Shown here piece by piece: positions 1-64,000 of a stretch of DNA of 64,000 nucleotides (within the stretch, counting starts at the first letter, position 1; every line of letters begins with the position of its first letter). A model generated the notes under the pieces. The model ran no database searches and was not told the origin of the DNA. It was given only the letters and a program-made list of their open reading frames with translations. Source of the stretch: Phycisphaerae bacterium (GTDB lineage Bacteria > Planctomycetota > Phycisphaerae > Sedimentisphaerales > Anaerobacaceae); contig JAAYBV010000070.1 of assembly GCA_012744475.1 (NCBI GenBank), positions 1 to 64,000 on the forward strand, written 5' to 3'. A program made the position numbers and the translations under genes.

Positions 1-77
1 GGCTTGCCGATGGTGATACGCATGCCGTCGAAGCCATCGGCAAACTCCGCCTTGCTCCGTTTGCCGCTGCCACACAT
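1..77 (-). CDS. Possible partial ORF running off the left edge
   Basis: A minus-strand frame is open from an ATG at 77 to the window edge (25 codons, beginning MCGSGKRSKAEFADGF). The frame also stays open upstream of that ATG as far as I read it. No family is recognised and the piece is too short to judge. Bases around 67-86 resemble 6588-6607 (gctgccacac, then tggcgctccg against tggctctccg), so this may be part of an interspersed repeat rather than a gene. Confidence 0.2.
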   Translation of the reverse strand, partial: MCGSGKRSKAEFADGFDGMRITIGK

Positions 78-152
78 GGCGCTCCGTGGTGGAAAACGGG
101 CCTTGCCGCGAAATTCGCACAGACACGGTTGGGGCGTTGGGGCGGTTTTTCC

Positions 153-181
153 TTGAAATTAGGCCTGCTGAGTGGTAAAAT
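153..181 (+). promoter_or_regulatory. Candidate sigma70-type promoter upstream of parA-like gene
   Basis: TTGAAA at 153-158 and TAAAAT at 176-181 are separated by exactly 17 bases, close to the bacterial housekeeping consensus. The predicted start near 188 lies only about 20 bases before the GTG at 206 and 75 before the ATG at 263. An AGGAGG at 182-187 precedes a four-codon frame (ATG 191, stop 200) and would lie at the very start of the transcript. Confidence 0.4.
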
Positions 182-262
182 AGGAGGATTATGGACGTGT
201 GAGCGGTGGGTGAAGGGAGTCGATTCAATCCTGGATTCTGTTGGTTCGATCCTGACGGCTGC

Positions 263-1117
263 ATGCAGATCATAGCGGTTGCGAATCAGAAGGGCGGCTG
301 CGGCAAGACGACCACCGCCATCAACCTGGCTGGGGCCTTTGCCCTGATGGGCTACAAGGTTCTGCTGCTGGATTTCGACCCGCAAGGACACGCCACCCTC
401 GGCCTGGGGTACAATCCGAACGAGCTGGACCTGACGGTGTACGATTTCATGGTCGGCGGCAACGCCCGCCTGGCGTCGATCATCCAGCGGACCAACATCG
501 ACAACCTCCACCTGCTGCCGGCCAACGTGCTTCTGGCCGGGCTCGACCTGGAACTGCGAACCGCTCCCGGCAAGGAACTGATTCTGGGCGAGCAATTGCG
601 GCCGATCGCCGACTGGTACGACATCTGCCTGATCGATTGCCCCCCGACGCTTGGGCTGCTCATGCTCAACGCCCTGACTGCCAGCACGAACGTGATCGTG
701 CCGGTGCAGGCCCATTTCTATGCCCTGGACGGCCTGAAGCGTCTGCTCGACACGATCCAGGTGATCCGGACGCGGTTCCACCCCTGCCTGGTCCGGCCGA
801 TGGGGCTGCTGCTGACCTTCGTGGAGGGCCGCACGCTGCTGAGCAAGCGGGTCGAGGATGGCATGCGTGGCCTTTTCGGACCCCTGGTGTTCGACACCGT
901 CATCCACAAGACCATCACCCTGGCCGAGGCGCCCAGCGTCGGTCAGGCCATCCAGACCTACGCACCCGACAGCAGGGGGGCCGCTGAGTACGAAGCCCTC
1001 GCGAAAGAAGCCCTCGGCCGGCTCCAGACGCCTGACATCATCAACATCACGCCGCAGGAGACGGACGTCTGCGAAACGTGCGCCGAATGCGGCTACGAGG
1101 ATTCGCACTCGGTCTGA
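263..1117 (+). CDS. ParA/MinD-family ATPase (orphan)
   Basis: This is a P-loop ATPase of the ParA/Soj/MinD family, which act as dimeric ATP switches that position DNA or protein complexes. The deviant Walker A (QKGGCGKTT, with its signature lysine) sits about 10 residues from the N-terminus. It is followed by the switch I-type [13 protein letters not shown] and by [10 protein letters not shown] as Walker B/A'. ATG 263 puts the P-loop at the family's usual distance from the start. GTG 206 would add 19 residues without family features. The 284-aa length is normal for a small ParA, but no ParB or parS-like gene is adjacent, so the cargo is unknown. The C-terminus ends with a CETCAECG motif (C-x2-C-x2-C), unusual for ParA. 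The 3' end overlaps the convergent next gene by 25 bases. Confidence 0.88.
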
Positions 1118-1521
1118 AGGACCCTGACGATCTTCCGCGCGTATGGCAGCGTTGCCTGCTTGCGGTAGCCCCTTGGGCCGCCGTTGTGTATGCGGGCCTT
1201 CTCCAGAAGGCTGCGATCCCGCCCGTAGTGCGTCAGGTAAGCTCGTACGACCTGGCGGGCCTTGCAGGGGTCGACGGCCTCGTCGTAGCTCCAGTCCACG
1301 CCCAGAATTCTGGTCCCGTCGATCCAGTAGCGGCGGTGGATCTGAAAGGCCCCTCTGGCTCGACCGCTGTCTCCGATGGCCTTTGGATTCGACCGGCTTT
1401 CCACGGCCGCGATCGCGTCCAAGAGCCGCTCGAGGTCCGCCTCGTCGCTCGTCCGGGCCCCGGCAACCTGCACGGCAGACAGAAGCCCTGCGACGGCTGC
1501 CCATAACATCCATCGCGTCAT
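1093..1521 (-). CDS. Exported i-type-lysozyme/destabilase-like protein
   Basis: This is a small secreted protein of 142 aa. An N-terminal signal peptide ([16 protein letters not shown]) is followed by [22 protein letters not shown] and [10 protein letters not shown]. The QIxxxYWID and ARIHNGGP blocks are hallmarks of the invertebrate-type lysozyme/destabilase fold; the first part also resembles lytic transglycosylase (SLT) domains. The candidate catalytic acid is the Glu in AVES. The likely role is peptidoglycan cleavage in the periplasm or outside the cell. The start at 1521 is chosen because a GGAGG lies 7 bases upstream on the minus strand and the signal peptide begins there. It converges on the ParA-like gene with overlapping 3' ends, so no terminator separates the two. 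Confidence 0.75.
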
Positions 1522-1785
1522 CGCATAACCTCCGTGCTGGCAATGAGTAACGCTCCAAGAGCGACGCTGCCCCCAAGGCAACGTCCCATATAACAGGCCA
1601 CAGGGTAATACGCGGGCGACGGCCGCTTGGTGCAGCGAGGACGGTTAGGGAAAAGGCTGGCTCTGCGTCAGGGAAACGCCTACAGAGCTCATCCGGGGCC
1701 GGCCCGATGCAGCCCGGAATCCTCCGACCGGCACGGGGTCCGGCGGTCTCGTCAATACACCGTCACGGAGTGTCGAAACGTGCCG

Positions 1786-3093
1786 CTAATCGAGCGGCTT
1801 GATCCGGATGTTGCGGAACTCGAGATAGTCGCCATGCCCGCAGAAGCCGATGTGGCCCTTGGGGTTCTTCAGGCCCGGGTGGTCTCGGCCATCCATCGTC
1901 TTGGGGGTGCTGGCCTTTTCGATGTCGGCGTCGACGATGGTCGTCCCGTTGAGATTGACGGTAATCTGCGGCCCCTTGGCGATCACTTCCTGGCTGTTCC
2001 ACTCGCCGACCGGCTTCTGGTGGCCTCGCTTGGCGGGTACGACGCCATAGATCGAGCCGTGATACTGGTACGGCTGGAGCGTCGCATATTTGGCCGCCGT
2101 ATCGTCCAGAATCTGGAGCTCCATGCCTGAGTAGGCGGCGTCACCTGACAGCCCCGTCCGGATCCCCAGCCCGTTGTTGGCCCCGGGGGTCAGCTTGAAC
2201 TCGAATCGGAAGATGAAGTCGCCGTACTCGTCTGCCGTGTACACGTTGCCGCCGGCCTTCTTCGGGTCGCAGATCATCCGGCCGTCCTGGGCATAGTAGC
2301 CGGTCGTGTTGCCGGTCCAGCCGGTCATGTCGCGCCCGTTGAACAGCGGCACGAAGCCCGCCAGTCGCTCCTCGGCGGTCAGAATCTCGCGGATGTAGAT
2401 GTTCCGGAAGTACAGGAAGTTCCCGTGGTTCTGAAGCTCGATCTGACCGGTCGGATAGATCGGCTTGCTGCGGTCCCAGTAGTTCTCCATCACCACGTTG
2501 TCCACGACCAGCTCGCCGTTCAGGTAGACCGTGACGTTCTCGCCGACCATGATGATGCGGAAGGTGTTCCACTCGCCGACCGGCCTGTCCGCGACCTTCG
2601 TCGGCTTGCTCGGGTTCTTCTGGTTGTTGTACAGGCCGCCGGAGCCGACTTGGGCGCCGACCGTCCGCAAGGCGGTGTCCCAGATCTGCACCTGAGGCGC
2701 GCCGCGAAGGTAGATGCCGCTGTCGCCGGCCTTCTCGATCTTCCAGTCGACGAGCATCTCGAAATCGGCGTAGTCCTTCGCGGTGCACAGGCTGCGGCCC
2801 TTGCCGTCGAAGACCAGGACGCCGTCGACCACCTTCCAGTGGGCGACCATGTTGTCGTTGGCCTCTTTCTGCAGCTCGGCGAGCTTGTCCGGCTCCAACG
2901 CCGCCCGCTTGTCGGGATTGTCGTACGGGCCTTTGAGCAGGCCCTTCCAGCCGGTGAGGTCCTTTCCGTTGAACAGGGCGGTGAAGCCCTCAGGCGGCTG
3001 ATTCAGCTGCGCTTGGGCGGTGTACGCCAGCGACAGGCCGATCAGGGAGACAACTGCCAGGATCGTGGTCGAGTGGAACGTCTTGCTTCTCAT
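1786..3093 (-). CDS. Secreted protein with two DUF1080 (3-keto-disaccharide hydrolase) domains
   Basis: This 435-aa exported protein has a signal peptide (about residues 1-29, ending AYTAQAQ). Two tandem DUF1080 domains follow at about 35-240 and 250-434. Each opens with the family signature (GFTALFNGKDLTGW and GFVPLFNGRDMTGW) and continues with the GIYLRG/GLGIRTG and VTVYLNG/ITVNLNG strands of a concanavalin-like jelly roll. DUF1080 proteins are abundant in Planctomycetota and are linked to periplasmic sugar catabolism, including 3-keto-glycoside hydrolysis. The exact substrate here is unknown. An AAGGAAG about 9 bases upstream supports ATG 3093; in-frame codons further upstream add no signal-like sequence. 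The 5' end is overlapped by the tail of the upstream same-strand gene. Confidence 0.88.
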   Translation of the reverse strand: MRSKTFHSTTILAVVSLIGLSLAYTAQAQLNQPPEGFTALFNGKDLTGWKGLLKGPYDNPDKRAALEPDKLAELQKEANDNMVAHWKVVDGVLVFDGKGRSLCTAKDYADFEMLVDWKIEKAGDSGIYLRGAPQVQIWDTALRTVGAQVGSGGLYNNQKNPSKPTKVADRPVGEWNTFRIIMVGENVTVYLNGELVVDNVVMENYWDRSKPIYPTGQIELQNHGNFLYFRNIYIREILTAEERLAGFVPLFNGRDMTGWTGNTTGYYAQDGRMICDPKKAGGNVYTADEYGDFIFRFEFKLTPGANNGLGIRTGLSGDAAYSGMELQILDDTAAKYATLQPYQYHGSIYGVVPAKRGHQKPVGEWNSQEVIAKGPQITVNLNGTTIVDADIEKASTPKTMDGRDHPGLKNPKGHIGFCGHGDYLEFRNIRIKPLD

Positions 3094-3895
3094 CGCGATT
3101 CTTCCTTTCCGATGCTCGATGTGCCTCGCAAGGGCCCGCTCCGGCTTCATTTGGCCCGGATGTCGCGGCCTCGGAGGCAACGGCAACTGTCACGAGTCTA
3201 TGCCCATCCGTTGGTCCCGTCAACCCTCCAGCGTCGCGATCGGAGTTCGTCGAGGACTCGGGCGCATCTCCGGCGTCGCCAGCCGGACAAATTGGCTTTG
3301 TTTCGCACGATGGCTCCTCTGCCGGCGTCTCGGGCTGCGGCTCCTGCTGCGGCGGCAGCGCTGCGGGGGGTTCGGCGCAGCGGAGCCGGCGGACCTTCTC
3401 CAGCTCGTCGAGGGTTCTGTAGAGGCCCTGCTCGATCCGCCGCTCGTACAGGCCCATCCGCTCCAGGACCTTCGCGCAGCGGAAGTCCGAGATCACGATG
3501 CGGCCCAGCGCCGAGTCGCGCGGGTCCGGGCCATTCTCCGATCCGAAGTACAGGTGCGCCAGACACCGCTTGGCGTAGGGGGTGTTCTCGCGGGCCAGCA
3601 GCGTGTCGAAGACCTCCGCCTGGAGGCAGTCGGCCCGCCGCAGCCGCCAGGCCAGGCCGACGATCCGCTCGGCCAGCACCGCCTCCAGCACGCCCGCCGG
3701 GTGCAGCTCCGCCAGCAACTGCGCCCGATAGGTTTCAAACTGCCCCGGGTCCTCGCCGCTGATGACCGTCTTGCGGGCGAGCAGCCCGTGCGTCACCGCG
3801 TTCTGCGAAACCACCGCCTTGCCCGCCGCCGTCCGCGGCCCCGTCGACTTCTGCGCGTTCAACCGATTCGCCAACACCTGCGCTTCCGTAGCCAT
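2990..3895 (-). CDS. Conserved planctomycete-type protein with NAQKSTGPRT N-terminus
   Basis: The protein is 301 aa. The N-terminal block (ANRLNAQKSTGPRTAAGK, then SQNAVTHGL) is a signature I recall from a large uncharacterised family common in Planctomycetota and some Acidobacteria; no activity is known to me. Residues up to about 175 are rich in helix-forming Arg/Leu/Glu and look folded. The remainder is low-complexity Pro/Glu/Ser/Asp and probably disordered. The tail contains CETKPICP, which I also recall as a repeated peptide in planctomycete hypothetical proteins. The last 35 codons overlap the start of the DUF1080 gene in another frame, so the true 3' end may have been changed by a frameshift or repeat insertion. 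The first ATG (3895) begins directly at the conserved block. Confidence 0.65.
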   Translation of the reverse strand: MATEAQVLANRLNAQKSTGPRTAAGKAVVSQNAVTHGLLARKTVISGEDPGQFETYRAQLLAELHPAGVLEAVLAERIVGLAWRLRRADCLQAEVFDTLLARENTPYAKRCLAHLYFGSENGPDPRDSALGRIVISDFRCAKVLERMGLYERRIEQGLYRTLDELEKVRRLRCAEPPAALPPQQEPQPETPAEEPSCETKPICPAGDAGDAPESSTNSDRDAGGLTGPTDGHRLVTVAVASEAATSGPNEAGAGPCEAHRASERKNRDEKQDVPLDHDPGSCLPDRPVAGVHRPSAAESAA

Positions 3896-3910
3896 GATCG
3901 GCCCTCCACA

Positions 3911-3941
3911 TTTACGATTTACAATTTACGATTTAGGATTT
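3911..3941. repeat. Tandem 7-bp repeat (TTTACGA-type), about four copies
   Basis: Four consecutive heptamers are visible: TTTACGA, TTTACAA, TTTACGA and TTTAGGA, followed by a partial TTTCG. The stretch is strongly AT-rich against a GC-rich background and lies just upstream of the NAQKSTGPRT gene. Confidence 0.75.
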
Positions 3942-4203
3942 CGTTCTATGACCACTTTACTAACACCTCTCTGTAGCCGTCAACACAAAATCCTCCGCGT
4001 TTTTTCTCGCGGCGTGCCCGCTGGCCGTAACCGTCGGCCGCACCGGACGTTCCGGCGGCCCCGGCCAGGATGATTTTTTCGAGAAATTTCCGAGATCGAA
4101 ACTTCAGACGAAGCACGGCCGCCAGCGTGGTCCCGGTCTCCATCGGAAGCGATGGCGGTTCGTAGTGACGCCGTAAGGCGTTGCCTGTATCGGGATGAGG
4201 ATG

Positions 4204-4249
4204 CCCCTTCGACTCCGCTCAGAGCCCGCCCTGAGCGAAGCCGAAGGGG
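4204..4249. repeat. Palindromic interspersed element (19-bp arms, 8-nt loop)
   Basis: The left arm CCCCTTCGACTCCGCTCAG (4204-4222) and right arm CTGAGCGAAGCCGAAGGGG (4231-4249) are inverted copies with two mismatches around an 8-base loop. The sequence type (CTTCGACTCCGCTCAG paired with its complement) is one I recall as a widespread palindromic repeat in several bacterial phyla. It has no coding content of its own. Confidence 0.75.
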
Positions 4250-4519
4250 GCAGGCTCTTGCCGGCACGCTACGAACGGCTTCTTGCCGCCGCCCCACGAG
4301 ATACGCGAGCCGCCCTTGACCCCGACGGGAGACTCCTTTAGGCTATAGCCGGATGGGTGAAGGGAAGCTATGCGACGAGAGGTTCGCGCGAGTGGCCTCC
4401 AAATGACGCCCAGCAAGTGCATGCGGAGTGCTAATGATTATCGAAAGTGCTGACCCCAATACAATTCGAGGTGAGTTCCGCCTCACGGCCTTGGTCATCC
4501 ATCTCAAAGGAAGAGCGAG

Positions 4520-5266
4520 TTGACGGCAACAACCGACCACAAGTGTTTTACCCAACCAGCCAACAAAGATGAGCGAATCTGGCGCTACATGGGCTTCGCG
4601 AAATTCGTGTCACTCATTGCCAATCGCTCGCTTTTCTTCTGTCGGTCGGATTTGCTCGGAGATCCCTTTGAAGGCTCCTTTCCGCAGAAGAGCGTGGAAA
4701 AGCGTCCAGAAGTCTACAAGAAGATCGGCAAGGACAAGGTGGCCTACCTTGTCGACGCCATACCAGGTATGTTCAAACGGCAAAGACTCTCGACATATGT
4801 CAACTGCTGGCATATGAGTCCGCACGAATCGGCCGCCATGTGGAAGCTCTATTCAAAATCGGATGAGGCCATAGCCGTTCAGTCAACATATCGGAGACTG
4901 CTTAGCGTGTTGCCACCCAAGGCTTTCGTCGGCCTCGTGAAGTACATAGACTACGAGAAAGAGACTATAGACGAATGGAATACGTTTTCGCCTTTTGTTT
5001 ACAAGCGACGCTCTTTTGAGCATGAAAGGGAGGTAAGGGGCATCATCCAAGACTTGCCCCCGAAGGATAACAGGGGGGAGACAGGCAAGGAGGATCCTCT
5101 CTGTGGCAAAAGTATTGAAGTCGATCTACACCATCTGATCGAGAGAGTCTATGTCGCGCCAACATCCGGGCCTTGGTATTCGAATCTGGTTGAAGAAGTC
5201 GTGCGGAAATACGGAATCACTCAGCCAGTCACGCGCTCATCGTTGGATGAACAGCCTATTTGGTAG
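4520..5266 (+). CDS. DUF2971 family protein
   Basis: The protein is 248 aa. Family hallmarks are visible: an N-terminal YMGFAKFVSLIANRSLFFCR segment with SDLLGDPFEGS, then NCWHMSPHESAAMWKLYS, then KRRSFEHEREVRGII, and a closing VYVAPTSGPW. This is the DUF2971 family, of unknown biochemistry and frequent in accessory and defence-rich regions. The TTG at 4520 is taken as start because AAAGGAAG (4506-4513) lies 6 bases upstream; the next ATG would remove the conserved start. The gene is visibly lower in GC than its neighbours and is flanked by repeats, which suggests acquisition by transfer. A 9-bp inverted repeat overlaps its stop codon. Confidence 0.8.
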   Translation: MTATTDHKCFTQPANKDERIWRYMGFAKFVSLIANRSLFFCRSDLLGDPFEGSFPQKSVEKRPEVYKKIGKDKVAYLVDAIPGMFKRQRLSTYVNCWHMSPHESAAMWKLYSKSDEAIAVQSTYRRLLSVLPPKAFVGLVKYIDYEKETIDEWNTFSPFVYKRRSFEHEREVRGIIQDLPPKDNRGETGKEDPLCGKSIEVDLHHLIERVYVAPTSGPWYSNLVEEVVRKYGITQPVTRSSLDEQPIW

Positions 5267-5311
5267 TCCCCGCAGGATGACGAGAACACGCACCACTACT
5301 CAGCGGGGACT
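5265..5311 (+). terminator. Possible hairpin terminator after DUF2971 gene
   Basis: AGTCCCCGC (5265-5273) and GCGGGGACT (5303-5311) form a perfect 9-bp inverted repeat starting at the stop codon, with a 29-base loop. There is no T-run after it, so intrinsic termination is uncertain. Confidence 0.35.
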
Positions 5312-5350
5312 GGTATGCAACAGACAGCGTTCTTGCAGGAAGGTGATTCA

Positions 5351-5472
5351 GGGTCAGCCCTTTTAATTATACTGGGACAAGAACGGCCGGGTCGCGATCT
5401 CAGATCGGCGCAGGATGACTCTGTGACAGAGGCGGGCGGCGGATCGCCAAGGATTAGTGAAAGGGCTGACCC
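5351..5472. repeat. 122-bp element bounded by 13-bp perfect inverted repeats
   Basis: GGGTCAGCCCTTT (5351-5363) and its exact inverse AAAGGGCTGACCC (5460-5472) enclose 96 bases. The interior (from 5397) is related to another locus at 7001-7040. A partial match to the arm (GCTGACCCC) also occurs near 4449-4457. The structure resembles a small non-autonomous mobile element, but no target-site duplication was identified. Confidence 0.5.
5397..5436 (+). repeat. Dispersed repeat, copy A
   Basis: It begins ATCTCAGATCGGCGCAGGAT and ends ACAGAGGCGGG. It aligns without gaps to 7001-7040 at 33 of 40 positions. The similarity extends upstream (ACGGCCGGG against ACGGCCAGG) and a shared GGCGGATC follows. 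Confidence 0.6.
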
Positions 5473-5569
5473 CGAAGGGCTGCCGAGGGGCTAAAGTCTC
5501 GGGGTGGATATGGCCGATGAGACTAGCGGGCGGCTAACAAGGTGATAACGATCAAGTGCAGAGACGACT

Positions 5570-6349
5570 ATGATCAGAAGCGCGAGGATTCTCAGTTGCT
5601 GCATCGCCGGTTATGCCGTCATATACGCCGTCGCCTACCTGAAGATCGTCGAAACCGCACCCTCGCTCCAGGCGGTCTTTGTACTGGTGCCAATTTCCCT
5701 CCTCGTCTGGCAGTTGCTTGTTCTTCGTGAACGGTTCCGAGGTATTACGGCGACATCAGCGATCACCGCTCACAAGCGTCTTGATACTCACGACGGGGTG
5801 AGGATCTTCTTTATCTTGTGCGTCGGCCACAATCCGCTCGCATCGCAGTACATCTGGGGCTTCTTTCTTTTCACGGCCACAGTTGTCGTCCTTCTTGTCG
5901 CTCTTGCATTTATTGTGTCTGTTGAGTCCTACAGGCACCGGACCATAACGGCATCGTTGGCTCTCTGTCTGGTCTTCGCGTACTTCTTGCTTGTGTGGGA
6001 AAAGAGTGTCTACGTGATTCATTACGGCGTGCCCATCATCGGGCACTTTTTGGAGAAACCAGAGTACGATGCCAGGTATCGTGTCGAGATTACACCTGAA
6101 GATTCACGCAGCAAGCACCAAGGAATCGCTGACATTCATGTCGAGCGTCGATCAGAAATGGATTCTATTGGAGACGAAAACTACCTCTACACATCTCGTG
6201 AAGTACACATCAGAAGGCTCTACCTTGCGAACGGCGTAGCCGTTGACATTGCTGCGTCAGACCCATTGGATGATGGTGAGTCCGGGTATGTCACAGATTC
6301 CCACGGGAGACGCTGGCACGTGAGGCTTACCACTGAACCAGCGCCATGA
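5570..6349 (+). CDS. Membrane protein of unknown function
   Basis: The protein is 259 aa and I do not recognise a family. The first 160 residues hold about four hydrophobic segments (around residues 5-22, 34-50, 95-120 and 128-145). A hydrophilic C-terminal half follows, rich in charged residues and beta-prone stretches (VEITPEDSR, IRRLYLANGVAVDIA, WHVRLTTEP), which suggests a folded soluble domain after the membrane anchor. The start ATG 5570 has only a weak upstream purine stretch. Base composition is lower in GC and codon use less biased than in the flanking core genes. With the DUF2971 gene and the repeats, this marks an acquired region. No partner gene is obvious. Confidence 0.65.
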   Translation: MIRSARILSCCIAGYAVIYAVAYLKIVETAPSLQAVFVLVPISLLVWQLLVLRERFRGITATSAITAHKRLDTHDGVRIFFILCVGHNPLASQYIWGFFLFTATVVVLLVALAFIVSVESYRHRTITASLALCLVFAYFLLVWEKSVYVIHYGVPIIGHFLEKPEYDARYRVEITPEDSRSKHQGIADIHVERRSEMDSIGDENYLYTSREVHIRRLYLANGVAVDIAASDPLDDGESGYVTDSHGRRWHVRLTTEPAP

Positions 6350-6451
6350 CTTTCTAACCAAGCCGGTGGCGGGCGGAGGGAGGGGCGAGGGGCAGAACCG
6401 ATTTTGCAGTGCCGGCTGCCGTGGGCTGGTGGCTCGGTTTTGCGGGCGCGG

Positions 6452-6655
6452 TCAGGGGGCCGGGCGAGGGGCGAAGCGCAGGCCGAGGGCGGCTTTGGGG
6501 AGGTCGATGATGACCTTGTCGACGAGGGTTTGGTGGATGTCGGCGGGGAGGAGGCCTTCCATCTTGGCGGAGGCACACAGGAAGTTGCTGCCACACGTGG
6601 CTCTCCGCGCGTACGACGGGAAGCCGTCTGTGGAAAGGCTGCCAGAATTTTGCAC
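6452..6655 (-). pseudogene. Coding-like remnant (end of a lost gene)
   Basis: The minus-strand frame ends at 6452. Its last 40 or so codons are almost uniformly C/G in third position and read as plausible protein (AKMEGLLPADIHQTLVDKV, then IIDLPKAALGLRFAPRP). No start, ribosome site or full domain is present. The upstream part matches the repeat-like sequence also seen at the window start. It is read here as the 3' end of a decayed or transposed gene; family unknown. Confidence 0.3.
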
Positions 6656-6719
6656 TCGGCGGGGTTGAGGGGTTGCGTCGCCGGCGCCGATATGGTTTAA
6701 TCAGGGCGCTCATGAGCGG

Positions 6720-6784
6720 CTGCACTTCGGTGCAGTGACAGCCCCCGGCAAGTCTCGCTTCCTCTCCCTCATCAGCCGGGGGCT
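6720..6784. ncRNA. Two adjacent strong hairpins, possible structured RNA
   Basis: CTGCAC (6720-6725), a TTCG tetraloop and GTGCAG (6730-6735) form a perfect 6-bp UUCG hairpin. Four bases later AGCCCCCGGC (6740-6749) pairs perfectly with GCCGGGGGCT (6775-6784) around a 25-base pyrimidine-rich loop. A palindrome GCTCATGAGC (6708-6717) sits just upstream. No known riboswitch or RNA family was recognised and the strand is undetermined. Confidence 0.35.
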
Positions 6785-6786
6785 CC

Positions 6787-6987
6787 ATGCGCAGGCAACC
6801 GACTGCCATGACGGGGAAGAGAGCCTCTCTTTCAGAGCCCAATGATTTGGCCGTGTGGGTCTACGTCTACGACCGAAGCGGCAACGAGTCAGATCCGATC
6901 ATATTGCAGAATGCTACAGTGCAGGTTGAAGGTCGGCCCTTCTCGCCGGTTGAGAGTGGGGCCTTTCGAGGATCTTCAGCCGAATAA
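6787..6987 (+). pseudogene. Short ORF or remnant resembling a secreted-domain C-terminus
   Basis: A 66-codon frame contains DLAVWVYVYDRSGNESDP and ILQNATVQVE, which read like the edge of a beta-sandwich domain of an extracellular protein. There is no signal peptide or good ribosome site. The start ATG lies immediately after a 10-bp hairpin. It may be a small protein under that hairpin's control, but a truncated relic is more likely. Confidence 0.3.
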
Positions 6988-7000
6988 CGGCCAGGCGGTA

Positions 7001-7040
7001 ATCTCAGATCGATGCAGGATGAGTTTGTCGCACAGGCGGG
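7001..7040 (+). repeat. Dispersed repeat, copy B
   Basis: It begins ATCTCAGATCGATGCAGGAT and ends GCACAGGCGGG, matching 5397-5436 at 33 of 40 bases. It lies in the non-coding stretch upstream of the ABC exporter. Confidence 0.6.
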
Positions 7041-7235
7041 AGATGCAAGGTCGGCGGATCAGGGTTGGTGTGTCTGTCGCAACCGTCACACAGCGGGGGG
7101 ATTCCACGGTGGTTTCTGCGGGCAGGGGCGGTAGAATAAGCGCGAGATGCGTCAACCGGAAGGGGGTTGGGACGCGTAGTAGTGCAGGACAGCAATGGGT
7201 TTTGGGAATTGGGGTACGAAGGTGGCGGCGGTGCG

Positions 7236-8162
7236 ATGGCGGTGATTGGCGTCGACAAGGTCAGCAAGAGCTTCGGCCGGCTGCGTGCGGTCTGCGAGCT
7301 GAGTTTCGCGGTGGAGGCGGGCAGTTGTTTCGGTCTGCTCGGACCCAACGGGGCGGGCAAGACCACGATGATGAAGATGATCTACGGGACCGCCGCACGC
7401 GACGCGAACGACGGCGGCACGATCGAGGTCTTCGGCTTCGACCCCGCCCGCGATGAGCTGTCGATCAAGTACCTCTCGGGCGTCGTGCCGCAGGAGAACA
7501 ACCTGGACGACGAGCTGAACGTCATCCAGAACCTGCTGGTCTACGCGAAGTTCTACGGACTCCCCGCCCGCGTGGCGAGAGAGCGGATCGCATCGCTGCT
7601 GGCGTTCCTGGAGCTGTCGGAGAAGGTCAAGGCGCGGATTCGCGAGCTTTCCGGCGGGATGAAGCGGCGCCTGGTGATCGCCCGCGCGCTGCTGAACAAC
7701 CCCAGGCTGCTGATCCTCGACGAACCGACGACCGGGCTCGATCCGCAGGTCCGTCACCTGATCTGGGAGAAACTGCGGCAGCTTCGCAGCGGCGGGACCA
7801 CCATCCTGCTGACGACGCATTACATGGAGGAGGCGTTCCAGATCTGTGACCGCGTGCTGATCATGGACAAGGGCCGCAAGGTGATGGAGGATCATCCGCA
7901 GAGGCTATTGGAGCAGAACATCGAGCGGTACGTGCTGGAGATTCCGCAGGAACATGCGGCCAAGGCGATCGACGGCCGCCGGCTGCCCGAGGCGGTGCGC
8001 GTCGACCACGCCCAGGGAATCAGCCGGTTCTACTGCGACGACCTGGACCGGCTGAAAGTCGTCACCGACATGCTAAACGGCCAGGCGTACTACCTGCGGC
8101 AGGCCAATCTCGAAGACGTGTTCCTCAAGGCGACGGGAAGGGGGCTCAATGAGAAGCAGTGA
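7236..8162 (+). CDS. ABC transporter ATP-binding protein (NodI/daunorubicin-exporter type)
   Basis: The 308-aa ATPase powers the ABC-2 exporter encoded by the next gene. It has Walker A (GPNGAGKTT), Q-loop (VVPQENNLD), the ABC signature (LSGGMKRRLVIAR), Walker B (LLILDEPTTGLDP) and the H-switch (LLTTHYMEEA). An accessory C-terminal domain of about 90 residues is typical of the DRA/NodI subfamily. ATG 7236 starts directly before the first strand (MAVIGVDKVSKSFG); earlier in-frame codons add non-homologous glycine-rich sequence. The 3' end overlaps the permease start by 14 bases, which points to translational coupling. The substrate is not predictable; family members export drugs, lipids or lipo-oligosaccharides. 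Confidence 0.9.
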   Translation: MAVIGVDKVSKSFGRLRAVCELSFAVEAGSCFGLLGPNGAGKTTMMKMIYGTAARDANDGGTIEVFGFDPARDELSIKYLSGVVPQENNLDDELNVIQNLLVYAKFYGLPARVARERIASLLAFLELSEKVKARIRELSGGMKRRLVIARALLNNPRLLILDEPTTGLDPQVRHLIWEKLRQLRSGGTTILLTTHYMEEAFQICDRVLIMDKGRKVMEDHPQRLLEQNIERYVLEIPQEHAAKAIDGRRLPEAVRVDHAQGISRFYCDDLDRLKVVTDMLNGQAYYLRQANLEDVFLKATGRGLNEKQ

Positions 8163-8940
8163 GACCATCCCCTATCCACACCTGGCGTGGCGGCTGTACA
8201 GCGTGTGGTACCGGCACATGCGGGTCTACACGAAGAACCTCGTCAGCAACGGGCTGCCGCCGTTCCTGGAGCCGCTGCTGTTTCTGGTGGGGGTCGGCCT
8301 GGGCCTGAGCCGGTACATCACCGAATCGATGGACGGGATGAGCTACATCACGTTCCTGGGGACGGGACTGCTGGTGACCACGGCGATGTTTACGGCGTCG
8401 TTCGAGTGCACGTACGCGACGTTCATCCGGCTGGAGTTCGAGAAGGTCTACGACGGGATGCTGGCGGCCCCGATCACGGTCAACAACCTGATCGTCGGGG
8501 AGATCATCTGGGCGGGAACGAAAGGGCTGTTCTTCTCGTTCGCGGTGTTGTGCATCCTGACGCCGTTTGGGATCGTGCGGCTTCCGCAGGCGCTGCTGGC
8601 GCCGCTGGTCGGCTTTCTGACGGGCGTGATGTTCGCGTCGATGTCGCTGCTGGTGACGTCGTTCGTCAAGACGATCAATCACTTCAATTTCTACATGACG
8701 GGGTTTCTCTCGCCGATGTTCTTCTTCTCGGGCGTGGTGTTTCCGGTGAGCAACCTGCCCAAGCCGGTGCAACTCGTGGCCCAGATCGTCCCGCTGACGC
8801 ATTCGGTCCGGCTGGTCCGCGCGGTGTGTCTGAGCCGCTACGATCCGGGGCTCCTGGCCAACCTCGCCTACATCCTCGTCTTCGTGGCCGTCTTCGGCGC
8901 TCTGGCGGTCAGGCGTCTGCGCCGCCGGCTGGTGAGCTGA
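8149..8940 (+). CDS. ABC-2 type permease (NodJ-like)
   Basis: This 263-aa inner-membrane protein has about six hydrophobic spans (for example FLEPLLFLVGVGLGL, FFSFAVLCILTPFGIV, APLVGFLTGVMFASMSLLVT and LAYILVFVAVFGALA). It carries the ABC-2 loop FFFSGVVFPVSNLPKPVQLVAQ and the EFEKVYDGMLAAPI coupling-type segment typical of NodJ-like exporters. It overlaps the ATPase gene by 14 bases and forms the transporter with it. The gene ends six bases before the convergent outer-membrane barrel gene. Both half-transporter genes are single, so the complex is presumably a homodimer of each. Confidence 0.9.
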   Translation: MRSSETIPYPHLAWRLYSVWYRHMRVYTKNLVSNGLPPFLEPLLFLVGVGLGLSRYITESMDGMSYITFLGTGLLVTTAMFTASFECTYATFIRLEFEKVYDGMLAAPITVNNLIVGEIIWAGTKGLFFSFAVLCILTPFGIVRLPQALLAPLVGFLTGVMFASMSLLVTSFVKTINHFNFYMTGFLSPMFFFSGVVFPVSNLPKPVQLVAQIVPLTHSVRLVRAVCLSRYDPGLLANLAYILVFVAVFGALAVRRLRRRLVS

Positions 8941-8945
8941 GCGGA

Positions 8946-9611
8946 TCAGAAGCGGAAGTACAGGTTCGCCGACAGGACGGGGTAGATTTTGAACTTGTCG
9001 GCCTCGTCCTGGAGGTCGTCTTCTTCCTTGGCCAGATTGGCGCGGAATTCCGGATTGCCGGCCAGCGTGCCTGTGGCGGACAGGGCGACGCGGGGCGACC
9101 CGATGAACGCCACGCCCAAATCAGTCATGAAGCCCCAGCGCCGCGCCTTGCCGAACGCATTGCCCCAGCCGATGCCGACGTAAGGAGCCACGTCCCGAAA
9201 GCTCAGATCGCCCGACAGGACCCCGATTTCCTCGGCGGTGTAGGTTTCGTCGCCGATTTCGAGCGTGCCATCGTAGCGACCGGCCAGGCCGGCTTCGGTC
9301 TGGTTCAGAATGACGCCGGCACTGACATGAAATATGTTCTCGAAAGGATACCAGTCGACCAGCAGAGGGAAGGTCAACAGATCGAGATCGACGTCATACT
9401 CGACATCCTCCACCTCGCCGTCAAAATCGAGGTTGAAGTAGCCCATGCCGAGACGGACGTTCACATCGGAAAGGACGTTGACCATCACGTCGCCGCCCAG
9501 TCCGAGGGTGCCGCTCCGCCCGGCGATGGCGAGCCGTCCCGAGTCACTCGCTGTGGCCAGGGCGGTCCATGACAAGAAACAAAACGCGGCGAGAATGATC
9601 GATCGTTTCAT
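8946..9611 (-). CDS. Predicted outer-membrane beta-barrel protein
   Basis: The 221-aa protein has a clear signal peptide (MKRSIILAAFCFLSWTALA). It then shows alternating amphipathic strands (VNVRLGMGYFNLDF, YDVDLDLLTFPLLVDW, VAPYVGIGWGNAF) and a terminal aromatic residue (ANLYFRF). These are features of a small outer-membrane barrel of the OmpW/opacity type. The start at 9611 is set by the signal peptide and a GAGGA ribosome site about 12 bases upstream. A short coiled acidic segment (LAKEEDDLQDEADKFK) lies before the last strand. Its function could be structural, a channel or an adhesin; nothing in the context decides. It converges on the ABC exporter operon. Confidence 0.75.
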   Translation of the reverse strand: MKRSIILAAFCFLSWTALATASDSGRLAIAGRSGTLGLGGDVMVNVLSDVNVRLGMGYFNLDFDGEVEDVEYDVDLDLLTFPLLVDWYPFENIFHVSAGVILNQTEAGLAGRYDGTLEIGDETYTAEEIGVLSGDLSFRDVAPYVGIGWGNAFGKARRWGFMTDLGVAFIGSPRVALSATGTLAGNPEFRANLAKEEDDLQDEADKFKIYPVLSANLYFRF

Positions 9612-9828
9612 GCGTCTAATCCTCAGGAGCAGCACAATCTGTTGGCGTTTGCGAGGGCCTGCCGGCGCGAGACCGCGACCGAGCGAGTCCGCGTTCGTGC
9701 CCTCAGGGCATTTATCGGTCGCCACGGCTCCGGCCTTCAGCGATAAACCGACGTCCCTTCGACTTCGGTCTGCATTTTTCGCCCGGGTGTGCTAAGATAC
9801 CGGCTGGAGTCTCAAGGAATCTAACGCT

Positions 9829-10305
9829 ATGGCAAAAATCGTTCTATCGGCTGACGAGCTTTTCGATATTCTGCACGCCAACGAGCTGATACCGGACCAG
9901 GTCAGCGAGATCGACACCGAAGGCGACCAGATTAAGCTGAAGGTCAAAACCTCCTGGCCCGTGCTCAAATCGATCCGGGTCAACGTGCGATTCGCCGGCT
10001 TCGACGATGGGCATATCGCGTTCGAGCTGGTGACCAACCGCCTGATCGACACCTTCGACTGGCTGGTCGAGAAGATGGTCGAGTCGCTGCGTTTGCAGGA
10101 TCACGGCGGGCGGTGGGAGTATCCCCGACTTTACGTGGACGTCAACCGGATCGTCCGGGGGTGGATTCGCGGCGTCGATATCGACGAGATGACCTTCGAC
10201 GACGGCCACTTTCACATCACGACAAAGCATCCCTCTCGCAAGAAGGCGTCACAGGACGCTCCATCCGACACCGACGCGGGCGCCTCCTGCCTGCCGTCGG
10301 TGTGA
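9829..10305 (+). CDS. Conserved-looking protein of unknown function
   Basis: The 158-aa soluble protein has no recognised family, signal peptide or membrane span. It begins MAKIVLSADELFDILHANEL and alternates amphipathic strands and helices (QIKLKVKTSWPVLKSIRVNV, IAFELVTNRLIDTFDWLVEK), which suggests a compact alpha/beta domain over about residues 1-130. The tail is polar and probably disordered. AAGGA upstream (about 9813) supports ATG 9829. A TAAGAT at 9793-9798 could serve as a -10 box with only a poor -35. A GC hairpin follows the stop. Confidence 0.7.
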   Translation: MAKIVLSADELFDILHANELIPDQVSEIDTEGDQIKLKVKTSWPVLKSIRVNVRFAGFDDGHIAFELVTNRLIDTFDWLVEKMVESLRLQDHGGRWEYPRLYVDVNRIVRGWIRGVDIDEMTFDDGHFHITTKHPSRKKASQDAPSDTDAGASCLPSV

Positions 10306-10318
10306 TCGCGACAAATGA

Positions 10319-10349
10319 GAAGGGCGGACCCTGTCGGATCCGCCCCTTC
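10319..10349 (+). terminator. GC-rich hairpin downstream of the 158-aa gene
   Basis: GAAGGGCGGA pairs with TCCGCCCCTTC with one bulged base around a 10-base loop. There is no T-tract, so it may instead be a transcript-end stabiliser or, on the other strand, the end of the leftward transcript proposed for 11303-10350. Confidence 0.4.
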
Positions 10350-10535
10350 ATGGTAAAGGCCAATTGCTCGGGGTATGCCCGGCGCCGTCGGGAGCGGCCC
10401 GGGACCCTGTAGACATTTGGCTTAAGGCCTTGTGTCGGTTCAATCTCTCCGTGTCGTCGCAGGCGGCCAAACCACCGACCCTGCGCCGACCCGGTTGTGC
10501 CTTCTGTCGCCGGCCCGCAAGAGGGCCTTGACACG

Positions 10536-10576
10536 GGATTGGCGTCAGAGGGGTCGAAGGCCTCTGACGCCAATCC
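10536..10576. repeat. Perfect 16-bp inverted repeat (hairpin)
   Basis: GGATTGGCGTCAGAGG (10536-10551) is followed by a 9-base loop (GGTCGAAGG) and its exact inverse (10561-10576). Outer bases (CACG/CGTG) extend the pairing with a bulge. No T-run follows on the plus strand, so it is not a standard terminator. Confidence 0.7.
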
Positions 10577-11015
10577 GCGTGGATCGCTCAGCATTCCATA
10601 GCCGATCGACCCAATTCGACGCGAGCGTCATGAAACAGGAAAGGAAGATATCGGTGGCTGTCTTGTGGGGACAACCCTCGTAAGTTGTGGTCCCGGCACG
10701 CCGCGCGACAGCGATGCGGCGTCTTCGTCATCCGTCCGACTCGCACCTTGCGCATGCCACATTGTGCGCCCTCCCCGCGTGCCACACTCCTGGCGGCCAC
10801 GCGTGTCAGAGTACTGCTGTTGTGTCGTCTGTCAGTGTGCGATGGCACGCGGACTGCTCGATTGGCGTCAGGACAGACCGCCGTTCCGTCCGACATCGAG
10901 AGTCCCGACAGGGTCGGCTCCCCAGGATGCGAAGGCAGACCCGCGCAGCAGAGCGACCTGTCTTGTTTCGGTTTCTCTGATATGGAACCGCGCCCAACGG
11001 CGCGCGGCCCCCCCG

Positions 11016-11201
11016 TTATGACCCCCAAGGTATATGCAGGCACAGACGCGGTTTCGTCTGTGATCCTGACCTTCCGGCGTAGTCCGTTACCCGTTCCCTG
11101 CGAACCCACTTCCGTGTCTCTCCCTGAGGCGACCACAGGCGCACCACGGGCACGCCGCGCGATCGCGGTTCGACGCACACTCCGGATGCGTCTTCCTCCA
11201 T
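11016..11201 (-). CDS. Possible 61-aa small protein in the leftward transcript
   Basis: A minus-strand frame starts at ATG 11201, 7 bases after a purine-rich GGAAGGTGG. That site would be partly paired in a CCACC/GGTGG hairpin (11209-11227), so translation could be structure-controlled. The peptide (starting MEEDASGVCVEPRSRGVPVV) has no recognised domain or signal. It lies about 70 bases downstream of a strong predicted promoter and is followed by a GC hairpin at 10985-11010. A real small gene is possible, but chance in GC-rich DNA is not excluded. Confidence 0.3.
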   Translation of the reverse strand: MEEDASGVCVEPRSRGVPVVRLWSPQGETRKWVRRERVTDYAGRSGSQTKPRLCLHIPWGS

Positions 11202-11274
11202 GAGAAGACCACCTTCCCAGTTGGTGGCTTTCTTGGCGGGACCCTCCTCCTATGAGGGAACGCCAGTGCGCGTG

Positions 11275-11303
11275 TCTATACCATCGGTCGGCCCGTTTGT
11301 CAA
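11275..11303 (-). promoter_or_regulatory. Near-consensus sigma70 promoter, leftward
   Basis: On the minus strand a perfect TTGACA (11303-11298) is followed after exactly 17 bases by TATAGA (11280-11275). It is one of the strongest promoter matches I found in the window. It points into the 10.35-11.27 kb stretch that lacks a recognised gene. Confidence 0.6.
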
Positions 11304-11445
11304 GCGAAAACCGGGCAAAAATCGCACCTTTGATTTCGTCCCGGAGACGATGCGGATGGACCCTGTCGCCAATCGAAGCGGGAACAGGGGATAGAATGGG
11401 GACACCACGACAGCGAAGGCCGACGCTTGGCGGCGAGCCAGGCCC

Positions 11446-11928
11446 TCATCGCCGCCGAGAGGGGCGGTCGTCCGGTCTTCTGGCCGGCGAGCCGGCTCGT
11501 TTCTGCCGGCCCTTATTCGGGATTTCGCGTATCTGGAATTTCGTGTTTCGAGCCTTGGCGGGACGTCCCGGCTTGCCGGTGCGTTTGCCCCGTTTGAGCA
11601 CGATTAGCGCGTTGCCGCAGATCTCTGCGGTCTTGCTGTCGGGGTGCTTGAGTCCTTCAATCAGCGTCTCTTCGGCCTGCTTGCGCATGCGGCCACGCAT
11701 CTTCCGCAGACCGTAGGCGGCCGCTCCTTTCGTCCGTCGCGGAGAATTGCCGAACAGGGCCTCCGTCAGGATGTCCAACCCGTCCTCCTGCATCCAGGAC
11801 AGGTTGAACGCGCTCTGGCGGACGATCGAGATGTTCGAGCTGTACAACTGCTCCCGCAGCTTGGCCAGAAGCTTCAGCGCCTCTTCATCTTTCTCCCGCC
11901 CCGATGGTTTTCTTTTCTCCAGCCTCAT
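11446..11928 (-). CDS. HEAT-repeat-like protein
   Basis: The 160-aa protein is built of short amphipathic helix pairs: LKLLAKLREQLYSSNISIVR, AFNLSWMQEDGLDILTEALF, GAAAYGLRKM and ETLIEGLKHPDSKTAEICGN. The spacing matches HEAT/armadillo-type repeats in about residues 15-110. The C-terminal third is a basic Lys/Arg/Pro-rich tail that could bind nucleic acid. ATG 11928 is fixed by a GGAGGT 6 bases upstream; the in-frame extension further upstream looks non-coding. HEAT-like proteins serve as protein-interaction scaffolds; the partner is unknown. It is transcribed away from the secretion operon and no operon partner is visible. Confidence 0.7.
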   Translation of the reverse strand: MRLEKRKPSGREKDEEALKLLAKLREQLYSSNISIVRQSAFNLSWMQEDGLDILTEALFGNSPRRTKGAAAYGLRKMRGRMRKQAEETLIEGLKHPDSKTAEICGNALIVLKRGKRTGKPGRPAKARNTKFQIREIPNKGRQKRAGSPARRPDDRPSRRR

Positions 11929-12680
11929 AGGGCTACCTCCTTGTGGATGTGGGCAAGGAGCTTGCGACAGTCGAAGGCGACCTTGCCTTCGCTCCCCGGC
12001 AGCATGATTTTCCCCCCTGCGCGGTCGCGGGAAATCACGGTCAAGGCAATTGTCCGGACCAGCCCCCAAGACGAGCAGACATGCGATCGGCCGCCGCCTG
12101 CCCTTTGCCTGGATGTCAGCATCCTTGCTCGTCCTCCAGCGGAATACCCGTACGTTCACAGGCCGCCGACCCGCCGCAATCCGCGACAGCCATCGGCGTC
12201 CTTCAACCACGTCAGCTCTTCATGGACACAATAAACATATGATGACAAGCCAAGCGAGCGTTCCGGGTACAAACCGCGCGGTCCTCAGACCCTGAGGCCC
12301 CGCGGATTCCTGGAGAAATCCGCCGGCGTCGCCTGGGCGACACCTGCTTTGTGCTGGATTGTTATGGGTGATCAGGCGACTGTCAAATCATTTTTTCATC
12401 CGCCCGGACAATCCGGCCTCAGAGGGGCCCGCCCGGACGACCCTGAAGAAACTCCTGAAAAGCCATTTTTCTGTAACAAAAAGCGGGCCGCGTACGTCTG
12501 ATAGAGGTGAGCAGGGCGGGGGGCACGTGGACCGTGCGCGTGACGCTCGCCGGATCAGGCGAGGGGCCAGGCCAACGGGGCATCAGGGGTATGGCGGTCA
12601 CACCCTTGACGTGAGCCGTGATTGGGATTAAGCTCTCTACCGGGGAGTTTCCACAGTCAGAACAGGGTCGTGAGATACGG
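11929..12680. other. Intergenic region upstream of the secretion operon with tandem hairpins
   Basis: About 750 bases between two divergently oriented genes show no convincing coding frame. Three hairpins stand in a row: CCTCAG-ACC-CTGAGG (12283-12297), GCGGATT/AATCCGC (12302-12323) and GTCGC/GCGAC (12328-12341). They could belong to a leader RNA. I checked them for the conserved c-di-GMP-I riboswitch core and did not see it. No clear promoter for gspE was identified. Confidence 0.45.
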
Positions 12681-14402
12681 ATGGATTCAGGCAACAGGGT
12701 CAAAAGAAAGCGGATCGGCGAACTGCTGTGCGAGAAGGCGTACCTTGATGAGGCCGGCCTGGGAGTGGCTCTGGCCGAACAGAAGGTCACGCACCGTCGT
12801 CTCGGTCAGATCCTTCTCGAACTGGGCTACATCACGCAGTCCCAGCTCAACGAGGCGCTGGCGGTCCAGGTGGGCATCGAGAAGATCGACCTGTCGGAGG
12901 TCTCGATCGGCAGCGAGGTCATCAGCCTGGTGCCGGCCGAGCTGGTCAGCAAGTACAATATTCTCCCCTTGTGGCGACAGAATGGCCGCCTGGCGGTGGC
13001 CATGGTGGACCCGTTTCAGCCCCAGGCGATGGAGGACCTTCGCCTGGTCACGGGCTGCCTGGTGCAGCGGTACTATGCCGAACCGATCCAGCTCGAGCAT
13101 GCCGTGCTGAGGTTCTACGGCAGCAATGTCGCCAGGATGCTCGACGACCTGGCGCCGGCGGAACATCGCAGCGAAGAGCAGGGCGGCAGCGGCGACTTCT
13201 CTCCCGCCAAACTCCACGAACTGGCGCGCGAGCCGTCTCTGGTCAACTTGGTCAACCTGATCATTCTCGAAGCCATCGAGGCGCGGGCCAGCGACATTCA
13301 CATCGAGCCGTTCGAGCACGAGGTCAAGATCAAATACCGGATCGACGGCATCCTCGTGGAGAAGACCCCGTCCTCCAAGCGGCTTCACGCGGCCATCGTC
13401 TCGCGCATCAAGATCATGGGCGACATGAACATCGCCGAGCGGTTCATCCCGCAGGATGGACATATCGAGTTCATGGGCAACACCGGCAAGATCGACATTC
13501 GCGTCTCGACCGTGCCGACGGTCTTCGGCGAAGCGGTCGAATTGCGTCTGCTCGACCGGACCGCATCGCTGATCGATCTGTGTGACCTGGGCATGAACCC
13601 CCAGACTCTCAACGGGTTTGCCAAGTGCCTGAAGAAGACCCATGGAATCGTTCTGGTGACCGGGCCGACGGGGTCGGGCAAGACGACGACGCTCTATGCG
13701 GCCCTGAACAAGATCTATTCGCCGGGCGTCAAGATGATCACCATCGAGGACCCGGTCGAGTATCAGTTGGACGGGATCAACCAGATGCCCGTCAACGTCA
13801 AGCGCGGGCTGACCTTCGCCACGGGCCTGCGGCACATCCTCCGGCACGATCCGGATATCATCATGGTGGGCGAAATCCGCGACCGGGAAACAGCGGACAT
13901 CGCGATCCGGGCGGCTTTGACGGGGCACTTGGTGTTCTCGACGCTGCACACCAACGATGCGGCCGGCGCGGTGACGCGGCTGATCGACATGGGAGTCGAG
14001 CCGTTCCTGCTGGCCAGCTCGCTGGAAGGCATCCTTGCCCAGCGTCTGGTGCGTGAGGTCTGCCCGAAGTGCAAAGAGCCCTATCACCCCGACGAGAACC
14101 TCCTGAAGAACCTTGGCATTTCGGCCCAGGCCGAGCCGCCGGTCCAGTTCTACCATGGCGCCGGCTGCGAAGAGTGCAGTCAGACCGGAATGAGCGGACG
14201 AATCGGCATTTTTGAGCTGCTACGGATCACCAACCGGCTGCGAGAGCTGATCGCGACCCGGCCGACCACGGAACAGATTGCCCGCGAGGCCCCCGCCGAC
14301 CACATCAGCATGGTCCACGATGGGATCGGCAAGGTGATGCAGGGCTTGACCACGCCGGAGGAGGTCTTCCGCGTCGCCAAGAGCATCACCGAGGATGACT
14401 GA
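12681..14402 (+). CDS. gspE: Type II secretion/type IV pilus assembly ATPase GspE with MshEN domain
   Basis: The 573-aa cytoplasmic hexameric ATPase drives pseudopilus assembly. The N-terminal MshEN domain has two 24-residue motifs of the form RxGxxL(10)L(3)L(2)Q at residues 11-34 and 40-63, separated by exactly 5 residues. This is the c-di-GMP-binding pattern described for MshE. A T2SSE core follows with Walker A (GPTGSGKTTT), an Asp box, Walker B (DPDIIMVGEIRDRET) and the His box (FSTLHTNDAAGAV). Near the C-terminus a CPKC...CEEC zinc knuckle is present. ATG 12681 is used because family homology begins directly after it; the ribosome site is weak. First gene of the secretion operon. Confidence 0.93.
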   Translation: MDSGNRVKRKRIGELLCEKAYLDEAGLGVALAEQKVTHRRLGQILLELGYITQSQLNEALAVQVGIEKIDLSEVSIGSEVISLVPAELVSKYNILPLWRQNGRLAVAMVDPFQPQAMEDLRLVTGCLVQRYYAEPIQLEHAVLRFYGSNVARMLDDLAPAEHRSEEQGGSGDFSPAKLHELAREPSLVNLVNLIILEAIEARASDIHIEPFEHEVKIKYRIDGILVEKTPSSKRLHAAIVSRIKIMGDMNIAERFIPQDGHIEFMGNTGKIDIRVSTVPTVFGEAVELRLLDRTASLIDLCDLGMNPQTLNGFAKCLKKTHGIVLVTGPTGSGKTTTLYAALNKIYSPGVKMITIEDPVEYQLDGINQMPVNVKRGLTFATGLRHILRHDPDIIMVGEIRDRETADIAIRAALTGHLVFSTLHTNDAAGAVTRLIDMGVEPFLLASSLEGILAQRLVREVCPKCKEPYHPDENLLKNLGISAQAEPPVQFYHGAGCEECSQTGMSGRIGIFELLRITNRLRELIATRPTTEQIAREAPADHISMVHDGIGKVMQGLTTPEEVFRVAKSITEDD

Positions 14403-14469
14403 GAAACACGAGGCGCCGCGGCCGCGTTTCTTTGCCGCGCCGGCGTGCCGATAGCTTCAGGAGTGAACT

Positions 14470-15732
14470 TTGGGGCTGTTTTCCTACAAGGCGGTGGATC
14501 GGGGCGGGACGCACGTTGCCGGCTCCGTGGAGGCGGCGGATCGTCGCAGCGCCGTCGCGGCGCTGGCCGAGCGCGGGCAGTTCGTCACCGAGCTGATCGA
14601 GCGGAGCCATCGGGTCCAAGGGGCCGGCGATGAGAGCGGCGCATCGGCTTGGCTGGCGGTCCCGCGTCTGGGCGCCGGCCGGATTGCGAGCAAGGACATC
14701 CTGGCCATGACGACGCAACTGAGCACAGCCATCCGGGCGGGACTGCCCCTTTTGAACTGCCTGGAGCTGCTCCACAAACAGCAGCGCAAGAGTGCGATGA
14801 AGCGCCTGTTCGACCACCTCGTCAAGTCCGTCAACGCGGGCCAGTCGCTCTCGGAGGCGATGGGCGAGCACCCGAACGTGTTCAGTCCGCTGTACCTGTC
14901 CATGATCCGCGTGGGCGAGACCGGCGGCATCCTCGAGCAGACCAGCACGCAGTTGGCGGGCATCCTGGCGCGGGAGGAGAAGGTCAAGACGAACATGAAG
15001 AACGCCTCGGCCTATCCGCTGTTCGTCCTGAGCATCGGCCTGGCTTCGGCGGCGGTGATCGTCGCGTGGATTCTGCCTAAGATCCTCGAAAACGTCAGCG
15101 CCGGCGCCGCGGCGATGCCCATGCCCACCCGCGTTCTGCTGGGAGTCAGCGCGTTTTCGCGGGTCCTGTTCACCAGCGTGGGCGGGTGGCTGGCGATCGT
15201 CGTTACGATCGCCGCGCTGTACGCTTTGCGACGATGGACCAAAACGGTTGGTCGGCTCGAATGGGACGCGTTCAAGCTGCGGCTGCCGGTGCTGGGCTCG
15301 GTCCTGCGGACCATTGCGGTCGGACGCTTCGCGCGTACGCTGGGCGCTTTGACGCAGGGAGGCGTCACCATTCTCGACGCGCTGGCGGTCGTCCGCGACA
15401 CGCTGGGCAACGAGCAACTGGCTCGGCAGGTCGATGAGGTCGCCGAGAAGGTCAAACGCGGCGAATCACTGGCCGAGCCGCTGGAGGCGTCGGGGTGTTT
15501 TCCCCCGTTGCTGGTGCAGATCGTCGCGATCGGCGAGCAGACGGGCAAGCTCGACGAGCTGCTGCTCAACGCGGCTGAGACGTTCGATACGGATGCCGAC
15601 GCGGCCATCAGCCGTTTCATGGCAATTTTCCCGGCGGCGCTGATTCTGATTCTGGCGCTGGTGATCGGCTTCATCATTGCGGCGGCCCTGCTGCCGATCG
15701 TGATGATGTCGCTCGGGGCCGGAGCGGTATAG
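14470..15732 (+). CDS. gspF: Type II secretion inner-membrane protein GspF
   Basis: This 420-aa polytopic inner-membrane platform protein contacts GspE and the pseudopilins. It opens with the family start GLFSYKAVDRGGT. Two T2SSF domains of about 120 residues follow, each with the QLSTAIRAGLPLL or TLGALTQGGVTIL type opening and a repeated P-x4-I-x-IGE(Q)TG-like motif (MIRVGETGGILE, IVAIGEQTGKLDE). Three hydrophobic segments are visible, the last at the C-terminus (ALILILALVIGFIIAAALLP). The start is TTG 14470, with CAGGAG 6 bases before it; no ATG fits the family N-terminus. Length is normal for GspF/PilC. Confidence 0.93.
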   Translation: MGLFSYKAVDRGGTHVAGSVEAADRRSAVAALAERGQFVTELIERSHRVQGAGDESGASAWLAVPRLGAGRIASKDILAMTTQLSTAIRAGLPLLNCLELLHKQQRKSAMKRLFDHLVKSVNAGQSLSEAMGEHPNVFSPLYLSMIRVGETGGILEQTSTQLAGILAREEKVKTNMKNASAYPLFVLSIGLASAAVIVAWILPKILENVSAGAAAMPMPTRVLLGVSAFSRVLFTSVGGWLAIVVTIAALYALRRWTKTVGRLEWDAFKLRLPVLGSVLRTIAVGRFARTLGALTQGGVTILDALAVVRDTLGNEQLARQVDEVAEKVKRGESLAEPLEASGCFPPLLVQIVAIGEQTGKLDELLLNAAETFDTDADAAISRFMAIFPAALILILALVIGFIIAAALLPIVMMSLGAGAV

Positions 15733-15806
15733 TCCGCCGCAAATTGGGAACGGGTTTGGTGTGGCATAGGGGCGAAAGATGTTCCGCCCCTACAGGAGGT
15801 AACGGC

Positions 15807-16238
15807 ATGAGGCAAAGAAGACGAAGGCGAAGAGGGTTCACGCTGGTGGAACTGCTCGTGGTGGTTCTGATCATCTCGATGCTGGCCGCCTTCCTGGCCC
15901 CGCGAATGTTCAAAGGGCTCGGCAAGGCCAAGGCGGAGATCGCCCGCGCGAAGATGACCCTCATCGAGGACTCGCTGGCGCGCTTCCAGTACGACTGCGG
16001 CCGCTTCCCGGACGAGTCGGAAGGGGGGCTCGAAGCCCTCCTGGTGGCGCCGCCGGAACTGGAAGAGAAATGGAACGGCCCCTACCTCAAGCAGAGCCAG
16101 CTCCTCGACCCCTGGGGCAACATGTACATCTATATCTCCGAGGGCCAGTACAACCCCGGCAGCTTCGACCTGGTCAGCCTCGGGGCCGACGGCCAGGAGG
16201 GGGGCGAGGGCGAGAACGCCGACATCGCGAACCTATGA
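15807..16238 (+). CDS. gspG: Major pseudopilin GspG
   Basis: The 143-aa type II pseudopilin forms the secretion piston. The N-terminus is a polybasic leader (RQRRRRRR) followed by the prepilin cleavage site G|FTLVELLVV with Glu at +5, then a hydrophobic helix. The globular part has the GspG features FPDESEGGLEALL, WNGPYLK and LLDPWGNMYIY. The C-terminal GADGQEGGEGENADI loop matches the calcium-binding loop of GspG. ATG 15807 follows an AGGAGGT ribosome site by 8 bases. The stop overlaps the gspH start (ATGA). A prepilin peptidase gene is not in this window. Confidence 0.95.
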   Translation: MRQRRRRRRGFTLVELLVVVLIISMLAAFLAPRMFKGLGKAKAEIARAKMTLIEDSLARFQYDCGRFPDESEGGLEALLVAPPELEEKWNGPYLKQSQLLDPWGNMYIYISEGQYNPGSFDLVSLGADGQEGGEGENADIANL

Positions 16239-16846
16239 GTCGTGACAGGATACATCCGATGTCCGCAGACAGACGCGCCGTCCCAAAGACCGGCGCACAT
16301 AGGGCCTTTACGCTCACCGAGCTGCTGCTGGTCATCGCGGTGGTCAGCGTCGTCGGCGGTCTGGGCGGCGGGATGTATGCGGGCACGTACAAGAAGCTGC
16401 TCGTCGAGCGGGCGGCCCGCCAGTTTCTGCTGTCGGCCAAGTATGCGCGGATCATGGCGATCGAGCACGGCCGGCCGTATGAGCTGCGTCTCGATGGAGA
16501 GAACAAGGGCTTCGCCGTGACGACGACCCAGTGGAACCGGCAGACGACCGCCGGGGAGTCGGTGGTCGTCAGGGACTACTACGTCAAGCCGGTGGAATTC
16601 ACCGGCGACGTCCGATTCGAGGACGTCAAGATTCTGACGCTGGCCGCCGAGCAGGTCTCGGACGTCGACGCCGAACAGCGCATCGTATTTCTGCCGAACG
16701 GCTCGGCGGAAACGGCGGTGATTCAGATCGGCGACGGCAAGACCCATTATACGATTGCCGTCATGGCGGCCACCGGCAAGGCCACCCTGCAGGCGGGCGA
16801 AGCCGGCCCGGTGAGCATGGCGGTCGTGGACCTGGAGGAACCGTGA
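16235..16846 (+). CDS. gspH: Minor pseudopilin GspH
   Basis: The 203-aa pseudopilin has a leader ending HRA|FTLTELLLVIAVVSVVGG, so residue -1 is Ala rather than the usual Gly; prepilin peptidases tolerate Ala less well. Glu +5 is retained. The hydrophobic helix is followed by a GspH-like beta-rich domain (VERAARQFLLSAKYARIMAI, RPYELRLDGENKGF, RIVFLPNGSAETAVIQIGDG). The ATG at 16235 overlaps the gspG stop by 4 bases. A second in-frame ATG at 16259 with an AGGA upstream is an alternative start. It probably acts at the pseudopilus tip with I, J and K. Confidence 0.85.
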   Translation: MSRDRIHPMSADRRAVPKTGAHRAFTLTELLLVIAVVSVVGGLGGGMYAGTYKKLLVERAARQFLLSAKYARIMAIEHGRPYELRLDGENKGFAVTTTQWNRQTTAGESVVVRDYYVKPVEFTGDVRFEDVKILTLAAEQVSDVDAEQRIVFLPNGSAETAVIQIGDGKTHYTIAVMAATGKATLQAGEAGPVSMAVVDLEEP

Positions 16847-17262
16847 TCCGAACATCGCAGCCAATTCGGTCGGGGTTCAATCTGGTCGAGACGATGGTGG
16901 CCAGCGTGATCCTCTCCGGCGCCGTGCTCGCGGTCGGCGCGATCAGTTCGGGCGCTCTGACGGACACGCGACTGAACCGCCACTATGAGGTGGCCGCTTC
17001 GGTGATCGACAAGCAATTGACGCTGATCGACTCGGTGGGGATCGATCAGTTCATCGAATTGGGACAGAGCGAAGGCGTGATTGAAGAATTGGAGCCGGGG
17101 TATAGCTGGGCGGTGAGCACGCAATACCAGGGGATCGACAATCTGTATCTGGTGACCATCACCGTACGCTGGCTGGAACGGAATCGCCCGCGTCAGCTTG
17201 TCGCGCAGACGATGCTCAACGGCGCCAGCACGGCAGCGGTCTCGACGGTGCAGGAGCGGTGA
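16843..17262 (+). CDS. gspI: Minor pseudopilin GspI
   Basis: The 139-aa pseudopilin has a short leader before G|FNLVETMVASVILSGAVLAV, with Glu +5 and a typical class-III pilin helix. The globular part is short and beta-rich (YSWAVSTQYQGIDNLYLVTI, VRWLERNRPRQLVAQTM). The VRW-ERNRP segment fits the GspI/PulI end region. The GTG start at 16843 overlaps the gspH stop (GTGA), with GGAGG 5 bases upstream. Together with H, J and K it forms the tip complex that primes pseudopilus growth. Confidence 0.85.
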   Translation: MIRTSQPIRSGFNLVETMVASVILSGAVLAVGAISSGALTDTRLNRHYEVAASVIDKQLTLIDSVGIDQFIELGQSEGVIEELEPGYSWAVSTQYQGIDNLYLVTITVRWLERNRPRQLVAQTMLNGASTAAVSTVQER

Positions 17263-18011
17263 CAGTGGCAACGGTCCGAAACAGAGGGTTCACACTGGCG
17301 GAGATTCTGGTCGCCTCGACGATCACCACGTTCATCGCGGTGGTGGCGGTGGGCGCGCTGAAGACGGTCTCGGACAGCGCTCAGACGGTGACGCGTCACA
17401 GCGAGACGGTGACGGAGGTCCGGTTCGCTGCCCGGATGCTGGCTCGCGACCTGGCCAATGTCTATCGCGACCAGGACCCGCGGGCTATGCGGCTGGTGGG
17501 CACCTCGCAGAGCGCCGACAGCGCCATGGCGTTTCTGCGGTTCTACGCGACCGGCCGGACGAATGCCCGGCACGGACAGCCGGAGGGCGACGTGTATGAG
17601 GTCGAGTACTTGCTGGGCAGAGGCGCCGGCATCGAGGCCGCTTCGCAGGATCAGCTCGGCTCATCGACCCTTTACCGGCGTCTGTGGCCGAATCCGGACG
17701 AGGATCGGCCGCCCGGCGGGATTCTCGTTTCGCTGGCGCAGAATATCGATGTGTTCCAGATGCGTTTCTTCGACGGGCAACAGTGGACGACCGACTGGCC
17801 CGAGGAGATGAGGTCGTTGCCTCAGTTGATCGAGGTCACTCTGGTGATGCTGCCGCCGCAGGGGCAGGGCAATCCGATCATCGAGACCTTTCTGGTGAAC
17901 TTCCCCAGGCTGGCTACGGCGACGGATGCGGCGTCGGCGGTCGAAGGCGGCCGGCCGGGCGGGCAGAACCAGCCGCCACAGGGCGAAGGCCCGACAGCGG
18001 CGCCGCGATGA
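17259..18011 (+). CDS. gspJ: Minor pseudopilin GspJ-like
   Basis: The 250-aa protein has a leader ending NR and cleavage site G|FTLAEILVASTITTFIAVVA with Glu +5. The globular domain contains VRFAARMLARDLANVYRDQD, typical of GspJ, and a membrane-distal beta domain. The C-terminal 40 residues are Gly/Pro/Gln-rich and disordered, longer than in standard GspJ. GTG 17259 overlaps the gspI stop by 4 bases (GTGA); GTG 17265 is a possible alternative. Position and size support the J assignment. Confidence 0.82.
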   Translation: MTVATVRNRGFTLAEILVASTITTFIAVVAVGALKTVSDSAQTVTRHSETVTEVRFAARMLARDLANVYRDQDPRAMRLVGTSQSADSAMAFLRFYATGRTNARHGQPEGDVYEVEYLLGRGAGIEAASQDQLGSSTLYRRLWPNPDEDRPPGGILVSLAQNIDVFQMRFFDGQQWTTDWPEEMRSLPQLIEVTLVMLPPQGQGNPIIETFLVNFPRLATATDAASAVEGGRPGGQNQPPQGEGPTAAPR

Positions 18012-19324
18012 CGAGGCAGGTGGGTTCATTGATGCGTTGCGATCGAAACAACAAGGGACTGGCTTTGGTGATCGTGCTTTGGATCGTCATCCTGATGACG
18101 GCGCTGATTGCCATTGTCAGCCAGACCAGCCGGCTGGATATGAAGATGGCGACCGCCGTGGTGGACGAGGTGCGCTGCAAGTGGGCCTGCCGCGCCGGGA
18201 CGGAGACCGCCATCGGCCTGCTCAACGAGGACCTTCGAGCGACGGACTGTCTGCTCGATCTGTGGTGCGACAACGACGAAGACTACAACGATGTCCCGCT
18301 GGAGCGGTGCGTCTACAGTGTCTATGTCACCGACGAGGCGGGCAAACTCAACGTCAACACGATTACGAGAGAGCAGTTGATGGCGCTGCCGTACATGGAA
18401 ACGCAGGTTGCCGACGCGATCTTGGACTGGCGGGACGACGACGAGAACCCGCGGTCGGACGGCGCCGAAGGTGGCTACTATCAGAATCTGCCGTTTCCGT
18501 ACAAGATTCGCAACGGGCCGGTCAAGACGATTCGCGAACTGCTGCAGGCCAGAGGCGTGACCAAGGATCTGCTGTACGGCGAGGACCTCAACCTCAACGG
18601 GCAGCTTGACTACACCGAGGCCGACGGCGAGCTGAGCCCGCCGATGGATAATGGCGACGGCTACCTCGACGAGGGTTGGATCGCCTACCTGACCTGCTAC
18701 TCGTATGAGAAGAACGTCGATGCCGAAGGCCAGAACCGGGTCAACATCAACCAGGCGGACGAAGGCCAGTTGCAGAACCAGCTTGGACTGACCGCCCCGC
18801 AGGCGCGCTGGATCGTGCAGAATCGCGGCAGCGGCTATCAGAACATCGCCGGCCTGATCAACCCGAACAGCCCGAAGGAGCCGTCGAAGGAGTCCGGCGG
18901 GGGCGACAACCGCGCCGACCCCATCGATCTTCAGACGTTCAGCAGCATCGCCGATAGGATCACCACTTCCGGCGAGACCACCTTGCAGGGCACGGTCAAC
19001 GTCAACACCGCTCCGAAAGAGGTTCTCGTCGCTCTGCTGGGCGGCGGGGACCAGGCCGAGCCGCTTGCCGAGAGCATCGTCGCCGAGCGACTGGGACGTC
19101 TGTATGGATTCCAGAGCATCGCCGAACTGCTGAAGGTCTCGGGGATGACCGTCGAGAAATTTCAGAGCATCGCGGGGCTCTTGACCGTGCGCTCGAACGT
19201 ATTCACCGTGCGCTGCTACGCCACCGCGGACATCAGCGGCGCGATGATGCAGAGCGAGTGCGTGCTGGACCGCAGCGAGACGCCGTGCAAGGTCCTTTAC
19301 TGGTACCAGGGAGCCAACTATTGA
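18008..19324 (+). CDS. gspK: Pseudopilus tip protein GspK
   Basis: The 438-aa protein has an N-terminal NKG|LALVIVLWIVILMTALIA. It lacks the +5 Glu, as is common for GspK, which caps the pseudopilus. Two SAM/helix-hairpin-helix-like elements follow (GKLNVNTITREQLMALPYME and VNINQADEGQLQNQLGL), together with the acidic DWRDDDENPR loop. A third VNVNTAPKEVLVALLG lies near the C-terminus. These match the type II secretion protein K fold, although the protein is longer than the 320-330 aa usual for proteobacterial GspK. The ATG overlaps the gspJ stop (ATGA). Confidence 0.9.
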   Translation: MTRQVGSLMRCDRNNKGLALVIVLWIVILMTALIAIVSQTSRLDMKMATAVVDEVRCKWACRAGTETAIGLLNEDLRATDCLLDLWCDNDEDYNDVPLERCVYSVYVTDEAGKLNVNTITREQLMALPYMETQVADAILDWRDDDENPRSDGAEGGYYQNLPFPYKIRNGPVKTIRELLQARGVTKDLLYGEDLNLNGQLDYTEADGELSPPMDNGDGYLDEGWIAYLTCYSYEKNVDAEGQNRVNINQADEGQLQNQLGLTAPQARWIVQNRGSGYQNIAGLINPNSPKEPSKESGGGDNRADPIDLQTFSSIADRITTSGETTLQGTVNVNTAPKEVLVALLGGGDQAEPLAESIVAERLGRLYGFQSIAELLKVSGMTVEKFQSIAGLLTVRSNVFTVRCYATADISGAMMQSECVLDRSETPCKVLYWYQGANY

Positions 19325-20790
19325 TGAGCAGGAGCGTGAAGACACCTCATTCGGTGATCGCGGCGGTGAGAGACGCGACCGCATTCAAGGCGGTCGCTCT
19401 GCGCAAACGCAACGACGGCGTGGAGGTCTTGTGGGCCAAATCCATGCCGGTCGCGGAGGGAAGCTGGGAGACGTTCGCCGCTCGCTGCGGCCTGGAGACA
19501 GGATCGAAGACGCAGCGGAAGGAACTGCCCGGCGGCGCGATCTCGGTCATCGGCCTCGACGCCACGGCGGTGGCTTTCTATCGCATCGCGGCGCCGAGCG
19601 TGGGACGCGAAGAGACCGCGGCCATCGTCCGGATGCAGGCGGAATCGCTGCTGCCTTTGCCGGCTTCTCAGATCGAGGTCGCCTGGCGGACGATGCCCTC
19701 GACCAACGGGACGGCCGACGTCACGATTGCGGCGGCCCGGCGCGATTTCCTGCATCAATTCGTCGGCGAGGTGCGTCCGTTCGCGCCGGAGACCATCGTT
19801 CCGGCATGTGAAGGAACGGCCCGAACCTGGCACGAGCTGTTCGGAGAGCGTCAGCGACAGGCCGTCCTCGTCAGCATTTGCGTCCAGCACACACAGGTCT
19901 GTCTGGCCGTCGACGGAACGGTCGCCAACAGCGCCGTGCTGGACACCGGCCTGGCCGATCTATCCGCGGCCGGCGCCGCCAACGAGCCGCTTTCCCATCC
20001 GGTTGAGGTCATCGAACGCTTCGCGCAGGACCTGCACACCGTGCTGATCTCGTTCGGGTGGATCGAGTCGGCGCCCTGGCCCGTGCTCGCCCTGTCCGAC
20101 GGCAGCGAGGAAATCGGCCGCATTGTCGAGGCCCTCGGCGCCGCCGGCGTGCCGGTCAAGACCAGCACGCCGCGACTGCAGACGCTGGGGATGGCCCTGG
20201 GGCTGGCTCCGGTGGACCTGTATGCGTACCGCGAGCCTCTGGGGCTGGGCCTGATGGCGCTGGACGGGCCGACGACGGGTCTGGATCTCTACGCGCCCGT
20301 TCGCAAGGCCGAGCGGGAGCAGAAGGCCAGGTCCGCCTGGTACTCGACGACCCTGGCGGCTGTTGTGGCCCTTATCGTCCTGGCGGTCGCCATAGCCGTA
20401 TCCTACACGGTCGATGTCGCCAGCGAGAAGCGGTTGACGGCGTTGGTGGGCCGGCCGGAGTTCAAACAAGCCAGTGAGCGTCAGACCCTCCTGAAAAGCG
20501 TTGCTCAGCATCGTCCCGATCTGCTCGGCCTGCTCGCGGACCTCCATACGGGGTCCAGCGAAGGTGTGATCCTGGAGAGTTTCCACTTCAGGAAGGGGCA
20601 GGCCGTCACGATCACCGGGCAGGCCGACAACGCCGAACAGATGTGGAAATTCCAGGCGAACCTGCTCGGGTGCAAGAGCATCAGCGACGTGGACATCACG
20701 AGCACCTCGACGGACAGCAAGACCAGGAAGATCAAGTTCACCATGCTGTTTCAGTACAAGAGCTTCACGAAGAAAGGGGCCGCGCTGTAG
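19324..20790 (+). CDS. gspL: GspL/PilM-like inner-membrane assembly protein
   Basis: The 488-aa protein has an N-terminal actin-like cytoplasmic domain of about 350 residues (ISVIGLDATAVAFYRIAAP, ETAAIVRMQAESLLPLP, VLVSICVQHTQVCLAVDG). One transmembrane helix follows (TTLAAVVALIVLAVAIAV), then a periplasmic ferredoxin-like domain (GVILESFHFRKGQAVTITGQ). This is the PilM+PilN/GspL architecture that links GspE to the periplasmic ring. The LPLPASQIEVAW segment is typical of the PilM/GspL family. The ATG overlaps the gspK stop by 1 base (TGATG). The symbol rests on operon position as well as fold. Confidence 0.78.
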   Translation: MSRSVKTPHSVIAAVRDATAFKAVALRKRNDGVEVLWAKSMPVAEGSWETFAARCGLETGSKTQRKELPGGAISVIGLDATAVAFYRIAAPSVGREETAAIVRMQAESLLPLPASQIEVAWRTMPSTNGTADVTIAAARRDFLHQFVGEVRPFAPETIVPACEGTARTWHELFGERQRQAVLVSICVQHTQVCLAVDGTVANSAVLDTGLADLSAAGAANEPLSHPVEVIERFAQDLHTVLISFGWIESAPWPVLALSDGSEEIGRIVEALGAAGVPVKTSTPRLQTLGMALGLAPVDLYAYREPLGLGLMALDGPTTGLDLYAPVRKAEREQKARSAWYSTTLAAVVALIVLAVAIAVSYTVDVASEKRLTALVGRPEFKQASERQTLLKSVAQHRPDLLGLLADLHTGSSEGVILESFHFRKGQAVTITGQADNAEQMWKFQANLLGCKSISDVDITSTSTDSKTRKIKFTMLFQYKSFTKKGAAL

Positions 20791-20809
20791 GCTTCGACGA
20801 AAGCGGATT

Positions 20810-21376
20810 ATGGCAAGGAAACTGACACAACGCGAAGTGCGCATTCTGATCTTTGGAGGCGTCTCGGCTCTCGTGATCGTCGCCCTGCACTTCGGCCTCA
20901 AAGGTCTCGATCGATGGGGCGAGGTGCGAGCGTCCCTGAAGGCCGCGCGCCGCCAACTGGAAACGGTGACCGTGGACCCGGTCAAGCAGGCAGCGCTCCT
21001 GTCGATCGTCCCGGTGGCCGAGGTGCCGGAGCTCGAAGAGAAACAGCAGTTTCTCGTTCGAGATCGCCTGTACGAGCAACTGAAGAAGGCGGGCGTCAAG
21101 ACGGAGCCGTTGGCGATCCTGGGCACGAAGAAGAAGCTGGGTCTGCCGTACGATGTGATGCGCGTCAAGTGCAGCGGCAAGTGCGAGCTGCCGCAGTTGC
21201 TCGACTTCCTGGCGGCTTCGTCGGAGAACCCGCACTTGGTAGGGATCGAGGAGCTTCGCATTCGCTGCGACACCAAGGAACCGCCGGAGAAGCGAAAACA
21301 GATTGAAATCGATCTGGTCGTCTCGGCCTTCGTACGACGGCCGTCCATCAAACCCACGGCGCTGGGAGGGAAATAG
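20810..21376 (+). CDS. gspM: GspM/PilO-like inner-membrane protein
   Basis: The 188-aa protein has one N-terminal membrane helix (ILIFGGVSALVIVALHFGL). A helical coiled segment follows (VRASLKAARRQLETVTVDPV, ELEEKQQFLVRDRLYEQLKK), then a ferredoxin-like domain (YDVMRVKCSGKCELPQLLDF). This is the usual layout of GspM and PilO, which pair with GspL/PilN. Sequence identity in this family is low, so the assignment depends mainly on topology and on its place after the gspL-like gene. ATG 20810 is the only reasonable start. Confidence 0.72.
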   Translation: MARKLTQREVRILIFGGVSALVIVALHFGLKGLDRWGEVRASLKAARRQLETVTVDPVKQAALLSIVPVAEVPELEEKQQFLVRDRLYEQLKKAGVKTEPLAILGTKKKLGLPYDVMRVKCSGKCELPQLLDFLAASSENPHLVGIEELRIRCDTKEPPEKRKQIEIDLVVSAFVRRPSIKPTALGGK

Positions 21377-21380
21377 AACC

Positions 21381-22121
21381 ATGGCCTTCGACAGTACCAC
21401 GAAGAGACACATGGATCGGGCGCGGTTCGGCCTGGTCGCGGCCACCGTTCTGCTCGGCGCCTGGGCGTGCGCCCGAGTCGTGGGGTATTTCAACGGACCG
21501 GCTCACGCCGGCGATCGGGTCGCGCAGGCGATGGCCCGCAGCGCTCCGGACGCGAACGAGGTCAAGCCGTATCTCGACAAGGCCCGCGAGGCCGCCGAGG
21601 CGCTGAAGAAGAAGAACCTCTTCAGCAAGGAACCGCCGAAGGAACACCCGGTCAAACAGATCGACGGCATCCTTGGCGCCGAGGTCTTGATCGGAGACAA
21701 ATGGTACAAGGCTGGCGAGAAGGTGGGCGATGCGAACATCGTGACCGTTGAGCCGACGAAGGTCACCGTGGAATGGAACGGCCAGAAGAAGGTTTTCTCG
21801 CCGCTGGGGGCCGGCGACGACAGGCCCTCGGGTCCTCCCGGGCCGCCGGAGGCCGTCCGGGCGAGGATGCGGGAGCCAAGGCCGCCCCGACCCGATGTCA
21901 AGGCCGAGGCGGTGCAGGTCACCGCCGCTCCCACGCCGGCCGACGACGACCCGCTGGCCTGGATGGGGGTGAAGGTGCCGGACGCTCTGAGAGGCAAGTT
22001 CCTTGAGAAGTGGAACAGTCTGTCCGAGGAGGAAAAGGCCGAGGCCAAAGAACAATGGAATAGCATGCCCGCGGAACAGAAGCAGCAGGCTGTCCAGGCC
22101 ATGGAAAGAGGGGACATGTAA
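21381..22121 (+). CDS. gspC: GspC-like protein with a DUF3106-like tail, no PDZ
   Basis: The 246-aa protein has a membrane helix at about residues 13-35. A helical linker (KAREAAEALKKKNLFSKEPP) precedes a GspC homology-region-like domain (QIDGILGAEVLIGDKWYKAG, then VTVEPTKVTVEWNGQKKVFS) that would connect to the secretin. No PDZ domain follows. Instead there is a Pro/Arg-rich stretch and a tail with two W-N-S-[LM]-[SP]-x-E-[EQ] units (EKWNSLSEEEKAEAK, EQWNSMPAEQKQQAV). That tail type recurs in the next gene and resembles DUF3106. ATG 21381 lies 4 bases after the gspM-like stop. Confidence 0.72.
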   Translation: MAFDSTTKRHMDRARFGLVAATVLLGAWACARVVGYFNGPAHAGDRVAQAMARSAPDANEVKPYLDKAREAAEALKKKNLFSKEPPKEHPVKQIDGILGAEVLIGDKWYKAGEKVGDANIVTVEPTKVTVEWNGQKKVFSPLGAGDDRPSGPPGPPEAVRARMREPRPPRPDVKAEAVQVTAAPTPADDDPLAWMGVKVPDALRGKFLEKWNSLSEEEKAEAKEQWNSMPAEQKQQAVQAMERGDM

Positions 22122-22177
22122 GAGGCAGCCGGCAGGCCGGACAGGAAAATGACATCCGCAGAAGAAGGATCAGGGAT

Positions 22178-22699
22178 ATGAAACAGGGCAACATTGTCGT
22201 CTCTCTCGTCTGCGTCGCCATCGTGCTTGGCGCGGCCTACGGGTTGGGTCTGTTGATCCGGCAGGCCCGCACGGGCACGAGCGAACCGGCGCCGCCGGTT
22301 GCAGCCGAACCCAACGAGATCGCCAATCTGGAGAAGCTGGTTCCCGGACGGCGCATCGCGCAAAGCAAACCGGCGCCGACCCCCGAGCAGTTGGCGGCAG
22401 CCAAGCAGAAGAAAGCCGAGCAGCTTGCCGAGGTCGGCGCCCTGACGGAGCAGCAGAAGCAGGAACGACGTGAGGCCCTGCGCGAGCAGCTACGCACAGC
22501 GAGCCAGAGGCCGGAACGACTGCCGCATCTGTCGCCGGAGGAATTGGAGGAGCTGCGGCAGAAATGGCCGCAGATGTCGGAGGAAGAGAGAGCCGCCGTC
22601 CGGGCGGCCATGTCGGGACGGCGTCGATCCGTCCGACCTCGCATCGCCTCGCCCAACGACGTGAATGCGCCGGAGCCGAACGCCGTCGATCCCAACTGA
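22178..22699 (+). CDS. Unknown membrane-anchored protein between gspC and gspD
   Basis: The 173-aa protein has an N-terminal helix (IVVSLVCVAIVLGAAYGLGL) anchoring a highly charged helical periplasmic part (PEQLAAAKQKKAEQLAEV, TEQQKQERREALREQL). It then carries HLSPEELEELRQKWPQMSEE, which repeats the W-x-x-M-S-x-E-E unit of the GspC-like tail. No standard Gsp component has this form. Position within the operon suggests an accessory subunit such as a chaperone, regulator or GspN-like linker; function is not assigned. GGATCAGGG precedes ATG 22178. Confidence 0.68.
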   Translation: MKQGNIVVSLVCVAIVLGAAYGLGLLIRQARTGTSEPAPPVAAEPNEIANLEKLVPGRRIAQSKPAPTPEQLAAAKQKKAEQLAEVGALTEQQKQERREALREQLRTASQRPERLPHLSPEELEELRQKWPQMSEEERAAVRAAMSGRRRSVRPRIASPNDVNAPEPNAVDPN

Positions 22700-22743
22700 C
22701 AGGCGAACGAGACACCAATCGCGATTGATACGAGGAGAAGAAA

Positions 22744-25700
22744 GTGGAACGGTCCAAGATACTCTTGTGGGTGATCGTGTTTGCGGCCGCCGGGATCATC
22801 GTCTGGCGTGTCGGCTTCTCGGTTCCCAAATCGGGCGTGCCGACGCTGGCACGGACGGTCGAAGCGGCGTCGCCTCGTGCGGCAAGTCCGGCTCCCAACG
22901 AGCCGCCGGCCGAGGCAGAGCCCAATGCGTCGCCCGATGCGAACCAGGTCGGCGACGCCAACGAGCCGGATGCGGACAGGCCGGAAGGCCAGGCGCCCGA
23001 TCCGAACCGTCCCGAGGGGCGTTCCGCCCGGGGCAGAAGAGGCCGGGCCGGCGTCTCTGAACCGAACGAGGTGTCCGAGTCGGGCGAGCCCATGGAGGCG
23101 GTCAACCTCAAAGACGTCGAGATGAAGAAGATCATCGACAAGATCGCCGAGTGGACGGGCAAGACCGTGATTCCGCACGACGATGCGATGAAGCAGAAGA
23201 TCACGATCTACGCGCCGGACAAGCTGCCGCGGGCCAAGGCCCTTTCGACGATCTACAGCGCACTGCGCATGAAGGGCTTCGTGGTCGAGGAGGTCGACGA
23301 CATGCTCTTCCTCAAGCCGATCGCTGACGCCAAGCTGGGGGTGGTCCCGACGGTCGGGCCGGATGAACCGTTGGCCATGATCGAGAACCGGGACCAGATC
23401 GTGCGTAAGTTCTTCCGACTGAGCAGCTATCCTCCCGCCCAGATGGGCGAGATCATCCAGCCGCTGGTCGGGCAATACGGTCACGTCAGCGTCGACGAAA
23501 CCACCGGGATGCTCCTCGTCATCGACACGGTCGGAAACCTCATGTCCATCGGACATATCATCGCTCAGTTCGACGTGCCGGAGGCAGGCCGGGCTGTGGA
23601 GCAGTTCTTCGAGATCAAGTATGGCGATCCGGCGGAGATCGTCCAGTTGCTTCGCATGCTTCTCGGGGAGGCTCCGACCGGCGGCCGCCGGGGCGGCTCT
23701 CCCAGCCGAAACGTGTACAGCAGCAGCCGGCGGCCATCGGGGGCGCCGAGCCGTCCGGGCGCGCCGGGCGCTGCAAGTACGACAGCGACATCCGTCGTGA
23801 TTGGAGCCGGCGACGTGCCGATCGTGCTGATTCCCGTGCCGAAGGCCAAGTGGATCATCGCGCGAGGCTCGGCCGACGACATCCGGCAGATCGGCGAGTG
23901 GATCCAGAAGCTGGATCGCGAAGAGCCGGTCGCCTCGGAATACGAGACGGTGTCCATCTCGTATGCGGACACACGAGAAGTGGCCAGCCGCATCGAGGAG
24001 GCGCTGCGGGACATGCCGGGCACGCAACTGGCCCCCAGCATCCTGATCCGGCCGCTGGAGCGATCGAAGCAGATCATGATCTTCGGCCGGGCCGATCTGC
24101 GTGACATGGTCAAGAAACTGATTACCGAGATCGACATTCCCGCCGGAACGTTCGAGACCAAGAAGTTCGACCTCAAGTTCGCCGATCCAGAGCAGATCAA
24201 GGAGAATCTCGACAGCCTCTACGGTGACGAGATTCCGGAGTACGATTCGTACTACTACTATCGCTACGGTCGCGGCAGTCAAGGGCCGGACTCCGACACG
24301 GTCAAGGTGATCGCCTTCCCGACGATGAGCCAGGTCACGGTGATCGCCTCGCCCGAGAACATGCGGAAGATCGAGAAGCAGATCGAGGAATGGGACGTGC
24401 CGCTGGACGTGGACGCGGTCAAGCCGCGCATCATCGAGCTGCGAAACTCCGATCCCGTCCAGATGACTGAACTACTGACGAGGCTGTTTTCGGAGGACCA
24501 GGACAGCACCGGTTCCAACCTGATCCGCCTGATCCTCTACGGCGGCTCGGGCAACGAGCGTAAGAAGATCGTCGGCCCGCTATACGGCCAGCTCACGTTC
24601 GAGGACGTCCCCGGGACCAAGAAGATCATCGTGATCAGCAAGATCCCCCAAGCGTACGACGTAATCGAGCAGTTGATCTACGACCTGGACCGACAGGAGA
24701 TGGCCGAGATCCCCAACGTCGTGCCGTTGCAGTACGCCGATCCCGAGGACCTCGCGGAGCGTCTCAACGCCATGTTCAACGAGGCGGGGACGACCGCCCG
24801 CATCCGACGACGGATCACCGGTCTGTCCGAATACTCCATGGACAGTTCCGAAGGCAACCAAGGGGGTGGGCCAGGCAATAGCAACAATCAGGGCAACGCG
24901 GCCAGCAGCAACGAGTATACGCCGCCTTGGTCGGCTGGCGCGCGACAACGGACCGACGAGGAACCGATCAGCAACGTGATCGGCAAGGTGCGCTTCATCC
25001 CCGATCCGCGCAGCAAATCGGTTCTGGTCCTGGCGCCGCCGGAGTTTCAGGACAGCCTCGAGCAGACGATCAAGCAACTGGACACCCCGGGCAAACAACT
25101 GCTCGTCAAGGCGATCGTGGTTGAAGTCGAGCACGGGAGCATGACGTCTCTGGGCGTCCAACTGGCGACCAACCCGAACGCCTTCAGCAGTCTCGGGGAA
25201 AACGCGGTGACCGCGCTGGGCCAGCTCACGAATCTGGCGACCCGCGGCTCCGCGGTGGCCAGCGACACGCCCCTCGGCGCCGAAGGGACCGGCACCATCG
25301 TGGGCGGGACCTCGGCGGTCTACGCGTTGATCGATTTTCTGATCAAGACGACCCACGCCAAGATCCTCAACCAGCAGACGCTGTGGACAGAGGACAACGA
25401 ACAAGCGATGTTCTTCAAGGGTCAGGAAGTGGCCTTTCTGGCCGGCTCGACGAGCTCGGCCAACGTGGGCGTGACGCAGGACGTGGAGTTCAAGAACGTC
25501 GGTATGATGATGCAGGTCCGTCCAAGCATCACCCCGGAACGGCGCGTGGACATGGAGATCAGCGTCGACCTGTCTCAGTTGACGACGGAGGTGATCAACA
25601 ACCAGCCGGTGCGCAGCAAAGTGGAGAGCAAGACGAACATGGTGGTTCAAGACGGGGAGACCATCATGCTCGGTGGAATGTTGTTTGAGAAGGACACGTC

Positions 25701-25953
25701 CGTCAAACGCAAGCTGCCGCTGCTCGGCGACCTGCCGCTGCTGGGCGGACTGTTTCAGCACAACGATGTCGTTCAGTCCAACAGCGAGCTGATCGTGTTC
25801 GTCACTCCGTTCGTGATGGACGAGGCGGTCGAGGACATCTCGGAGAAAGCCAGAAACGAGATCGACGGCAGCCGCCGACGACTGGATGAACTGACAAGCC
25901 AGTTGGCCGAGACCCGGCGGGAGCTGGAGGAAAAGGCTCCGAAGAAGAAGTAG
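22744..25953 (+). CDS. gspD: Type II secretion secretin GspD, enlarged
   Basis: The 1069-aa secretin forms the outer-membrane channel. The start GTG 22744 follows GAGGAGAA and gives an N-terminal hydrophobic segment (ILLWVIVFAAAGIIVWRVGF). A long Pro/Glu/Asn-rich linker follows, then an N0 domain (about 118-200, MEAVNLKDVEMKKIIDKIAE). Several repeated N1-type modules come next (AEIVQLLRMLLGEA, VASRIEEALRDMPG, EQIKENLDSLYGD, VQMTELLTRLFSE, EDLAERLNAMFNE). The secretin core spans about 785-1030, with VEVEHGSMTSLGVQ and GETIMLGGMLFEKDTSVKRK. At about 1070 aa it is far longer than the 650-750 aa norm because of extra N-modules. A terminal coiled coil ends the protein. Confidence 0.93.
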   Translation: MERSKILLWVIVFAAAGIIVWRVGFSVPKSGVPTLARTVEAASPRAASPAPNEPPAEAEPNASPDANQVGDANEPDADRPEGQAPDPNRPEGRSARGRRGRAGVSEPNEVSESGEPMEAVNLKDVEMKKIIDKIAEWTGKTVIPHDDAMKQKITIYAPDKLPRAKALSTIYSALRMKGFVVEEVDDMLFLKPIADAKLGVVPTVGPDEPLAMIENRDQIVRKFFRLSSYPPAQMGEIIQPLVGQYGHVSVDETTGMLLVIDTVGNLMSIGHIIAQFDVPEAGRAVEQFFEIKYGDPAEIVQLLRMLLGEAPTGGRRGGSPSRNVYSSSRRPSGAPSRPGAPGAASTTATSVVIGAGDVPIVLIPVPKAKWIIARGSADDIRQIGEWIQKLDREEPVASEYETVSISYADTREVASRIEEALRDMPGTQLAPSILIRPLERSKQIMIFGRADLRDMVKKLITEIDIPAGTFETKKFDLKFADPEQIKENLDSLYGDEIPEYDSYYYYRYGRGSQGPDSDTVKVIAFPTMSQVTVIASPENMRKIEKQIEEWDVPLDVDAVKPRIIELRNSDPVQMTELLTRLFSEDQDSTGSNLIRLILYGGSGNERKKIVGPLYGQLTFEDVPGTKKIIVISKIPQAYDVIEQLIYDLDRQEMAEIPNVVPLQYADPEDLAERLNAMFNEAGTTARIRRRITGLSEYSMDSSEGNQGGGPGNSNNQGNAASSNEYTPPWSAGARQRTDEEPISNVIGKVRFIPDPRSKSVLVLAPPEFQDSLEQTIKQLDTPGKQLLVKAIVVEVEHGSMTSLGVQLATNPNAFSSLGENAVTALGQLTNLATRGSAVASDTPLGAEGTGTIVGGTSAVYALIDFLIKTTHAKILNQQTLWTEDNEQAMFFKGQEVAFLAGSTSSANVGVTQDVEFKNVGMMMQVRPSITPERRVDMEISVDLSQLTTEVINNQPVRSKVESKTNMVVQDGETIMLGGMLFEKDTSVKRKLPLLGDLPLLGGLFQHNDVVQSNSELIVFVTPFVMDEAVEDISEKARNEIDGSRRRLDELTSQLAETRRELEEKAPKKK

Positions 25954-25974
25954 CCACGAAACGCCATGCGATTC

Positions 25975-26015
25975 AGGCGGCCGCAGATCCGTTCGATGTG
26001 CAGGCCGCCTTTTCT
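25975..26015 (+). terminator. Rho-independent terminator of the secretion operon
   Basis: AGGCGGCC (25975-25982) pairs perfectly with GGCCGCCT (26003-26010), followed by TTTTCT. It lies between gspD and the convergent serS gene. Confidence 0.7.
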
Positions 26016-26051
26016 ATTGCGCATCCGTCGCAGACGGAAGGCCGCTGCCGG

Positions 26052-27329
26052 TCAGGACTGGGCAACGATCCTCTCTCTGCCGCCCATGTAGGGACGCAGG
26101 ACCGTCGGGATCGTGATCGATCCATCGGGGTTCTGGTACAGCTCCACCAGCGGGATCAGCACGCGCGGCGAGGCGATCACCGTGTTGTTCAGCGTGTGGC
26201 AGAAGAGGTTCTTCTTCGTTTGTGTGTCTTTGTATCGCAGGTTCATGCGGCGCGATTGGAAATCGTAGAACTTGCTGGCGCTGTGCGTTTCGCAATAGTT
26301 GCCTCGCGAGGGCATCCAGGCCTCGATGTCGTATTTCTTGGCCTGGCCCCGGCCGAGGTCGCCCGTGCAGACCACGACGACGCGGTAGGGCAGTCCGAGA
26401 GCCTTCATCACCCCTTCGGAATTGGCCAGAATCTCCTCGTGGAACCTGGCGCTTTCCTCGTCGCTGTTGCGGCAGATGACGACCTGCTCGACCTTGTCGA
26501 ACTGGTGGATGCGGTAGAGGCCGTAGGTGTCTTTGCCCGCGGCGCCGGCCTCGCGGCGAAAACAGCTCGACAGCGCCACGAACTTCAGCGGCAGCTCCTC
26601 GTCCTGGAGAATCTCGCCCATACGGTAGGCGGTCAGCGGCACTTCCGCCGTGCCGACGAGGCTCAGCTGGTCCTTCTCCATCCGGTAGGTCTGCTCTTCG
26701 GCGCCCGGATAATAACCGGTTCCCTGCATGGCCTCGTCGCGCATCAGCAGGGGTACGGATATGGGGACATAGCCCCGCTCGACCATGAAGTCGATGGCGA
26801 AGCGCAGCACCGCCCAGTGCAGCAGGGCCCCGTCGCCCTTGAGGAAGTAGTTCCGCGTGCCTGCCAATTTCACGCCGCGTTCGATATCGATCATGTTCAG
26901 CGCGACTCCGAGTTCGACGTGGTCTTTCACCTCGAAATCGAACTGGGGAACCTCGCCTTCGCGGCGCAGCTCGACGTTCTCTGTGTCGTCCCTGCCCACC
27001 GGGACGTCCGCATCGGCCGGCTGGGGAACCTGGAGCATCAGCGCGTCGAATTGCGGCTGCCACTGCTTGACCTGATTCTGATCGTCCTCTTCCTCCTGCT
27101 TCAGCCGCGACAACTCGCGCAGGGCCGCTTCCTTCTCGGCGCCGGACAGCTTTGGCACGGACTTGCCGATGCGATTCTTCTCGGTGGCGATGTCCTGGAG
27201 CCTGGCCTTGACGTCCTTCAGACGCTGGTCCAGCTCCAGCAGCCTCGGAATGTCGGCGTCGATCCGTTTGTCTCTGGCCGCCTGGATGTAGACGTCCGGA
27301 TGGTCTCGCAGTTCTCTAATGTCGATCAT
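26052..27329 (-). CDS. serS: Serine--tRNA ligase
   Basis: The 425-aa class II synthetase charges tRNA-Ser (and tRNA-Sec) with serine. The N-terminal coiled-coil arm is evident at about residues 30-105 (LDQRLKDVKARLQDIATEKN, LSGAEKEAALREL). Motif 2 is present as CFRREAGAAGKDTYGLYRIH and motif 3 as LVELYQNPDGSITIPTVLRP, with the serine-binding TAEVPLT loop. Length matches the family. AGGAG 6 bases upstream supports ATG 27329. It lies 48 bases behind the KAS genes on the same strand and may be the last gene of that transcript. Confidence 0.97.
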   Translation of the reverse strand: MIDIRELRDHPDVYIQAARDKRIDADIPRLLELDQRLKDVKARLQDIATEKNRIGKSVPKLSGAEKEAALRELSRLKQEEEDDQNQVKQWQPQFDALMLQVPQPADADVPVGRDDTENVELRREGEVPQFDFEVKDHVELGVALNMIDIERGVKLAGTRNYFLKGDGALLHWAVLRFAIDFMVERGYVPISVPLLMRDEAMQGTGYYPGAEEQTYRMEKDQLSLVGTAEVPLTAYRMGEILQDEELPLKFVALSSCFRREAGAAGKDTYGLYRIHQFDKVEQVVICRNSDEESARFHEEILANSEGVMKALGLPYRVVVVCTGDLGRGQAKKYDIEAWMPSRGNYCETHSASKFYDFQSRRMNLRYKDTQTKKNLFCHTLNNTVIASPRVLIPLVELYQNPDGSITIPTVLRPYMGGRERIVAQS

Positions 27330-27377
27330 AGTCTCTCCTGGCGGAGAACGCCGGTCCCGTGGGACAGACGGAGCGCA

Positions 27378-28718
27378 TCAATGCGGTTTCTCCCGGGCCT
27401 CTGAGTATTGTTTGAGAATGACCACGTTGTTCTGGCCGCCGAATCCGAACGATTCGTTCATGACGATGTGAAGCGGCATCTTGCGGGCCGCGTTCGGCAC
27501 GTAATCGAGATCGAGCTCGGGATCGGGGTCGTTCAGGTTGATCGTTGGTGGAACGATCCCGTCCCGAATGGCCAGCACGCAGGTGATCAGTTCGGCGGCG
27601 CCGGCGGCGGCGATCAGGTGGCCCAGCATGCTCTTGACGCTGCTGGCCGGGACCTGTTTGGCCCGCTCCTGAAACACGGTCTTGATAGCCAGCGTCTCGA
27701 CGGCATCGTTCTCGTGGGTGCTCGTGCCGTGCGTGTTGATGTAGTCGATGTCGCGATACGTCAGTCCGGCGTCCGCCAGCGCCGCCCGCATCGCCTGGAC
27801 CGCGCCGCGTCCTTCGTCGTGCATGTCGGTGACGCGATAGGCGTCGGAGCTGCTGCCGTAGCCGATCAGCTCCGCCAGGATCGTCGCGCCTCGCTTGCGG
27901 GCGGAGGTCAGCGATTCGAGAACGACGATCGCCGCGCCTTCCCCGAGGACGAAGCCGTCGCGGCTGGCACAGAAGGGGCGGGAAGCGGTTTCCGGGCTGT
28001 CGTTCCGCGTCGAGAGAGCGGTGAGCCGGTTGAAACCGGTCAGTCCCAGGATATGAATCATCGAGTGGGCGCCCCCGGCGATCATGACATCGGCTTGCCC
28101 TCGACGGAGGAGCATCATGGCCTCGCCCACCGCCTGAGTGCTGGCGGCGCAGGCGGTCAGGCAACTGCGGGCCGGGCCTCTGGCGCCGGTCAGTCGGGCG
28201 ATGTGCGCCACCGCCATGTTCGGCTCCTGCTCGAGTTCGTGAGCGGCCTGCATCTGTTCTTGCACGATGCGGTTCGCATGGGGCCAGGCGAACTCGTCGC
28301 GTTCGGCGTTCCAGGCGGCGAGGATGCCGGCGAAGAATGCATCGCTATCGAGGGAGCCTTCCCCGGCGCCGAGGTAGATGCCCATTCTCGTGCGATCGAT
28401 ATGGTCGGCAGGGGCCTGCGATTCGACGTCTATCCCGGCTTGGCGGCAGGCCTGCACCGTGGCCCCGATGACGAAACCCGAACTGCGGCTGCACTGGTCG
28501 TGTCGAGACGGGTGCTCAACGTAGCGCCGGAAATCGTAGTCTTTCACCTCTGCGCTGAATGTGGTCGGAAACGTAGAGGCGTCGAAGATCGTCGTGCGGG
28601 CGGTGCCGCTGCGGCCGGCCAGGATGGCCTTCCAGACGCTTTCGATGTCATGGCCCAGAGGAGAGACGATCCCCATTCCGGTCAGGACGATGCGTTCGTG
28701 GCTTTTGGGCGTCTTCAT
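27378..28718 (-). CDS. fabF: Beta-ketoacyl-ACP synthase (FabF-like), complete active site
   Basis: The 446-aa thiolase-fold condensing enzyme extends acyl chains on ACP. All four catalytic positions are visible: Cys190 in SCLTACAAS, His330 in INTHGTSTHEND, Lys362 and His367 in VKSMLGHLIAAAGAAE. The glycine-rich C-terminus NESFGFGGQNNVVIL is intact. ATG 28718 starts one base after the stop of the upstream KAS gene, giving tight coupling and suggesting a heterodimer. As the fifth gene of a dehydratase-ACP-dehydratase-KAS-KAS cassette it probably serves a specialised fatty acid or polyene rather than housekeeping synthesis, since FabD, FabG and FabH are absent here. Confidence 0.9.
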   Translation of the reverse strand: MKTPKSHERIVLTGMGIVSPLGHDIESVWKAILAGRSGTARTTIFDASTFPTTFSAEVKDYDFRRYVEHPSRHDQCSRSSGFVIGATVQACRQAGIDVESQAPADHIDRTRMGIYLGAGEGSLDSDAFFAGILAAWNAERDEFAWPHANRIVQEQMQAAHELEQEPNMAVAHIARLTGARGPARSCLTACAASTQAVGEAMMLLRRGQADVMIAGGAHSMIHILGLTGFNRLTALSTRNDSPETASRPFCASRDGFVLGEGAAIVVLESLTSARKRGATILAELIGYGSSSDAYRVTDMHDEGRGAVQAMRAALADAGLTYRDIDYINTHGTSTHENDAVETLAIKTVFQERAKQVPASSVKSMLGHLIAAAGAAELITCVLAIRDGIVPPTINLNDPDPELDLDYVPNAARKMPLHIVMNESFGFGGQNNVVILKQYSEAREKPH

Positions 28719-28719
28719 A

Positions 28720-30048
28720 TCAGCTCGCAGCCCCCTCGTCGCAGCGTTTGAACACGAGGGCGGCGGTCTGGCCGCCATGCGTGTAGCTGCAGCAGATCGC
28801 ATGGTCGATCCGACGCCGGACGGTGTCGGTGGAGATGCGCAGATGACAGCCGTCGAGCGGCCTGGTGAAGTTCCGGGCCGACGGGATCGTGGACGCCCCG
28901 ATGGCCTGCACGGCAGCGATTGCGTCCAACGCGCCCGAAGCGGCGCCGGTTGTGCTCAACATGCTCTTGGTCGGCCAGACGGTTACCTCCTTGGTTGCGT
29001 CCCCAAGGGCGGCGGCAATTCCTTTCGCCTCGGCCAGGTCGTCCTGCGGCAACCCCATTCCGTGCGGGATGAGCAGATCGACCTGTCGGGCGTCGAGGTC
29101 TGCGTCGTCGAGCGCCTTTGTGATGGCGATGCGGACTGCCTCGCCGTCCGGTTCGAGCCGTGCGTAGGCCGGATCGATACAGTGACTGTGCCCGATTCCT
29201 ACAAGTTCGGCCAGAATCGTGGCGCCGCGCCGACGGGCGTGGGAGAGACTCTCGAGCACGAGCACGCCGCCGGCCTCGCCGAAGACCGACCCGTGCGCAT
29301 TCGCATCGAAGGGCCGACAGGCCGCTCCGGGGCGATCGTTGCTGATGTTGTTCGTCCGTTCGAGCAGAATCTGCCGGACCATGATGACCGGATTGACCTT
29401 CGCTTCGGCGGCGCCGGCCAGAGCGATGTCGCTGTCGCCTCGTGCGATGACCTGGGCCGCCTCGGCAATCGCCAGGTGGGCGGACGCTTCCGCACAGGTG
29501 ATCGTGTTGCTGGGGCCTTGACAGTCATGGATGATGCCGATGTGGCAGGCCAGCATGTTCGGCAGATACTTCAGCAGCCACAGAGGGGTGACGTGCTCGA
29601 GGCCGACCCGGCCCCATTTGCGTATGTCGAAGCGGCCGTCGGTGGTGCTGACGGCTACGGCCGGCGCCAGCTCCACCATGTCGCAACTGATGATGCCCGC
29701 CCCCATATTGACACCCATACGGGTCGGGTCGATGCTGACGTGATCCGGATCGATTCCCTTGGTGACCAGCCCGCTGGCGGCCACGGCCTGTTGGGCCGCG
29801 ATGACCGCCAGTTCGATGTCCCGACACATCAGCTTGCAGCTCTTGCGGTATTTGCGCGGAACGTAGTCTTGAATGCTGTACGCGGGGACCTCGCCCGCCA
29901 ATTCACATCGCAGGCCCGCGGGATCAAACGCCTTGATGCGGCCGATGCCGCAGCGTCCCTCGCAAAGCCCGGCCCACATCTGATCGGCGCTGAGTCCCAA
30001 GGGGCTGACCGCCCCCAACCCCGTCACAACTACACGATCCGATTCCAT
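28720..30048 (-). CDS. KAS-like protein lacking the second catalytic His (chain-length-factor-like partner)
   Basis: The 442-aa KAS-fold protein retains Cys185 (NTITCAEAS), His329 (LLIPHGMGL) and Lys361. The ungapped alignment of TKSMLSTTGAASGALD with the KSMLGHLIAAAGAAE of the next gene shows the second active-site His replaced by Thr366. That His takes part in malonyl decarboxylation in KAS enzymes, so full condensing activity is doubtful. This resembles a chain-length-factor-type partner, although classic CLFs lose the Cys instead. ATG 30048 overlaps the upstream dehydratase stop (TGATG), with GGCGGAG about 9 bases before it. A TTG three bases earlier is a less likely start. Confidence 0.85.
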   Translation of the reverse strand: MESDRVVVTGLGAVSPLGLSADQMWAGLCEGRCGIGRIKAFDPAGLRCELAGEVPAYSIQDYVPRKYRKSCKLMCRDIELAVIAAQQAVAASGLVTKGIDPDHVSIDPTRMGVNMGAGIISCDMVELAPAVAVSTTDGRFDIRKWGRVGLEHVTPLWLLKYLPNMLACHIGIIHDCQGPSNTITCAEASAHLAIAEAAQVIARGDSDIALAGAAEAKVNPVIMVRQILLERTNNISNDRPGAACRPFDANAHGSVFGEAGGVLVLESLSHARRRGATILAELVGIGHSHCIDPAYARLEPDGEAVRIAITKALDDADLDARQVDLLIPHGMGLPQDDLAEAKGIAAALGDATKEVTVWPTKSMLSTTGAASGALDAIAAVQAIGASTIPSARNFTRPLDGCHLRISTDTVRRRIDHAICCSYTHGGQTAALVFKRCDEGAAS

Positions 30049-30551
30049 CAACTGGACTCCGCCGGCAGGGCGGCCCGGCCGGCCGCCTCCGAGACGACGT
30101 CACGCAACAGGGACGTGAACAACCCGGTGAAGACGAAGTTCTCCTCGGGGAATTTCTTGCCCGCCAGGTTCTGGTCGATGTGGCTGAACATCAGGTCGAT
30201 CTCCGCGATGAGCTGCGCGTCGCGCAGGATCCGGCCGGTGGTGCCGGCGGCTTCCGGCGCCAGCGAGCTGATCTGTGCCTCGATCCGCAGGCTGTCGCCC
30301 GGCCGGACGAAATCATGGAAGACGACCTTGCTGATCTTGGCCAGAACGACCTTCTCGCGAAAATCATTCGCCTGACCGACGAGGATTCCGGCGGTCTGCG
30401 CCATCGCTTCGATCATCAGGCATTCCGGCATGATCGGAAAACCCGGAAAATGGTCGTGCAGGTGCTCCTCGGCCAGCGTCACGTTCTTGACCGCGACGGC
30501 ACGACGACCACTCTCGAACTCCAGAAATTTGTCGATCCAGATCCAACGCAT
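30048..30551 (-). CDS. FabZ-like 3-hydroxyacyl-ACP dehydratase (hot-dog fold), second copy
   Basis: The 167-aa hot-dog protein has the FabZ active site HFPGFPIMPECLMIEAMAQ, with His34 and Glu48 in the canonical spacing; the usual PGV is replaced by PEC. The remainder (VLAKISKVVFHDFVRPGDSL, IAEIDLMFSHID) follows the FabZ fold, but the C-terminus is about 20 residues longer. It would dehydrate 3-hydroxyacyl groups on the cassette ACP. It lies 80 bases downstream of the ACP gene and its stop overlaps the next KAS start. It shares His and Glu position and several motifs (GRRxxAVKNV, LAEE) with the first dehydratase gene, so the two are paralogues. Confidence 0.85.
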   Translation of the reverse strand: MRWIWIDKFLEFESGRRAVAVKNVTLAEEHLHDHFPGFPIMPECLMIEAMAQTAGILVGQANDFREKVVLAKISKVVFHDFVRPGDSLRIEAQISSLAPEAAGTTGRILRDAQLIAEIDLMFSHIDQNLAGKKFPEENFVFTGLFTSLLRDVVSEAAGRAALPAESS

Positions 30552-30631
30552 GAGCGACCTACACCCGCCGTGACCGCAGGGTGCGCCCGGGCGGTCCTGC
30601 GGCGGTCCGTTGTGCCGGAAACGCCTGCGGC

Positions 30632-31027
30632 TCAGGCGCCGTTGATCTTGCCGTCGATGTAATTGACGATGGCATTGACGGTGAACAGATTGGCCAGCTT
30701 GTTGATGTCCGGGTTCTTTTCGAACTCGGTCAGATCCGTGTGAGGTACGCTGGCGCGCAGCTCTGCCAGACCTTGGGCCGTCAGTTTGCCGTTGCTGACG
30801 AGTTCGGGATTGTTCAGCAGACTCTCCGCGGGAAACAGCTCCTCTCGTGGCACCTTGATCCCAAACGCCTTTTCCAGGCGAAACACGATATCCAGGAAAT
30901 CGATGCTCTCGGCGCCGAGATCCCCCATGAGCGTGGCATCGGCAGTCACTTCCTCCTCGTCCGCCCCCAAGGCATCCACCAATACCTCCTGGACCTTCTG
31001 AAAAATCTCGTCGCGACTCATGGTCAT
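30632..31027 (-). CDS. Acyl carrier protein, enlarged
   Basis: The 131-aa carrier protein has its phosphopantetheine serine at Ser41 (GDLGAESIDFLDIVFRLEK). The usual DSL is ESI, and helices 1-3 fit the ACP fold. It is about 50 residues longer than housekeeping ACP, because an extra helical segment (LLNNPELVSNGKLTAQGLAE) precedes the last helix, as in specialised carrier proteins of aryl-polyene- or ladderane-like clusters. ATG 31027 is preferred over 31021 because GGAGG lies 11 bases upstream. It sits between two dehydratase genes. Confidence 0.88.
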   Translation of the reverse strand: MTMSRDEIFQKVQEVLVDALGADEEEVTADATLMGDLGAESIDFLDIVFRLEKAFGIKVPREELFPAESLLNNPELVSNGKLTAQGLAELRASVPHTDLTEFEKNPDINKLANLFTVNAIVNYIDGKINGA

Positions 31028-31086
31028 GGCTTCTGGTACCTCCGGTCCTGCAAACCTGTCAAAATCCGTTTCGTTACACGCGTGGT

Positions 31087-31560
31087 TCAGTTCTGCACAG
31101 ACAGCAGCCTGTATCGCTTCTTCATCTCTTCCTTGATCTGGGCGTCGACCGTGGCCCACGCGGGATTCCGCTCGGCCAGGTTGAAGTGCCTCAGACCGAA
31201 TCGGGCCTCCAGGATCGTCATGCCGTCGACCGTGCCGGAGCCGGTGAAGCTGCTGACGCGTTCCTCGATGGTCCTGGCTTCTACGGTGTACACCACCTGG
31301 GAGCCGGGAGCCAGGAAGCTTTTGTACTTGACGTTGCGCGCCAGTTCCAGCAACACCATGCTGTGGGCGAAGTCTTCCTTCGTCCGCACGAGCCAGCCGG
31401 CCGACTCTACCAGCCCTTCCAGCAACAACACGCCGGGCAAGACAGGAAACGTGGGAAAGTGATCGGCCAGATACTCTTCCGCCAGCGACACATTCTTGAC
31501 CGCACTAAGACGGCGCCCCGTCTCCAACGACACGATCTTGTCAATCAGTACGAATTTCAT
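31087..31560 (-). CDS. FabZ-like 3-hydroxyacyl-ACP dehydratase (hot-dog fold), first copy
   Basis: The 157-aa protein has the FabZ motif HFPTFPVLPGVLLLEGLVES (His34, Glu48). The central helix carries ESAGWL instead of AQxxG, so it is divergent from housekeeping FabZ. It is probably the first gene of the five-gene lipid cassette. ATG 31560 begins with the family start MKFVLIDKIVSLETGRR, and a minus-strand promoter candidate lies about 30-60 bases upstream. It is divergent from the GNAT gene. Confidence 0.85.
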   Translation of the reverse strand: MKFVLIDKIVSLETGRRLSAVKNVSLAEEYLADHFPTFPVLPGVLLLEGLVESAGWLVRTKEDFAHSMVLLELARNVKYKSFLAPGSQVVYTVEARTIEERVSSFTGSGTVDGMTILEARFGLRHFNLAERNPAWATVDAQIKEEMKKRYRLLSVQN

Positions 31561-31593
31561 TCCACTAACGCCATCCGGCCCCAAATCCGCGCT

Positions 31594-31622
31594 ATTGTAG
31601 TAGCCTCGAACGCTTTTGCCAG
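31594..31622 (-). promoter_or_regulatory. Candidate promoter of the lipid cassette
   Basis: On the minus strand CTGGCA (31622-31617) and TACAAT (31599-31594) are 17 bases apart. The predicted start near 31587 gives a leader of about 27 bases before ATG 31560. Confidence 0.4.
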
Positions 31623-31669
31623 TCCTTTTTTCGGTTTTTTGCGTACGGTCGGGCATCCCGGAATCGCCG

Positions 31670-31698
31670 TTGCAGGAAAACCGCACGGTCGGTATACT
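31670..31698 (+). promoter_or_regulatory. Candidate promoter of the GNAT gene
   Basis: TTGCAG (31670-31675) and TATACT (31693-31698) are 17 bases apart. A start near 31705 would leave only about 4 bases before ATG 31709, so the mRNA would be nearly leaderless. No ribosome site is visible. Confidence 0.4.
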
Positions 31699-31708
31699 GC
31701 GCGGCCAT

Positions 31709-32173
31709 ATGAAAGTGCGAAACGCGAAGATTCCGGATGCCCGGGCGATTTCCGCCCTGATCAACTGTTACGCCGAGCACGACAAGATGCTCTTCCGCTC
31801 GCTGGCGGAGATCTACGAGAACCTCCAGATGTTCCTGGTGGCGGAGGAGGACGACACGGTGGTCGGCTGCTGCGCTCTGGAGATCATCTGGTCGGACCTG
31901 GCGGAGATCAAGTCGTTGGCGGTGGCGCCGGCCCACAAGGGCCAGGGACTCGGACGGGCTCTGGTCGAGGCTGCGGTCGAGCGGGCCAGAGACCTCGGCG
32001 TGCCTCGCGTTTTCGCGTTGACGCTGGAGCCGCGGTTCTTCGAGCGCATCGGATTCGCCGTCGTACCCAGAGAGGACCTTCCCATGAAGGTCTGGAGCGA
32101 TTGTGCCCGGTGTCCGAAACAGCAGGAATGCGACGAAATCGCGGTGGCCAGATCGCTGGCCAATGGGTCCTGA
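31709..32173 (+). CDS. GNAT N-acetyltransferase, ArgA/N-acetylglutamate-synthase-like
   Basis: The 154-aa single-domain acetyl-CoA-dependent transferase has the V/RxGxGxG-type acetyl-CoA loop HKGQGLGRALV and the preceding strand EIKSLAVAP. The late strand contains ALTLEPRFFERIGFAVVPRE. The WSDCARCPKQQECDE ending is typical of the short N-acetylglutamate synthase-like family, which may acetylate glutamate for arginine synthesis. No arginine genes are adjacent, so the substrate is not certain. The start is placed at ATG 31709, where homology begins; upstream codons carry no family features. It converges on the ABC permease with 15 bases between stops. Confidence 0.82.
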   Translation: MKVRNAKIPDARAISALINCYAEHDKMLFRSLAEIYENLQMFLVAEEDDTVVGCCALEIIWSDLAEIKSLAVAPAHKGQGLGRALVEAAVERARDLGVPRVFALTLEPRFFERIGFAVVPREDLPMKVWSDCARCPKQQECDEIAVARSLANGS

Positions 32174-32188
32174 GGGCGGTCTTTCTTT

Positions 32189-33154
32189 TCAGCCGACCTG
32201 GCGTCTCTGGAACAGCGCCACGGCCAGGGCGAGGATGCCGGTGGCGTAGCATAGAGCGTACAGGCCGCCGACGAGGATGTACTTGGCCGGGACGGCGCTG
32301 CCCTCGTAGATCGCGTCGCTGATCCAGAAGACCTGGAGGTTGGGCACGAGGAACCGACCGATCCTGGCCCACAGATGGGTTGCGGCGAAGCGGCCGAAGA
32401 CGTAATCGCTGGTCAGTCCCAGAAGGAACAGACCGACGCACGCCGAGAGGGTCACCACGGTGTTGAAGCGGGACGAGATCGCCACGGCCAAAGCGGCGAT
32501 GATGACGGCCGCCAGAAACAGCAGGATCGAGCCGTACACGTCCAGCGTGTTGATTCCGTTCTTGGCCGGGTTAAACTGCCAGTCGCGATCGATAAACGCG
32601 AGAAAGACCATGCCGAACGTGGCGAGTATGGCCAGGACGACCACCGCCGTCGAGGTGAACTTCCAGTCATACGTGTAATTGAAGAAGGTGCTCAGCAGTA
32701 TGGTGGTCACCGCGATCACTGCCGCGGTGCCGACGACGGTCCAGTCGTGCGTGTCCGAGGCGGTCGCGAGAACTCCGTGCCGGATCGACATGAGCAGGGC
32801 AATGGTGCAGATGTAATGCGCGACGCCGACCGCTGCGACCACGCCGAGGAACTTGGCCGCCACGAACAGGGGACGCTGGACCGGCTTGGTCAGCACCGTC
32901 AGAATCGTCTTGTTTTCCAGCTCTACCGCCACCGCGCCCGAGGCGGAGAAGATTGCCACGAACAAGCTGGCCAGAAACAGCGTAGACAAGCCTATCTCGC
33001 GTAAGAGCTTGTTGTCGTCGTCCATGGTATACATGGACAGGGACGGGCTGAGCAGGAACAACAGAAGGGCGACCCCAATGATGACGGCGTACACGGGCTG
33101 GCGAATGGTTTCAACGAACGTGTTCCGAGCGATGGCGACGAGCTTATTGAGCAT
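32189..33154 (-). CDS. ABC-2 type permease without adjacent ATPase
   Basis: The 321-aa protein has about six membrane spans (AVIIGVALLLFLLSPSL, LFLASLFVAIFSASGAVAV, VAAVGVAHYICTIALLMSI and others). It carries the coupling segment VELENKTILTVLTKPVQRPL, shared in type with the permease at 40983 (RQIYTVATKPIRRYQFLLGK). No ATPase gene adjoins it, so it may use the ATPase at 39752 or a distant one. ATG 33154 has AGGA upstream; additional in-frame upstream codons lack membrane homology. The substrate is unknown. Confidence 0.85.
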   Translation of the reverse strand: MLNKLVAIARNTFVETIRQPVYAVIIGVALLLFLLSPSLSMYTMDDDNKLLREIGLSTLFLASLFVAIFSASGAVAVELENKTILTVLTKPVQRPLFVAAKFLGVVAAVGVAHYICTIALLMSIRHGVLATASDTHDWTVVGTAAVIAVTTILLSTFFNYTYDWKFTSTAVVVLAILATFGMVFLAFIDRDWQFNPAKNGINTLDVYGSILLFLAAVIIAALAVAISSRFNTVVTLSACVGLFLLGLTSDYVFGRFAATHLWARIGRFLVPNLQVFWISDAIYEGSAVPAKYILVGGLYALCYATGILALAVALFQRRQVG

Positions 33155-33357
33155 GTGTGGTCCTGACGTTTTCACGCATCCGTCCCTGTCTTTTCGGCGG
33201 CCGGCACGTGGGGGCACATTTTTTCGTGATTGTCACTACACGACACTGAGATTCCGGGTTATAGTACCCAGCCTCTTGTTTGTAAAGGGCGAAGGTCTTC
33301 GATGAGTAGATACTGGCACAGCGGATTTTTGTTCGTCGTCGGGAGCCGAAGCGCAAA

Positions 33358-35427
33358 ATGACAGCATCGTCCAAACGTCCCGAACACGTGGCCTGGGCTT
33401 GCCTGGTCTTAAGCCTGATCTTCTTTGGCATCACTTTCTTTCTCGGTCGCTGGAGCGGGTACTTCGCGGTCTCGGCCGTGGCCTGGCAGATTCTCGGCGC
33501 GGCGCTGATCTGGCTGGTTCTCGCCATCCAGTTTCACCAGCGAGGCCTTGCCGAGCAAGAGCGTCTGGACATGACGCAACTGGCCCAGGACAAGAGCGGC
33601 TCGACCCTGTTCGAAGGCAAGGGAGAACGGGCGACGCTGTTTGCGGCCGCCCAGCGCCGCCTCGACCTGCTGGAGAAGTGGTTCATCCCTATCTTTGGCG
33701 TGCTCATCGCGGTCTATGAGATCGCGCTGGGCCTCTATCTGCTCCGGGCTCTTGGCCGGGCTCCATCGACGACGCAGCAGCCGCTGGTCTGTGCCATTCT
33801 GATGACCGTGGTGGCGTTCGTCAGTTTTCTGCTGTCGCGATACGCCACGGGAATGTCCGCCGAGCCGGCCTGGAAGCCGCTGCGGGCGGGCGGCAGCTAT
33901 CTGCTCGGTGTCGCGGTGGTGTGCTTCGCCCTGGCCCTGTGCCTGGCCGGGACGCACTTTCAGTTTCACGTCCCCCTGTTGGTCGTGGGGTACGTGGTGC
34001 CGATTCTGCTGATCCTGCTGGGCGCTGAGACGGCTTTGAACACCGTGCTGGACATCTACCGTCCGCGGCTGAAAGGCCAGTACAGCCGGGCGGCGTTCGA
34101 CAGCCGCCTGCTCGGCATAATCAACGAGCCTGGGGGCGTCTTCCGCAGTCTGGCGGCCGCGATCGACTACCAGTTCGGGTTCCAGGTTTCTCAGACGTGG
34201 TTCTACAAGCTCCTGGAGAAGGCGGTCGTGCCTCTGATTCTGTTCTCGGCGCTGACCCTGTATCTGGCCAGTTGCATCGTCGTGGTGTTGCCCAACGAGG
34301 AGGCGATCGTAGAGCGGTTCGGCAATCCGCTGACCGGCGACGGGCAGGTTCGCGATTTCAAGCCGGGACTTCACCTCAAGCTGCCCTGGCCGATCGACAT
34401 CGCCTACAAGTATCCCACCAAGCAGATTCTGGAAATCCACGTCGGATACGTTCCCAAGACCGACCCCAAGACGGGCCGAGTGCTGACGGAACCTTCGCTT
34501 CTGTGGGGCCAGACCCACTACGAGAGCGAGTTCAGCTTCCTGGTCGCCAGCGAACAGACCGGCGAGGCGCTGGGAGAGGAGGCGGTGCCGGTCAGCCTGG
34601 TGAAGGCGAACATCCCAATCCAGTATCGCATCAAGGATCTTTACGCATACATCTATGGACACAGCGACCCGGCGAGATTGCTGGAGGACATTGCCTACCG
34701 CGAACTCACACATTTTGCCGCCAGTGCCGGGATTGAGGTCGATGTCGGCGGCTCGGGCCAGGCAGCCAGCGAGAGCCTTCTGGGCGCCGGTCGAACCAAG
34801 GCCAAAGAGATCCTTACCGATAGGATTCAGAAGGCCGCCGACGACCAGGGGCTGGGCATCGAGGTGGTGTTCCTGGGCGTGCAGGGCATCCACCCGCCGC
34901 CCGAGGTGGCGCCCGACTATCAAGCGGTCATCGGCGCCGTTCAAAAGAAGTACGCCCTCGTCCTTAACGCCGAGGCGGACCGAAACGCAATCCTGGGCAC
35001 GCTGATCGGTTCCGTGGACAGGGCTTACGAGCTGGCCGACCTGGCCGCGCGGTATCAGACGGCCCAGGCGGAGGGACGCGCCGAAGACGTCGAGCGGCTG
35101 GGCAAACAGTTCGACGAGGCGCTGGCGCAGGCCAAAGGAGACATCTTCAGGACCCTGCGAGAGGCCCAGAGCTACGCCTTTGAGAAAGCCACGCTGGCCC
35201 GCGCGACCGGCGAGCGGTTCGCCGGGCAGGTCGCCGCCTACAAGGCAGCCCCGAAAATCTACTTGCAGGAACAACGTCTGGCGGCGCTGGAAGAGGTGTT
35301 GCCGGACGTGCGCAAATACATCATCGCTGTCGATCCCAACGACCGGCAGGTCATCATCATGGACCTTCAGGACAAGCCGCCGACCAATCTGTTGGACATG
35401 ACGGGCTTAGAGGAGACTATCCGATAA
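33358..35427 (+). CDS. SPFH/band-7 protein with long multi-span N-terminus (HflK-like)
   Basis: The 689-aa protein's first 320 residues contain about seven hydrophobic spans (for example AWACLVLSLIFFGITFFLG, PIFGVLIAVYEIALGLYLL, LVVGYVVPILLILLG, LILFSALTLYLASCIVVVL). An SPFH domain follows (VVLPNEEAIVERFGNPL, FKPGLHLKLPWPID) with a coiled coil, then a terminal beta segment. Canonical HflK has a single anchor, so the multi-span front end is unusual. SPFH proteins form membrane cages that regulate FtsH or organise lipid domains. It overlaps the hflC-like start by 1 base and is the first of three SPFH genes in a row. Confidence 0.82.
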   Translation: MTASSKRPEHVAWACLVLSLIFFGITFFLGRWSGYFAVSAVAWQILGAALIWLVLAIQFHQRGLAEQERLDMTQLAQDKSGSTLFEGKGERATLFAAAQRRLDLLEKWFIPIFGVLIAVYEIALGLYLLRALGRAPSTTQQPLVCAILMTVVAFVSFLLSRYATGMSAEPAWKPLRAGGSYLLGVAVVCFALALCLAGTHFQFHVPLLVVGYVVPILLILLGAETALNTVLDIYRPRLKGQYSRAAFDSRLLGIINEPGGVFRSLAAAIDYQFGFQVSQTWFYKLLEKAVVPLILFSALTLYLASCIVVVLPNEEAIVERFGNPLTGDGQVRDFKPGLHLKLPWPIDIAYKYPTKQILEIHVGYVPKTDPKTGRVLTEPSLLWGQTHYESEFSFLVASEQTGEALGEEAVPVSLVKANIPIQYRIKDLYAYIYGHSDPARLLEDIAYRELTHFAASAGIEVDVGGSGQAASESLLGAGRTKAKEILTDRIQKAADDQGLGIEVVFLGVQGIHPPPEVAPDYQAVIGAVQKKYALVLNAEADRNAILGTLIGSVDRAYELADLAARYQTAQAEGRAEDVERLGKQFDEALAQAKGDIFRTLREAQSYAFEKATLARATGERFAGQVAAYKAAPKIYLQEQRLAALEEVLPDVRKYIIAVDPNDRQVIIMDLQDKPPTNLLDMTGLEETIR

Positions 35428-36323
35428 TGAAGAAGATCGCTGTTCCCGTACTGATTGCCGTCATCTTCGCCATCATGGCGCTCTATCTCGTTTCGTTTCA
35501 GGTCCGCGAGACGGAGTCGGCGTTCATCACGCGATTCGGCAAGCCGCTGGAAGACCGCGAGATCACCCGGCCCGGCCTCTACTTCAAGTGGCCCGCGCCG
35601 ATCGAACGCGTCCACCGGTTCGACTCGCGCATGAGGGTCCTCGATGTCCCGCCGACTGAGACCACGACGAGAGAGCAGATCTCCATCATCGTGACGACGT
35701 ACGTCGTCTGGCGGGTGGCCGAGCCGCTGAAGTTCCTCAACGCCGTGGGCACGGTCGCCGACGCCAACGACGCCATTCGGTATCGGCTCAACAACGCCCA
35801 GAACCGCGTGATCGGCCAGCATACCTTCAGCGAGTTCGTCAACAGCGATCCCGAGAGGATCAAGCTCGCCGACATTCAGGTGGAGATGCTCAAAGACCTT
35901 CAGGAGCCGGTGCGAAACGATTACGGCATCGAGATCAAGACGCTCGGGATCAAGCAGCTCAAGATCAGCGAGGAGGTCACGAAGGACGTCTTCGAGCGGA
36001 TGCGGGCCGAGCGTCGCCGCCGGACCGAGGCGACCATCGCACAAGGCAACGCGGCAGCCACCACGATCCGGACCGATGCGGACGTCAAGAGAACGGCGTT
36101 GCTGGCGGCGGCCGAAGGACGGGCCAAGGCGATCCGCGGCCGAGGTGACGCCGAGGCCGCCCAGTACTACAAGATGCTGCAAGAGGCGCCGGAACTGGCC
36201 ATGTTCCTGCGTAACCTCGAGGCGTTGCAGGCGCTGGGCGAGAATTCAACGATCGTCATCCCGAGCGACGTCGAGCCGTTCAAGTACCTTCGGGAAAGGC
36301 CGTCGCTGGAACCGTCGAATTGA
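35427..36323 (+). CDS. hflC: SPFH protein, HflC-like
   Basis: The 298-aa protein has one N-terminal membrane anchor (VPVLIAVIFAIMALYLVSF), then the SPFH domain (ETESAFITRFGKPL, RPGLYFKWPAPIERVHRFDS). The C-terminal coiled coil carries ERMRAERRRRTEATIAQGNA and AEGRAKAIRGRGDAEAAQYY. This is the standard HflC layout and length. The ATG overlaps the stop of the upstream SPFH gene (TAATG). Together with HflK-like partners it would form an FtsH-associated or raft-like cage; no ftsH is present in the window. Confidence 0.88.
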   Translation: MKKIAVPVLIAVIFAIMALYLVSFQVRETESAFITRFGKPLEDREITRPGLYFKWPAPIERVHRFDSRMRVLDVPPTETTTREQISIIVTTYVVWRVAEPLKFLNAVGTVADANDAIRYRLNNAQNRVIGQHTFSEFVNSDPERIKLADIQVEMLKDLQEPVRNDYGIEIKTLGIKQLKISEEVTKDVFERMRAERRRRTEATIAQGNAAATTIRTDADVKRTALLAAAEGRAKAIRGRGDAEAAQYYKMLQEAPELAMFLRNLEALQALGENSTIVIPSDVEPFKYLRERPSLEPSN

Positions 36324-36368
36324 CCCGACGCCGGATGCATCGTTCACTGCGTTTGTCTCTGAGGATGT

Positions 36369-37712
36369 ATGGCACATAGACACGAACACGCACATGGGCA
36401 CAGCCACGACGAGCCGCACGAGCACGACACGGCGCCGACGCGCGAGCTGGATGCAGCGGGAAAGTCGCTCTCCGATGCGCTGCGGCTGAGCTTCTTCATT
36501 CTCAAGATCATCATGATCGTGCTGGTCATTGCCTTTCTGATCTCGGGCTTCAAGACGGTCGACTCCGGGGAAAAGGCGATGGTCCTGCGCTTCGGCGCCA
36601 TTCGCGGCGTAGGCGAAGAGCGCGTCCTGGGGCCCGGCTGGCACTGGGTTTTCCCCTATCCCATCGACGAGTTGGTCAAGATTCCGGTCGAGGCGCAGAT
36701 CAGCCTGCCCATCACCTCGTTCTGGTACAAGCAGACGCGCAATGACATCCTGGGCGAAGGGCCCAAGCCGCGCAATCTCGTGCCGGAGAAGCTCAATCCG
36801 CTGACCGAAGGATACAGCTTGACCCGGAGCCGGGCGGACGAGGTCCGCACGGTCGTTGCACAGGGCATTTCAGGCCGGGGGGCCGCGGACAGCGAAGGCA
36901 GCGACTACAGCATCGTTCATACGCAATGGAAGATCGATTACCAGATCGGCAACATCGAACAGTTTTACACGAATGCTTACGTTCCGGCGGCCAGGCCCGG
37001 GCAGATCTATTTCGACATCATGAAGGAGTCGATCACGCCGTTGCTCAAGAGCGTGGTCGAGGACTCGGTGGTCACGGCCATGGTCCAATACACCATCGAT
37101 GAAGCGCTTCAGAGCACCGACACCATTCCGCGTCACGTCGAACAACTCACTCAGCAGAAGCTCGACGCCATCGACAGCGGCATCCGCGTGACCAAGGTCC
37201 AGCTCGTGGCGGCCACGTGGCCGCAGCAGGTGGACGCCGCCTTTCAGGCTTACATCGCCGCCAGCCAGAAGAGCGGCTTGGCGATCAGTGACGCGCGAAA
37301 CCATGCCGAACAGACGCTGACCGATGCCGCCGGACAGGTGGCCGAATCGCTGTACAGCGCCCTGATGGCCTCCGACACGCCGGAGGATCAGTTGGAGACC
37401 CTGTGGTCGCAGGTGGCCGGCCGGGCTCAGAACACCGTCGCCCAGGCCCAGGCCTATCGAACCAAGGTGGTCGAAGACGCCAAGGCCAGCGCCACCTACC
37501 TGACCAGCCTCCTGCCCGAGTATCGAAAGTGGCCCGAGTTGGTAGCCCAGGGGATCTACTTCGATGCGATCCAGAAAGTACTCGACAACGCCGACGAGAA
37601 GTTCATTCTGGACCCGACCGAGATTGCCCGGGGGCGGGAGGTCCGCATTCTGATCAACCGGGACCCCACCCCCAAACCCAAGGCAACGGAACCGACACCG
37701 ACGATGAGATAG
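36369..37712 (+). CDS. hflK: SPFH protein, HflK-like with His-rich N-terminus
   Basis: The 447-aa protein begins with a cytoplasmic His-rich tract (HRHEHAHGHSHDEPHEHD) that could bind Zn, Ni or Cu. One membrane helix follows (IIMIVLVIAFLISGF), then an SPFH domain (VDSGEKAMVLRFGAIRGVG, LGPGWHWVFPYPIDELVKIP) and a long coiled coil. The His tract is not a general HflK feature, and a shorter one also starts the P-type ATPase encoded next. It lies 45 bases after the hflC-like gene and 36 before the ATPase. Confidence 0.83.
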   Translation: MAHRHEHAHGHSHDEPHEHDTAPTRELDAAGKSLSDALRLSFFILKIIMIVLVIAFLISGFKTVDSGEKAMVLRFGAIRGVGEERVLGPGWHWVFPYPIDELVKIPVEAQISLPITSFWYKQTRNDILGEGPKPRNLVPEKLNPLTEGYSLTRSRADEVRTVVAQGISGRGAADSEGSDYSIVHTQWKIDYQIGNIEQFYTNAYVPAARPGQIYFDIMKESITPLLKSVVEDSVVTAMVQYTIDEALQSTDTIPRHVEQLTQQKLDAIDSGIRVTKVQLVAATWPQQVDAAFQAYIAASQKSGLAISDARNHAEQTLTDAAGQVAESLYSALMASDTPEDQLETLWSQVAGRAQNTVAQAQAYRTKVVEDAKASATYLTSLLPEYRKWPELVAQGIYFDAIQKVLDNADEKFILDPTEIARGREVRILINRDPTPKPKATEPTPTMR

Positions 37713-37748
37713 ACCGTCGCACTCCCGTCAAAGGACGAGAACGTAACT

Positions 37749-39695
37749 ATGGCTCATGAGCATTTACACCTGCAGCACGACACCGCCGAGGAGACCCGAG
37801 GCCAGCAACTGCGCGTCAGTCTCGCGCTGTTGGGGACTCTGGCGGGCGGGGTCCTCCTGATCAACAGCGGCATCGGCCGCTTCATCTACGGACCCGACAG
37901 CTTCAACACCGAGATCTTCGCCATGCTCGGCGCGCTGCTGCTGGGGCTGCCGATCGTCGTCCATGCGATCCTGAGCCTGATTCGAGGCGAATCGCACATG
38001 GATGAGCTGGCGGCGCTGGGCATCGTGGCGGCGTTCGCCACCGGCGAATATGTGGCGGCCGGACTGATCGGCTTCTTCATGCTGCTCAGCGAACTGATCG
38101 AGACCCGCACCGCGCTGGGCGCGCGTGCGTCCATCGAGTCGCTGATCAAATTGACGCCGACCAGGGCGAATCTCGTCAGCGCCGACGGCGTCGAACAGGA
38201 GGTCAAGGTCAGCGCGCTGAAGCCGGGGGACCTGATCCGTGTCCGTCCGGGTGACAACATCCCGGCCGACGGCGAGGTGGCCACCGGCCTGAGCTCCGTC
38301 AACGAAGCGACGATCACCGGCGAGTCGCTGCCCGTCGACAAGGTTCCGGGCATGCAGGTCTTCGCCGGCACGAACAACCTGACCGGCGCGATGGACATCC
38401 GGGTCACCAAGGCCGGCCACGACACGACTCTCGGCAAGGTCCAGTCGCTGATCATGCAGGCCGAGCACACGAAGATCCCGATCATGCGGATCATCGACCG
38501 CTATATCACGTGGTATGTGCCGACCATCCTGATGATCGCGGCAATCGTTCTGTTCTTCACGCGGGACATCAATCAGGCGATCACCATCCTGGTCATCTCC
38601 TGCCCTTGTGCGATCATTCTGGCGACTCCGACGGCGATGGTGGCGGCGATTTCCGCCGCCGCAAGGTTGGGCGTACTGGTCAAGAACGTGGCCGACCTGG
38701 AGATCGCCGGCAAGATGACGGCGCTGGTGTTCGACAAGACGGGCACCGTCACGACCGGGCGGCTCTACGTGACGAAGCTGACGCCCGCCGAGGGGGTCGA
38801 GCCGGCCGAGCTGCTGGCCGAAGCGGCGGCGGCGGAACAGTTGAGCAAGCACCCGGCGGCCCGCGCCCTGCACGACGTCGCCAAGGAGGCCAATCTGTCG
38901 CTGCCGGTCGCAGAAGGCTTCCAGGAAACACCGGGCAAGGGTGTGACCGCGACCGTCAATTCGTCGCGGATCCTGGTCGGCCGGGAGACGTTTCTCAAGG
39001 AGAACGGCGTTGATTTTGCCGGTATCACCGACCCTGCCCTGGATGAAGAGCAGGGCTTCAGCACGTTGTACGTGGCCAAAGACGCACGGTGTATCGGCTG
39101 GATCGGTCTCCAGGACAAGACGCGTCCCGAGGCCCAGAGGGCGGTCAAGGAGCTGGTCGACATCGGCATCAAACGGGTGACCATGCTCACGGGCGACCGC
39201 AGCGAAGTCGCCAATCGCGTCGCCGGCGAACTGGGCTGCACCGACTACAAGGCTCACTGTCTGCCGCAGGACAAGCTGGCCATCGTCGAGCAGATCAAAC
39301 GCGACGGCCACACGGTGGTCGTGGTCGGCGACGGCATCAACGATGCGCCGGCCCTGGCCGCGGGCGATCTCGGCATCGCCATGGGAGCGGCCGGAAGCGA
39401 CGTCGCGATCAACTCAGCCTCCATCGCCCTGATGAACAACGACCTGCGCCGCATCCCATTCCTGGTCCAGGTTTCGCGCCGGACCCGCCGGGTCATCAAC
39501 CAGAACCTGGGTTTTGGCATCGCGTTCATCGTGTTTGGCATCTCTCTGGCCAAGTTCATCCCACCCAGCGTAGCGGCGTTCCTGCATTTTGCCAGTTCGC
39601 TGGTGGTGGTGTTCAACAGCGCCCGGCTAGTGCGGTACGGCGAAGACCTCGACCACGATTCACGTCTCGTTGGATCGCCCTCGTTGGAGGCGTGA
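37749..39695 (+). CDS. P1B-type heavy-metal translocating ATPase
   Basis: The 648-aa metal pump has the signature SCPCAIILATPTAMVAA (CPC motif), TGES (ATITGESLPVDK), the phosphorylation site DKTGTVTTGR, the P1B His-Pro (LSKHPAARAL) and GDGINDAPALAAGD. No CxxC HMA domain precedes the membrane part; instead the N-terminus is His-rich (MAHEHLHLQHD). The last span (SVAAFLHFASSLVVVFNSAR) does not fit the classic Cu or Zn/Cd signatures, so metal specificity is open. It is the fourth gene in the SPFH block and is followed 56 bases later by an ABC ATPase gene. Confidence 0.9.
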   Translation: MAHEHLHLQHDTAEETRGQQLRVSLALLGTLAGGVLLINSGIGRFIYGPDSFNTEIFAMLGALLLGLPIVVHAILSLIRGESHMDELAALGIVAAFATGEYVAAGLIGFFMLLSELIETRTALGARASIESLIKLTPTRANLVSADGVEQEVKVSALKPGDLIRVRPGDNIPADGEVATGLSSVNEATITGESLPVDKVPGMQVFAGTNNLTGAMDIRVTKAGHDTTLGKVQSLIMQAEHTKIPIMRIIDRYITWYVPTILMIAAIVLFFTRDINQAITILVISCPCAIILATPTAMVAAISAAARLGVLVKNVADLEIAGKMTALVFDKTGTVTTGRLYVTKLTPAEGVEPAELLAEAAAAEQLSKHPAARALHDVAKEANLSLPVAEGFQETPGKGVTATVNSSRILVGRETFLKENGVDFAGITDPALDEEQGFSTLYVAKDARCIGWIGLQDKTRPEAQRAVKELVDIGIKRVTMLTGDRSEVANRVAGELGCTDYKAHCLPQDKLAIVEQIKRDGHTVVVVGDGINDAPALAAGDLGIAMGAAGSDVAINSASIALMNNDLRRIPFLVQVSRRTRRVINQNLGFGIAFIVFGISLAKFIPPSVAAFLHFASSLVVVFNSARLVRYGEDLDHDSRLVGSPSLEA

Positions 39696-39751
39696 AGCGG
39701 CGGCGACCGTCCCGCCACTTGATGGTTTGTTTGGATAGCGTGCGGTAGATT

Positions 39752-40990
39752 ATGGATTACGCCGTTGAGACAATCTCGCTGACGAAGGTCTTCTCCGACT
39801 GGTGGGGCCGTGCCAAGGTTTACGCGGTCGACGACCTCAATCTCCAGATTCGGCACAACGAGGTCTTTGGCCTGCTGGGACCGAACGGATCGGGCAAGAC
39901 GACCACGATCAAGATGCTGCTGGGCCTGCTGCACCCGACCAAAGGTCACGCGCTGCTGCTCGGCGGCGACGGCACCGACCCGAAGATCAACACGCGAATC
40001 GGCTTCCTTCCGGAGGAGTCGTATCTGTACCGGTTTCTCAATGCCCGCGAGACCCTCGATTTTTACGGGCGGCTCTTCGGGCTGGCCCCCAAGGTCCGCA
40101 AGATGCGGATCGAGGCCCTGCTGGAGATGGTCGGCCTCAAAGCGGTGGCCAGCCGGCCGATCGGCACGTACTCCAAAGGCATGGCCCGTCGCATCGGTCT
40201 GGCCCAGGCGCTGATCAACGATCCCGACCTGCTGATCCTCGACGAGCCGACGACCGGCCTGGACCCCATCGGGACCCGGCAGATCAAAGACCTGATCCTC
40301 AAGCTGGCCGAACGGGGCAAGACGATTCTGCTATGCAGTCACCTGCTGGCCGACGTCGAGGACGTGTGCGACCGAATCGCGATTCTCTACGGGGGCAGAG
40401 TCCAGGCAGAAGGCCAGGTGCGTGAGCTTCTGCAACAGAACGGCAAGCGGCAGATCGTCACCAGCGCCGTCAGTGAGACGGCGGTCGAGAGGATCGGGCG
40501 CATTCTCGAAGAAGAACACGCCGAGTGGGAAATCACCAGCCCGATGGAGAAGCTCGAAACGTTCTTCATCAATACGGTGGTCGAGGCGCAACAGCAGGCC
40601 AGGCCGACCAGCGGCGCCGTCAGCACGACGCAGATCGGCGACTTCCTGATGGCGGAGAAGTCCCAGGCGAGCATTCTCGACAAGCTCGTTTCGGCGCCGG
40701 TGTTGCAGGACCAGCCGGCCGGGGCGCCCCGCACGGAGTCGATCACGCCGGTGGAAACGCATGCGCCCCAACCCGACCGGGACCTGCTCAGCAAACTGAC
40801 CAGGGCCGCCACCCCTTCGGAGACCGAGCATGTGGCGCCCGTGAAACCGTCGGCCGTCGATGTGCCCGAATCCCGTGACACCGGGCAGGTCAACAAGAGC
40901 GTTCTCGACGCCTTGACGGGCAAGACCGCACCGCCCACGACGGAGAAGCCCCACGAACGACCGAAGGACGGAGAGGTCGGCCATGAGTAA
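39752..40990 (+). CDS. ABC transporter ATP-binding protein with long C-terminal tail
   Basis: The 412-aa ATPase has Walker A (GPNGSGKTTT), a Q-loop-region match (IGFLPEESYLY), the ABC signature (YSKGMARRIGLAQ), Walker B (LLILDEPTTGLDP) and the H-switch (LLCSHLLADVED), all in the first 225 residues. The remaining 185 residues first hold a regulatory-type domain (ILEEEHAEWEITSPMEKLE), then a low-complexity tail rich in Pro/Thr/Glu. The tail is longer than usual for ABC-2 partners. The gene overlaps the following permease by 8 bases, which makes these the transporter pair. Confidence 0.9.
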   Translation: MDYAVETISLTKVFSDWWGRAKVYAVDDLNLQIRHNEVFGLLGPNGSGKTTTIKMLLGLLHPTKGHALLLGGDGTDPKINTRIGFLPEESYLYRFLNARETLDFYGRLFGLAPKVRKMRIEALLEMVGLKAVASRPIGTYSKGMARRIGLAQALINDPDLLILDEPTTGLDPIGTRQIKDLILKLAERGKTILLCSHLLADVEDVCDRIAILYGGRVQAEGQVRELLQQNGKRQIVTSAVSETAVERIGRILEEEHAEWEITSPMEKLETFFINTVVEAQQQARPTSGAVSTTQIGDFLMAEKSQASILDKLVSAPVLQDQPAGAPRTESITPVETHAPQPDRDLLSKLTRAATPSETEHVAPVKPSAVDVPESRDTGQVNKSVLDALTGKTAPPTTEKPHERPKDGEVGHE

Positions 40991-42356
40991 GATCTGGGCG
41001 ATTGCCGTCAACACGGTCCGCCAGGCCATGCGCATGAGGATCGCGGTGATCTTCATCGCGATGTTGCTGATTCTGCTGCCGGTGATGGGGCTGACGGCGA
41101 CCGGGGACGGCACTCTGAAGGGCCGGCTCCAGACGTTCGTCAGCTATGGGCTGTCGTTGACCAGCCTGCTGCTGTGCCTGCTGACGATCATCGTCGCGAC
41201 CTACACGATCACCAGCGACATCGAGCACCGCCAGATCTATACCGTGGCCACCAAGCCGATCCGCCGCTATCAGTTCCTTCTCGGCAAGCTGGTGGGCGTG
41301 ATCGTTCTGGACGCGGCCCTCGTGACGCTCTTTGCCGGCATCGTGTACGCCGTGGTAGTGTTCCTGCCCGGTTTCCACGACGTCTCGAACGACACGCTGC
41401 GGCAGATCGACAACGAGTTCTTCACCGCCCGTGCCAGCCTCAGTCCTCCGGCGCCCGATGTACGCGAAGAAGTCCAGACGCTGTACGATCAGTTGGAGAA
41501 GACCGGGCAGCTCCGCGAGGCGTACCCTACATTGCCGCCCGAGGGGATTCTCAAGGAACTGACCTTGCGCAAGCAGTTGGAGAAACGGGCGGCGGGGGTG
41601 GGAGAGGGCCTGATGTGGGAGTTCGAGAAGATCCGGCCGCTCGACCCGAACCAGAGTCTATTCATCCGGTTCAAGTACGACGTGGCGGCCGAGCCGACCA
41701 ACGGCCAGGTCTACGCCCGCTGGCAGATCGGCGACCTGCGGCAGTTTCGTTACGGCATGAACTTCAAAACCCCGATCTGGCCTGAGGATCGTGCGGACCC
41801 GGTTCGCACGTTCCGCGAGATCGAGGTCCCGGCGCAGGTCATTGCCGATGACGGATACCTGGCGGTGGGGTTTCTCAACGTGCCGCTGAACGACACGACG
41901 GTGATCTTCCCGCTCGAAGACGGGTTGGAGCTGCTCTACAAGGCCGACACCTTCACGGCCAACTTCATCCGCGGGGTGCTGCTGATCCTGTTCCGGTTGA
42001 TCTTCCTGGCCTGCCTCGGAGTGCTGGCGGCGAGCTTTCTTTCGTTTCCCGTAGCGATCCTGTTCTGTCTGATGATCTTCTTCACGGGCACCATCAGCGG
42101 CTTCGTGCTCGAATCGTTCGAGTTTCTCAGCGCCAGCGTGAGCGAGGTGTATTCGTATACGATCGGGGCTCTGGTCCGGCTGCTGCCGCGATTCGACAAG
42201 TACAACCCGACCAGCTTCCTGGTGCCCGGCCGCCTGATCGCCTGGTCGTTCCTGGCGCAGGTGGCGCTGTTCATGGTCTGCATCAAGGGCCTCCTGCTGT
42301 TGGTGCTGGCCCTGATCATCTTCAGCTTCCGCGAGCTGGCCCGAATCATTGTGTGA
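40983..42356 (+). CDS. ABC-2 type permease
   Basis: The 457-aa protein's first span (RIAVIFIAMLLILLPVMG) is followed by a coupling segment (SDIEHRQIYTVATKPIRRYQ). A large extracytoplasmic insertion of about 180 residues comes next, then further spans (GVLLILFRLIFLACLGVLAA, FPVAILFCLMIFFTG, AQVALFMVCIKGLLLLVLAL). The insertion (for example DVAAEPTNGQVYARWQIGDL) is larger than in plain ABC-2 permeases and could contact envelope partners. It is translationally coupled to the ATPase and 33 bases upstream of the unknown 602-aa gene. Confidence 0.85.
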   Translation: MSKIWAIAVNTVRQAMRMRIAVIFIAMLLILLPVMGLTATGDGTLKGRLQTFVSYGLSLTSLLLCLLTIIVATYTITSDIEHRQIYTVATKPIRRYQFLLGKLVGVIVLDAALVTLFAGIVYAVVVFLPGFHDVSNDTLRQIDNEFFTARASLSPPAPDVREEVQTLYDQLEKTGQLREAYPTLPPEGILKELTLRKQLEKRAAGVGEGLMWEFEKIRPLDPNQSLFIRFKYDVAAEPTNGQVYARWQIGDLRQFRYGMNFKTPIWPEDRADPVRTFREIEVPAQVIADDGYLAVGFLNVPLNDTTVIFPLEDGLELLYKADTFTANFIRGVLLILFRLIFLACLGVLAASFLSFPVAILFCLMIFFTGTISGFVLESFEFLSASVSEVYSYTIGALVRLLPRFDKYNPTSFLVPGRLIAWSFLAQVALFMVCIKGLLLLVLALIIFSFRELARIIV

Positions 42357-42389
42357 CGAGACGCGGCGGTCGGCGCCGCGAAATCGACT

Positions 42390-44198
42390 ATGCGTGGACG
42401 TGACATTCTCATCATGCTCGTGTGCCTGTCGCTGGCCGGCGGTCTGCTCTATACGGCGGGCACACAGCTCGATTACATCAACACGCAGCGCCAGACGATG
42501 GGCCTGGTGGTGAACGAGCCGGTGGAGAACCTGCCGCCTTCGCTGGCCTTCGCCACCGTGGCGATGGGCGCGTTTCGCGGCCTGGTCGTCGACATCCTCT
42601 GGATGCGGGCCGACAAGCTGAAGGAGGAAGGGCAGTTCTTCGATGCCCGGCAGCTCGCCGAGTGGATCACGACGCTCCAGCCCCGGTTTCCGGCCGTCTG
42701 GGAGTTCCAGGCCTGGAACATGGCGTACAACATCTCCGTCGCCATCCCCGCTTCGCAGCCCGAGCAGCGCTGGCGGTGGGTCAAGAACGGCTACGAACTG
42801 CTGCGCGACAAGGGCATCCCCACCAATCCCAAGGCGGTCCAGCTCTACCGGGAACTGGCGAGGATCTTCCAGCACAAGCTCGGTGGCGTCTCCGACGACG
42901 TCCACAAGTACTACAAACTCCAGTTGGCGGAAGCCATCGGCCTGCTGCTCGGGTCGGAGGACAACGGGCTGCCCGCCGACGACAACGCGTTCTACGAGGC
43001 CCTGATCGGGACGCCGTCCGAATGGGCTCAGATCGTCGCCGATCCGAATGTAGCTCCGTTCATCCGGGCGCTTCAGGAGGTCGGTGAGCCGTTCACCAGC
43101 GAACAGCCGTTCGTACAGAACTATCTGGCGCTGCGCCGCAACGCGTCGCGCTTTCCGCAGGCTGCGTCGGATGTTGTGGATCGTTTTCGGGGCACGGCGG
43201 CATTGAAACGATTCGATCTGTTTGCGAAGTCTTACGAGCTGCGCAACACCTGGAAGCTGGAGCCGGCTCGCATGCACCAGGTCAGCCAGGAGTATGGGCC
43301 GATCGACTTCGCCGACCCCAACGTGCACTTCCCCATGGATTGGCGGCACCCGGACGCGCACGCCATCTATTGGGCGATCAAAGGGCTCAGCGTCGCCAAG
43401 GAAAAGAACGATGCCGAGACGGAGCGATACCAGACGAACACGCAGCGCATCGTCGCGCACAGCCTTCAGAATCTCTTCCGATACGGCAAGCTCATCATTC
43501 TCTCGCGTCCGGCCGAAGCGCTCGATCCGGACAGCCCCGCGGCCAAATCCACCTCGCCGGCAATACCCAAAGACGTCTTTCTCAGTCCGGACCTGCGGAT
43601 CTTCAATTCGTACCACAAGGCCGTGCTGGCAATCATTGCCGGCTACGAAGACGACCGCACCACCAAAGAATCGCTTGAGAACGGCCATCGCAACATGCTC
43701 AAGAACGCCGTCCTCTCGTTCTATCAGGCCGGACTGAGGGGAGAGGCCCTGAAGATTTTCAACCAGTTGCGGAAACGCTATCCCTTGAGAGAGTTCAACG
43801 TCTCGCTGGAGGAGTTCGCGCTGAAGCGCTGGAGAGAGGAGTTGAGCGGTTTCGGCATCGACGACGCCCGCGAGCAGATCGTGATGCTGCTCAGCGAGGG
43901 GTACTACCTGTACGCCGTCCGCGACGATGAGGCCGCCGCCGGGCGAGAGCAGTTGGCTCAGCAGGCGTACGACTTCTACAACACGACGAACGAGCCGGAG
44001 TTTCGCATTGACCTGCCCCCGATGCCCGTGCTACGATACGTCGCGCTCGGTCAGTTCCTCAACAGCGGGGCGTATCCGCCCCACATTCGGCAGGGTCTGC
44101 TGAATCGGATCCAGATCGAAAAGCCCGAGCTGTACAAGCAAATGGAACAGACCGAGGCGCAGTTGCAGCAAATGCAGGAGCAGCAGGGAACGCGGTGA
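42390..44198 (+). CDS. Membrane-anchored helical protein of unknown function
   Basis: The 602-aa protein has an N-terminal membrane anchor or uncleaved signal (ILIMLVCLSLAGGLLYTAG). A long helical body follows with TPR-like spacing (ILWMRADKLKEEGQFFDARQ, YKLQLAEAIGLLLGSED, SFYQAGLRGEALKIFNQLRK) and a Gln-rich C-terminal coiled coil. I do not recognise a named family. The gene directly follows an ABC-2 transporter pair with a short gap, so it may be its periplasmic accessory subunit. ATG 42390 has only a weak ribosome site. Confidence 0.72.
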   Translation: MRGRDILIMLVCLSLAGGLLYTAGTQLDYINTQRQTMGLVVNEPVENLPPSLAFATVAMGAFRGLVVDILWMRADKLKEEGQFFDARQLAEWITTLQPRFPAVWEFQAWNMAYNISVAIPASQPEQRWRWVKNGYELLRDKGIPTNPKAVQLYRELARIFQHKLGGVSDDVHKYYKLQLAEAIGLLLGSEDNGLPADDNAFYEALIGTPSEWAQIVADPNVAPFIRALQEVGEPFTSEQPFVQNYLALRRNASRFPQAASDVVDRFRGTAALKRFDLFAKSYELRNTWKLEPARMHQVSQEYGPIDFADPNVHFPMDWRHPDAHAIYWAIKGLSVAKEKNDAETERYQTNTQRIVAHSLQNLFRYGKLIILSRPAEALDPDSPAAKSTSPAIPKDVFLSPDLRIFNSYHKAVLAIIAGYEDDRTTKESLENGHRNMLKNAVLSFYQAGLRGEALKIFNQLRKRYPLREFNVSLEEFALKRWREELSGFGIDDAREQIVMLLSEGYYLYAVRDDEAAAGREQLAQQAYDFYNTTNEPEFRIDLPPMPVLRYVALGQFLNSGAYPPHIRQGLLNRIQIEKPELYKQMEQTEAQLQQMQEQQGTR

Positions 44199-44217
44199 GG
44201 GTTATCCGGCACGGGGC

Positions 44218-46386
44218 ATGGACGAAGCACTTCTGGCACAACTGACGTCGTCGCAGCGGAAGGCGGTGTTGCACAAGGAGGGGCCTCTGTTGGTCCTGGC
44301 GGGTCCGGGCAGCGGGAAGACCCGCGTCATCACCTGCCGGATCGCCGCCCTGATTGACTCCGGCGTCAGACCGTACAACATCTGCGCGATCACGTTTACG
44401 AACAAGGCCGCCGAAGAGATGCGCCAGCGGGCGGCGGCGCTCGGGGCGTCCGGCGGGGCCCACATCAGCACGTTCCATTCGCTGTGCGTGCGCATTCTCC
44501 GCCGCTACGCTCAGGCCGCCGGGATGCGACCGAATTTCAGCATTTACGACGCGGCCGACCAGAGCAAGTGCGTCAAGCAGGCCGTCAAAGACTGCCGCCT
44601 CGACGGGACGAACTTCCCGCCGGCGCGGATGCTCGACGCCATCTCCACCCTGAAGAACAAGCTCATCGACGCCCAGAGTTTCCAGGAACGCGCCGAGGAC
44701 TTCTTCTCGCGTACGCTCTCACAGGTTTACACGCGGTACCAGCAGATCCTGGCCGAGCAGAACGGCCTGGACTTCGATGACCTGCTGATGAAGGTCGCTT
44801 TCCTGTTGGAGAGCGACTCGACGGTGTGCGGCGAACTGGCGAACCGGTTCCGGTTTCTGCTCATCGACGAGTATCAGGACACCAACCACGCCCAGTATCG
44901 GCTGGCCAAGGCCCTGGCGCTTTCGCACGGCAACATCTGCGCGACCGGCGATCCCGACCAGTCGATCTACCGCTGGCGCGGCGCCGACATCCGCAACATC
45001 CTGGCCTTCGAGAAGGACTGGCCGCAGGCGGTGACCGTCAAGCTGGAGGAGAACTTCCGCAGCACCGCCGCCATTCTCAGGGTGGCCGACAGCCTGATCG
45101 CCCGAAACAAGAATCGCAAGCAGAAGACTCTTGTCGCCGTGCGGACCGACGAAGGCAGGGTTTCGGTCGAGATCTGCGACGATGAAGCCGCCGAGGCCGA
45201 CGCGGTTGCGCGTCAGGTCGATGCGCTGCTCGGCCAGAATGTTCCGGCCGGACAGATCGCCGTCTTCTATCGCGTCAACTCGATGAGCCGGGCCCTCGAA
45301 GAGGCGTTCGTTCGCCATCGCGTCCCATACCAGGTCGTCCGAGGCGTGGAGTTCTACAATCGCAAGGAGATTCGCGACGTTCTGGCGTATCTGAAAGTCC
45401 TGGCCAATCCCGCCGATGAAGTCGCGCTGCTGCGGGTCATCAACACGCCGGCGCGTGGCATCGGCAAGGTGACCGTCGACCGCGCCAAGGCTTTTGCCGT
45501 CGAGCACGGCCTGACCCTGTCCGAGGCATTGACGCAGGCCGATCGGATCGGCGGGGTGAGCGGTGCCGCCAAGACCAAGCTGTCGGCATTCGCCCGCCTG
45601 CTGGACAAGCTCCGGCAGGACCTCGTAGGCCCGGTTGCTCCGTTGGCCGAACGCGTCTTGGCCGAATCGGGACTGGAACAGTCGTTCAAGGGAACCGGTC
45701 AGGAGGGGCAGGACGCCCTGGAGAACATCGGCGAGTTGATCAATGCCGCGGCCGCATACGACCAGCAGACCGCCGAACCGTCGCTGCTCGACTACCTCCA
45801 GCAGATCGCGCTGTTCAGCGACACCGACGCCTACGAGGCGACGAGCGAACGAGCCGCCCTGATGACGCTGCACGCCGCCAAGGGACTGGAGTTCGATCAC
45901 GTCTTCGTCATCGGGCTGGAGGACGGCCTGCTGCCGCACGAGCGGGGCAGCGGGGATGGTGACGAACTGGAGGAGGAACGCCGCCTGTTCTTCGTCGGCG
46001 TCACGCGGGCCCGCACCAACCTGTACCTCAGCTACGCGCGGTATCGAACCGTTCGCGGGCAATTCCTTCGCACGGTGGCCTCGCCGTTTCTCTTCGAGCT
46101 TGGACTTGATCAGATGGTCCAGGACGATGAGGAATCCGAAGACGATTTCGACGCATTCACGGAATACCGACGTACACAGCCATCGCCGGTCCGCCCACGG
46201 CCGGCGGCCGCCAAACCGGCCGAGCCTCTGTTCGCTCCCGGCCAGCTCGTGCGGCACAAGACCTTTGGACTGGGCCGGGTGCAGAAGTTCGCCGACCTCG
46301 GCGCCAACAGCGTCGTCACCGTCCAGTTCAACACTGGACAGACAAAATCGCTCCTGCTACAATACGCCAACCTCTCGAAGGTGTGA
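44218..46386 (+). CDS. pcrA: ATP-dependent DNA helicase PcrA/UvrD
   Basis: The 722-aa superfamily 1A 3'-5' helicase acts in repair and replication. Motifs in order: Q-motif LTSSQRKAVLH, motif I AGPGSGKTR, Ia TFTNKAAEEMRQR, II LLIDEYQDTNHAQY, III ATGDPDQSIYRWRGAD, IV LEENFRST, V TLHAAKGLEFDHVF and VI RRLFFVGVTRAR. The C-terminal region ends with the PcrA/UvrD-type Tudor-like module (LFAPGQLVRHKTFGLGRVQK). Length is standard. The start ATG 44218 has a weak purine stretch upstream. Confidence 0.96.
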   Translation: MDEALLAQLTSSQRKAVLHKEGPLLVLAGPGSGKTRVITCRIAALIDSGVRPYNICAITFTNKAAEEMRQRAAALGASGGAHISTFHSLCVRILRRYAQAAGMRPNFSIYDAADQSKCVKQAVKDCRLDGTNFPPARMLDAISTLKNKLIDAQSFQERAEDFFSRTLSQVYTRYQQILAEQNGLDFDDLLMKVAFLLESDSTVCGELANRFRFLLIDEYQDTNHAQYRLAKALALSHGNICATGDPDQSIYRWRGADIRNILAFEKDWPQAVTVKLEENFRSTAAILRVADSLIARNKNRKQKTLVAVRTDEGRVSVEICDDEAAEADAVARQVDALLGQNVPAGQIAVFYRVNSMSRALEEAFVRHRVPYQVVRGVEFYNRKEIRDVLAYLKVLANPADEVALLRVINTPARGIGKVTVDRAKAFAVEHGLTLSEALTQADRIGGVSGAAKTKLSAFARLLDKLRQDLVGPVAPLAERVLAESGLEQSFKGTGQEGQDALENIGELINAAAAYDQQTAEPSLLDYLQQIALFSDTDAYEATSERAALMTLHAAKGLEFDHVFVIGLEDGLLPHERGSGDGDELEEERRLFFVGVTRARTNLYLSYARYRTVRGQFLRTVASPFLFELGLDQMVQDDEESEDDFDAFTEYRRTQPSPVRPRPAAAKPAEPLFAPGQLVRHKTFGLGRVQKFADLGANSVVTVQFNTGQTKSLLLQYANLSKV

Positions 46387-46492
46387 CGTCCCGGTCGTGG
46401 GGCGTGGCGATGCGCACTGCGACCCATCAGGCGGATCATTGGCAAGACAAGTCCCAGCCGAATCGAGCCATGTCTTTTGAAGGGGCCAGGCC

Positions 46493-47947
46493 ATGTCGAG
46501 GCAAATCGATCGTCGCGAGTTCCTGCAAATCACCGCTGCCGGCGGAATGGTGTACCTGGCCGGGTCGGGCCTGTTCGGCGCCAGCGCTGCCGCGAAGGGC
46601 AGCCCGCTGATCAGCCCGGGCTGTCGAACCAGCAAGGTTCAGGTCGCTCGGATCTACATGGGAATCGAGGGCGCGCACTGGCCCAAACCGACGCTGAACC
46701 TCAAGGACGAGATCCGCACCTACGAAGCGCAATTCGCCAGGCTCGCAGATCAGCTCGGCGACGTGGAGTTCGTCGTCGATGAGCTGGTCACATCCGTCGA
46801 TCAGGCGAGCCGGCTCAAGGGCCGCCTGGAGAACGTCGACGGCATTCTGGCTATCCATCTGAGCATGGGCGCCTCGTCGATCCTCCGCGAGATCCTTGGC
46901 GTGGGCAAGCCGACGGCCCTTTTTGCCCTCCCGTACTCCGGGCACGAGTGGACGAGCTTCGGCGCCCTGCAACGCCAGCCGATCGGGGCCAGGCTGGAGT
47001 GCTTCCTGACCACGGACTACGCGCAGCTTGCCGCTGCTATCCGCCCCTTCCGCGCGATTCATCATGCGCGGGAGGCCAAGGTGCTCAACGTCACGACGCG
47101 AATCTTCAAGCCCTACGCCGACAGCGTGAAGGCCAAGTTCGGCACGGAGATCAAGCAGGTCGATCTTCAGACGGTGATGGACGCCTATAAGGCGGTGGAT
47201 GACAAACTGGCGGACGCCGAGACCAAGCGGTGGATGGACAACGCCCAGGCGGTCGTGGAGCCGTCGCGAGGCGACGTCTGGAAGTCGTGCAAACTCGCCC
47301 TGGCGTTCGAGAACCTGCTGGCGTCGGAGAACGCCACCGTCCTGACAGTCGATTGCTACGGGACCATGTGGGACAAGACGATCAAGCTTCCGGCGTATCC
47401 GTGCATCGGTTTCTGCCGGCTCAACGATCTCGGCCTGGGAGGAATCTGTGAGTCCGATCTCCAGTGTGCCATGACCCACATCGTCCTCCAGGGACTGACG
47501 GGCCGACCCGGTTTCATCAGCGATCCGACGGTGGACGAGTCCTGCAACGGCATCATCCTGGCGCACTGCCTGGGCTCCAGGAAGATGGACGGTCCCGAAG
47601 GTCCGGCGGCGCCATACAAGATCCGAACCGTCATGGAACGGCAGGAGGGCGTCACGCCGCAGGTACAGATGCGCATCGGCCAGAAGGTCACTCAGGCCAT
47701 CCTGATCGGCATGGATTCCCTGCTGTACTTCACCGGCGAGATTATCGCAGCGCCGGTTGGCCTGGAGCAGGACCGCGGCTGCCGGACGAAGATCACCGTG
47801 AAGGTCGACGGCGACGTCGCCGCGCTCTGGAAGAGATGGTCCAACGGCTTGCATCGGCAGACCGTCTACGGTGACGTCACCAAGGAGCTGGCTCAGTTCT
47901 GCAAGTACAAAGAGATCAAGATGATCGATGAGGCGGCCAAGGCATGA
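46493..47947 (+). CDS. Tat-exported L-fucose/arabinose isomerase-like protein
   Basis: The 484-aa protein has a twin-arginine signal (DRREFLQITAAGGM) that directs a folded protein out of the cytoplasm. The body resembles the L-fucose/L-arabinose isomerase superfamily: an N-terminal Rossmann-like part (ARIYMGIEGAHWPK, FARLADQLGD) and a C-terminal part with LTVDCYGTMWD, PCIGFCRLNDLG and ESDLQCAMTHIVLQ. True sugar isomerases are cytoplasmic, so an exported member may act as a binding protein or modified enzyme. It lies 31 bases upstream of the xylanase gene on the same strand. Confidence 0.78.
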   Translation: MSRQIDRREFLQITAAGGMVYLAGSGLFGASAAAKGSPLISPGCRTSKVQVARIYMGIEGAHWPKPTLNLKDEIRTYEAQFARLADQLGDVEFVVDELVTSVDQASRLKGRLENVDGILAIHLSMGASSILREILGVGKPTALFALPYSGHEWTSFGALQRQPIGARLECFLTTDYAQLAAAIRPFRAIHHAREAKVLNVTTRIFKPYADSVKAKFGTEIKQVDLQTVMDAYKAVDDKLADAETKRWMDNAQAVVEPSRGDVWKSCKLALAFENLLASENATVLTVDCYGTMWDKTIKLPAYPCIGFCRLNDLGLGGICESDLQCAMTHIVLQGLTGRPGFISDPTVDESCNGIILAHCLGSRKMDGPEGPAAPYKIRTVMERQEGVTPQVQMRIGQKVTQAILIGMDSLLYFTGEIIAAPVGLEQDRGCRTKITVKVDGDVAALWKRWSNGLHRQTVYGDVTKELAQFCKYKEIKMIDEAAKA

Positions 47948-47978
47948 CTCGCCTGGGCTGACCGCACGAGGGACACAC

Positions 47979-49358
47979 ATGGCAAACCGAAACCCAGGAT
48001 GTGGCGCTTTCTGCACGCGACGACAGTTTCTGCTCGCCGCGACGGGAACCGCTGTCGCCGTGACGGCGCCGTACTTTGCTACCGCCCGTCAGCGAGACGC
48101 ATCTGAAGACAGCGACCGGATCCTTGCCGACGCGGAGTCGCGCATCCGGCAGCACCGCATGGCTCCGGTCACGCTGAAGCTCGTGACGCCGGATGGCCAG
48201 CCTCTCGGTCCCGGCCGCCGCGTGGAGATCAGACAAGTGCGCCATCGCTTCCTCTTCGGCTGCAACATCTTCATGCTCGGACGCTGCCGGACACCTGAGC
48301 AGAATGCCGCCTACGAGAGCCGCTTCGCCGGCATCTTCAACTATGCCACATTGCCGTTCTACTGGTGGAACTACGAGCGACAGAAGGGCAGCCCGGACCA
48401 CGAACGCACCGAGGAAATCGTCCGCTGGTGCAGGGCGCACGATGTCACGACGAAGGGCCATCCGCTGGCCTGGAACTACCGCGATCCGCCCTGGTTGACG
48501 GGCACGCCGCAGGAGGTGGCCCGAGCGCAGTTCGAGCGCATCACACGCTACGTCCAACGCTTGAGGGGCGACATCGACATCTGGGACGTCGTCAACGAGG
48601 CGACCCATTACGACCGGGCGGAGTGTAAACGCGACGCCCCCCGTCTGACCGAGGCGATCGCCGCGATGGGAGTTGGGCCGTACATCCGCACCGCCTTCAA
48701 GACCGCGCGCCAAGCGGGCCGCGACGCGACGCTGGTCATCAACGATTACCGTACGGATGCCGCCTTTGCGGAGAAGGTGATCTCGGAGCTTGCGGACGAA
48801 CATGCCCGGCCTATGTATGATGTCATCGGCATCCAGTCACACATGCACGGCGGCCCCTGGGGCGCCGCCCGGACGTGGGAGGTGTGCGAGCGTTTCGCGA
48901 AGTTCGCCAAGCCGCTGCACTTCACCGAGACGACCCTGGTTTCCGGCCCCAAGAGCGAGTCCGGCTGGACGACAACGGCCAAAGGCGAAGAGCAGCAGGC
49001 CCGATTGGCGAGCGAGTTCTACACCGTGCTCTTTTCGCACCCGGCAGTGGAGGCCATCACGTGGTGGGATTTCAGCGACCAGGGCGCCTGGCAGATGGCG
49101 CCGGCCGGTTTCCTGCGGGACGATATGTCGGCCAAGCCGATCTATGAGCGGCTTTGCGACATGATCAAGGGCCGATGGTGGACGCGGGTGGAGGCCGAGA
49201 GCGGCCCGGAAGGCCGGCTGAGAATCGATGGCTTCCAGGGTGAGTACGAAGCCGCCGTGAAGGAAAACGGGCGGCGGCTCGGCGGACGCTTCTCCCTGGC
49301 CAAAGCGACCGCCGAGGCGACAGATGTGCAACTGACGGAGCTGTCCGCTGACCGGTAG
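47979..49358 (+). CDS. GH10 endo-1,4-beta-xylanase, Tat-exported
   Basis: The 459-aa glycoside hydrolase has a twin-arginine signal (CTRRQFLLAATG) at its start. The GH10 barrel shows TKGHPLAWN near strand 3, the acid/base Glu in DIWDVVNEATHYD and the nucleophile Glu in LHFTETTLVSG; QSHMHGG and TWWDFSDQGAW complete the core. An N-terminal beta domain of about 90 residues precedes the barrel, and a C-terminal stretch after the barrel reads as a small beta domain. ATG 47979 is set by a GAGGGA site and by the signal. It probably degrades xylan or related glycans outside the membrane. Confidence 0.93.
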   Translation: MANRNPGCGAFCTRRQFLLAATGTAVAVTAPYFATARQRDASEDSDRILADAESRIRQHRMAPVTLKLVTPDGQPLGPGRRVEIRQVRHRFLFGCNIFMLGRCRTPEQNAAYESRFAGIFNYATLPFYWWNYERQKGSPDHERTEEIVRWCRAHDVTTKGHPLAWNYRDPPWLTGTPQEVARAQFERITRYVQRLRGDIDIWDVVNEATHYDRAECKRDAPRLTEAIAAMGVGPYIRTAFKTARQAGRDATLVINDYRTDAAFAEKVISELADEHARPMYDVIGIQSHMHGGPWGAARTWEVCERFAKFAKPLHFTETTLVSGPKSESGWTTTAKGEEQQARLASEFYTVLFSHPAVEAITWWDFSDQGAWQMAPAGFLRDDMSAKPIYERLCDMIKGRWWTRVEAESGPEGRLRIDGFQGEYEAAVKENGRRLGGRFSLAKATAEATDVQLTELSADR

Positions 49359-49386
49359 GCCGACTCTCACATGCTCCTGCTCGATA

Positions 49387-49414
49387 TTGTGCTTTCCGCG
49401 GGTTCTGCTACAAT
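49387..49414 (+). promoter_or_regulatory. Candidate promoter of manC
   Basis: TTGTGC (49387-49392) and TACAAT (49409-49414) are 16 bases apart. The predicted leader before ATG 49483 is about 60 bases. Confidence 0.4.
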
Positions 49415-49482
49415 GCCCGCGACGAAAAGACGGCACTGACGCTCGGGCAGGGCTTGACGCCGGGCAGGAGAAAGACGGACGG

Positions 49483-50571
49483 ATGAAGTACGCGGTGATC
49501 ATGGCCGGCGGCACGGGAAAGAGGCTTTGGCCTCTGAGCCGGCAGAAGCGACCCAAGCAGGTCTTGAGGCTGCTCGACGGACATACGCTTCTCGAACGCT
49601 GTTTCGAGCGATTGACGCCGATTTTTGACATCCGCAACATCATCGTCCTGACCAACGCCGCCTATGTCGACGTGGTCCGGCAGGACCTGCCGAGTCTGCC
49701 ATCGGGCAACGTGATCGCCGAACCCACGGTGCGGGACACCGCCGGAGCGATCGGTCTGGCGGCGTCGGTCCTGGCCAGGACTGATCCGCAGGCGGCGATG
49801 GCCGTCGTCACCGCCGACCAGTTGATCGAGCCGGCTGAGGTCCTCCAGGGGGCGCTGCGCGACGCCCTGACGTTTGTCGATTCGAACCCCGATGCGCTGG
49901 TCACATTCGGCATCAAACCCACGTTTCCCAGCACGCAGCTCGGCTACGTCAAATGCGGCGAGCCTCGCGCCGTTGCCAGGTGCAGGAATCCGATCCATTC
50001 GGTGGAAGCGTTCAAGGAGAAGCCCGATCTGGCCACCGCCCAGGGTTATCTGGCGGACGGCCGGTACTTCTGGAACTCGGGCATGTTCGTCTGGAAGGCC
50101 AAGACGATTCTGGCGAATCTGACCCGCTTCGTCCCGCAGACCAGCGAGCCGCTGCGGCGGATCGCCGCGTCCTGGGACACGCCGGACCAGAACAAGGTCC
50201 TGGCGGAGCAATTCCCCCAACTGCCCAAGATCAGCATCGACTACGCCGTTATGGAACGGGCGACAGACGTGCATGCGATCCGCCTGGATTGCCGCTGGCT
50301 GGACATGGGATCGTTCGCGGCGCTGGCGGACATCATCGAATCGGACGACCGGGGCAATGTCGTCGTGGCCGGGGCGAGCGAAGTGCTGGACTGCAAGAAC
50401 AGCATCATCGTCACCGAGGATAAGGGCCATCTGATCGCCGCGATCGGGCTGGACAATGTGGTGGTCGCCCATACGCCGGACGCGACTTTGGTCTGCCGGG
50501 CCGATCAGACCGAGCGACTGAAGGAGCTTCTGGCCTCCATCGAATCGCACCATCGCAGCGAGTTCCTGTAG
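49483..50571 (+). CDS. manC: Mannose-1-phosphate guanylyltransferase
   Basis: The 362-aa nucleotidyltransferase makes GDP-mannose from mannose-1-phosphate and GTP for polysaccharide synthesis. The signature MAGGTGKRLWPLSRQKRPKQ is at the N-terminus. VVTADQLIEP (metal-site region), VEAFKEKPD and RYFWNSGMFVWK follow in the family order, and a left-handed helix domain ends the chain. It has only the GMP domain, without the phosphomannose isomerase fusion. ATG 49483 follows CAGGAGAAAG; the in-frame upstream sequence is not homologous. Confidence 0.92.
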   Translation: MKYAVIMAGGTGKRLWPLSRQKRPKQVLRLLDGHTLLERCFERLTPIFDIRNIIVLTNAAYVDVVRQDLPSLPSGNVIAEPTVRDTAGAIGLAASVLARTDPQAAMAVVTADQLIEPAEVLQGALRDALTFVDSNPDALVTFGIKPTFPSTQLGYVKCGEPRAVARCRNPIHSVEAFKEKPDLATAQGYLADGRYFWNSGMFVWKAKTILANLTRFVPQTSEPLRRIAASWDTPDQNKVLAEQFPQLPKISIDYAVMERATDVHAIRLDCRWLDMGSFAALADIIESDDRGNVVVAGASEVLDCKNSIIVTEDKGHLIAAIGLDNVVVAHTPDATLVCRADQTERLKELLASIESHHRSEFL

Positions 50572-50603
50572 AATCGGAGTGGCCGCCGACGCGTGGCCTT
50601 CAG

Positions 50604-51035
50604 ATGAGATACCTGGCGATAGACCATGGCAGTAGGCGAGTAGGGCTGGCTATCTGTGACGCCCAGGAGACCATCGCATCGCCTCTGTGCGTGCTGAACG
50701 GCCGAGCAGACGTCCTGACCCGGATTGCCGAGATTGTCGAGACCGAGGGCGTTGGAGCCATTGTGATGGGCCTGCCGCTGAACATGGACGGCTCTGAGGG
50801 GCCTCAGGCCGGCAGGGCCAGGGCCTTCGCCCAGCGGCTTGCTCGCCACGTCGACCTGCCCGTGCATTTCCAGGACGAGCGGCTCAGCAGCTTCAGTGCC
50901 GGGGAGAAGCTGGAGCCGGCCGGCCTGTCCAGGGCCCGCAAGCGGGACCTCCTCGATGCGGTGGCGGCGGCCGAGATATTGCAGTCGTTCCTGGAGGAAA
51001 GGGCTTCCAGGGAGGGCCAGCAGGGGACCACGTAG
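50604..51035 (+). CDS. ruvX: YqgF/RuvX-family putative Holliday junction resolvase
   Basis: The 143-aa RNase H-fold nuclease acts in 16S rRNA 5' maturation and is annotated as an alternative Holliday junction resolvase. The acidic triad regions are visible: YLAIDHGSRRVGLAICDAQE at the N-terminus, IVMGLPLNMDGSEGPQA in the middle and VHFQDERLSSFSA, with KRDLLDAVAAAEILQSFLEE at the end. Length matches the family. It starts 32 bases after manC and may share its transcript. Confidence 0.93.
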   Translation: MRYLAIDHGSRRVGLAICDAQETIASPLCVLNGRADVLTRIAEIVETEGVGAIVMGLPLNMDGSEGPQAGRARAFAQRLARHVDLPVHFQDERLSSFSAGEKLEPAGLSRARKRDLLDAVAAAEILQSFLEERASREGQQGTT

Positions 51036-51119
51036 GTTGTCCGGCCTGTATCCGGGGGGGCTCGATGAGGGTGGTTGGGCAGACCAGGGCATATTTTTGG
51101 CCCCGCGCGGGGAAAAAGG

Positions 51120-51149
51120 CTTGCGAAAATCGTCGCAAGTCGTTTAGAT
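51120..51149 (+). promoter_or_regulatory. Candidate rpsO promoter overlapping an inverted repeat
   Basis: TTGCGA (51121-51126) and TTAGAT (51144-51149) are 17 bases apart. The -35 box is half of an inverted repeat CTTGCGA-6-TCGCAAG (51120-51139), a possible operator. Confidence 0.4.
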
Positions 51150-51218
51150 TAAAGGATTCATAATTCGAGTGTAAAGTCAACCTCAAGTGAGGCGCACCAG
51201 GAAGGGCATTAGGAAAAC

Positions 51219-51485
51219 ATGCTGACGAAAGAACAGAAAGGCCAGATTCTCACCGATTTCGAGACGCACGAAGGGGACACCGGGTCCCCCGAAGTGCAGA
51301 TCGCACTTCTGACCAAGCGGATCAACGACCTGACCGAACACCTCAAGGACCACCCGAAGGACCACTCTTCCCGTCGCGGTCTGCTCAAGATGGTCGGCAA
51401 CCGCTCGGCGCTGCTGAGGTACGTTCGTGACAAGGATGTCAAGCGCTACCAGGCTGTCATCACCCGCCTTGGGCTGCGAAAATAG
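51219..51485 (+). CDS. rpsO: 30S ribosomal protein S15
   Basis: The 88-aa small-subunit protein binds the central domain of 16S rRNA. The family core is complete: [56 protein letters not shown] and ITRLGLRK. It is one residue shorter than the common 89. An AGGA precedes ATG 51219. The pnp gene follows, the conserved bacterial rpsO-pnp order in which PNPase and S15 levels are often regulated after transcription. Confidence 0.97.
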
Positions 51486-51612
51486 CACAACCCTGTGTAT
51501 CACTGCCACGGGCCCCAGACCGCTCACGCGACGTGGACGACGCAGGCTCGTTCGGAAGGTGGGATGCCTTCTTGCTCGCTAGCGCACATACGCACAAACC
51601 AGTGAGGTAGTT

Positions 51613-53778
51613 ATGTCGGATGTTCATAGTGTTTCGAGAGAAATCGGGGGCCGAACGCTCACCATCGAGACCGGGCGCATTGCCCGCCAGGCCGATGGAG
51701 CGGTCATGGTGCGGTACGGCGAGACGGTCGTTCTCGTCACCGCGGTCACGGCCCCTCCGCGATTCGAAGATATCGATTTCTTCCCCCTGAGCGTCGATTA
51801 CCGCGAGAAGCACAGCGCCGCGGGCAAGTTCCCGGGCGGGTTCATCAAACGGGAAGGCCGCCCGAGCACCAAAGAGATCCTCACGGCCCGCATGATCGAT
51901 CGGCCGATCCGCCCATTGTTCCCCGACGGGTATTTCGAGGAAGTCCAGATCATGGCCTCCGTGCTGAGCGCGGACCGCGAGAACGATCCGGACGTCCCCG
52001 CCATGATCGGCGCCAGTGCGGCGCTGTCGATCAGCAAGATCCCGTTCCAGGGTCCGATCGGCATGTGCCGTCTGGGTCGCGTCGACGGCCAGTTCGTGAT
52101 CAACCCCACCTACCAGCAGGCCGAACAGAGCGACATCGCCGTGCTCGTCGGAGGGCGCAAGGAAGCGATCAACATGCTGGAGGTCGGCGCCAAGGAACTG
52201 CCCGAAGACGTCGTCGCGGCGGCGATTGCCAAGGCCCACGAAGCCGTTCGGGAAGTGGTCGAGATGATCGAGGAACTCCAGCAGAAGGCGGGTGTCGAGA
52301 AGGAGATTCCCCTGGCGGAGTTGAATCAGGACCTGTACGCGAAGATCAAGGCGGAGATCTCGGGGCGACTTCGCGAGTTGAAAGACATTCCTGGCAAGCA
52401 GGCTCGCAACGACGCGGTCAACGAGTTTCTGGCCGAGGTGCAGACGCGGTATATCGAGGCGGGTGCGGCCGACGGCTCGGCGGCGGCGCCGGCGGATGCC
52501 GCGGCGCTCAAGACGATGCTCAAACGGATTCTCAGCAAGATCGAGTGCGAAGTTGTCCGAGAGATGATTCTCAGCGGCAAGCGGCCCGACGGTCGCGGCT
52601 ACAACGATGTGCGTCCCATCTCCTGTGAGGTGGCTCTGCTGCCCAGGACCCACGGTTCGGCTCTCTTCACTCGTGGAGAGACCCAGGCCCTCGTAAGCGT
52701 GACTCTGGGCACGATTCGCGACGCCCAGATCATCGACGGGCTGCTCGACGAGTACAGCCAGAGCTTCACCTATCACTACAATTTCCCGCCTTTCGCGGTC
52801 GGCGAGGTCAAGCCGATTCGGGGGCCGGGTCGCCGAGAGATCGGACACGGGGCGTTGGCCGAGCGTGCCCTTGAATACGTGCGGCCGGCAGGAGACAAAT
52901 TCGCCTATACGATGCGGCTGGTCTCCGACATCACCGAATCCAACGGGTCCAGTTCGATGGCCTCGGTCTGCGGCGGTTCGCTGGCTCTGATGGACGCGGG
53001 CGTGCCGATCAACCGCGCAGTCGCCGGCATCTCCGTCGGCATGGTCAGTGACGACAAGGGCAGATACGAGCTGTTGACCGACATTATCGGAGAGGAAGAT
53101 CATTTCGGCGACATGGATTTCAAGGTCGCCGGAACGACCGAGGGGATTACCGCCATCCAACTGGACATCAAGGCCGAGGGACTGCCGCACCAGATCATGG
53201 TCGAGGCACTGGGACGAGCCAGGACCGCCCGCCAGCACATCCTGGAGGTTATGAGCAAGGCCATCAGCGCGCCGCGTTCTGAGTTGAGCCAGTACGCGCC
53301 GAAGCTCATCACGATCGAGATCGATCCCGAGTTCATCGGAAAGGTGATCGGCCCCGGCGGCAAGATGATCAAGAGCCTCCAGGAACAGACCGACACGACG
53401 ATCGAGATCGAGGAGGACGGCACGGTGTTCATCAGTTGCGTCGGAGGCGACGGTCACCTCAAGGCCAAGGCGATGATCGAGGCCATGACGCAGCCGCCGG
53501 AGGTCGGACGTCTTTACAAGGACTCCAAGGTCGTCACGATCAAGGACTTCGGCGTCTTCGTCGAGATTGCACCCGGCGTCGAGGGGCTTTGTCACATCAG
53601 CGAACTGAGTGGAGGCTACGTCAAGCAGGTCGAGGATGTCTGCAAGCTTGGGGACCTGATCCCGGTCAAGCTCATCTCCATCGATGACCAGGGCCGGCTC
53701 AAGCTCTCGCGCAAGGCCGCCTTGGCGGAACTCGGCATCAAGGAAGAGAGGAAACCTCGGCCCCACGACAAGCGATAA
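51613..53778 (+). CDS. pnp: Polyribonucleotide nucleotidyltransferase (PNPase)
   Basis: The 721-aa trimeric 3'-5' phosphorolytic exoribonuclease acts in RNA turnover. Two RNase PH domains are present: the first with KFPGGFIKREGRPS and DRPIRPLFPDGY, the second with GKRPDGRGYNDVRPISCEV, RTHGSALFTRGETQALVSVT and the catalytic DIIGEEDHFGDMDFKVAGT. A KH domain (VIGPGGKMIKSLQEQT) and an S1 domain (VVTIKDFGVFVEIAPGVEGL) follow. A short Ala/Asp insertion (SAAAPADAAAL) lies between the PH domains. Length is normal. Confidence 0.97.
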   Translation: MSDVHSVSREIGGRTLTIETGRIARQADGAVMVRYGETVVLVTAVTAPPRFEDIDFFPLSVDYREKHSAAGKFPGGFIKREGRPSTKEILTARMIDRPIRPLFPDGYFEEVQIMASVLSADRENDPDVPAMIGASAALSISKIPFQGPIGMCRLGRVDGQFVINPTYQQAEQSDIAVLVGGRKEAINMLEVGAKELPEDVVAAAIAKAHEAVREVVEMIEELQQKAGVEKEIPLAELNQDLYAKIKAEISGRLRELKDIPGKQARNDAVNEFLAEVQTRYIEAGAADGSAAAPADAAALKTMLKRILSKIECEVVREMILSGKRPDGRGYNDVRPISCEVALLPRTHGSALFTRGETQALVSVTLGTIRDAQIIDGLLDEYSQSFTYHYNFPPFAVGEVKPIRGPGRREIGHGALAERALEYVRPAGDKFAYTMRLVSDITESNGSSSMASVCGGSLALMDAGVPINRAVAGISVGMVSDDKGRYELLTDIIGEEDHFGDMDFKVAGTTEGITAIQLDIKAEGLPHQIMVEALGRARTARQHILEVMSKAISAPRSELSQYAPKLITIEIDPEFIGKVIGPGGKMIKSLQEQTDTTIEIEEDGTVFISCVGGDGHLKAKAMIEAMTQPPEVGRLYKDSKVVTIKDFGVFVEIAPGVEGLCHISELSGGYVKQVEDVCKLGDLIPVKLISIDDQGRLKLSRKAALAELGIKEERKPRPHDKR

Positions 53779-53942
53779 GTTCCTTCGTTGGCAGTAGGGC
53801 CGACGGAGTCATCAGAAGAAAAGATTGTTCCGAGCCGAAACTCAGAAGGGCGCAACACCGGGCCACAGCCAGGCCGGATCTTCTGATCTTTCGGCTCTTG
53901 GTTTTGGGGCATCAGGGGAAAGCCAGGCGGGGTGACAGGCGC

Positions 53943-54797
53943 GTGAAACCGTTTATCGGCGGAGTCATTCTGGCTCTTGTGATCGTGGTTCCGGCCACAG
54001 CGCTCCTGCTTCGCAGAGTCAGCCGCCGGGCGGGCGCAGGACAGGCGCCTCAGGCGGACCCTGACGAGACGTTGACGCGTCTGACAGGCGAGCTGGCCCA
54101 TGAGATCAAGAATCCGCTCTCGACCATCAAGGTGAACCTGAAGCTTACGAAAGAGGCCCTGGAGGACATCGATCTTCGCGAGTCGTCCAAGTCGGCTGTA
54201 GATCGGTGCCAGCAGGGACTGTCCAGTGCCATGAGGAAGATCACAGTGATCCAGAAGGAGACAGACCGGCTTGAACAGATCGTGGACGGCTTTCTCCGCT
54301 ATGTGAAGCGTCCTGACCTGCAACTGGTCACGATGGACCTCAATGAGCTGGTCGGAGACATGGTTGATTTCTATCTGCCCCAGGCCTACAGCCATTCGCT
54401 CACCCTGCGGCACAGTCTTGCGGCCGAGCCCTTGATCTGCCGGGTCGATGCCGGGGCCCTGAAACAGGTGCTGCTGAACCTGCTGATCAACGCGCAGCAG
54501 GCCATGGACGGTGGCGGCGAGCTGATGATCCGAACGCAGCCGCGTCCGAGCAGGGCGGTGATCCAGATCAGTGACACCGGCAGGGGGATACCCGCGGAGA
54601 AGCTGACCACGATCTTTCAGCCCTATTGCTCGTTCCGTACCGGCGGCACAGGGCTAGGCCTGGCAACCGCCAAGAAGATCGTGGAGTCGCACGGTGGAAC
54701 GATCTCCGTGCACAGCGAGGTCGGCAAAGGGACCTCCTTCACCATCGAGCTGCCACTGGCGGGCGCGGCCCGTGCGTCGAATGAGGTGAACCCATGA
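53943..54797 (+). CDS. Membrane-anchored sensor histidine kinase, NtrB/ZraS-like
   Basis: The 284-aa kinase has one N-terminal membrane helix (VILALVIVVPATALLLRRV). It goes almost directly to the HisKA H-box LTGELAHEIKNPLSTIKVNL and then to the HATPase: N-box LKQVLLNLLINAQQAMDGG, G1 ISDTGRGIPAEKL, F-box FQPYCSF and G2 GGTGLGLATAKKIV. No PAS, HAMP or periplasmic sensor domain is present, so the signal may come from partner proteins or the membrane. The GTG start at 53943 gives the membrane helix; upstream codons are non-homologous. The stop overlaps the response regulator start (ATGA). Confidence 0.88.
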   Translation: MKPFIGGVILALVIVVPATALLLRRVSRRAGAGQAPQADPDETLTRLTGELAHEIKNPLSTIKVNLKLTKEALEDIDLRESSKSAVDRCQQGLSSAMRKITVIQKETDRLEQIVDGFLRYVKRPDLQLVTMDLNELVGDMVDFYLPQAYSHSLTLRHSLAAEPLICRVDAGALKQVLLNLLINAQQAMDGGGELMIRTQPRPSRAVIQISDTGRGIPAEKLTTIFQPYCSFRTGGTGLGLATAKKIVESHGGTISVHSEVGKGTSFTIELPLAGAARASNEVNP

Positions 54798-56161
54798 CGG
54801 AACACAAGCCCGTGGTTCTGGTCGTAGACGACGAGCGAGACCACGCCGATGGGATCGTCGAGGCCCTGGAGCGTCTGCCGGTCAAGGCTCTGGCGGTCTA
54901 CACCGGTGAGGACGCCATCGAGATGGTGCGTCGCCGCCGGGTGGACGTGGTTGTGACGGATCTGAAGCTGGAAGGTCAGGCCGACGGCCTGGACGTGCTG
55001 CGCGAGGCCCGGCAGCACAGCGATTCGACCCAGGTAATTCTGATCACGGCCTATGCGACGATCGAAAACTGCAAAGAGGCGATCAAACAGGGGGCGTTCG
55101 ACTATCTGGTCAAGCCGCTCGACATCGACCAGTTGCGTACGCTGGTGGAGCAGGCCAGCCGCAAGGCCGCCAGCGCCGACCAGGGACGCACGCCGTCGGA
55201 GCGAAACCAGGAACGCTTCCTCTTCGAGGGCATCAAAGGCAACAGCCCGGCCATGCAGGGGATCTTTGAGATCGTCCGTCGCGTCGCGCCCACGAACATC
55301 GCGGTGCTGATCGAAGGGCCTTCGGGGACCGGCAAGGAGCTTCTGGCCCGGGCGATCCACGACAACTCGCTGCGTCGCACCAAGCCGTTCCGGCCGGTCA
55401 ACTGCGCCGGCCTGACGGAAACCCTGCTCGAGAGCGAGCTGTTCGGACACGTCAGGGGCGCCTTCACCGGCGCCAACACCGACCGCAAGGGACTCTTTGA
55501 AATCGCGCACGAGGGCACGCTGTTTCTCGACGAGATCGGGGATATGCCTTTGAACATGCAGGCCAAGCTGCTCCGCGTTCTCGAAGACGGCCTGGTCATC
55601 CCCGTCGGTTCCAGCAAGGCGATTTCGGTGGATGTGCGGATCATCAGTGCCACCAATCACAGCCTGAGCAGACTGATCGAACAGAACAGATTTCGCGAGG
55701 ACCTGTATTTTCGGATCAAGGGAGTGAGTGTCTCGCTGCCGGCGTTGCGGGAGCGTCCGGAAGACATTCCGCTGCTCGTGGAGCATTTCCTGCAGGAAGC
55801 TGTCGAAGAGATCGGCTCGAACGTGCGTGGCGTGAGCGACGCGGCGATGCAGATTCTGGTCGGCCACGACTGGCCCGGCAATGTCCGGCAGCTCAAGAAC
55901 GCCGTTCGGACCATGGTCGTGATGTGCGATCGGGACCGGCTCGACGTTCAGGACATCCCGCCGGAGATTTCGCGCCGGCGCCAACTGACCGGCGCCAGCG
56001 CCTCGCCTTCAAACTTGGCCGGCGTCTCGCTCAACGATATCGAAAAGAAAGCCATCGTCGATACGCTCGCCAGGACCGAGGGCAATCGCGAGAAAGCCGC
56101 TAAGATTCTCGGCATCGGCGAGCGCACGCTCTACCGCAAGATCAAAGAGTACAACCTGTAA
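54794..56161 (+). CDS. Sigma54-dependent response regulator, NtrC family
   Basis: The 455-aa protein has a receiver domain with the phospho-acceptor Asp in VDVVVTDLKLEG and Lys in YLVKPLDID. The AAA+ domain follows: Walker A GPSGTGKELLARAIH, GAFTGA loop GHVRGAFTGANTDRKGL, Walker B GTLFLDEIGDMP and arginine motif FREDLYFRIKGVSV. The GAFTGA loop marks contact with sigma54 RNA polymerase. A Fis-type helix-turn-helix ends the protein (KILGIGERTLYRKIKEY). It forms a pair with the upstream kinase, overlapping by 4 bases. Targets are unknown. Confidence 0.94.
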   Translation: MTEHKPVVLVVDDERDHADGIVEALERLPVKALAVYTGEDAIEMVRRRRVDVVVTDLKLEGQADGLDVLREARQHSDSTQVILITAYATIENCKEAIKQGAFDYLVKPLDIDQLRTLVEQASRKAASADQGRTPSERNQERFLFEGIKGNSPAMQGIFEIVRRVAPTNIAVLIEGPSGTGKELLARAIHDNSLRRTKPFRPVNCAGLTETLLESELFGHVRGAFTGANTDRKGLFEIAHEGTLFLDEIGDMPLNMQAKLLRVLEDGLVIPVGSSKAISVDVRIISATNHSLSRLIEQNRFREDLYFRIKGVSVSLPALRERPEDIPLLVEHFLQEAVEEIGSNVRGVSDAAMQILVGHDWPGNVRQLKNAVRTMVVMCDRDRLDVQDIPPEISRRRQLTGASASPSNLAGVSLNDIEKKAIVDTLARTEGNREKAAKILGIGERTLYRKIKEYNL

Positions 56162-56186
56162 TCTGTCTTGCGCGGCGGGCACGGTC

Positions 56187-56840
56187 TCAATCCGCCAGAA
56201 GGCTGGGCCGCATCCGTTGGAGCCAGTCGGGCAGATCGTCCCGCGTCACCTCGGCCCACAACCCTTTTCGCAGCGCACGGGCGCTGGCCTCCAGTTCCCC
56301 GTACTTGTGGAAGTAGCTGTGTTTGAACCGCAGGTCGGCGTAGGCGTACCCTTCGGTCAGCATCGCCTCGTTGAGCACGGTGCCGTCGTCAAGCTCCAGG
56401 TAGGCGAGCAATCTGCCATAATTGCACCGCGTGCGATCGCCTTCGTCGAGATGCACGGTCACCTGTCTGCCGGAGATCCGCGTGCGTGTAAACGCCGTCG
56501 CTTCCTCGGCAAAGCGGGCGGGACGGCGATCTTTGTAGTTCATCTCGGGCGCATCGATCCCGAGCAGACGAACCCTTGTCGTCGCGTGTTGGCCGTCGGG
56601 CGCGTCCACGTCCACCGTGTCGCCGTCCAGAACGGAGACGACACGGAACGCTTTGCCGTGATAGCGGGTCCTGTCCCGAGCGGCGGATTGTCCGGGTGAA
56701 TCGCCCTGTGCGATCCGGCGAGGGGAGATCACGCTCCGGTCGAGCCAGACCAGGAGGACGAGTCCCACGAGACTCGCGCCGGTCAGAACCACCCGCGCGC
56801 GTCTGCTCCAAACGCGAGTTGGTCGTCGCGGCCGGGTCAA
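56187..56840 (-). CDS. Staphylococcal-nuclease-like (TNase) protein, membrane-anchored
   Basis: The 217-aa protein has a hydrophobic segment near residues 17-34 (VVLTGASLVGLVLLVWL) and then an SNase domain. Visible landmarks are VVSVLDGDTVDVD, TRVRLLGIDAPEMN with the catalytic Arg/Glu region, YGRLLAYLELDDGTVLNEAM and GYAYADLRF. It probably acts outside the cytoplasmic membrane on nucleic acid; some family members are non-catalytic. No ATG is available: TTG 56840 overlaps the lysC stop (TTGA) and keeps the arginine-rich N-terminal anchor. It is the last gene of the hom-apgM-lysC run. Confidence 0.82.
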   Translation of the reverse strand: MTRPRRPTRVWSRRARVVLTGASLVGLVLLVWLDRSVISPRRIAQGDSPGQSAARDRTRYHGKAFRVVSVLDGDTVDVDAPDGQHATTRVRLLGIDAPEMNYKDRRPARFAEEATAFTRTRISGRQVTVHLDEGDRTRCNYGRLLAYLELDDGTVLNEAMLTEGYAYADLRFKHSYFHKYGELEASARALRKGLWAEVTRDDLPDWLQRMRPSLLAD

Positions 56841-58201
56841 TGGACCTTGCCTATCTTCAGCAGCGCGTGGCCCAGGGCCTGGACCGCATGCTTGCGGTCG
56901 ATCTCCTTGACGCCGAACATGATGCTGATCTCGGAGGAGCCCTGGTTGATCATCTCGATATTGACGCCGGCATCCGCCAGAGCGGCACACGCCCTTGCGG
57001 CAACACCCACCGCGTACCGCATGCCTTCTCCGACGATCATGACCAGCGAGAGGCCGTGCTCGATCGTCACATCGTCCACCTGAAGCTCGGTGCGAATCCG
57101 CGTGAGCACCTGCTCTTCCTTCTCCGGCGTCAGCGGCGCGCTTCGCAGGATCACCGACATGTCGTCAATGCCGGATGGCACGTGCTCGAAGGACAGGCGC
57201 TCGTCTTCCAGGACCTGCAGCAAACGGCGGCCGAAGCCCAGTTCCCGGTTCATCATGTACTTGTGCAGGAAGATCGCGCTGAATCCGTCCGCGCTGGCGA
57301 TGCCGGTGATCTCCCCCTGCTCGTATTTGCGTTCGGCTACGATCATGGTACCGGGCGCTTCGGGCCGGTTAGTGTTCTTGATGCAAATGGGAACCTTGGC
57401 GCGGACCGCGGGAACGATGGCTTCGTCGTGGAATACGCCGAAGCCGGCATACGACAATTCCCGCATTTCCCGGAACGTCAGGAGGTTGATCGCCGGCGCA
57501 TCGGGCACGAGACGCGGGTCCAGAGCGAACACTGAATCGACGTCGGTGAAGTTCTCGTAGACGTCGGCCTCCACGGCGGCCGCGAGAATGGCCCCGGTGA
57601 TGTCCGAACCGCCGCGAGGAAACGTGGCGACCTCTCCCTGGCGTGTGTAGCCGAAGAACCCGGGGAAGATGATGATCTCCTGCGCGTCTCGCAGCGACTT
57701 GAGGCTGAGAAAGGACTCAGGCAGGACCTGGGCGTTGCCGAAATCGCCGCTCAGGAGCAGACCGGCCTCTTTCGGATCGACGTAACGAGCCGGGATGCCC
57801 TGGTTGACGAAGACCTGCGCGACAATCTTGGCATTGTTGTCTTCACCGGACGCCTTGATCGTATCCATGAATTGGGCGTTGTTGCTGGAACGACGAGCGA
57901 TGCGATCCCGCAGATCGGACTCAATCTCGCCGACGATGGAGGCGTCCAGACCTAACTCCCGCTGGATCTCAGCGTATCGTCCGACCACCACAGCCAGTTC
58001 CTGCTCATAGGGCCGGCCCGCAATGACGGCATCGGCCAGGGCAATGAGCAGGTCGGTCACTTTGATGTCTCTGGAGAAACGCTTGCCCGGCGCCGAGACC
58101 ACGACGATCCGCCGGTCCGGGTCGGCTTTGATGATTTTGACCACCTTCAATATCTGTTTGGCGTCCGCTACGGACGATCCTCCGAATTTCGCGACTTTCA
58201 T
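56837..58201 (-). CDS. lysC: Aspartate kinase
   Basis: The 454-aa enzyme phosphorylates aspartate, the first step to lysine, threonine and methionine. The N-terminal kinase domain starts VAKFGGSSVADAKQI, with FPRGGSDITGAILAAAVEAD and DVDSVFALDPRLVPDAPAIN further on. Two C-terminal ACT domains (SVILRSAPLTPEKEEQVLTR, NIEMINQGSSEISIMFGV) would give amino-acid feedback control. ATG 58201 is preceded by AAGGGGA. The gene follows apgM by 63 bases, in a biosynthetic run beginning with hom. Confidence 0.95.
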   Translation of the reverse strand: MKVAKFGGSSVADAKQILKVVKIIKADPDRRIVVVSAPGKRFSRDIKVTDLLIALADAVIAGRPYEQELAVVVGRYAEIQRELGLDASIVGEIESDLRDRIARRSSNNAQFMDTIKASGEDNNAKIVAQVFVNQGIPARYVDPKEAGLLLSGDFGNAQVLPESFLSLKSLRDAQEIIIFPGFFGYTRQGEVATFPRGGSDITGAILAAAVEADVYENFTDVDSVFALDPRLVPDAPAINLLTFREMRELSYAGFGVFHDEAIVPAVRAKVPICIKNTNRPEAPGTMIVAERKYEQGEITGIASADGFSAIFLHKYMMNRELGFGRRLLQVLEDERLSFEHVPSGIDDMSVILRSAPLTPEKEEQVLTRIRTELQVDDVTIEHGLSLVMIVGEGMRYAVGVAARACAALADAGVNIEMINQGSSEISIMFGVKEIDRKHAVQALGHALLKIGKVH

Positions 58202-58264
58202 GGTGTCCCCTTCTGTGGTTCCCCCTCCGTGACTACAGCATTTATCGCACGGTTACCCGGCTCC

Positions 58265-59461
58265 CTATCGGCCCGCGCTCTTGAGAAAATACTCCATGAG
58301 TTCACATCCGTTCTCGATCCGGAATCCCGACCTGGTGGCGTTGGACTCTCCGAAACCGAGGTGGAGAATGCCCGTCACGCCCGTGCCGGCCATGGCAAAC
58401 GGGACCGGCTCGGCCGAATGGGCTCCATGCCGCACCGGCGTGGGATGATCGGGCAGGACCAGGATGCGCCAGCTTTCGAAGCGCTCCAGGACTTCGAGCA
58501 CGGGTCCGACGATGTGCTTGTCTATCTCTTCGATCGCAGCCTTCTTGATCTCGGCGTGGCCCCCGTGCGACGCCTCGTCCGGCGCTTCGATATGAACAAA
58601 AACCAGATCATGGTCTTCGAGGGCTTCTATCGCCGCGGCGGCTTTGCCCTGGTAGTTGGTGTCGAACAGCCCTGTGGCGCCGGGGACCTCGATCAGGTCG
58701 AAGCCCACCAGCCTGGCCAGACCACGAACGAGATCGACCGCCGTGATCGCCGCACCGCAGATGCCAAACCGCTTGCGGAAGCTCTCCAGATGAGCCCGCT
58801 TGCCCTGGCCCCAGAGCCAGATCGAACTGACCTGATTCTCGCCAAGGTCGCGGCGGACGCGGTTGACGTCGTGGTCGGCGAAGACCTGCCGCGACAGGTT
58901 CATCAGCTCAATGAGCATGTCCGCCCCTTTGCCGCGCGGCAGCAGTTTCTCGACCGCGGTGCCGATGTGATCGTGCGGGGGATAGGTCCGGACGTCGAAA
59001 TCCATCCCTCGGCACACGAGCAGGTGCCGGTAGCTGACGCCGGGATGGAATGACAATCGCTCGTCGGTGATTCGTGTTTGCAGATCCCGGAGCAGGCTGG
59101 CCCCTTCTTCCGTCGTGATGTGCCCGGCGCTGTGATCGGCCATCTTACCGTCGGCGATTGTCACCAGGTTGCAGCGGAAGACCCAGTCGGAGGCCCCGAG
59201 CTTGATCCCCTGCGCCGCCGCCTCGATAGGCGCCCGGCCGGTGTAGTAGCGTGCCGGATCGTATCCCAGCAGGCTCATCTGGGCGACGTCGCTGCCCGGG
59301 TCCATGCCGCCAGGGACCGTCCGCACAAGACCCTGTCGGCCCTGCGTGGTGATCCGGTCCATGTTCGGCGTCTCGGCGGCTTCGAGAGCGGTCTTGCCGC
59401 CAAACAGCTCGATCGGCTCGTCGGCCGCTCCATCCGGGACGATGATTGCGTACTTTGTCAT
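58265..59461 (-). CDS. apgM: aPGM-family phosphoglycerate mutase-like, proposed homoserine kinase
   Basis: The 398-aa protein is of the archaeal-type cofactor-independent phosphoglycerate mutase family (alkaline phosphatase superfamily). The metal-ligand motif IIVPDGAADEP is at the start, the Ser nucleophile is in MDPGSDVAQMSLLGYDPARY, and HIEAPDEASHGGHAEIK and VLPDHPTPVRHGAHSAEPVP carry the other ligands. A subset of this family, found beside threonine genes in bacteria without ThrB, is annotated as a proposed homoserine kinase. Here it lies between hom and lysC, which favours that role over glycolysis. Start ATG 59461 has AGGT upstream. Confidence 0.88.
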   Translation of the reverse strand: MTKYAIIVPDGAADEPIELFGGKTALEAAETPNMDRITTQGRQGLVRTVPGGMDPGSDVAQMSLLGYDPARYYTGRAPIEAAAQGIKLGASDWVFRCNLVTIADGKMADHSAGHITTEEGASLLRDLQTRITDERLSFHPGVSYRHLLVCRGMDFDVRTYPPHDHIGTAVEKLLPRGKGADMLIELMNLSRQVFADHDVNRVRRDLGENQVSSIWLWGQGKRAHLESFRKRFGICGAAITAVDLVRGLARLVGFDLIEVPGATGLFDTNYQGKAAAAIEALEDHDLVFVHIEAPDEASHGGHAEIKKAAIEEIDKHIVGPVLEVLERFESWRILVLPDHPTPVRHGAHSAEPVPFAMAGTGVTGILHLGFGESNATRSGFRIENGCELMEYFLKSAGR

Positions 59462-59521
59462 AGCTTACCTGATCGGCGAATCCGAAGGCGAACTGCGGCG
59501 CCCGCCGCCGGTCGCGCGTGC

Positions 59522-60862
59522 TCAGACATCCCGGTCCTCTGGGATATCCTCAATTCGAATGCATACCGGCTGCGGGCCGAAGAACTCCGACTGGGCCAGC
59601 TCGGCCAGAGCCGCCGCCATGTTGCGCTCCTGTGTCCGATGGGTCGTGATAACCACCGGCACGGTGTTGTCGGGCCCGCGGCCTTCATGCTGGAGGGCGC
59701 CGCGGATGCTGATTCCGTGGTCCCCGAGAATCCTGCCGTAGCAGGCGACTACGCCCGGCACGTCTTTGGCCATGACCCGGATATAGAACCGGCTCACCGT
59801 GTCATTGATGTCTTCGATGAGGGGAATCACTTCCGCTCGCGGCTTGAGCCGCAGGTGCTCGAACGTCGTTCGGGAATTGCCCAGAGCCACGTCGATGATG
59901 TCGGCGACTACGGCGCTGGCGGTGGGCATCATGCCGGCGCCGCGCCCGTAGTAGAGCGTCTCGCCGACGGCGCTGCCGAAGATGCTGATCGCATTGAACG
60001 AGCCATCGACCCTGGCCAGTGAACAGTCGGCCGCGATAAACGATGGATGCACGCGCAGCGAGACCCTGCCGCGATCGTCCTTGAGCCCGATCGCCAAAAG
60101 CTTGAGGCAATAGCCCATCTCGCGACCGTACTGGATATCCTCCTTGGCGATGCGGTCGATGCCCTGGACATGGATGTCTTCCAGAGAAATCTCGTATCCG
60201 AACGCCATGGAGGCCAGGATGGCCAGCTTGTGAGCGCTGTCACCGCCGGTGATGTCCAGCGTCGGATCGGCCTCCGCGAATCCCCGCTTCTGGGCCTGGC
60301 TCAGCGCCACGGCGAATTCCTCGTCCTTGGCGCTCATGTTTGAGAGGATATAGTTGCAGGTGCCGTTGACGATCCCGTACATGGCGCGGACGTTGTTGGC
60401 GGCCAGTCCGGTGCAGATGGCGCCGATGATGGGAACGCCGCCGGCGCAACTGGCCTCGAAGGCGATGCACCGGCCGCACTGGCGGGCCGCGTGATAGAGT
60501 TCCGCGCCGTGCTCGGCCAGCAGGGCCTTGTTGGCGGTGACCACGTCCTTGCCGGCGCGGAGCAGATCGAGCTGGATCGCCTTGGCGACGCCGGTGCCTC
60601 CGACCAGCTCGACGCCGACCGTGATGCCCGGGTCGGCCAGAAGCCGCTGGATGTCATTGGTCAGCACGCCTTCGGGCAGCCGCACCGGGCGAGGCGTCGT
60701 CGTATCCAGGTCCACTACACAGCCCAGTTCCAGGTGCACGCCCATCTTCTCGGCGATGGCGTCGGCCCCTTCGCAGATCAGTTTGGCGACGCCGGTGCCG
60801 ACGGTTCCGAAGCCGACCAACCCAACTCGTACGCGTTTGTCTTCCACAAAGTCCCCTGTCAT
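59522..60862 (-). CDS. hom: Homoserine dehydrogenase
   Basis: The 446-aa NAD(P)-dependent enzyme reduces aspartate semialdehyde to homoserine. The Rossmann start VGLVGFGTVGTGVAKLICEG is present. The catalytic domain contains VVTANKALLAEHGAELYHAA, ASCAGGVPIIG, VNGTCNYILSNMS and the loop AEADPTLDITGGDSAHKLAI. A C-terminal ACT domain (FYIRVMAKDVPGVVACYGRI) gives threonine regulation. It is the first gene of the four-gene minus-strand run, followed after 60 bases by apgM. Confidence 0.96.
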   Translation of the reverse strand: MTGDFVEDKRVRVGLVGFGTVGTGVAKLICEGADAIAEKMGVHLELGCVVDLDTTTPRPVRLPEGVLTNDIQRLLADPGITVGVELVGGTGVAKAIQLDLLRAGKDVVTANKALLAEHGAELYHAARQCGRCIAFEASCAGGVPIIGAICTGLAANNVRAMYGIVNGTCNYILSNMSAKDEEFAVALSQAQKRGFAEADPTLDITGGDSAHKLAILASMAFGYEISLEDIHVQGIDRIAKEDIQYGREMGYCLKLLAIGLKDDRGRVSLRVHPSFIAADCSLARVDGSFNAISIFGSAVGETLYYGRGAGMMPTASAVVADIIDVALGNSRTTFEHLRLKPRAEVIPLIEDINDTVSRFYIRVMAKDVPGVVACYGRILGDHGISIRGALQHEGRGPDNTVPVVITTHRTQERNMAAALAELAQSEFFGPQPVCIRIEDIPEDRDV

Positions 60863-61258
60863 TGTCCGGCCGGCTCGCGCGATTCACCCTCGCTGGATCG
60901 GTACACCAGAGCATCCGACGAACAACGGCGAACACGGTTCGCCGCCACCCGGTACGCGTTGCACCGCCCGGAAAAACGGCTGCAAATAGTCGTTAATCAA
61001 TAGCCAATCGCTCTAAGGCGGTCAAGCAAAAACCGTCGGACATGCCTCCAATTGGGGTTCCGACCTGGATGTCGAGGGCCGCCCTGAAGCCGATCTTGCT
61101 GGAGCCAGCGACGCCCTCGCGATTGCAGTCCGACCGCCTGGAAGGGGACTTGATTACACGGGGCGGATCGACTATCGTTGAGACGCTCGGCGCGACAGCG
61201 GTCGCGTGCGGGCTGTTGTGGATAGATGGACGATCAGGCAAATGAAGGGAGACTCAGA
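60863..61258. other. Intergenic region between hom and the lipoprotein gene
   Basis: About 400 bases between divergent genes would carry promoters for both. An AT-richer patch lies around 60980-61010. No clear -35/-10 pair and no convincing gene were found. Confidence 0.4.
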
Positions 61259-62482
61259 ATGGGCCGACGAGCAATTGGGTTGTTCCTCGCAGCGATGGCT
61301 TTGGCCGGCTGTGCGACAGCCGACTCGAACACGCAAGACCAGACCTTTGGAGGCGATGTTTCGTTCCTCCAGAAGCACGCCGAGGTGGTCGTCCTGCAAG
61401 ACCGCTCCGGCAGCGGCCAGGTCGCCGTCGTCCCGGCGATGCAGGGACGCATTATGACCAGTACGGCAGGGGGCCCCGGCGGCAAGAGCTTCGGCTGGAT
61501 CAATCGGGAGCTCATCGCCTCGGGCCAGACGCTGAAACACATGAACCCCTATGGCGGAGAAGACCGCTTCTGGATTGGTCCGGAAGGCGGGCAGTTCTCC
61601 ATTTTCTTCGCCAAGGACGTACCGTTCGACTTCGATCACTGGCAGACTCCCGCTGCGATCGACACCGAGCCGTTTGAGGTGGTCTCGAAGACGGCGGACG
61701 CGGCCAGTTTCCGACGGACGATGAGGTTGGTGAACTACTCCGGCACCACGTTCGACGTGCAGGTGGACCGGGAGATCAGTGTGCTCGACCGCGATCAGGC
61801 CATCGAGCAGCTCGGCGCGCCGGTTGGCCCTTCGGTGAAAATGGTCGCGTTCGAATCGAGCAACCGGATGACGAACGCCGGAACCGAGCCATGGACCAGG
61901 CAAACGGGCCTACTGTCCATCTGGATTCTCGGGATGTTCAATCCGTCGCCCCAGACGACGATCGTCGTGCCGTTCAACGTCGGCCCGGAAAGCCGGCTCG
62001 GCCCGGTCGTGAATGACACCTATTTCGGCAAGGTGCCCGCCTCCCGGCTCGTGGTCAAGGATGGAGTCCTGTTCTTCAGCGGAGACGGACAATACCGAAG
62101 CAAGATCGGCCTGACGCCGAAACGTGCCAGAAACGTCCTGGGCAGCTACGACGCGGCCAACGAGGTCCTGACCATCGTCCAGTACAACAAGCCGCAGGGC
62201 GTGTTGGACTACGTCAACTCCATGTGGGAACTTCAGAACGAACCCTTCCGCGGCGATACGATCAACTCCTACAACGATGGTCCGGCTACGCCCGGCGCCA
62301 AACCCATGGGGCCGTTTTATGAGCTGGAGACGTCCTCTCCCGCGGCGGCCCTCGCGCCCGGACAGAGCATCGTCCACACGCATCGCACGTTCCATCTGGT
62401 GGGGGGCAAGGCGGAGCTGGACCCCATCGCAAAAGCGCTGTTGGGAGTGACAATTGCCGAGATTACTTCGGCGCTGCCGTAG
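61259..62482 (+). CDS. Lipoprotein, DUF6786-like
   Basis: The 407-aa exported lipoprotein has a signal of MGRRAIGLFLAAMALAGC, in which LAGC is a lipobox, so Cys18 would be lipidated. The body is beta-rich and starts FGGDVSFLQKHAEVVVLQDR; PAMQGRIMTSTAGGPGGKSF, MNPYGGEDRFWIGPEGGQFS and YDAANEVLTIVQYNKP follow. I associate these with the DUF6786 family, seen in planctomycetes and Bacteroidetes and resembling aldose-epimerase-type carbohydrate-binding folds. Substrate unknown. ATG 61259 is set by the signal and a GAAGGGAG site; an earlier in-frame ATG (61226) gives no signal start. Confidence 0.8.
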   Translation: MGRRAIGLFLAAMALAGCATADSNTQDQTFGGDVSFLQKHAEVVVLQDRSGSGQVAVVPAMQGRIMTSTAGGPGGKSFGWINRELIASGQTLKHMNPYGGEDRFWIGPEGGQFSIFFAKDVPFDFDHWQTPAAIDTEPFEVVSKTADAASFRRTMRLVNYSGTTFDVQVDREISVLDRDQAIEQLGAPVGPSVKMVAFESSNRMTNAGTEPWTRQTGLLSIWILGMFNPSPQTTIVVPFNVGPESRLGPVVNDTYFGKVPASRLVVKDGVLFFSGDGQYRSKIGLTPKRARNVLGSYDAANEVLTIVQYNKPQGVLDYVNSMWELQNEPFRGDTINSYNDGPATPGAKPMGPFYELETSSPAAALAPGQSIVHTHRTFHLVGGKAELDPIAKALLGVTIAEITSALP

Positions 62483-62741
62483 GGACGGCCGCAGAACCAC
62501 TTGTCCCGCATCTGGGTAGCTCCGTAAAGGGTGGGCCGGCCGCTGCACGGACTTTCAGTCGGGCGGCGCGCGATCTGTTTTGATGTCCGGAGAAGCCACA
62601 CGTCCCGGCCCATTCACGGAGAATTCGCGTCGGCACGCCAATCCGGCTGGTAGAATCCTGAACATTGTCTGAAGATTTGACATGCTGTCGCCCGATAAAA
62701 AGGGCACAGGTCGACCGAAAAACATTGTGAGTACGAGGATC

Positions 62742-64000
62742 ATGTCGCACAGCATGAAGTCGCGCGTCAAGAAACTGTCGTTCGTTCTCTGGGCCTGCCT
62801 CTGGTTGTGCCGGCCGGTGACCGCGGGTCTCGCCGGACGCATCGCGGGGGTCGTAGGCAAGGCCAAGCCGGCGGAATACGCGGTCCATGTGGTCGAGCCG
62901 GACTCCGGCGCGGTCATATACAGCCACAACGCGACCACCGCTATGACTCCCGCGTCGAACATGAAGCTGGTCACCACGGCGGCCGCTCTGCGGTATCTCG
63001 GGCCGCTCTTCGAGTACCGGACCCGGATCGGGTTGTGTGACGGCGCATTGGTAGTCATCGGCAGCGGGGACCCGCTCCTCGGCGACCCTGCCATGGACGC
63101 GCTATACGGCCGCCCGAACGGCTGGGTGTTCGACGAGGTTGTCTGCGGCCTTGAGCAACTCGGCGTCGAGTCTGTTGCCGACATCGTCATCGACACGACG
63201 GTTTTCGACGATCAGCGGGTTCACCCCAACTGGCTCGAAAGCGACTTGAATCGGTGGTATGCCTGTGAAGTGTGCGGTCTGAACTATCGCGGCAACTGCA
63301 TCCAGGTGACCACCACGAATCAGGGCGGGCGGATCGGCGTCCAGGTCGAACCGTCCACATCCTTTGTTGAGATTGCCAACGAGATTCAGGCGGTTTCGAG
63401 CGGCGCCACCGGCGTCGGCGCCTATCGGACGCGCCAGCCCAATCGCATCATCCTTCGCGGCAAGTGCAAGGACAAAGAGGGACCGTTCGACGTGGCCATC
63501 GAGCAACCCGGCGCGTTCTTCGGCTTCCTGCTGGCCGAGCACCTGGTCCGAGCGGGCATCCCGGTCGGCGGGCACCTCGTCGAGAGGCCGCTCGACGCCA
63601 ACGGCCGGCTCATTCCTGTGGCCGAATACGCCACGCCTCTGATCGACTGCCTGCATCGCGCCAATAAAGACAGCCTGGGACTGGCGGCCGAGGCGCTGCT
63701 CAAGACGATTGCGGCGCACGAGAATCCCGACCGCCGAAACGGCAGTTGGGAGAAAGGCCGCGAACGGATCGGAGACTACCTGACCGGTCTGGGGATTCCT
63801 CGGGCGGAGTTTGAGATCGACGATGGAAGCGGCCTGAGTCGAAAGAACCTGCTCAGCGCCCGGGCCATCGTGGCGGTGCTGCGCGACGCCTACACCGGCG
63901 GGAACTGGGAGCTGTACCGGACCTCTCTGGCCGTCGGAGGTGCGGACGGCACGATCGGCAGGTATTTCAAAGAGTCGGCCTACCGGGCCGGGATTCTGGG
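62742..64000 (+). CDS. dacB: D-alanyl-D-alanine carboxypeptidase/endopeptidase, PBP4 family (partial)
   Basis: The gene runs off the right edge after 419 codons. A signal peptide (LSFVLWACLWLCRPVTA) is followed by a peptidase S13 domain. The SxxK nucleophile motif is SNMK in TPASNMKLVTTAAALRYLG, and the SxN-type motif appears as DDGSGLSRKNLLSARAIV; the KTG motif would lie beyond the window. VVIGSGDPLLGD and GLNYRGNCIQV are typical PBP4 segments. The enzyme trims peptidoglycan stem peptides in the periplasm, which indicates that this planctomycete lineage makes peptidoglycan. ATG 62742 follows GAGGA. Confidence 0.92.
   Translation, partial: MSHSMKSRVKKLSFVLWACLWLCRPVTAGLAGRIAGVVGKAKPAEYAVHVVEPDSGAVIYSHNATTAMTPASNMKLVTTAAALRYLGPLFEYRTRIGLCDGALVVIGSGDPLLGDPAMDALYGRPNGWVFDEVVCGLEQLGVESVADIVIDTTVFDDQRVHPNWLESDLNRWYACEVCGLNYRGNCIQVTTTNQGGRIGVQVEPSTSFVEIANEIQAVSSGATGVGAYRTRQPNRIILRGKCKDKEGPFDVAIEQPGAFFGFLLAEHLVRAGIPVGGHLVERPLDANGRLIPVAEYATPLIDCLHRANKDSLGLAAEALLKTIAAHENPDRRNGSWEKGRERIGDYLTGLGIPRAEFEIDDGSGLSRKNLLSARAIVAVLRDAYTGGNWELYRTSLAVGGADGTIGRYFKESAYRAGIL

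Follow-up and report, generated by a model that had tools for sequence, protein, structure and literature searches.

A conserved cluster of three SPFH genes and a P1B-type ATPase in Planctomycetota resembles the Pseudomonas hmtA locus and suggests a metal-handling membrane assembly

The closest described counterpart of the locus analysed here is the hmtA locus of Pseudomonas aeruginosa (PA2439-PA2434), annotated as HflK, HflC, an HflC-family protein, PA2436 and HmtA (PMC4542158; first gene, PMC8531726). Expression of PA2434-PA2439 rises on zinc shortage and Zur binds the PA2439 promoter (PMC4542158, PMC8531726, PMC11761036), while overproduction of HmtA leads to higher cell Zn and Cu (PMC10393844). 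For strain PA14 an operon of three SPFH genes, PaFlo5-6-7, has been reported together with a deletion of this triad (PMC13086221), and we take it to be the hmtA locus; among searchable papers, those that treat the locus from the side of zinc and those that treat it from the side of SPFH proteins make hardly any reference to each other. A second related system is HflK-HflC-FtsH of Escherichia coli (7vhp, 7wi3, 9cz2). No paper on the planctomycete cluster was found in the open-access library searched.

We analysed a window of 64,000 nucleotides from a Phycisphaerae bacterium (contig JAAYBV010000070.1, assembly GCA_012744475.1). Open reading frames and Pfam/TIGRFAM profiles bear out, in coordinates and content, the original prediction that positions 33358-39695 hold three SPFH genes (here S1, S2 and S3) and a gene for a P1B heavy-metal ATPase. 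S1 (33358..35427, + strand, 689 aa) encodes an HflK-like SPFH protein fused to a predicted CDF-fold domain of six helices; S2 (35427..36323, +, 298 aa), whose ATG overlaps the S1 stop, is HflC-like; and S3 (36369..37712, +, 447 aa; PF01145) is HflK-like with a His-rich N-terminus. All three score above the Pfam Band_7 cut-off, the SPFH/Band_7 domain of S1 lying at 34282..34980 (+), and S2 also exceeds the curated HflC cut-off (TIGR01932, 147.1 vs 134.4 bits). The SPFH domains match HflK/HflC of the E. coli HflK-HflC-FtsH system, but the window differs from it in having three subunits rather than two, six extra helices in S1, no linkage to ftsH, and HflK-like members (S1 and S3) that fall below the curated HflK cut-off (TIGR01933, 89.5 and 103.8 vs 159.4 bits).

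About seven spans had been claimed for S1, and seven are indeed predicted, arranged as six plus one. In an AF2 model the six N-terminal helices match the CDF fold (Z 20.8, 2.7 Å rmsd over 201 residues against 8f6k), and residues 2-239 (33361..34074, +) are predicted to share this six-helix fold with the zinc transporters YiiP, ZnT1, ZnT3 and ZnT7 (Z up to 20.8). S1 differs from these transporters in its fusion to an SPFH domain, in the absence of a PF01545 (CDF) Pfam match among 35 members, and in lacking metal ligands: no transport-site Asp or His of TM2 and TM5 is conserved at residues 30-59 or 165-192 across 113 homologues, the equivalence having been drawn by eye. Sequence profiles draw no link either, since hhalign of S1 against CDF gave E 0.06, equal to or worse than controls. 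His60 occurs in 49/113 homologues and sits at a helix end. The idea of S1 as an active CDF transporter was rejected on account of the missing metal ligands; in our reading the domain, having lost its metal site, would act as a membrane dock or regulator rather than a transporter.

The pump (37749..39695, +, 648 aa) scores far above the TIGR01525 cut-off (554.8 vs 346 bits), and the catalytic motifs TGES, CPx, DKTGT, HP and GDGxNDxP are present in the window protein and in nearly all relatives. As had been noted from the sequence, no HMA domain is found by Pfam profile. The TM4 metal motif is SCPCA (38598..38612, +), with CPC in 82/97 relatives. The LHFASS motif of the last span (39582..39599, +), originally singled out as atypical, is real but no peculiarity of this protein, since its His is kept in 89/97 relatives and aligns with H657 of sCoaT. 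CPC and H-x-x-[GS]-[ST] motifs are common to SPFH-linked pumps, and in some lineages the pump is without the second Cys or without the His of the last span (loci L150, L155 and L156 have CPG together with Gln, and there are others). In the tree, SPFH-linked P1Bs fall into one clade (support 100/99) separate from 20 other P1Bs and apart from the CopA, ZntA/CadA and P1B-4 types; it comprises 42 rows and includes 36 of the 37 linked rows, proteobacterial ones among them, together with six unlinked rows. A plain CopA or ZntA was rejected on motifs and tree. The pump shares with sCoaT (P1B-4; 7qbz, PMC8880997) the lack of an HMA domain and the last-span His corresponding to H657 of HEGxT. Judged by the P1B-4 (CoaT) criteria, a TM4 with SPC and a last span with HEGxT, it is nevertheless not of that type, because it carries CPC rather than SPC, its HFASS shares only the His with no Glu after it, and it lies outside the branch of P1B-4 controls. 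No second heavy-metal P1B above the cut-off was found in the window's genome.

The proposed SPFH-SPFH-SPFH-P1B order proved on genome survey to be deeply conserved: of about 100 Planctomycetota loci most keep it, and members also occur in Verrucomicrobia and Lentisphaeria. S1 (E <= 1e-12) was present in about 73 of 294 evenly sampled genomes of the phylum, and at least 52 of these had, on the same strand and no more than about 10 kb away, a P1B of the SPFH-linked kind, as counted by hand. Distant planctomycetes and proteobacterial plasmids carry the S1-S2-S3-P1B core without ABC genes, the identical four-gene order being found on plasmids of Rhizobium, Klebsiella, Paraburkholderia and Burkholderia. 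The order by chance is excluded, and an arrangement unique to this genome is likewise ruled out. In several Phycisphaerae-like genomes (loci L056, L059, L073 and L076) the triad and ABC genes lack an adjacent P1B, and the pump is therefore not strictly needed by the triad. One further locus, L055, is cut by a contig end.

An alternative interpretation is that the SPFH triad simply constitutes the HflK/HflC of these bacteria, acting on FtsH in the quality control of membrane proteins in general, with the P1B and ABC proteins as co-expressed neighbours or clients that share no metal task. No further HflK/HflC was found in the window's genome, which does encode FtsH; this, the HflC score of S2 and the persistence of the triad without an adjacent P1B are all consistent with such a role. 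We consider it unlikely because ftsH sits on another contig, unlinked to the triad, so that the neighbourhood offers no link to FtsH, and because S1 has a predicted CDF fold and the P1B falls in a clade of its own that goes along with the triad. The order with P1B also recurs in proteobacteria, which usually carry separate hflK-hflC genes. P. aeruginosa has such a separate pair (PMC13086221).

Among the window's relatives the unit is larger than the original prediction had it: both ABC-2 permeases, an ABC ATPase and a helical-repeat gene, all missed earlier, travel with the four genes. The extended unit comprises an ABC permease, S1-S2-S3, P1B, the ABC ATPase, a second permease and the helical-repeat protein, with P1B sometimes beyond the permease or absent. 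The first ABC-2 type permease (32189..33154, -; about eight spans; PF12679 above cut-off) is divergent to S1, which it adjoins in 92 of the compared loci; its start, ATG 33154, was picked from an alignment, and the profile query ran to 33169. Downstream of the pump lie an ABCA/NosF-like ABC transporter ATPase (39752..40990, +; PF00005), the nucleotide-binding domain of which is close to ABCA lipid exporters; the second ABC-2 type permease (40983..42356, +; matching the NosY profile at E 8.7e-6), which carries a large insert between spans; and a membrane-anchored helical-repeat (TPR-like) protein (42390..44198, +; AF2 pLDDT 84, weak TPR matches). The places of the ATPase and of the helical-repeat protein are conserved. 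For the latter, Foldseek returned nothing at E < 0.001 and, just above, TPR-type proteins only. The ATPase and second permease match type V ABC transporters of the NosFY/ABCA kind, but the window has two unlike permeases, one with the large insert. No nos genes were noticed beside them. NosDFY-like copper maturation was rejected, the similarity being generic to type V ABC transporters.

It could be argued that the chief machine of the window's branch is an ABC exporter made of two unlike permeases, one ATPase and the repeat protein. It would export a lipid or some component of the envelope, the triad would be its platform, and the P1B would provide metal for the exporter or its product. The similarity of the nucleotide-binding domain to ABCA lipid exporters would suit this, as would the four loci in which ABC and repeat genes remain with the triad where P1B is gone; we regard it as highly improbable because in other planctomycetes and in proteobacteria it is the ABC genes that are missing beside the triad and the P1B that is kept.

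His-rich N-termini had been reported in two products, and both are real: MAHRHEHAHGHSHDEPHEHD in S3 (36369..36428, +) and MAHEHLHLQHD in the pump (37749..37781, +). The S3 tail is recurrent but not conserved: 61/102 relatives have none or a trivial one (0-1 His in 45 aa), and only 11 have a strong one (8 or more). The pump tail is kept better, with 4 or more His in 48/95, and His counts in S3 and P1B are not correlated (rho -0.08). Metal passing by His tails, as originally suggested, therefore cannot be the core mechanism. The combination named beforehand as refuting the original prediction, no conservation of the neighbourhood and no His tracts in orthologues, was not seen in the relatives. 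Cytoplasmic His tails would also suit donors to an exporter. P1B pumps export in general, and the catalytic motifs here are ordinary, as would be expected if the P1B were an ordinary detoxification exporter and the SPFH proteins only a stabilising lipid-microdomain scaffold, with no import and no chamber. This seems distinctly unlikely, as the P. aeruginosa counterpart is induced by zinc starvation and described as an importer, and the motif set is unlike that of known exporters.

Upstream of S1 lies a promoter/operator-like element (33256..33289, +; TTATA[GT]T[AG] with TTGTAAAG), which is conserved and was recovered in 32/76 intergenic regions. The element contains GTTATA, but the full Zur palindrome showed no clear excess over shuffled sequence. 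Three FUR-family proteins are encoded in the window's genome.

The window carries HflK-like, HflC-like, SPFH and P1B genes in the order by which we recognise an HmtA-type operon. It shares with the hmtA locus three SPFH genes and a P1B in one locus (PMC4542158, PMC8531726), an order found also on the proteobacterial plasmids, and appears to match PA2439-PA2435 by gene order and families, the kinship with HmtA resting on published annotation and order. It differs in adding two ABC-2 permeases, an ABC ATPase and a helical-repeat protein, and in its long S3 His tail. The cluster is best regarded as a version of a kind already known but poorly understood.

We consider it somewhat probable (roughly 0.6) that S1-S2-S3-P1B forms a device of the HmtA type that is dedicated to transition metals, with an SPFH ring or dome around or beside the pump. 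The metal-handling membrane assembly originally proposed is partly supported, by the conserved order, the P1B clade that follows the triad, the predicted CDF fold of S1 and the zinc response of the locus with this order in P. aeruginosa; metal passing by His tails is the part that did not hold. In such a device HflC-like S2 would pair with HflK-like S1 and S3 in an HflK/HflC-like ring or dome on the inner membrane, anchored by S1 through its CDF-fold domain without a metal site, and the cages would physically hold the pump, the cargo of which would most likely be Zn or Cu. Metal may be buffered beside the pump by its own cytoplasmic His-rich N-terminus and, in some lineages, by the one of S3 as well. 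In one PVC branch, the window included, the operon would have gained an ABC transporter of type V (NosFY/ABCA-like) and a membrane protein with helical repeats. Assembly, cargo, direction of transport and the role of the ABC part are what we infer from these patterns. A bolder version, which we hold to be doubtful, is that the SPFH dome is devoted to a metal pump and not to a protease, with the inactivated-CDF S1 docking the P1B inside and metal being carried to or from an enclosed chamber in the periplasm.

The cluster bears on two matters, the roles of bacterial SPFH cages beyond FtsH and the working of HmtA, a P1B pump described as an importer. A triad kept with one P1B clade across several phyla, together with the predicted CDF fold of S1, joins both, and suggests a ring-and-pump metal device that has so far gone largely unremarked. 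The prediction is an SPFH-pump complex with a metal phenotype. If true, a dome-docked pump would account for the behaviour of HmtA, which is unlike that of other P1B pumps, and would give HflK/HflC-type cages a second, FtsH-independent job.

The SPFH triad-P1B cluster is real and conserved. Gene positions, together with Pfam and NCBIfam matches, bear out the original prediction of three SPFH genes and a heavy-metal P-type ATPase (P1B) at 33358-39695, all on the plus strand and separated by short gaps. S1 (33358-35427) and S3 (36369-37712) are Band_7 proteins (Pfam) for which HflK is the best NCBIfam family, below its cut-off, while S2 (35427-36323), with a start that overlaps the S1 stop, is a Band_7 protein over the HflC cut-off. 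P1B (37749-39695) has E1-E2 ATPase and HAD domains and scores far over the NCBIfam heavy-metal ATPase cut-off; as anticipated, a Pfam search found no HMA domain in it, and the LHFASS last span, the His of which is conserved, and the His-rich starts of S3 and P1B are present in the sequence. Other SPFH genes of this planctomycete genome are, by inspection, stomatin/slipin-like (one beside an NfeD-like gene) or flotillin-like, and the cluster thus holds its only HflK/HflC homologues; FtsH is encoded on contig C30, apart from the cluster on contig C50. The cluster P1B is also the genome's only ATPase over the TIGR01525 cut-off, and one ordinary CDF is encoded elsewhere.

The proposed survey for SPFH-SPFH-SPFH-P1B order revealed that this order is conserved. 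S1 matched (E <= 1e-12) in about 73 genomes of an even sample of 294 from the phylum and, with gene places read by hand, at least 52 of these had a P1B of the cluster kind on the same strand within about 10 kb; by chance alone, genomes of several megabases would yield no more than about one. Of the remainder, six were truncated where their contigs end, and about 15 had no such P1B or none that was listed. Relatives include Sedimentisphaerales and Phycisphaerae MAGs, and members extend to Verrucomicrobia, Lentisphaeria and Kiritimatiellae, with S1 matches at E <= 1e-15 in 68 of 145 sampled genomes from the phylum of a Verrucomicrobia bacterium (L135), the weakest covering the SPFH part only.

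The cluster in relatives comprises eight genes: an ABC-2 permease (32189-33154, divergent from S1), S1, S2, S3, P1B, an ABC ATPase (39752-40990) resembling ABCA proteins and NosF, a second ABC-2 permease (40983-42356), which carries a large insert, and an alpha-helical-repeat membrane protein (42390-44198). The second permease matches NosY, but solved type V structures of its sort are scarce, which makes this match weak evidence. The N-terminal region of the repeat protein (residues ~40-190) is an unnamed planctomycete membrane family, matching proteins in 198/294 phylum genomes, many outside the cluster. A conserved element upstream of S1 (33256-33289, plus strand), with an inverted repeat around a TATAGT/TATATT box followed by TTGTAAAG, is probably a promoter plus operator; its arms are GGGT..ACCC in the window and TTGT..ACAA in many relatives. 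In a second set of loci (for example L044, L048, L049, L060 and L069), P1B lies beyond the permease. Five loci (L056, L059, L073, L076 and L140), several in Phycisphaerae-like genomes, join the triad to ABC genes and the repeat protein with no adjacent P1B (L055 begins at a contig end), the mirror image of more distant planctomycetes (L150-L161), where S1-S2-S3-P1B persists with neither the ABC genes nor the repeat gene next to it. Of these parts, the triad appears to be the constant one. Flanking genes include fatty-acid-synthesis-like genes upstream of a GNAT gene (27378-31764; two beta-ketoacyl synthases, two FabZ-like dehydratases and an acyl carrier protein), with a similar neighbourhood in many close relatives, and a UvrD/Rep-type helicase directly 3' of the cluster (44218-46386), retained in close relatives.

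The suggestion of about seven spans in S1 agrees with an AF2 model (35 sequences; pLDDT 76 overall, mostly 80-92 in helices) in which six helices at the N-terminus are followed by a seventh and by an SPFH domain; homologues on proteobacterial plasmids have the same six-plus-one or a similar hydrophobic pattern. Foldseek placed HflK/HflC/stomatin at the top, then many CDF transporters. VIA-align returned CDFs in all of its first 15 rows, at Z exceeding the background given for helical bundles, and aligned residues 2-239 with YiiP (8f6k; Z 20.8, 2.7 A, 201 residues). Although this fold is predicted to be shared, the Asp/His transport-site ligands of CDFs are not conserved among 113 S1 homologues, in which Glu 224 is invariant. 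Sequence-profile comparison of S1 with local CDFs was not significant; therefore, the CDF-fold claim rests on predicted structure.

P1B has intact catalytic motifs, with CPC in TM4 in 82/97 relatives and the last-span His in 89/97, the second Cys or the His being lost in a few lineages. This His aligns with H657 of sCoaT, an invariant His of P1B-4 pumps and a proposed internal counterion (PMC8880997), whereas the SPC of P1B-4 is replaced by CPC. When 63 P1Bs were placed in a tree, the SPFH-linked sequences from planctomycetes and proteobacteria, 36 of 37, formed one clade (100/99 support) apart from 20 controls (CopA, ZntA/CadA, P1B-4 and other). Six unlinked planctomycete pumps also fall inside it, several with degenerate metal motifs. 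Degenerate motifs (CPS, CPG, VPA) occur in same-clade P1Bs of L223-L226 (Phycisphaerae-like), L150, L155 and L156, some with a changed last-span His; in these pumps the cargo may have changed or metal transport may have been lost. The His tails of S3 and P1B, which we take to be cytoplasmic from HflK and P1B topology, proved recurrent but not constant: the first 45 residues of S3 hold at least four His in 26/102 relatives, at least eight in 11 and none or one in 61, and the P1B N-terminus holds at least four in 48/95. Mean N-terminal His counts in S1, S2, the ABC ATPase and the repeat protein (0.4-0.7) match the background expectation (0.77), so His tails are a specific trait of S3 and P1B.

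Several plasmid records matched by S1 were also the best P1B matches among plasmids, and their order (HflK, HflC or SPFH, SPFH or HflK, P-type ATPase), assigned by profile for L204 and by annotation for the others, is that of the window. Pseudomonas aeruginosa PA2434-PA2439, the hmtA locus, has the same composition by published annotation; from gene numbers, we take the three-SPFH operon PaFlo5-6-7 to be this locus. A znuA mutant upregulates PA2434-PA2439, where the Zur site is weak (PMC4542158), and zinc depletion tends to raise the levels of the encoded proteins (PMC11761036). Zur shifted the PA2439 promoter in a study in which added Zn left hmtA mRNA unchanged (PMC8531726). HmtA is reported as a Zn and Cu importer, for which a review calls for confirmation (PMC10393844). 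Deletion of PaFlo5-6-7 had only slight effects, in a report that mentions neither HmtA nor Zur (PMC13086221). The cluster is partly explained by a known, little-studied locus; what is new is how widely the genes are associated, the separate clade of P1B pumps, the predicted fusion of a CDF fold to SPFH and the ABC extension.
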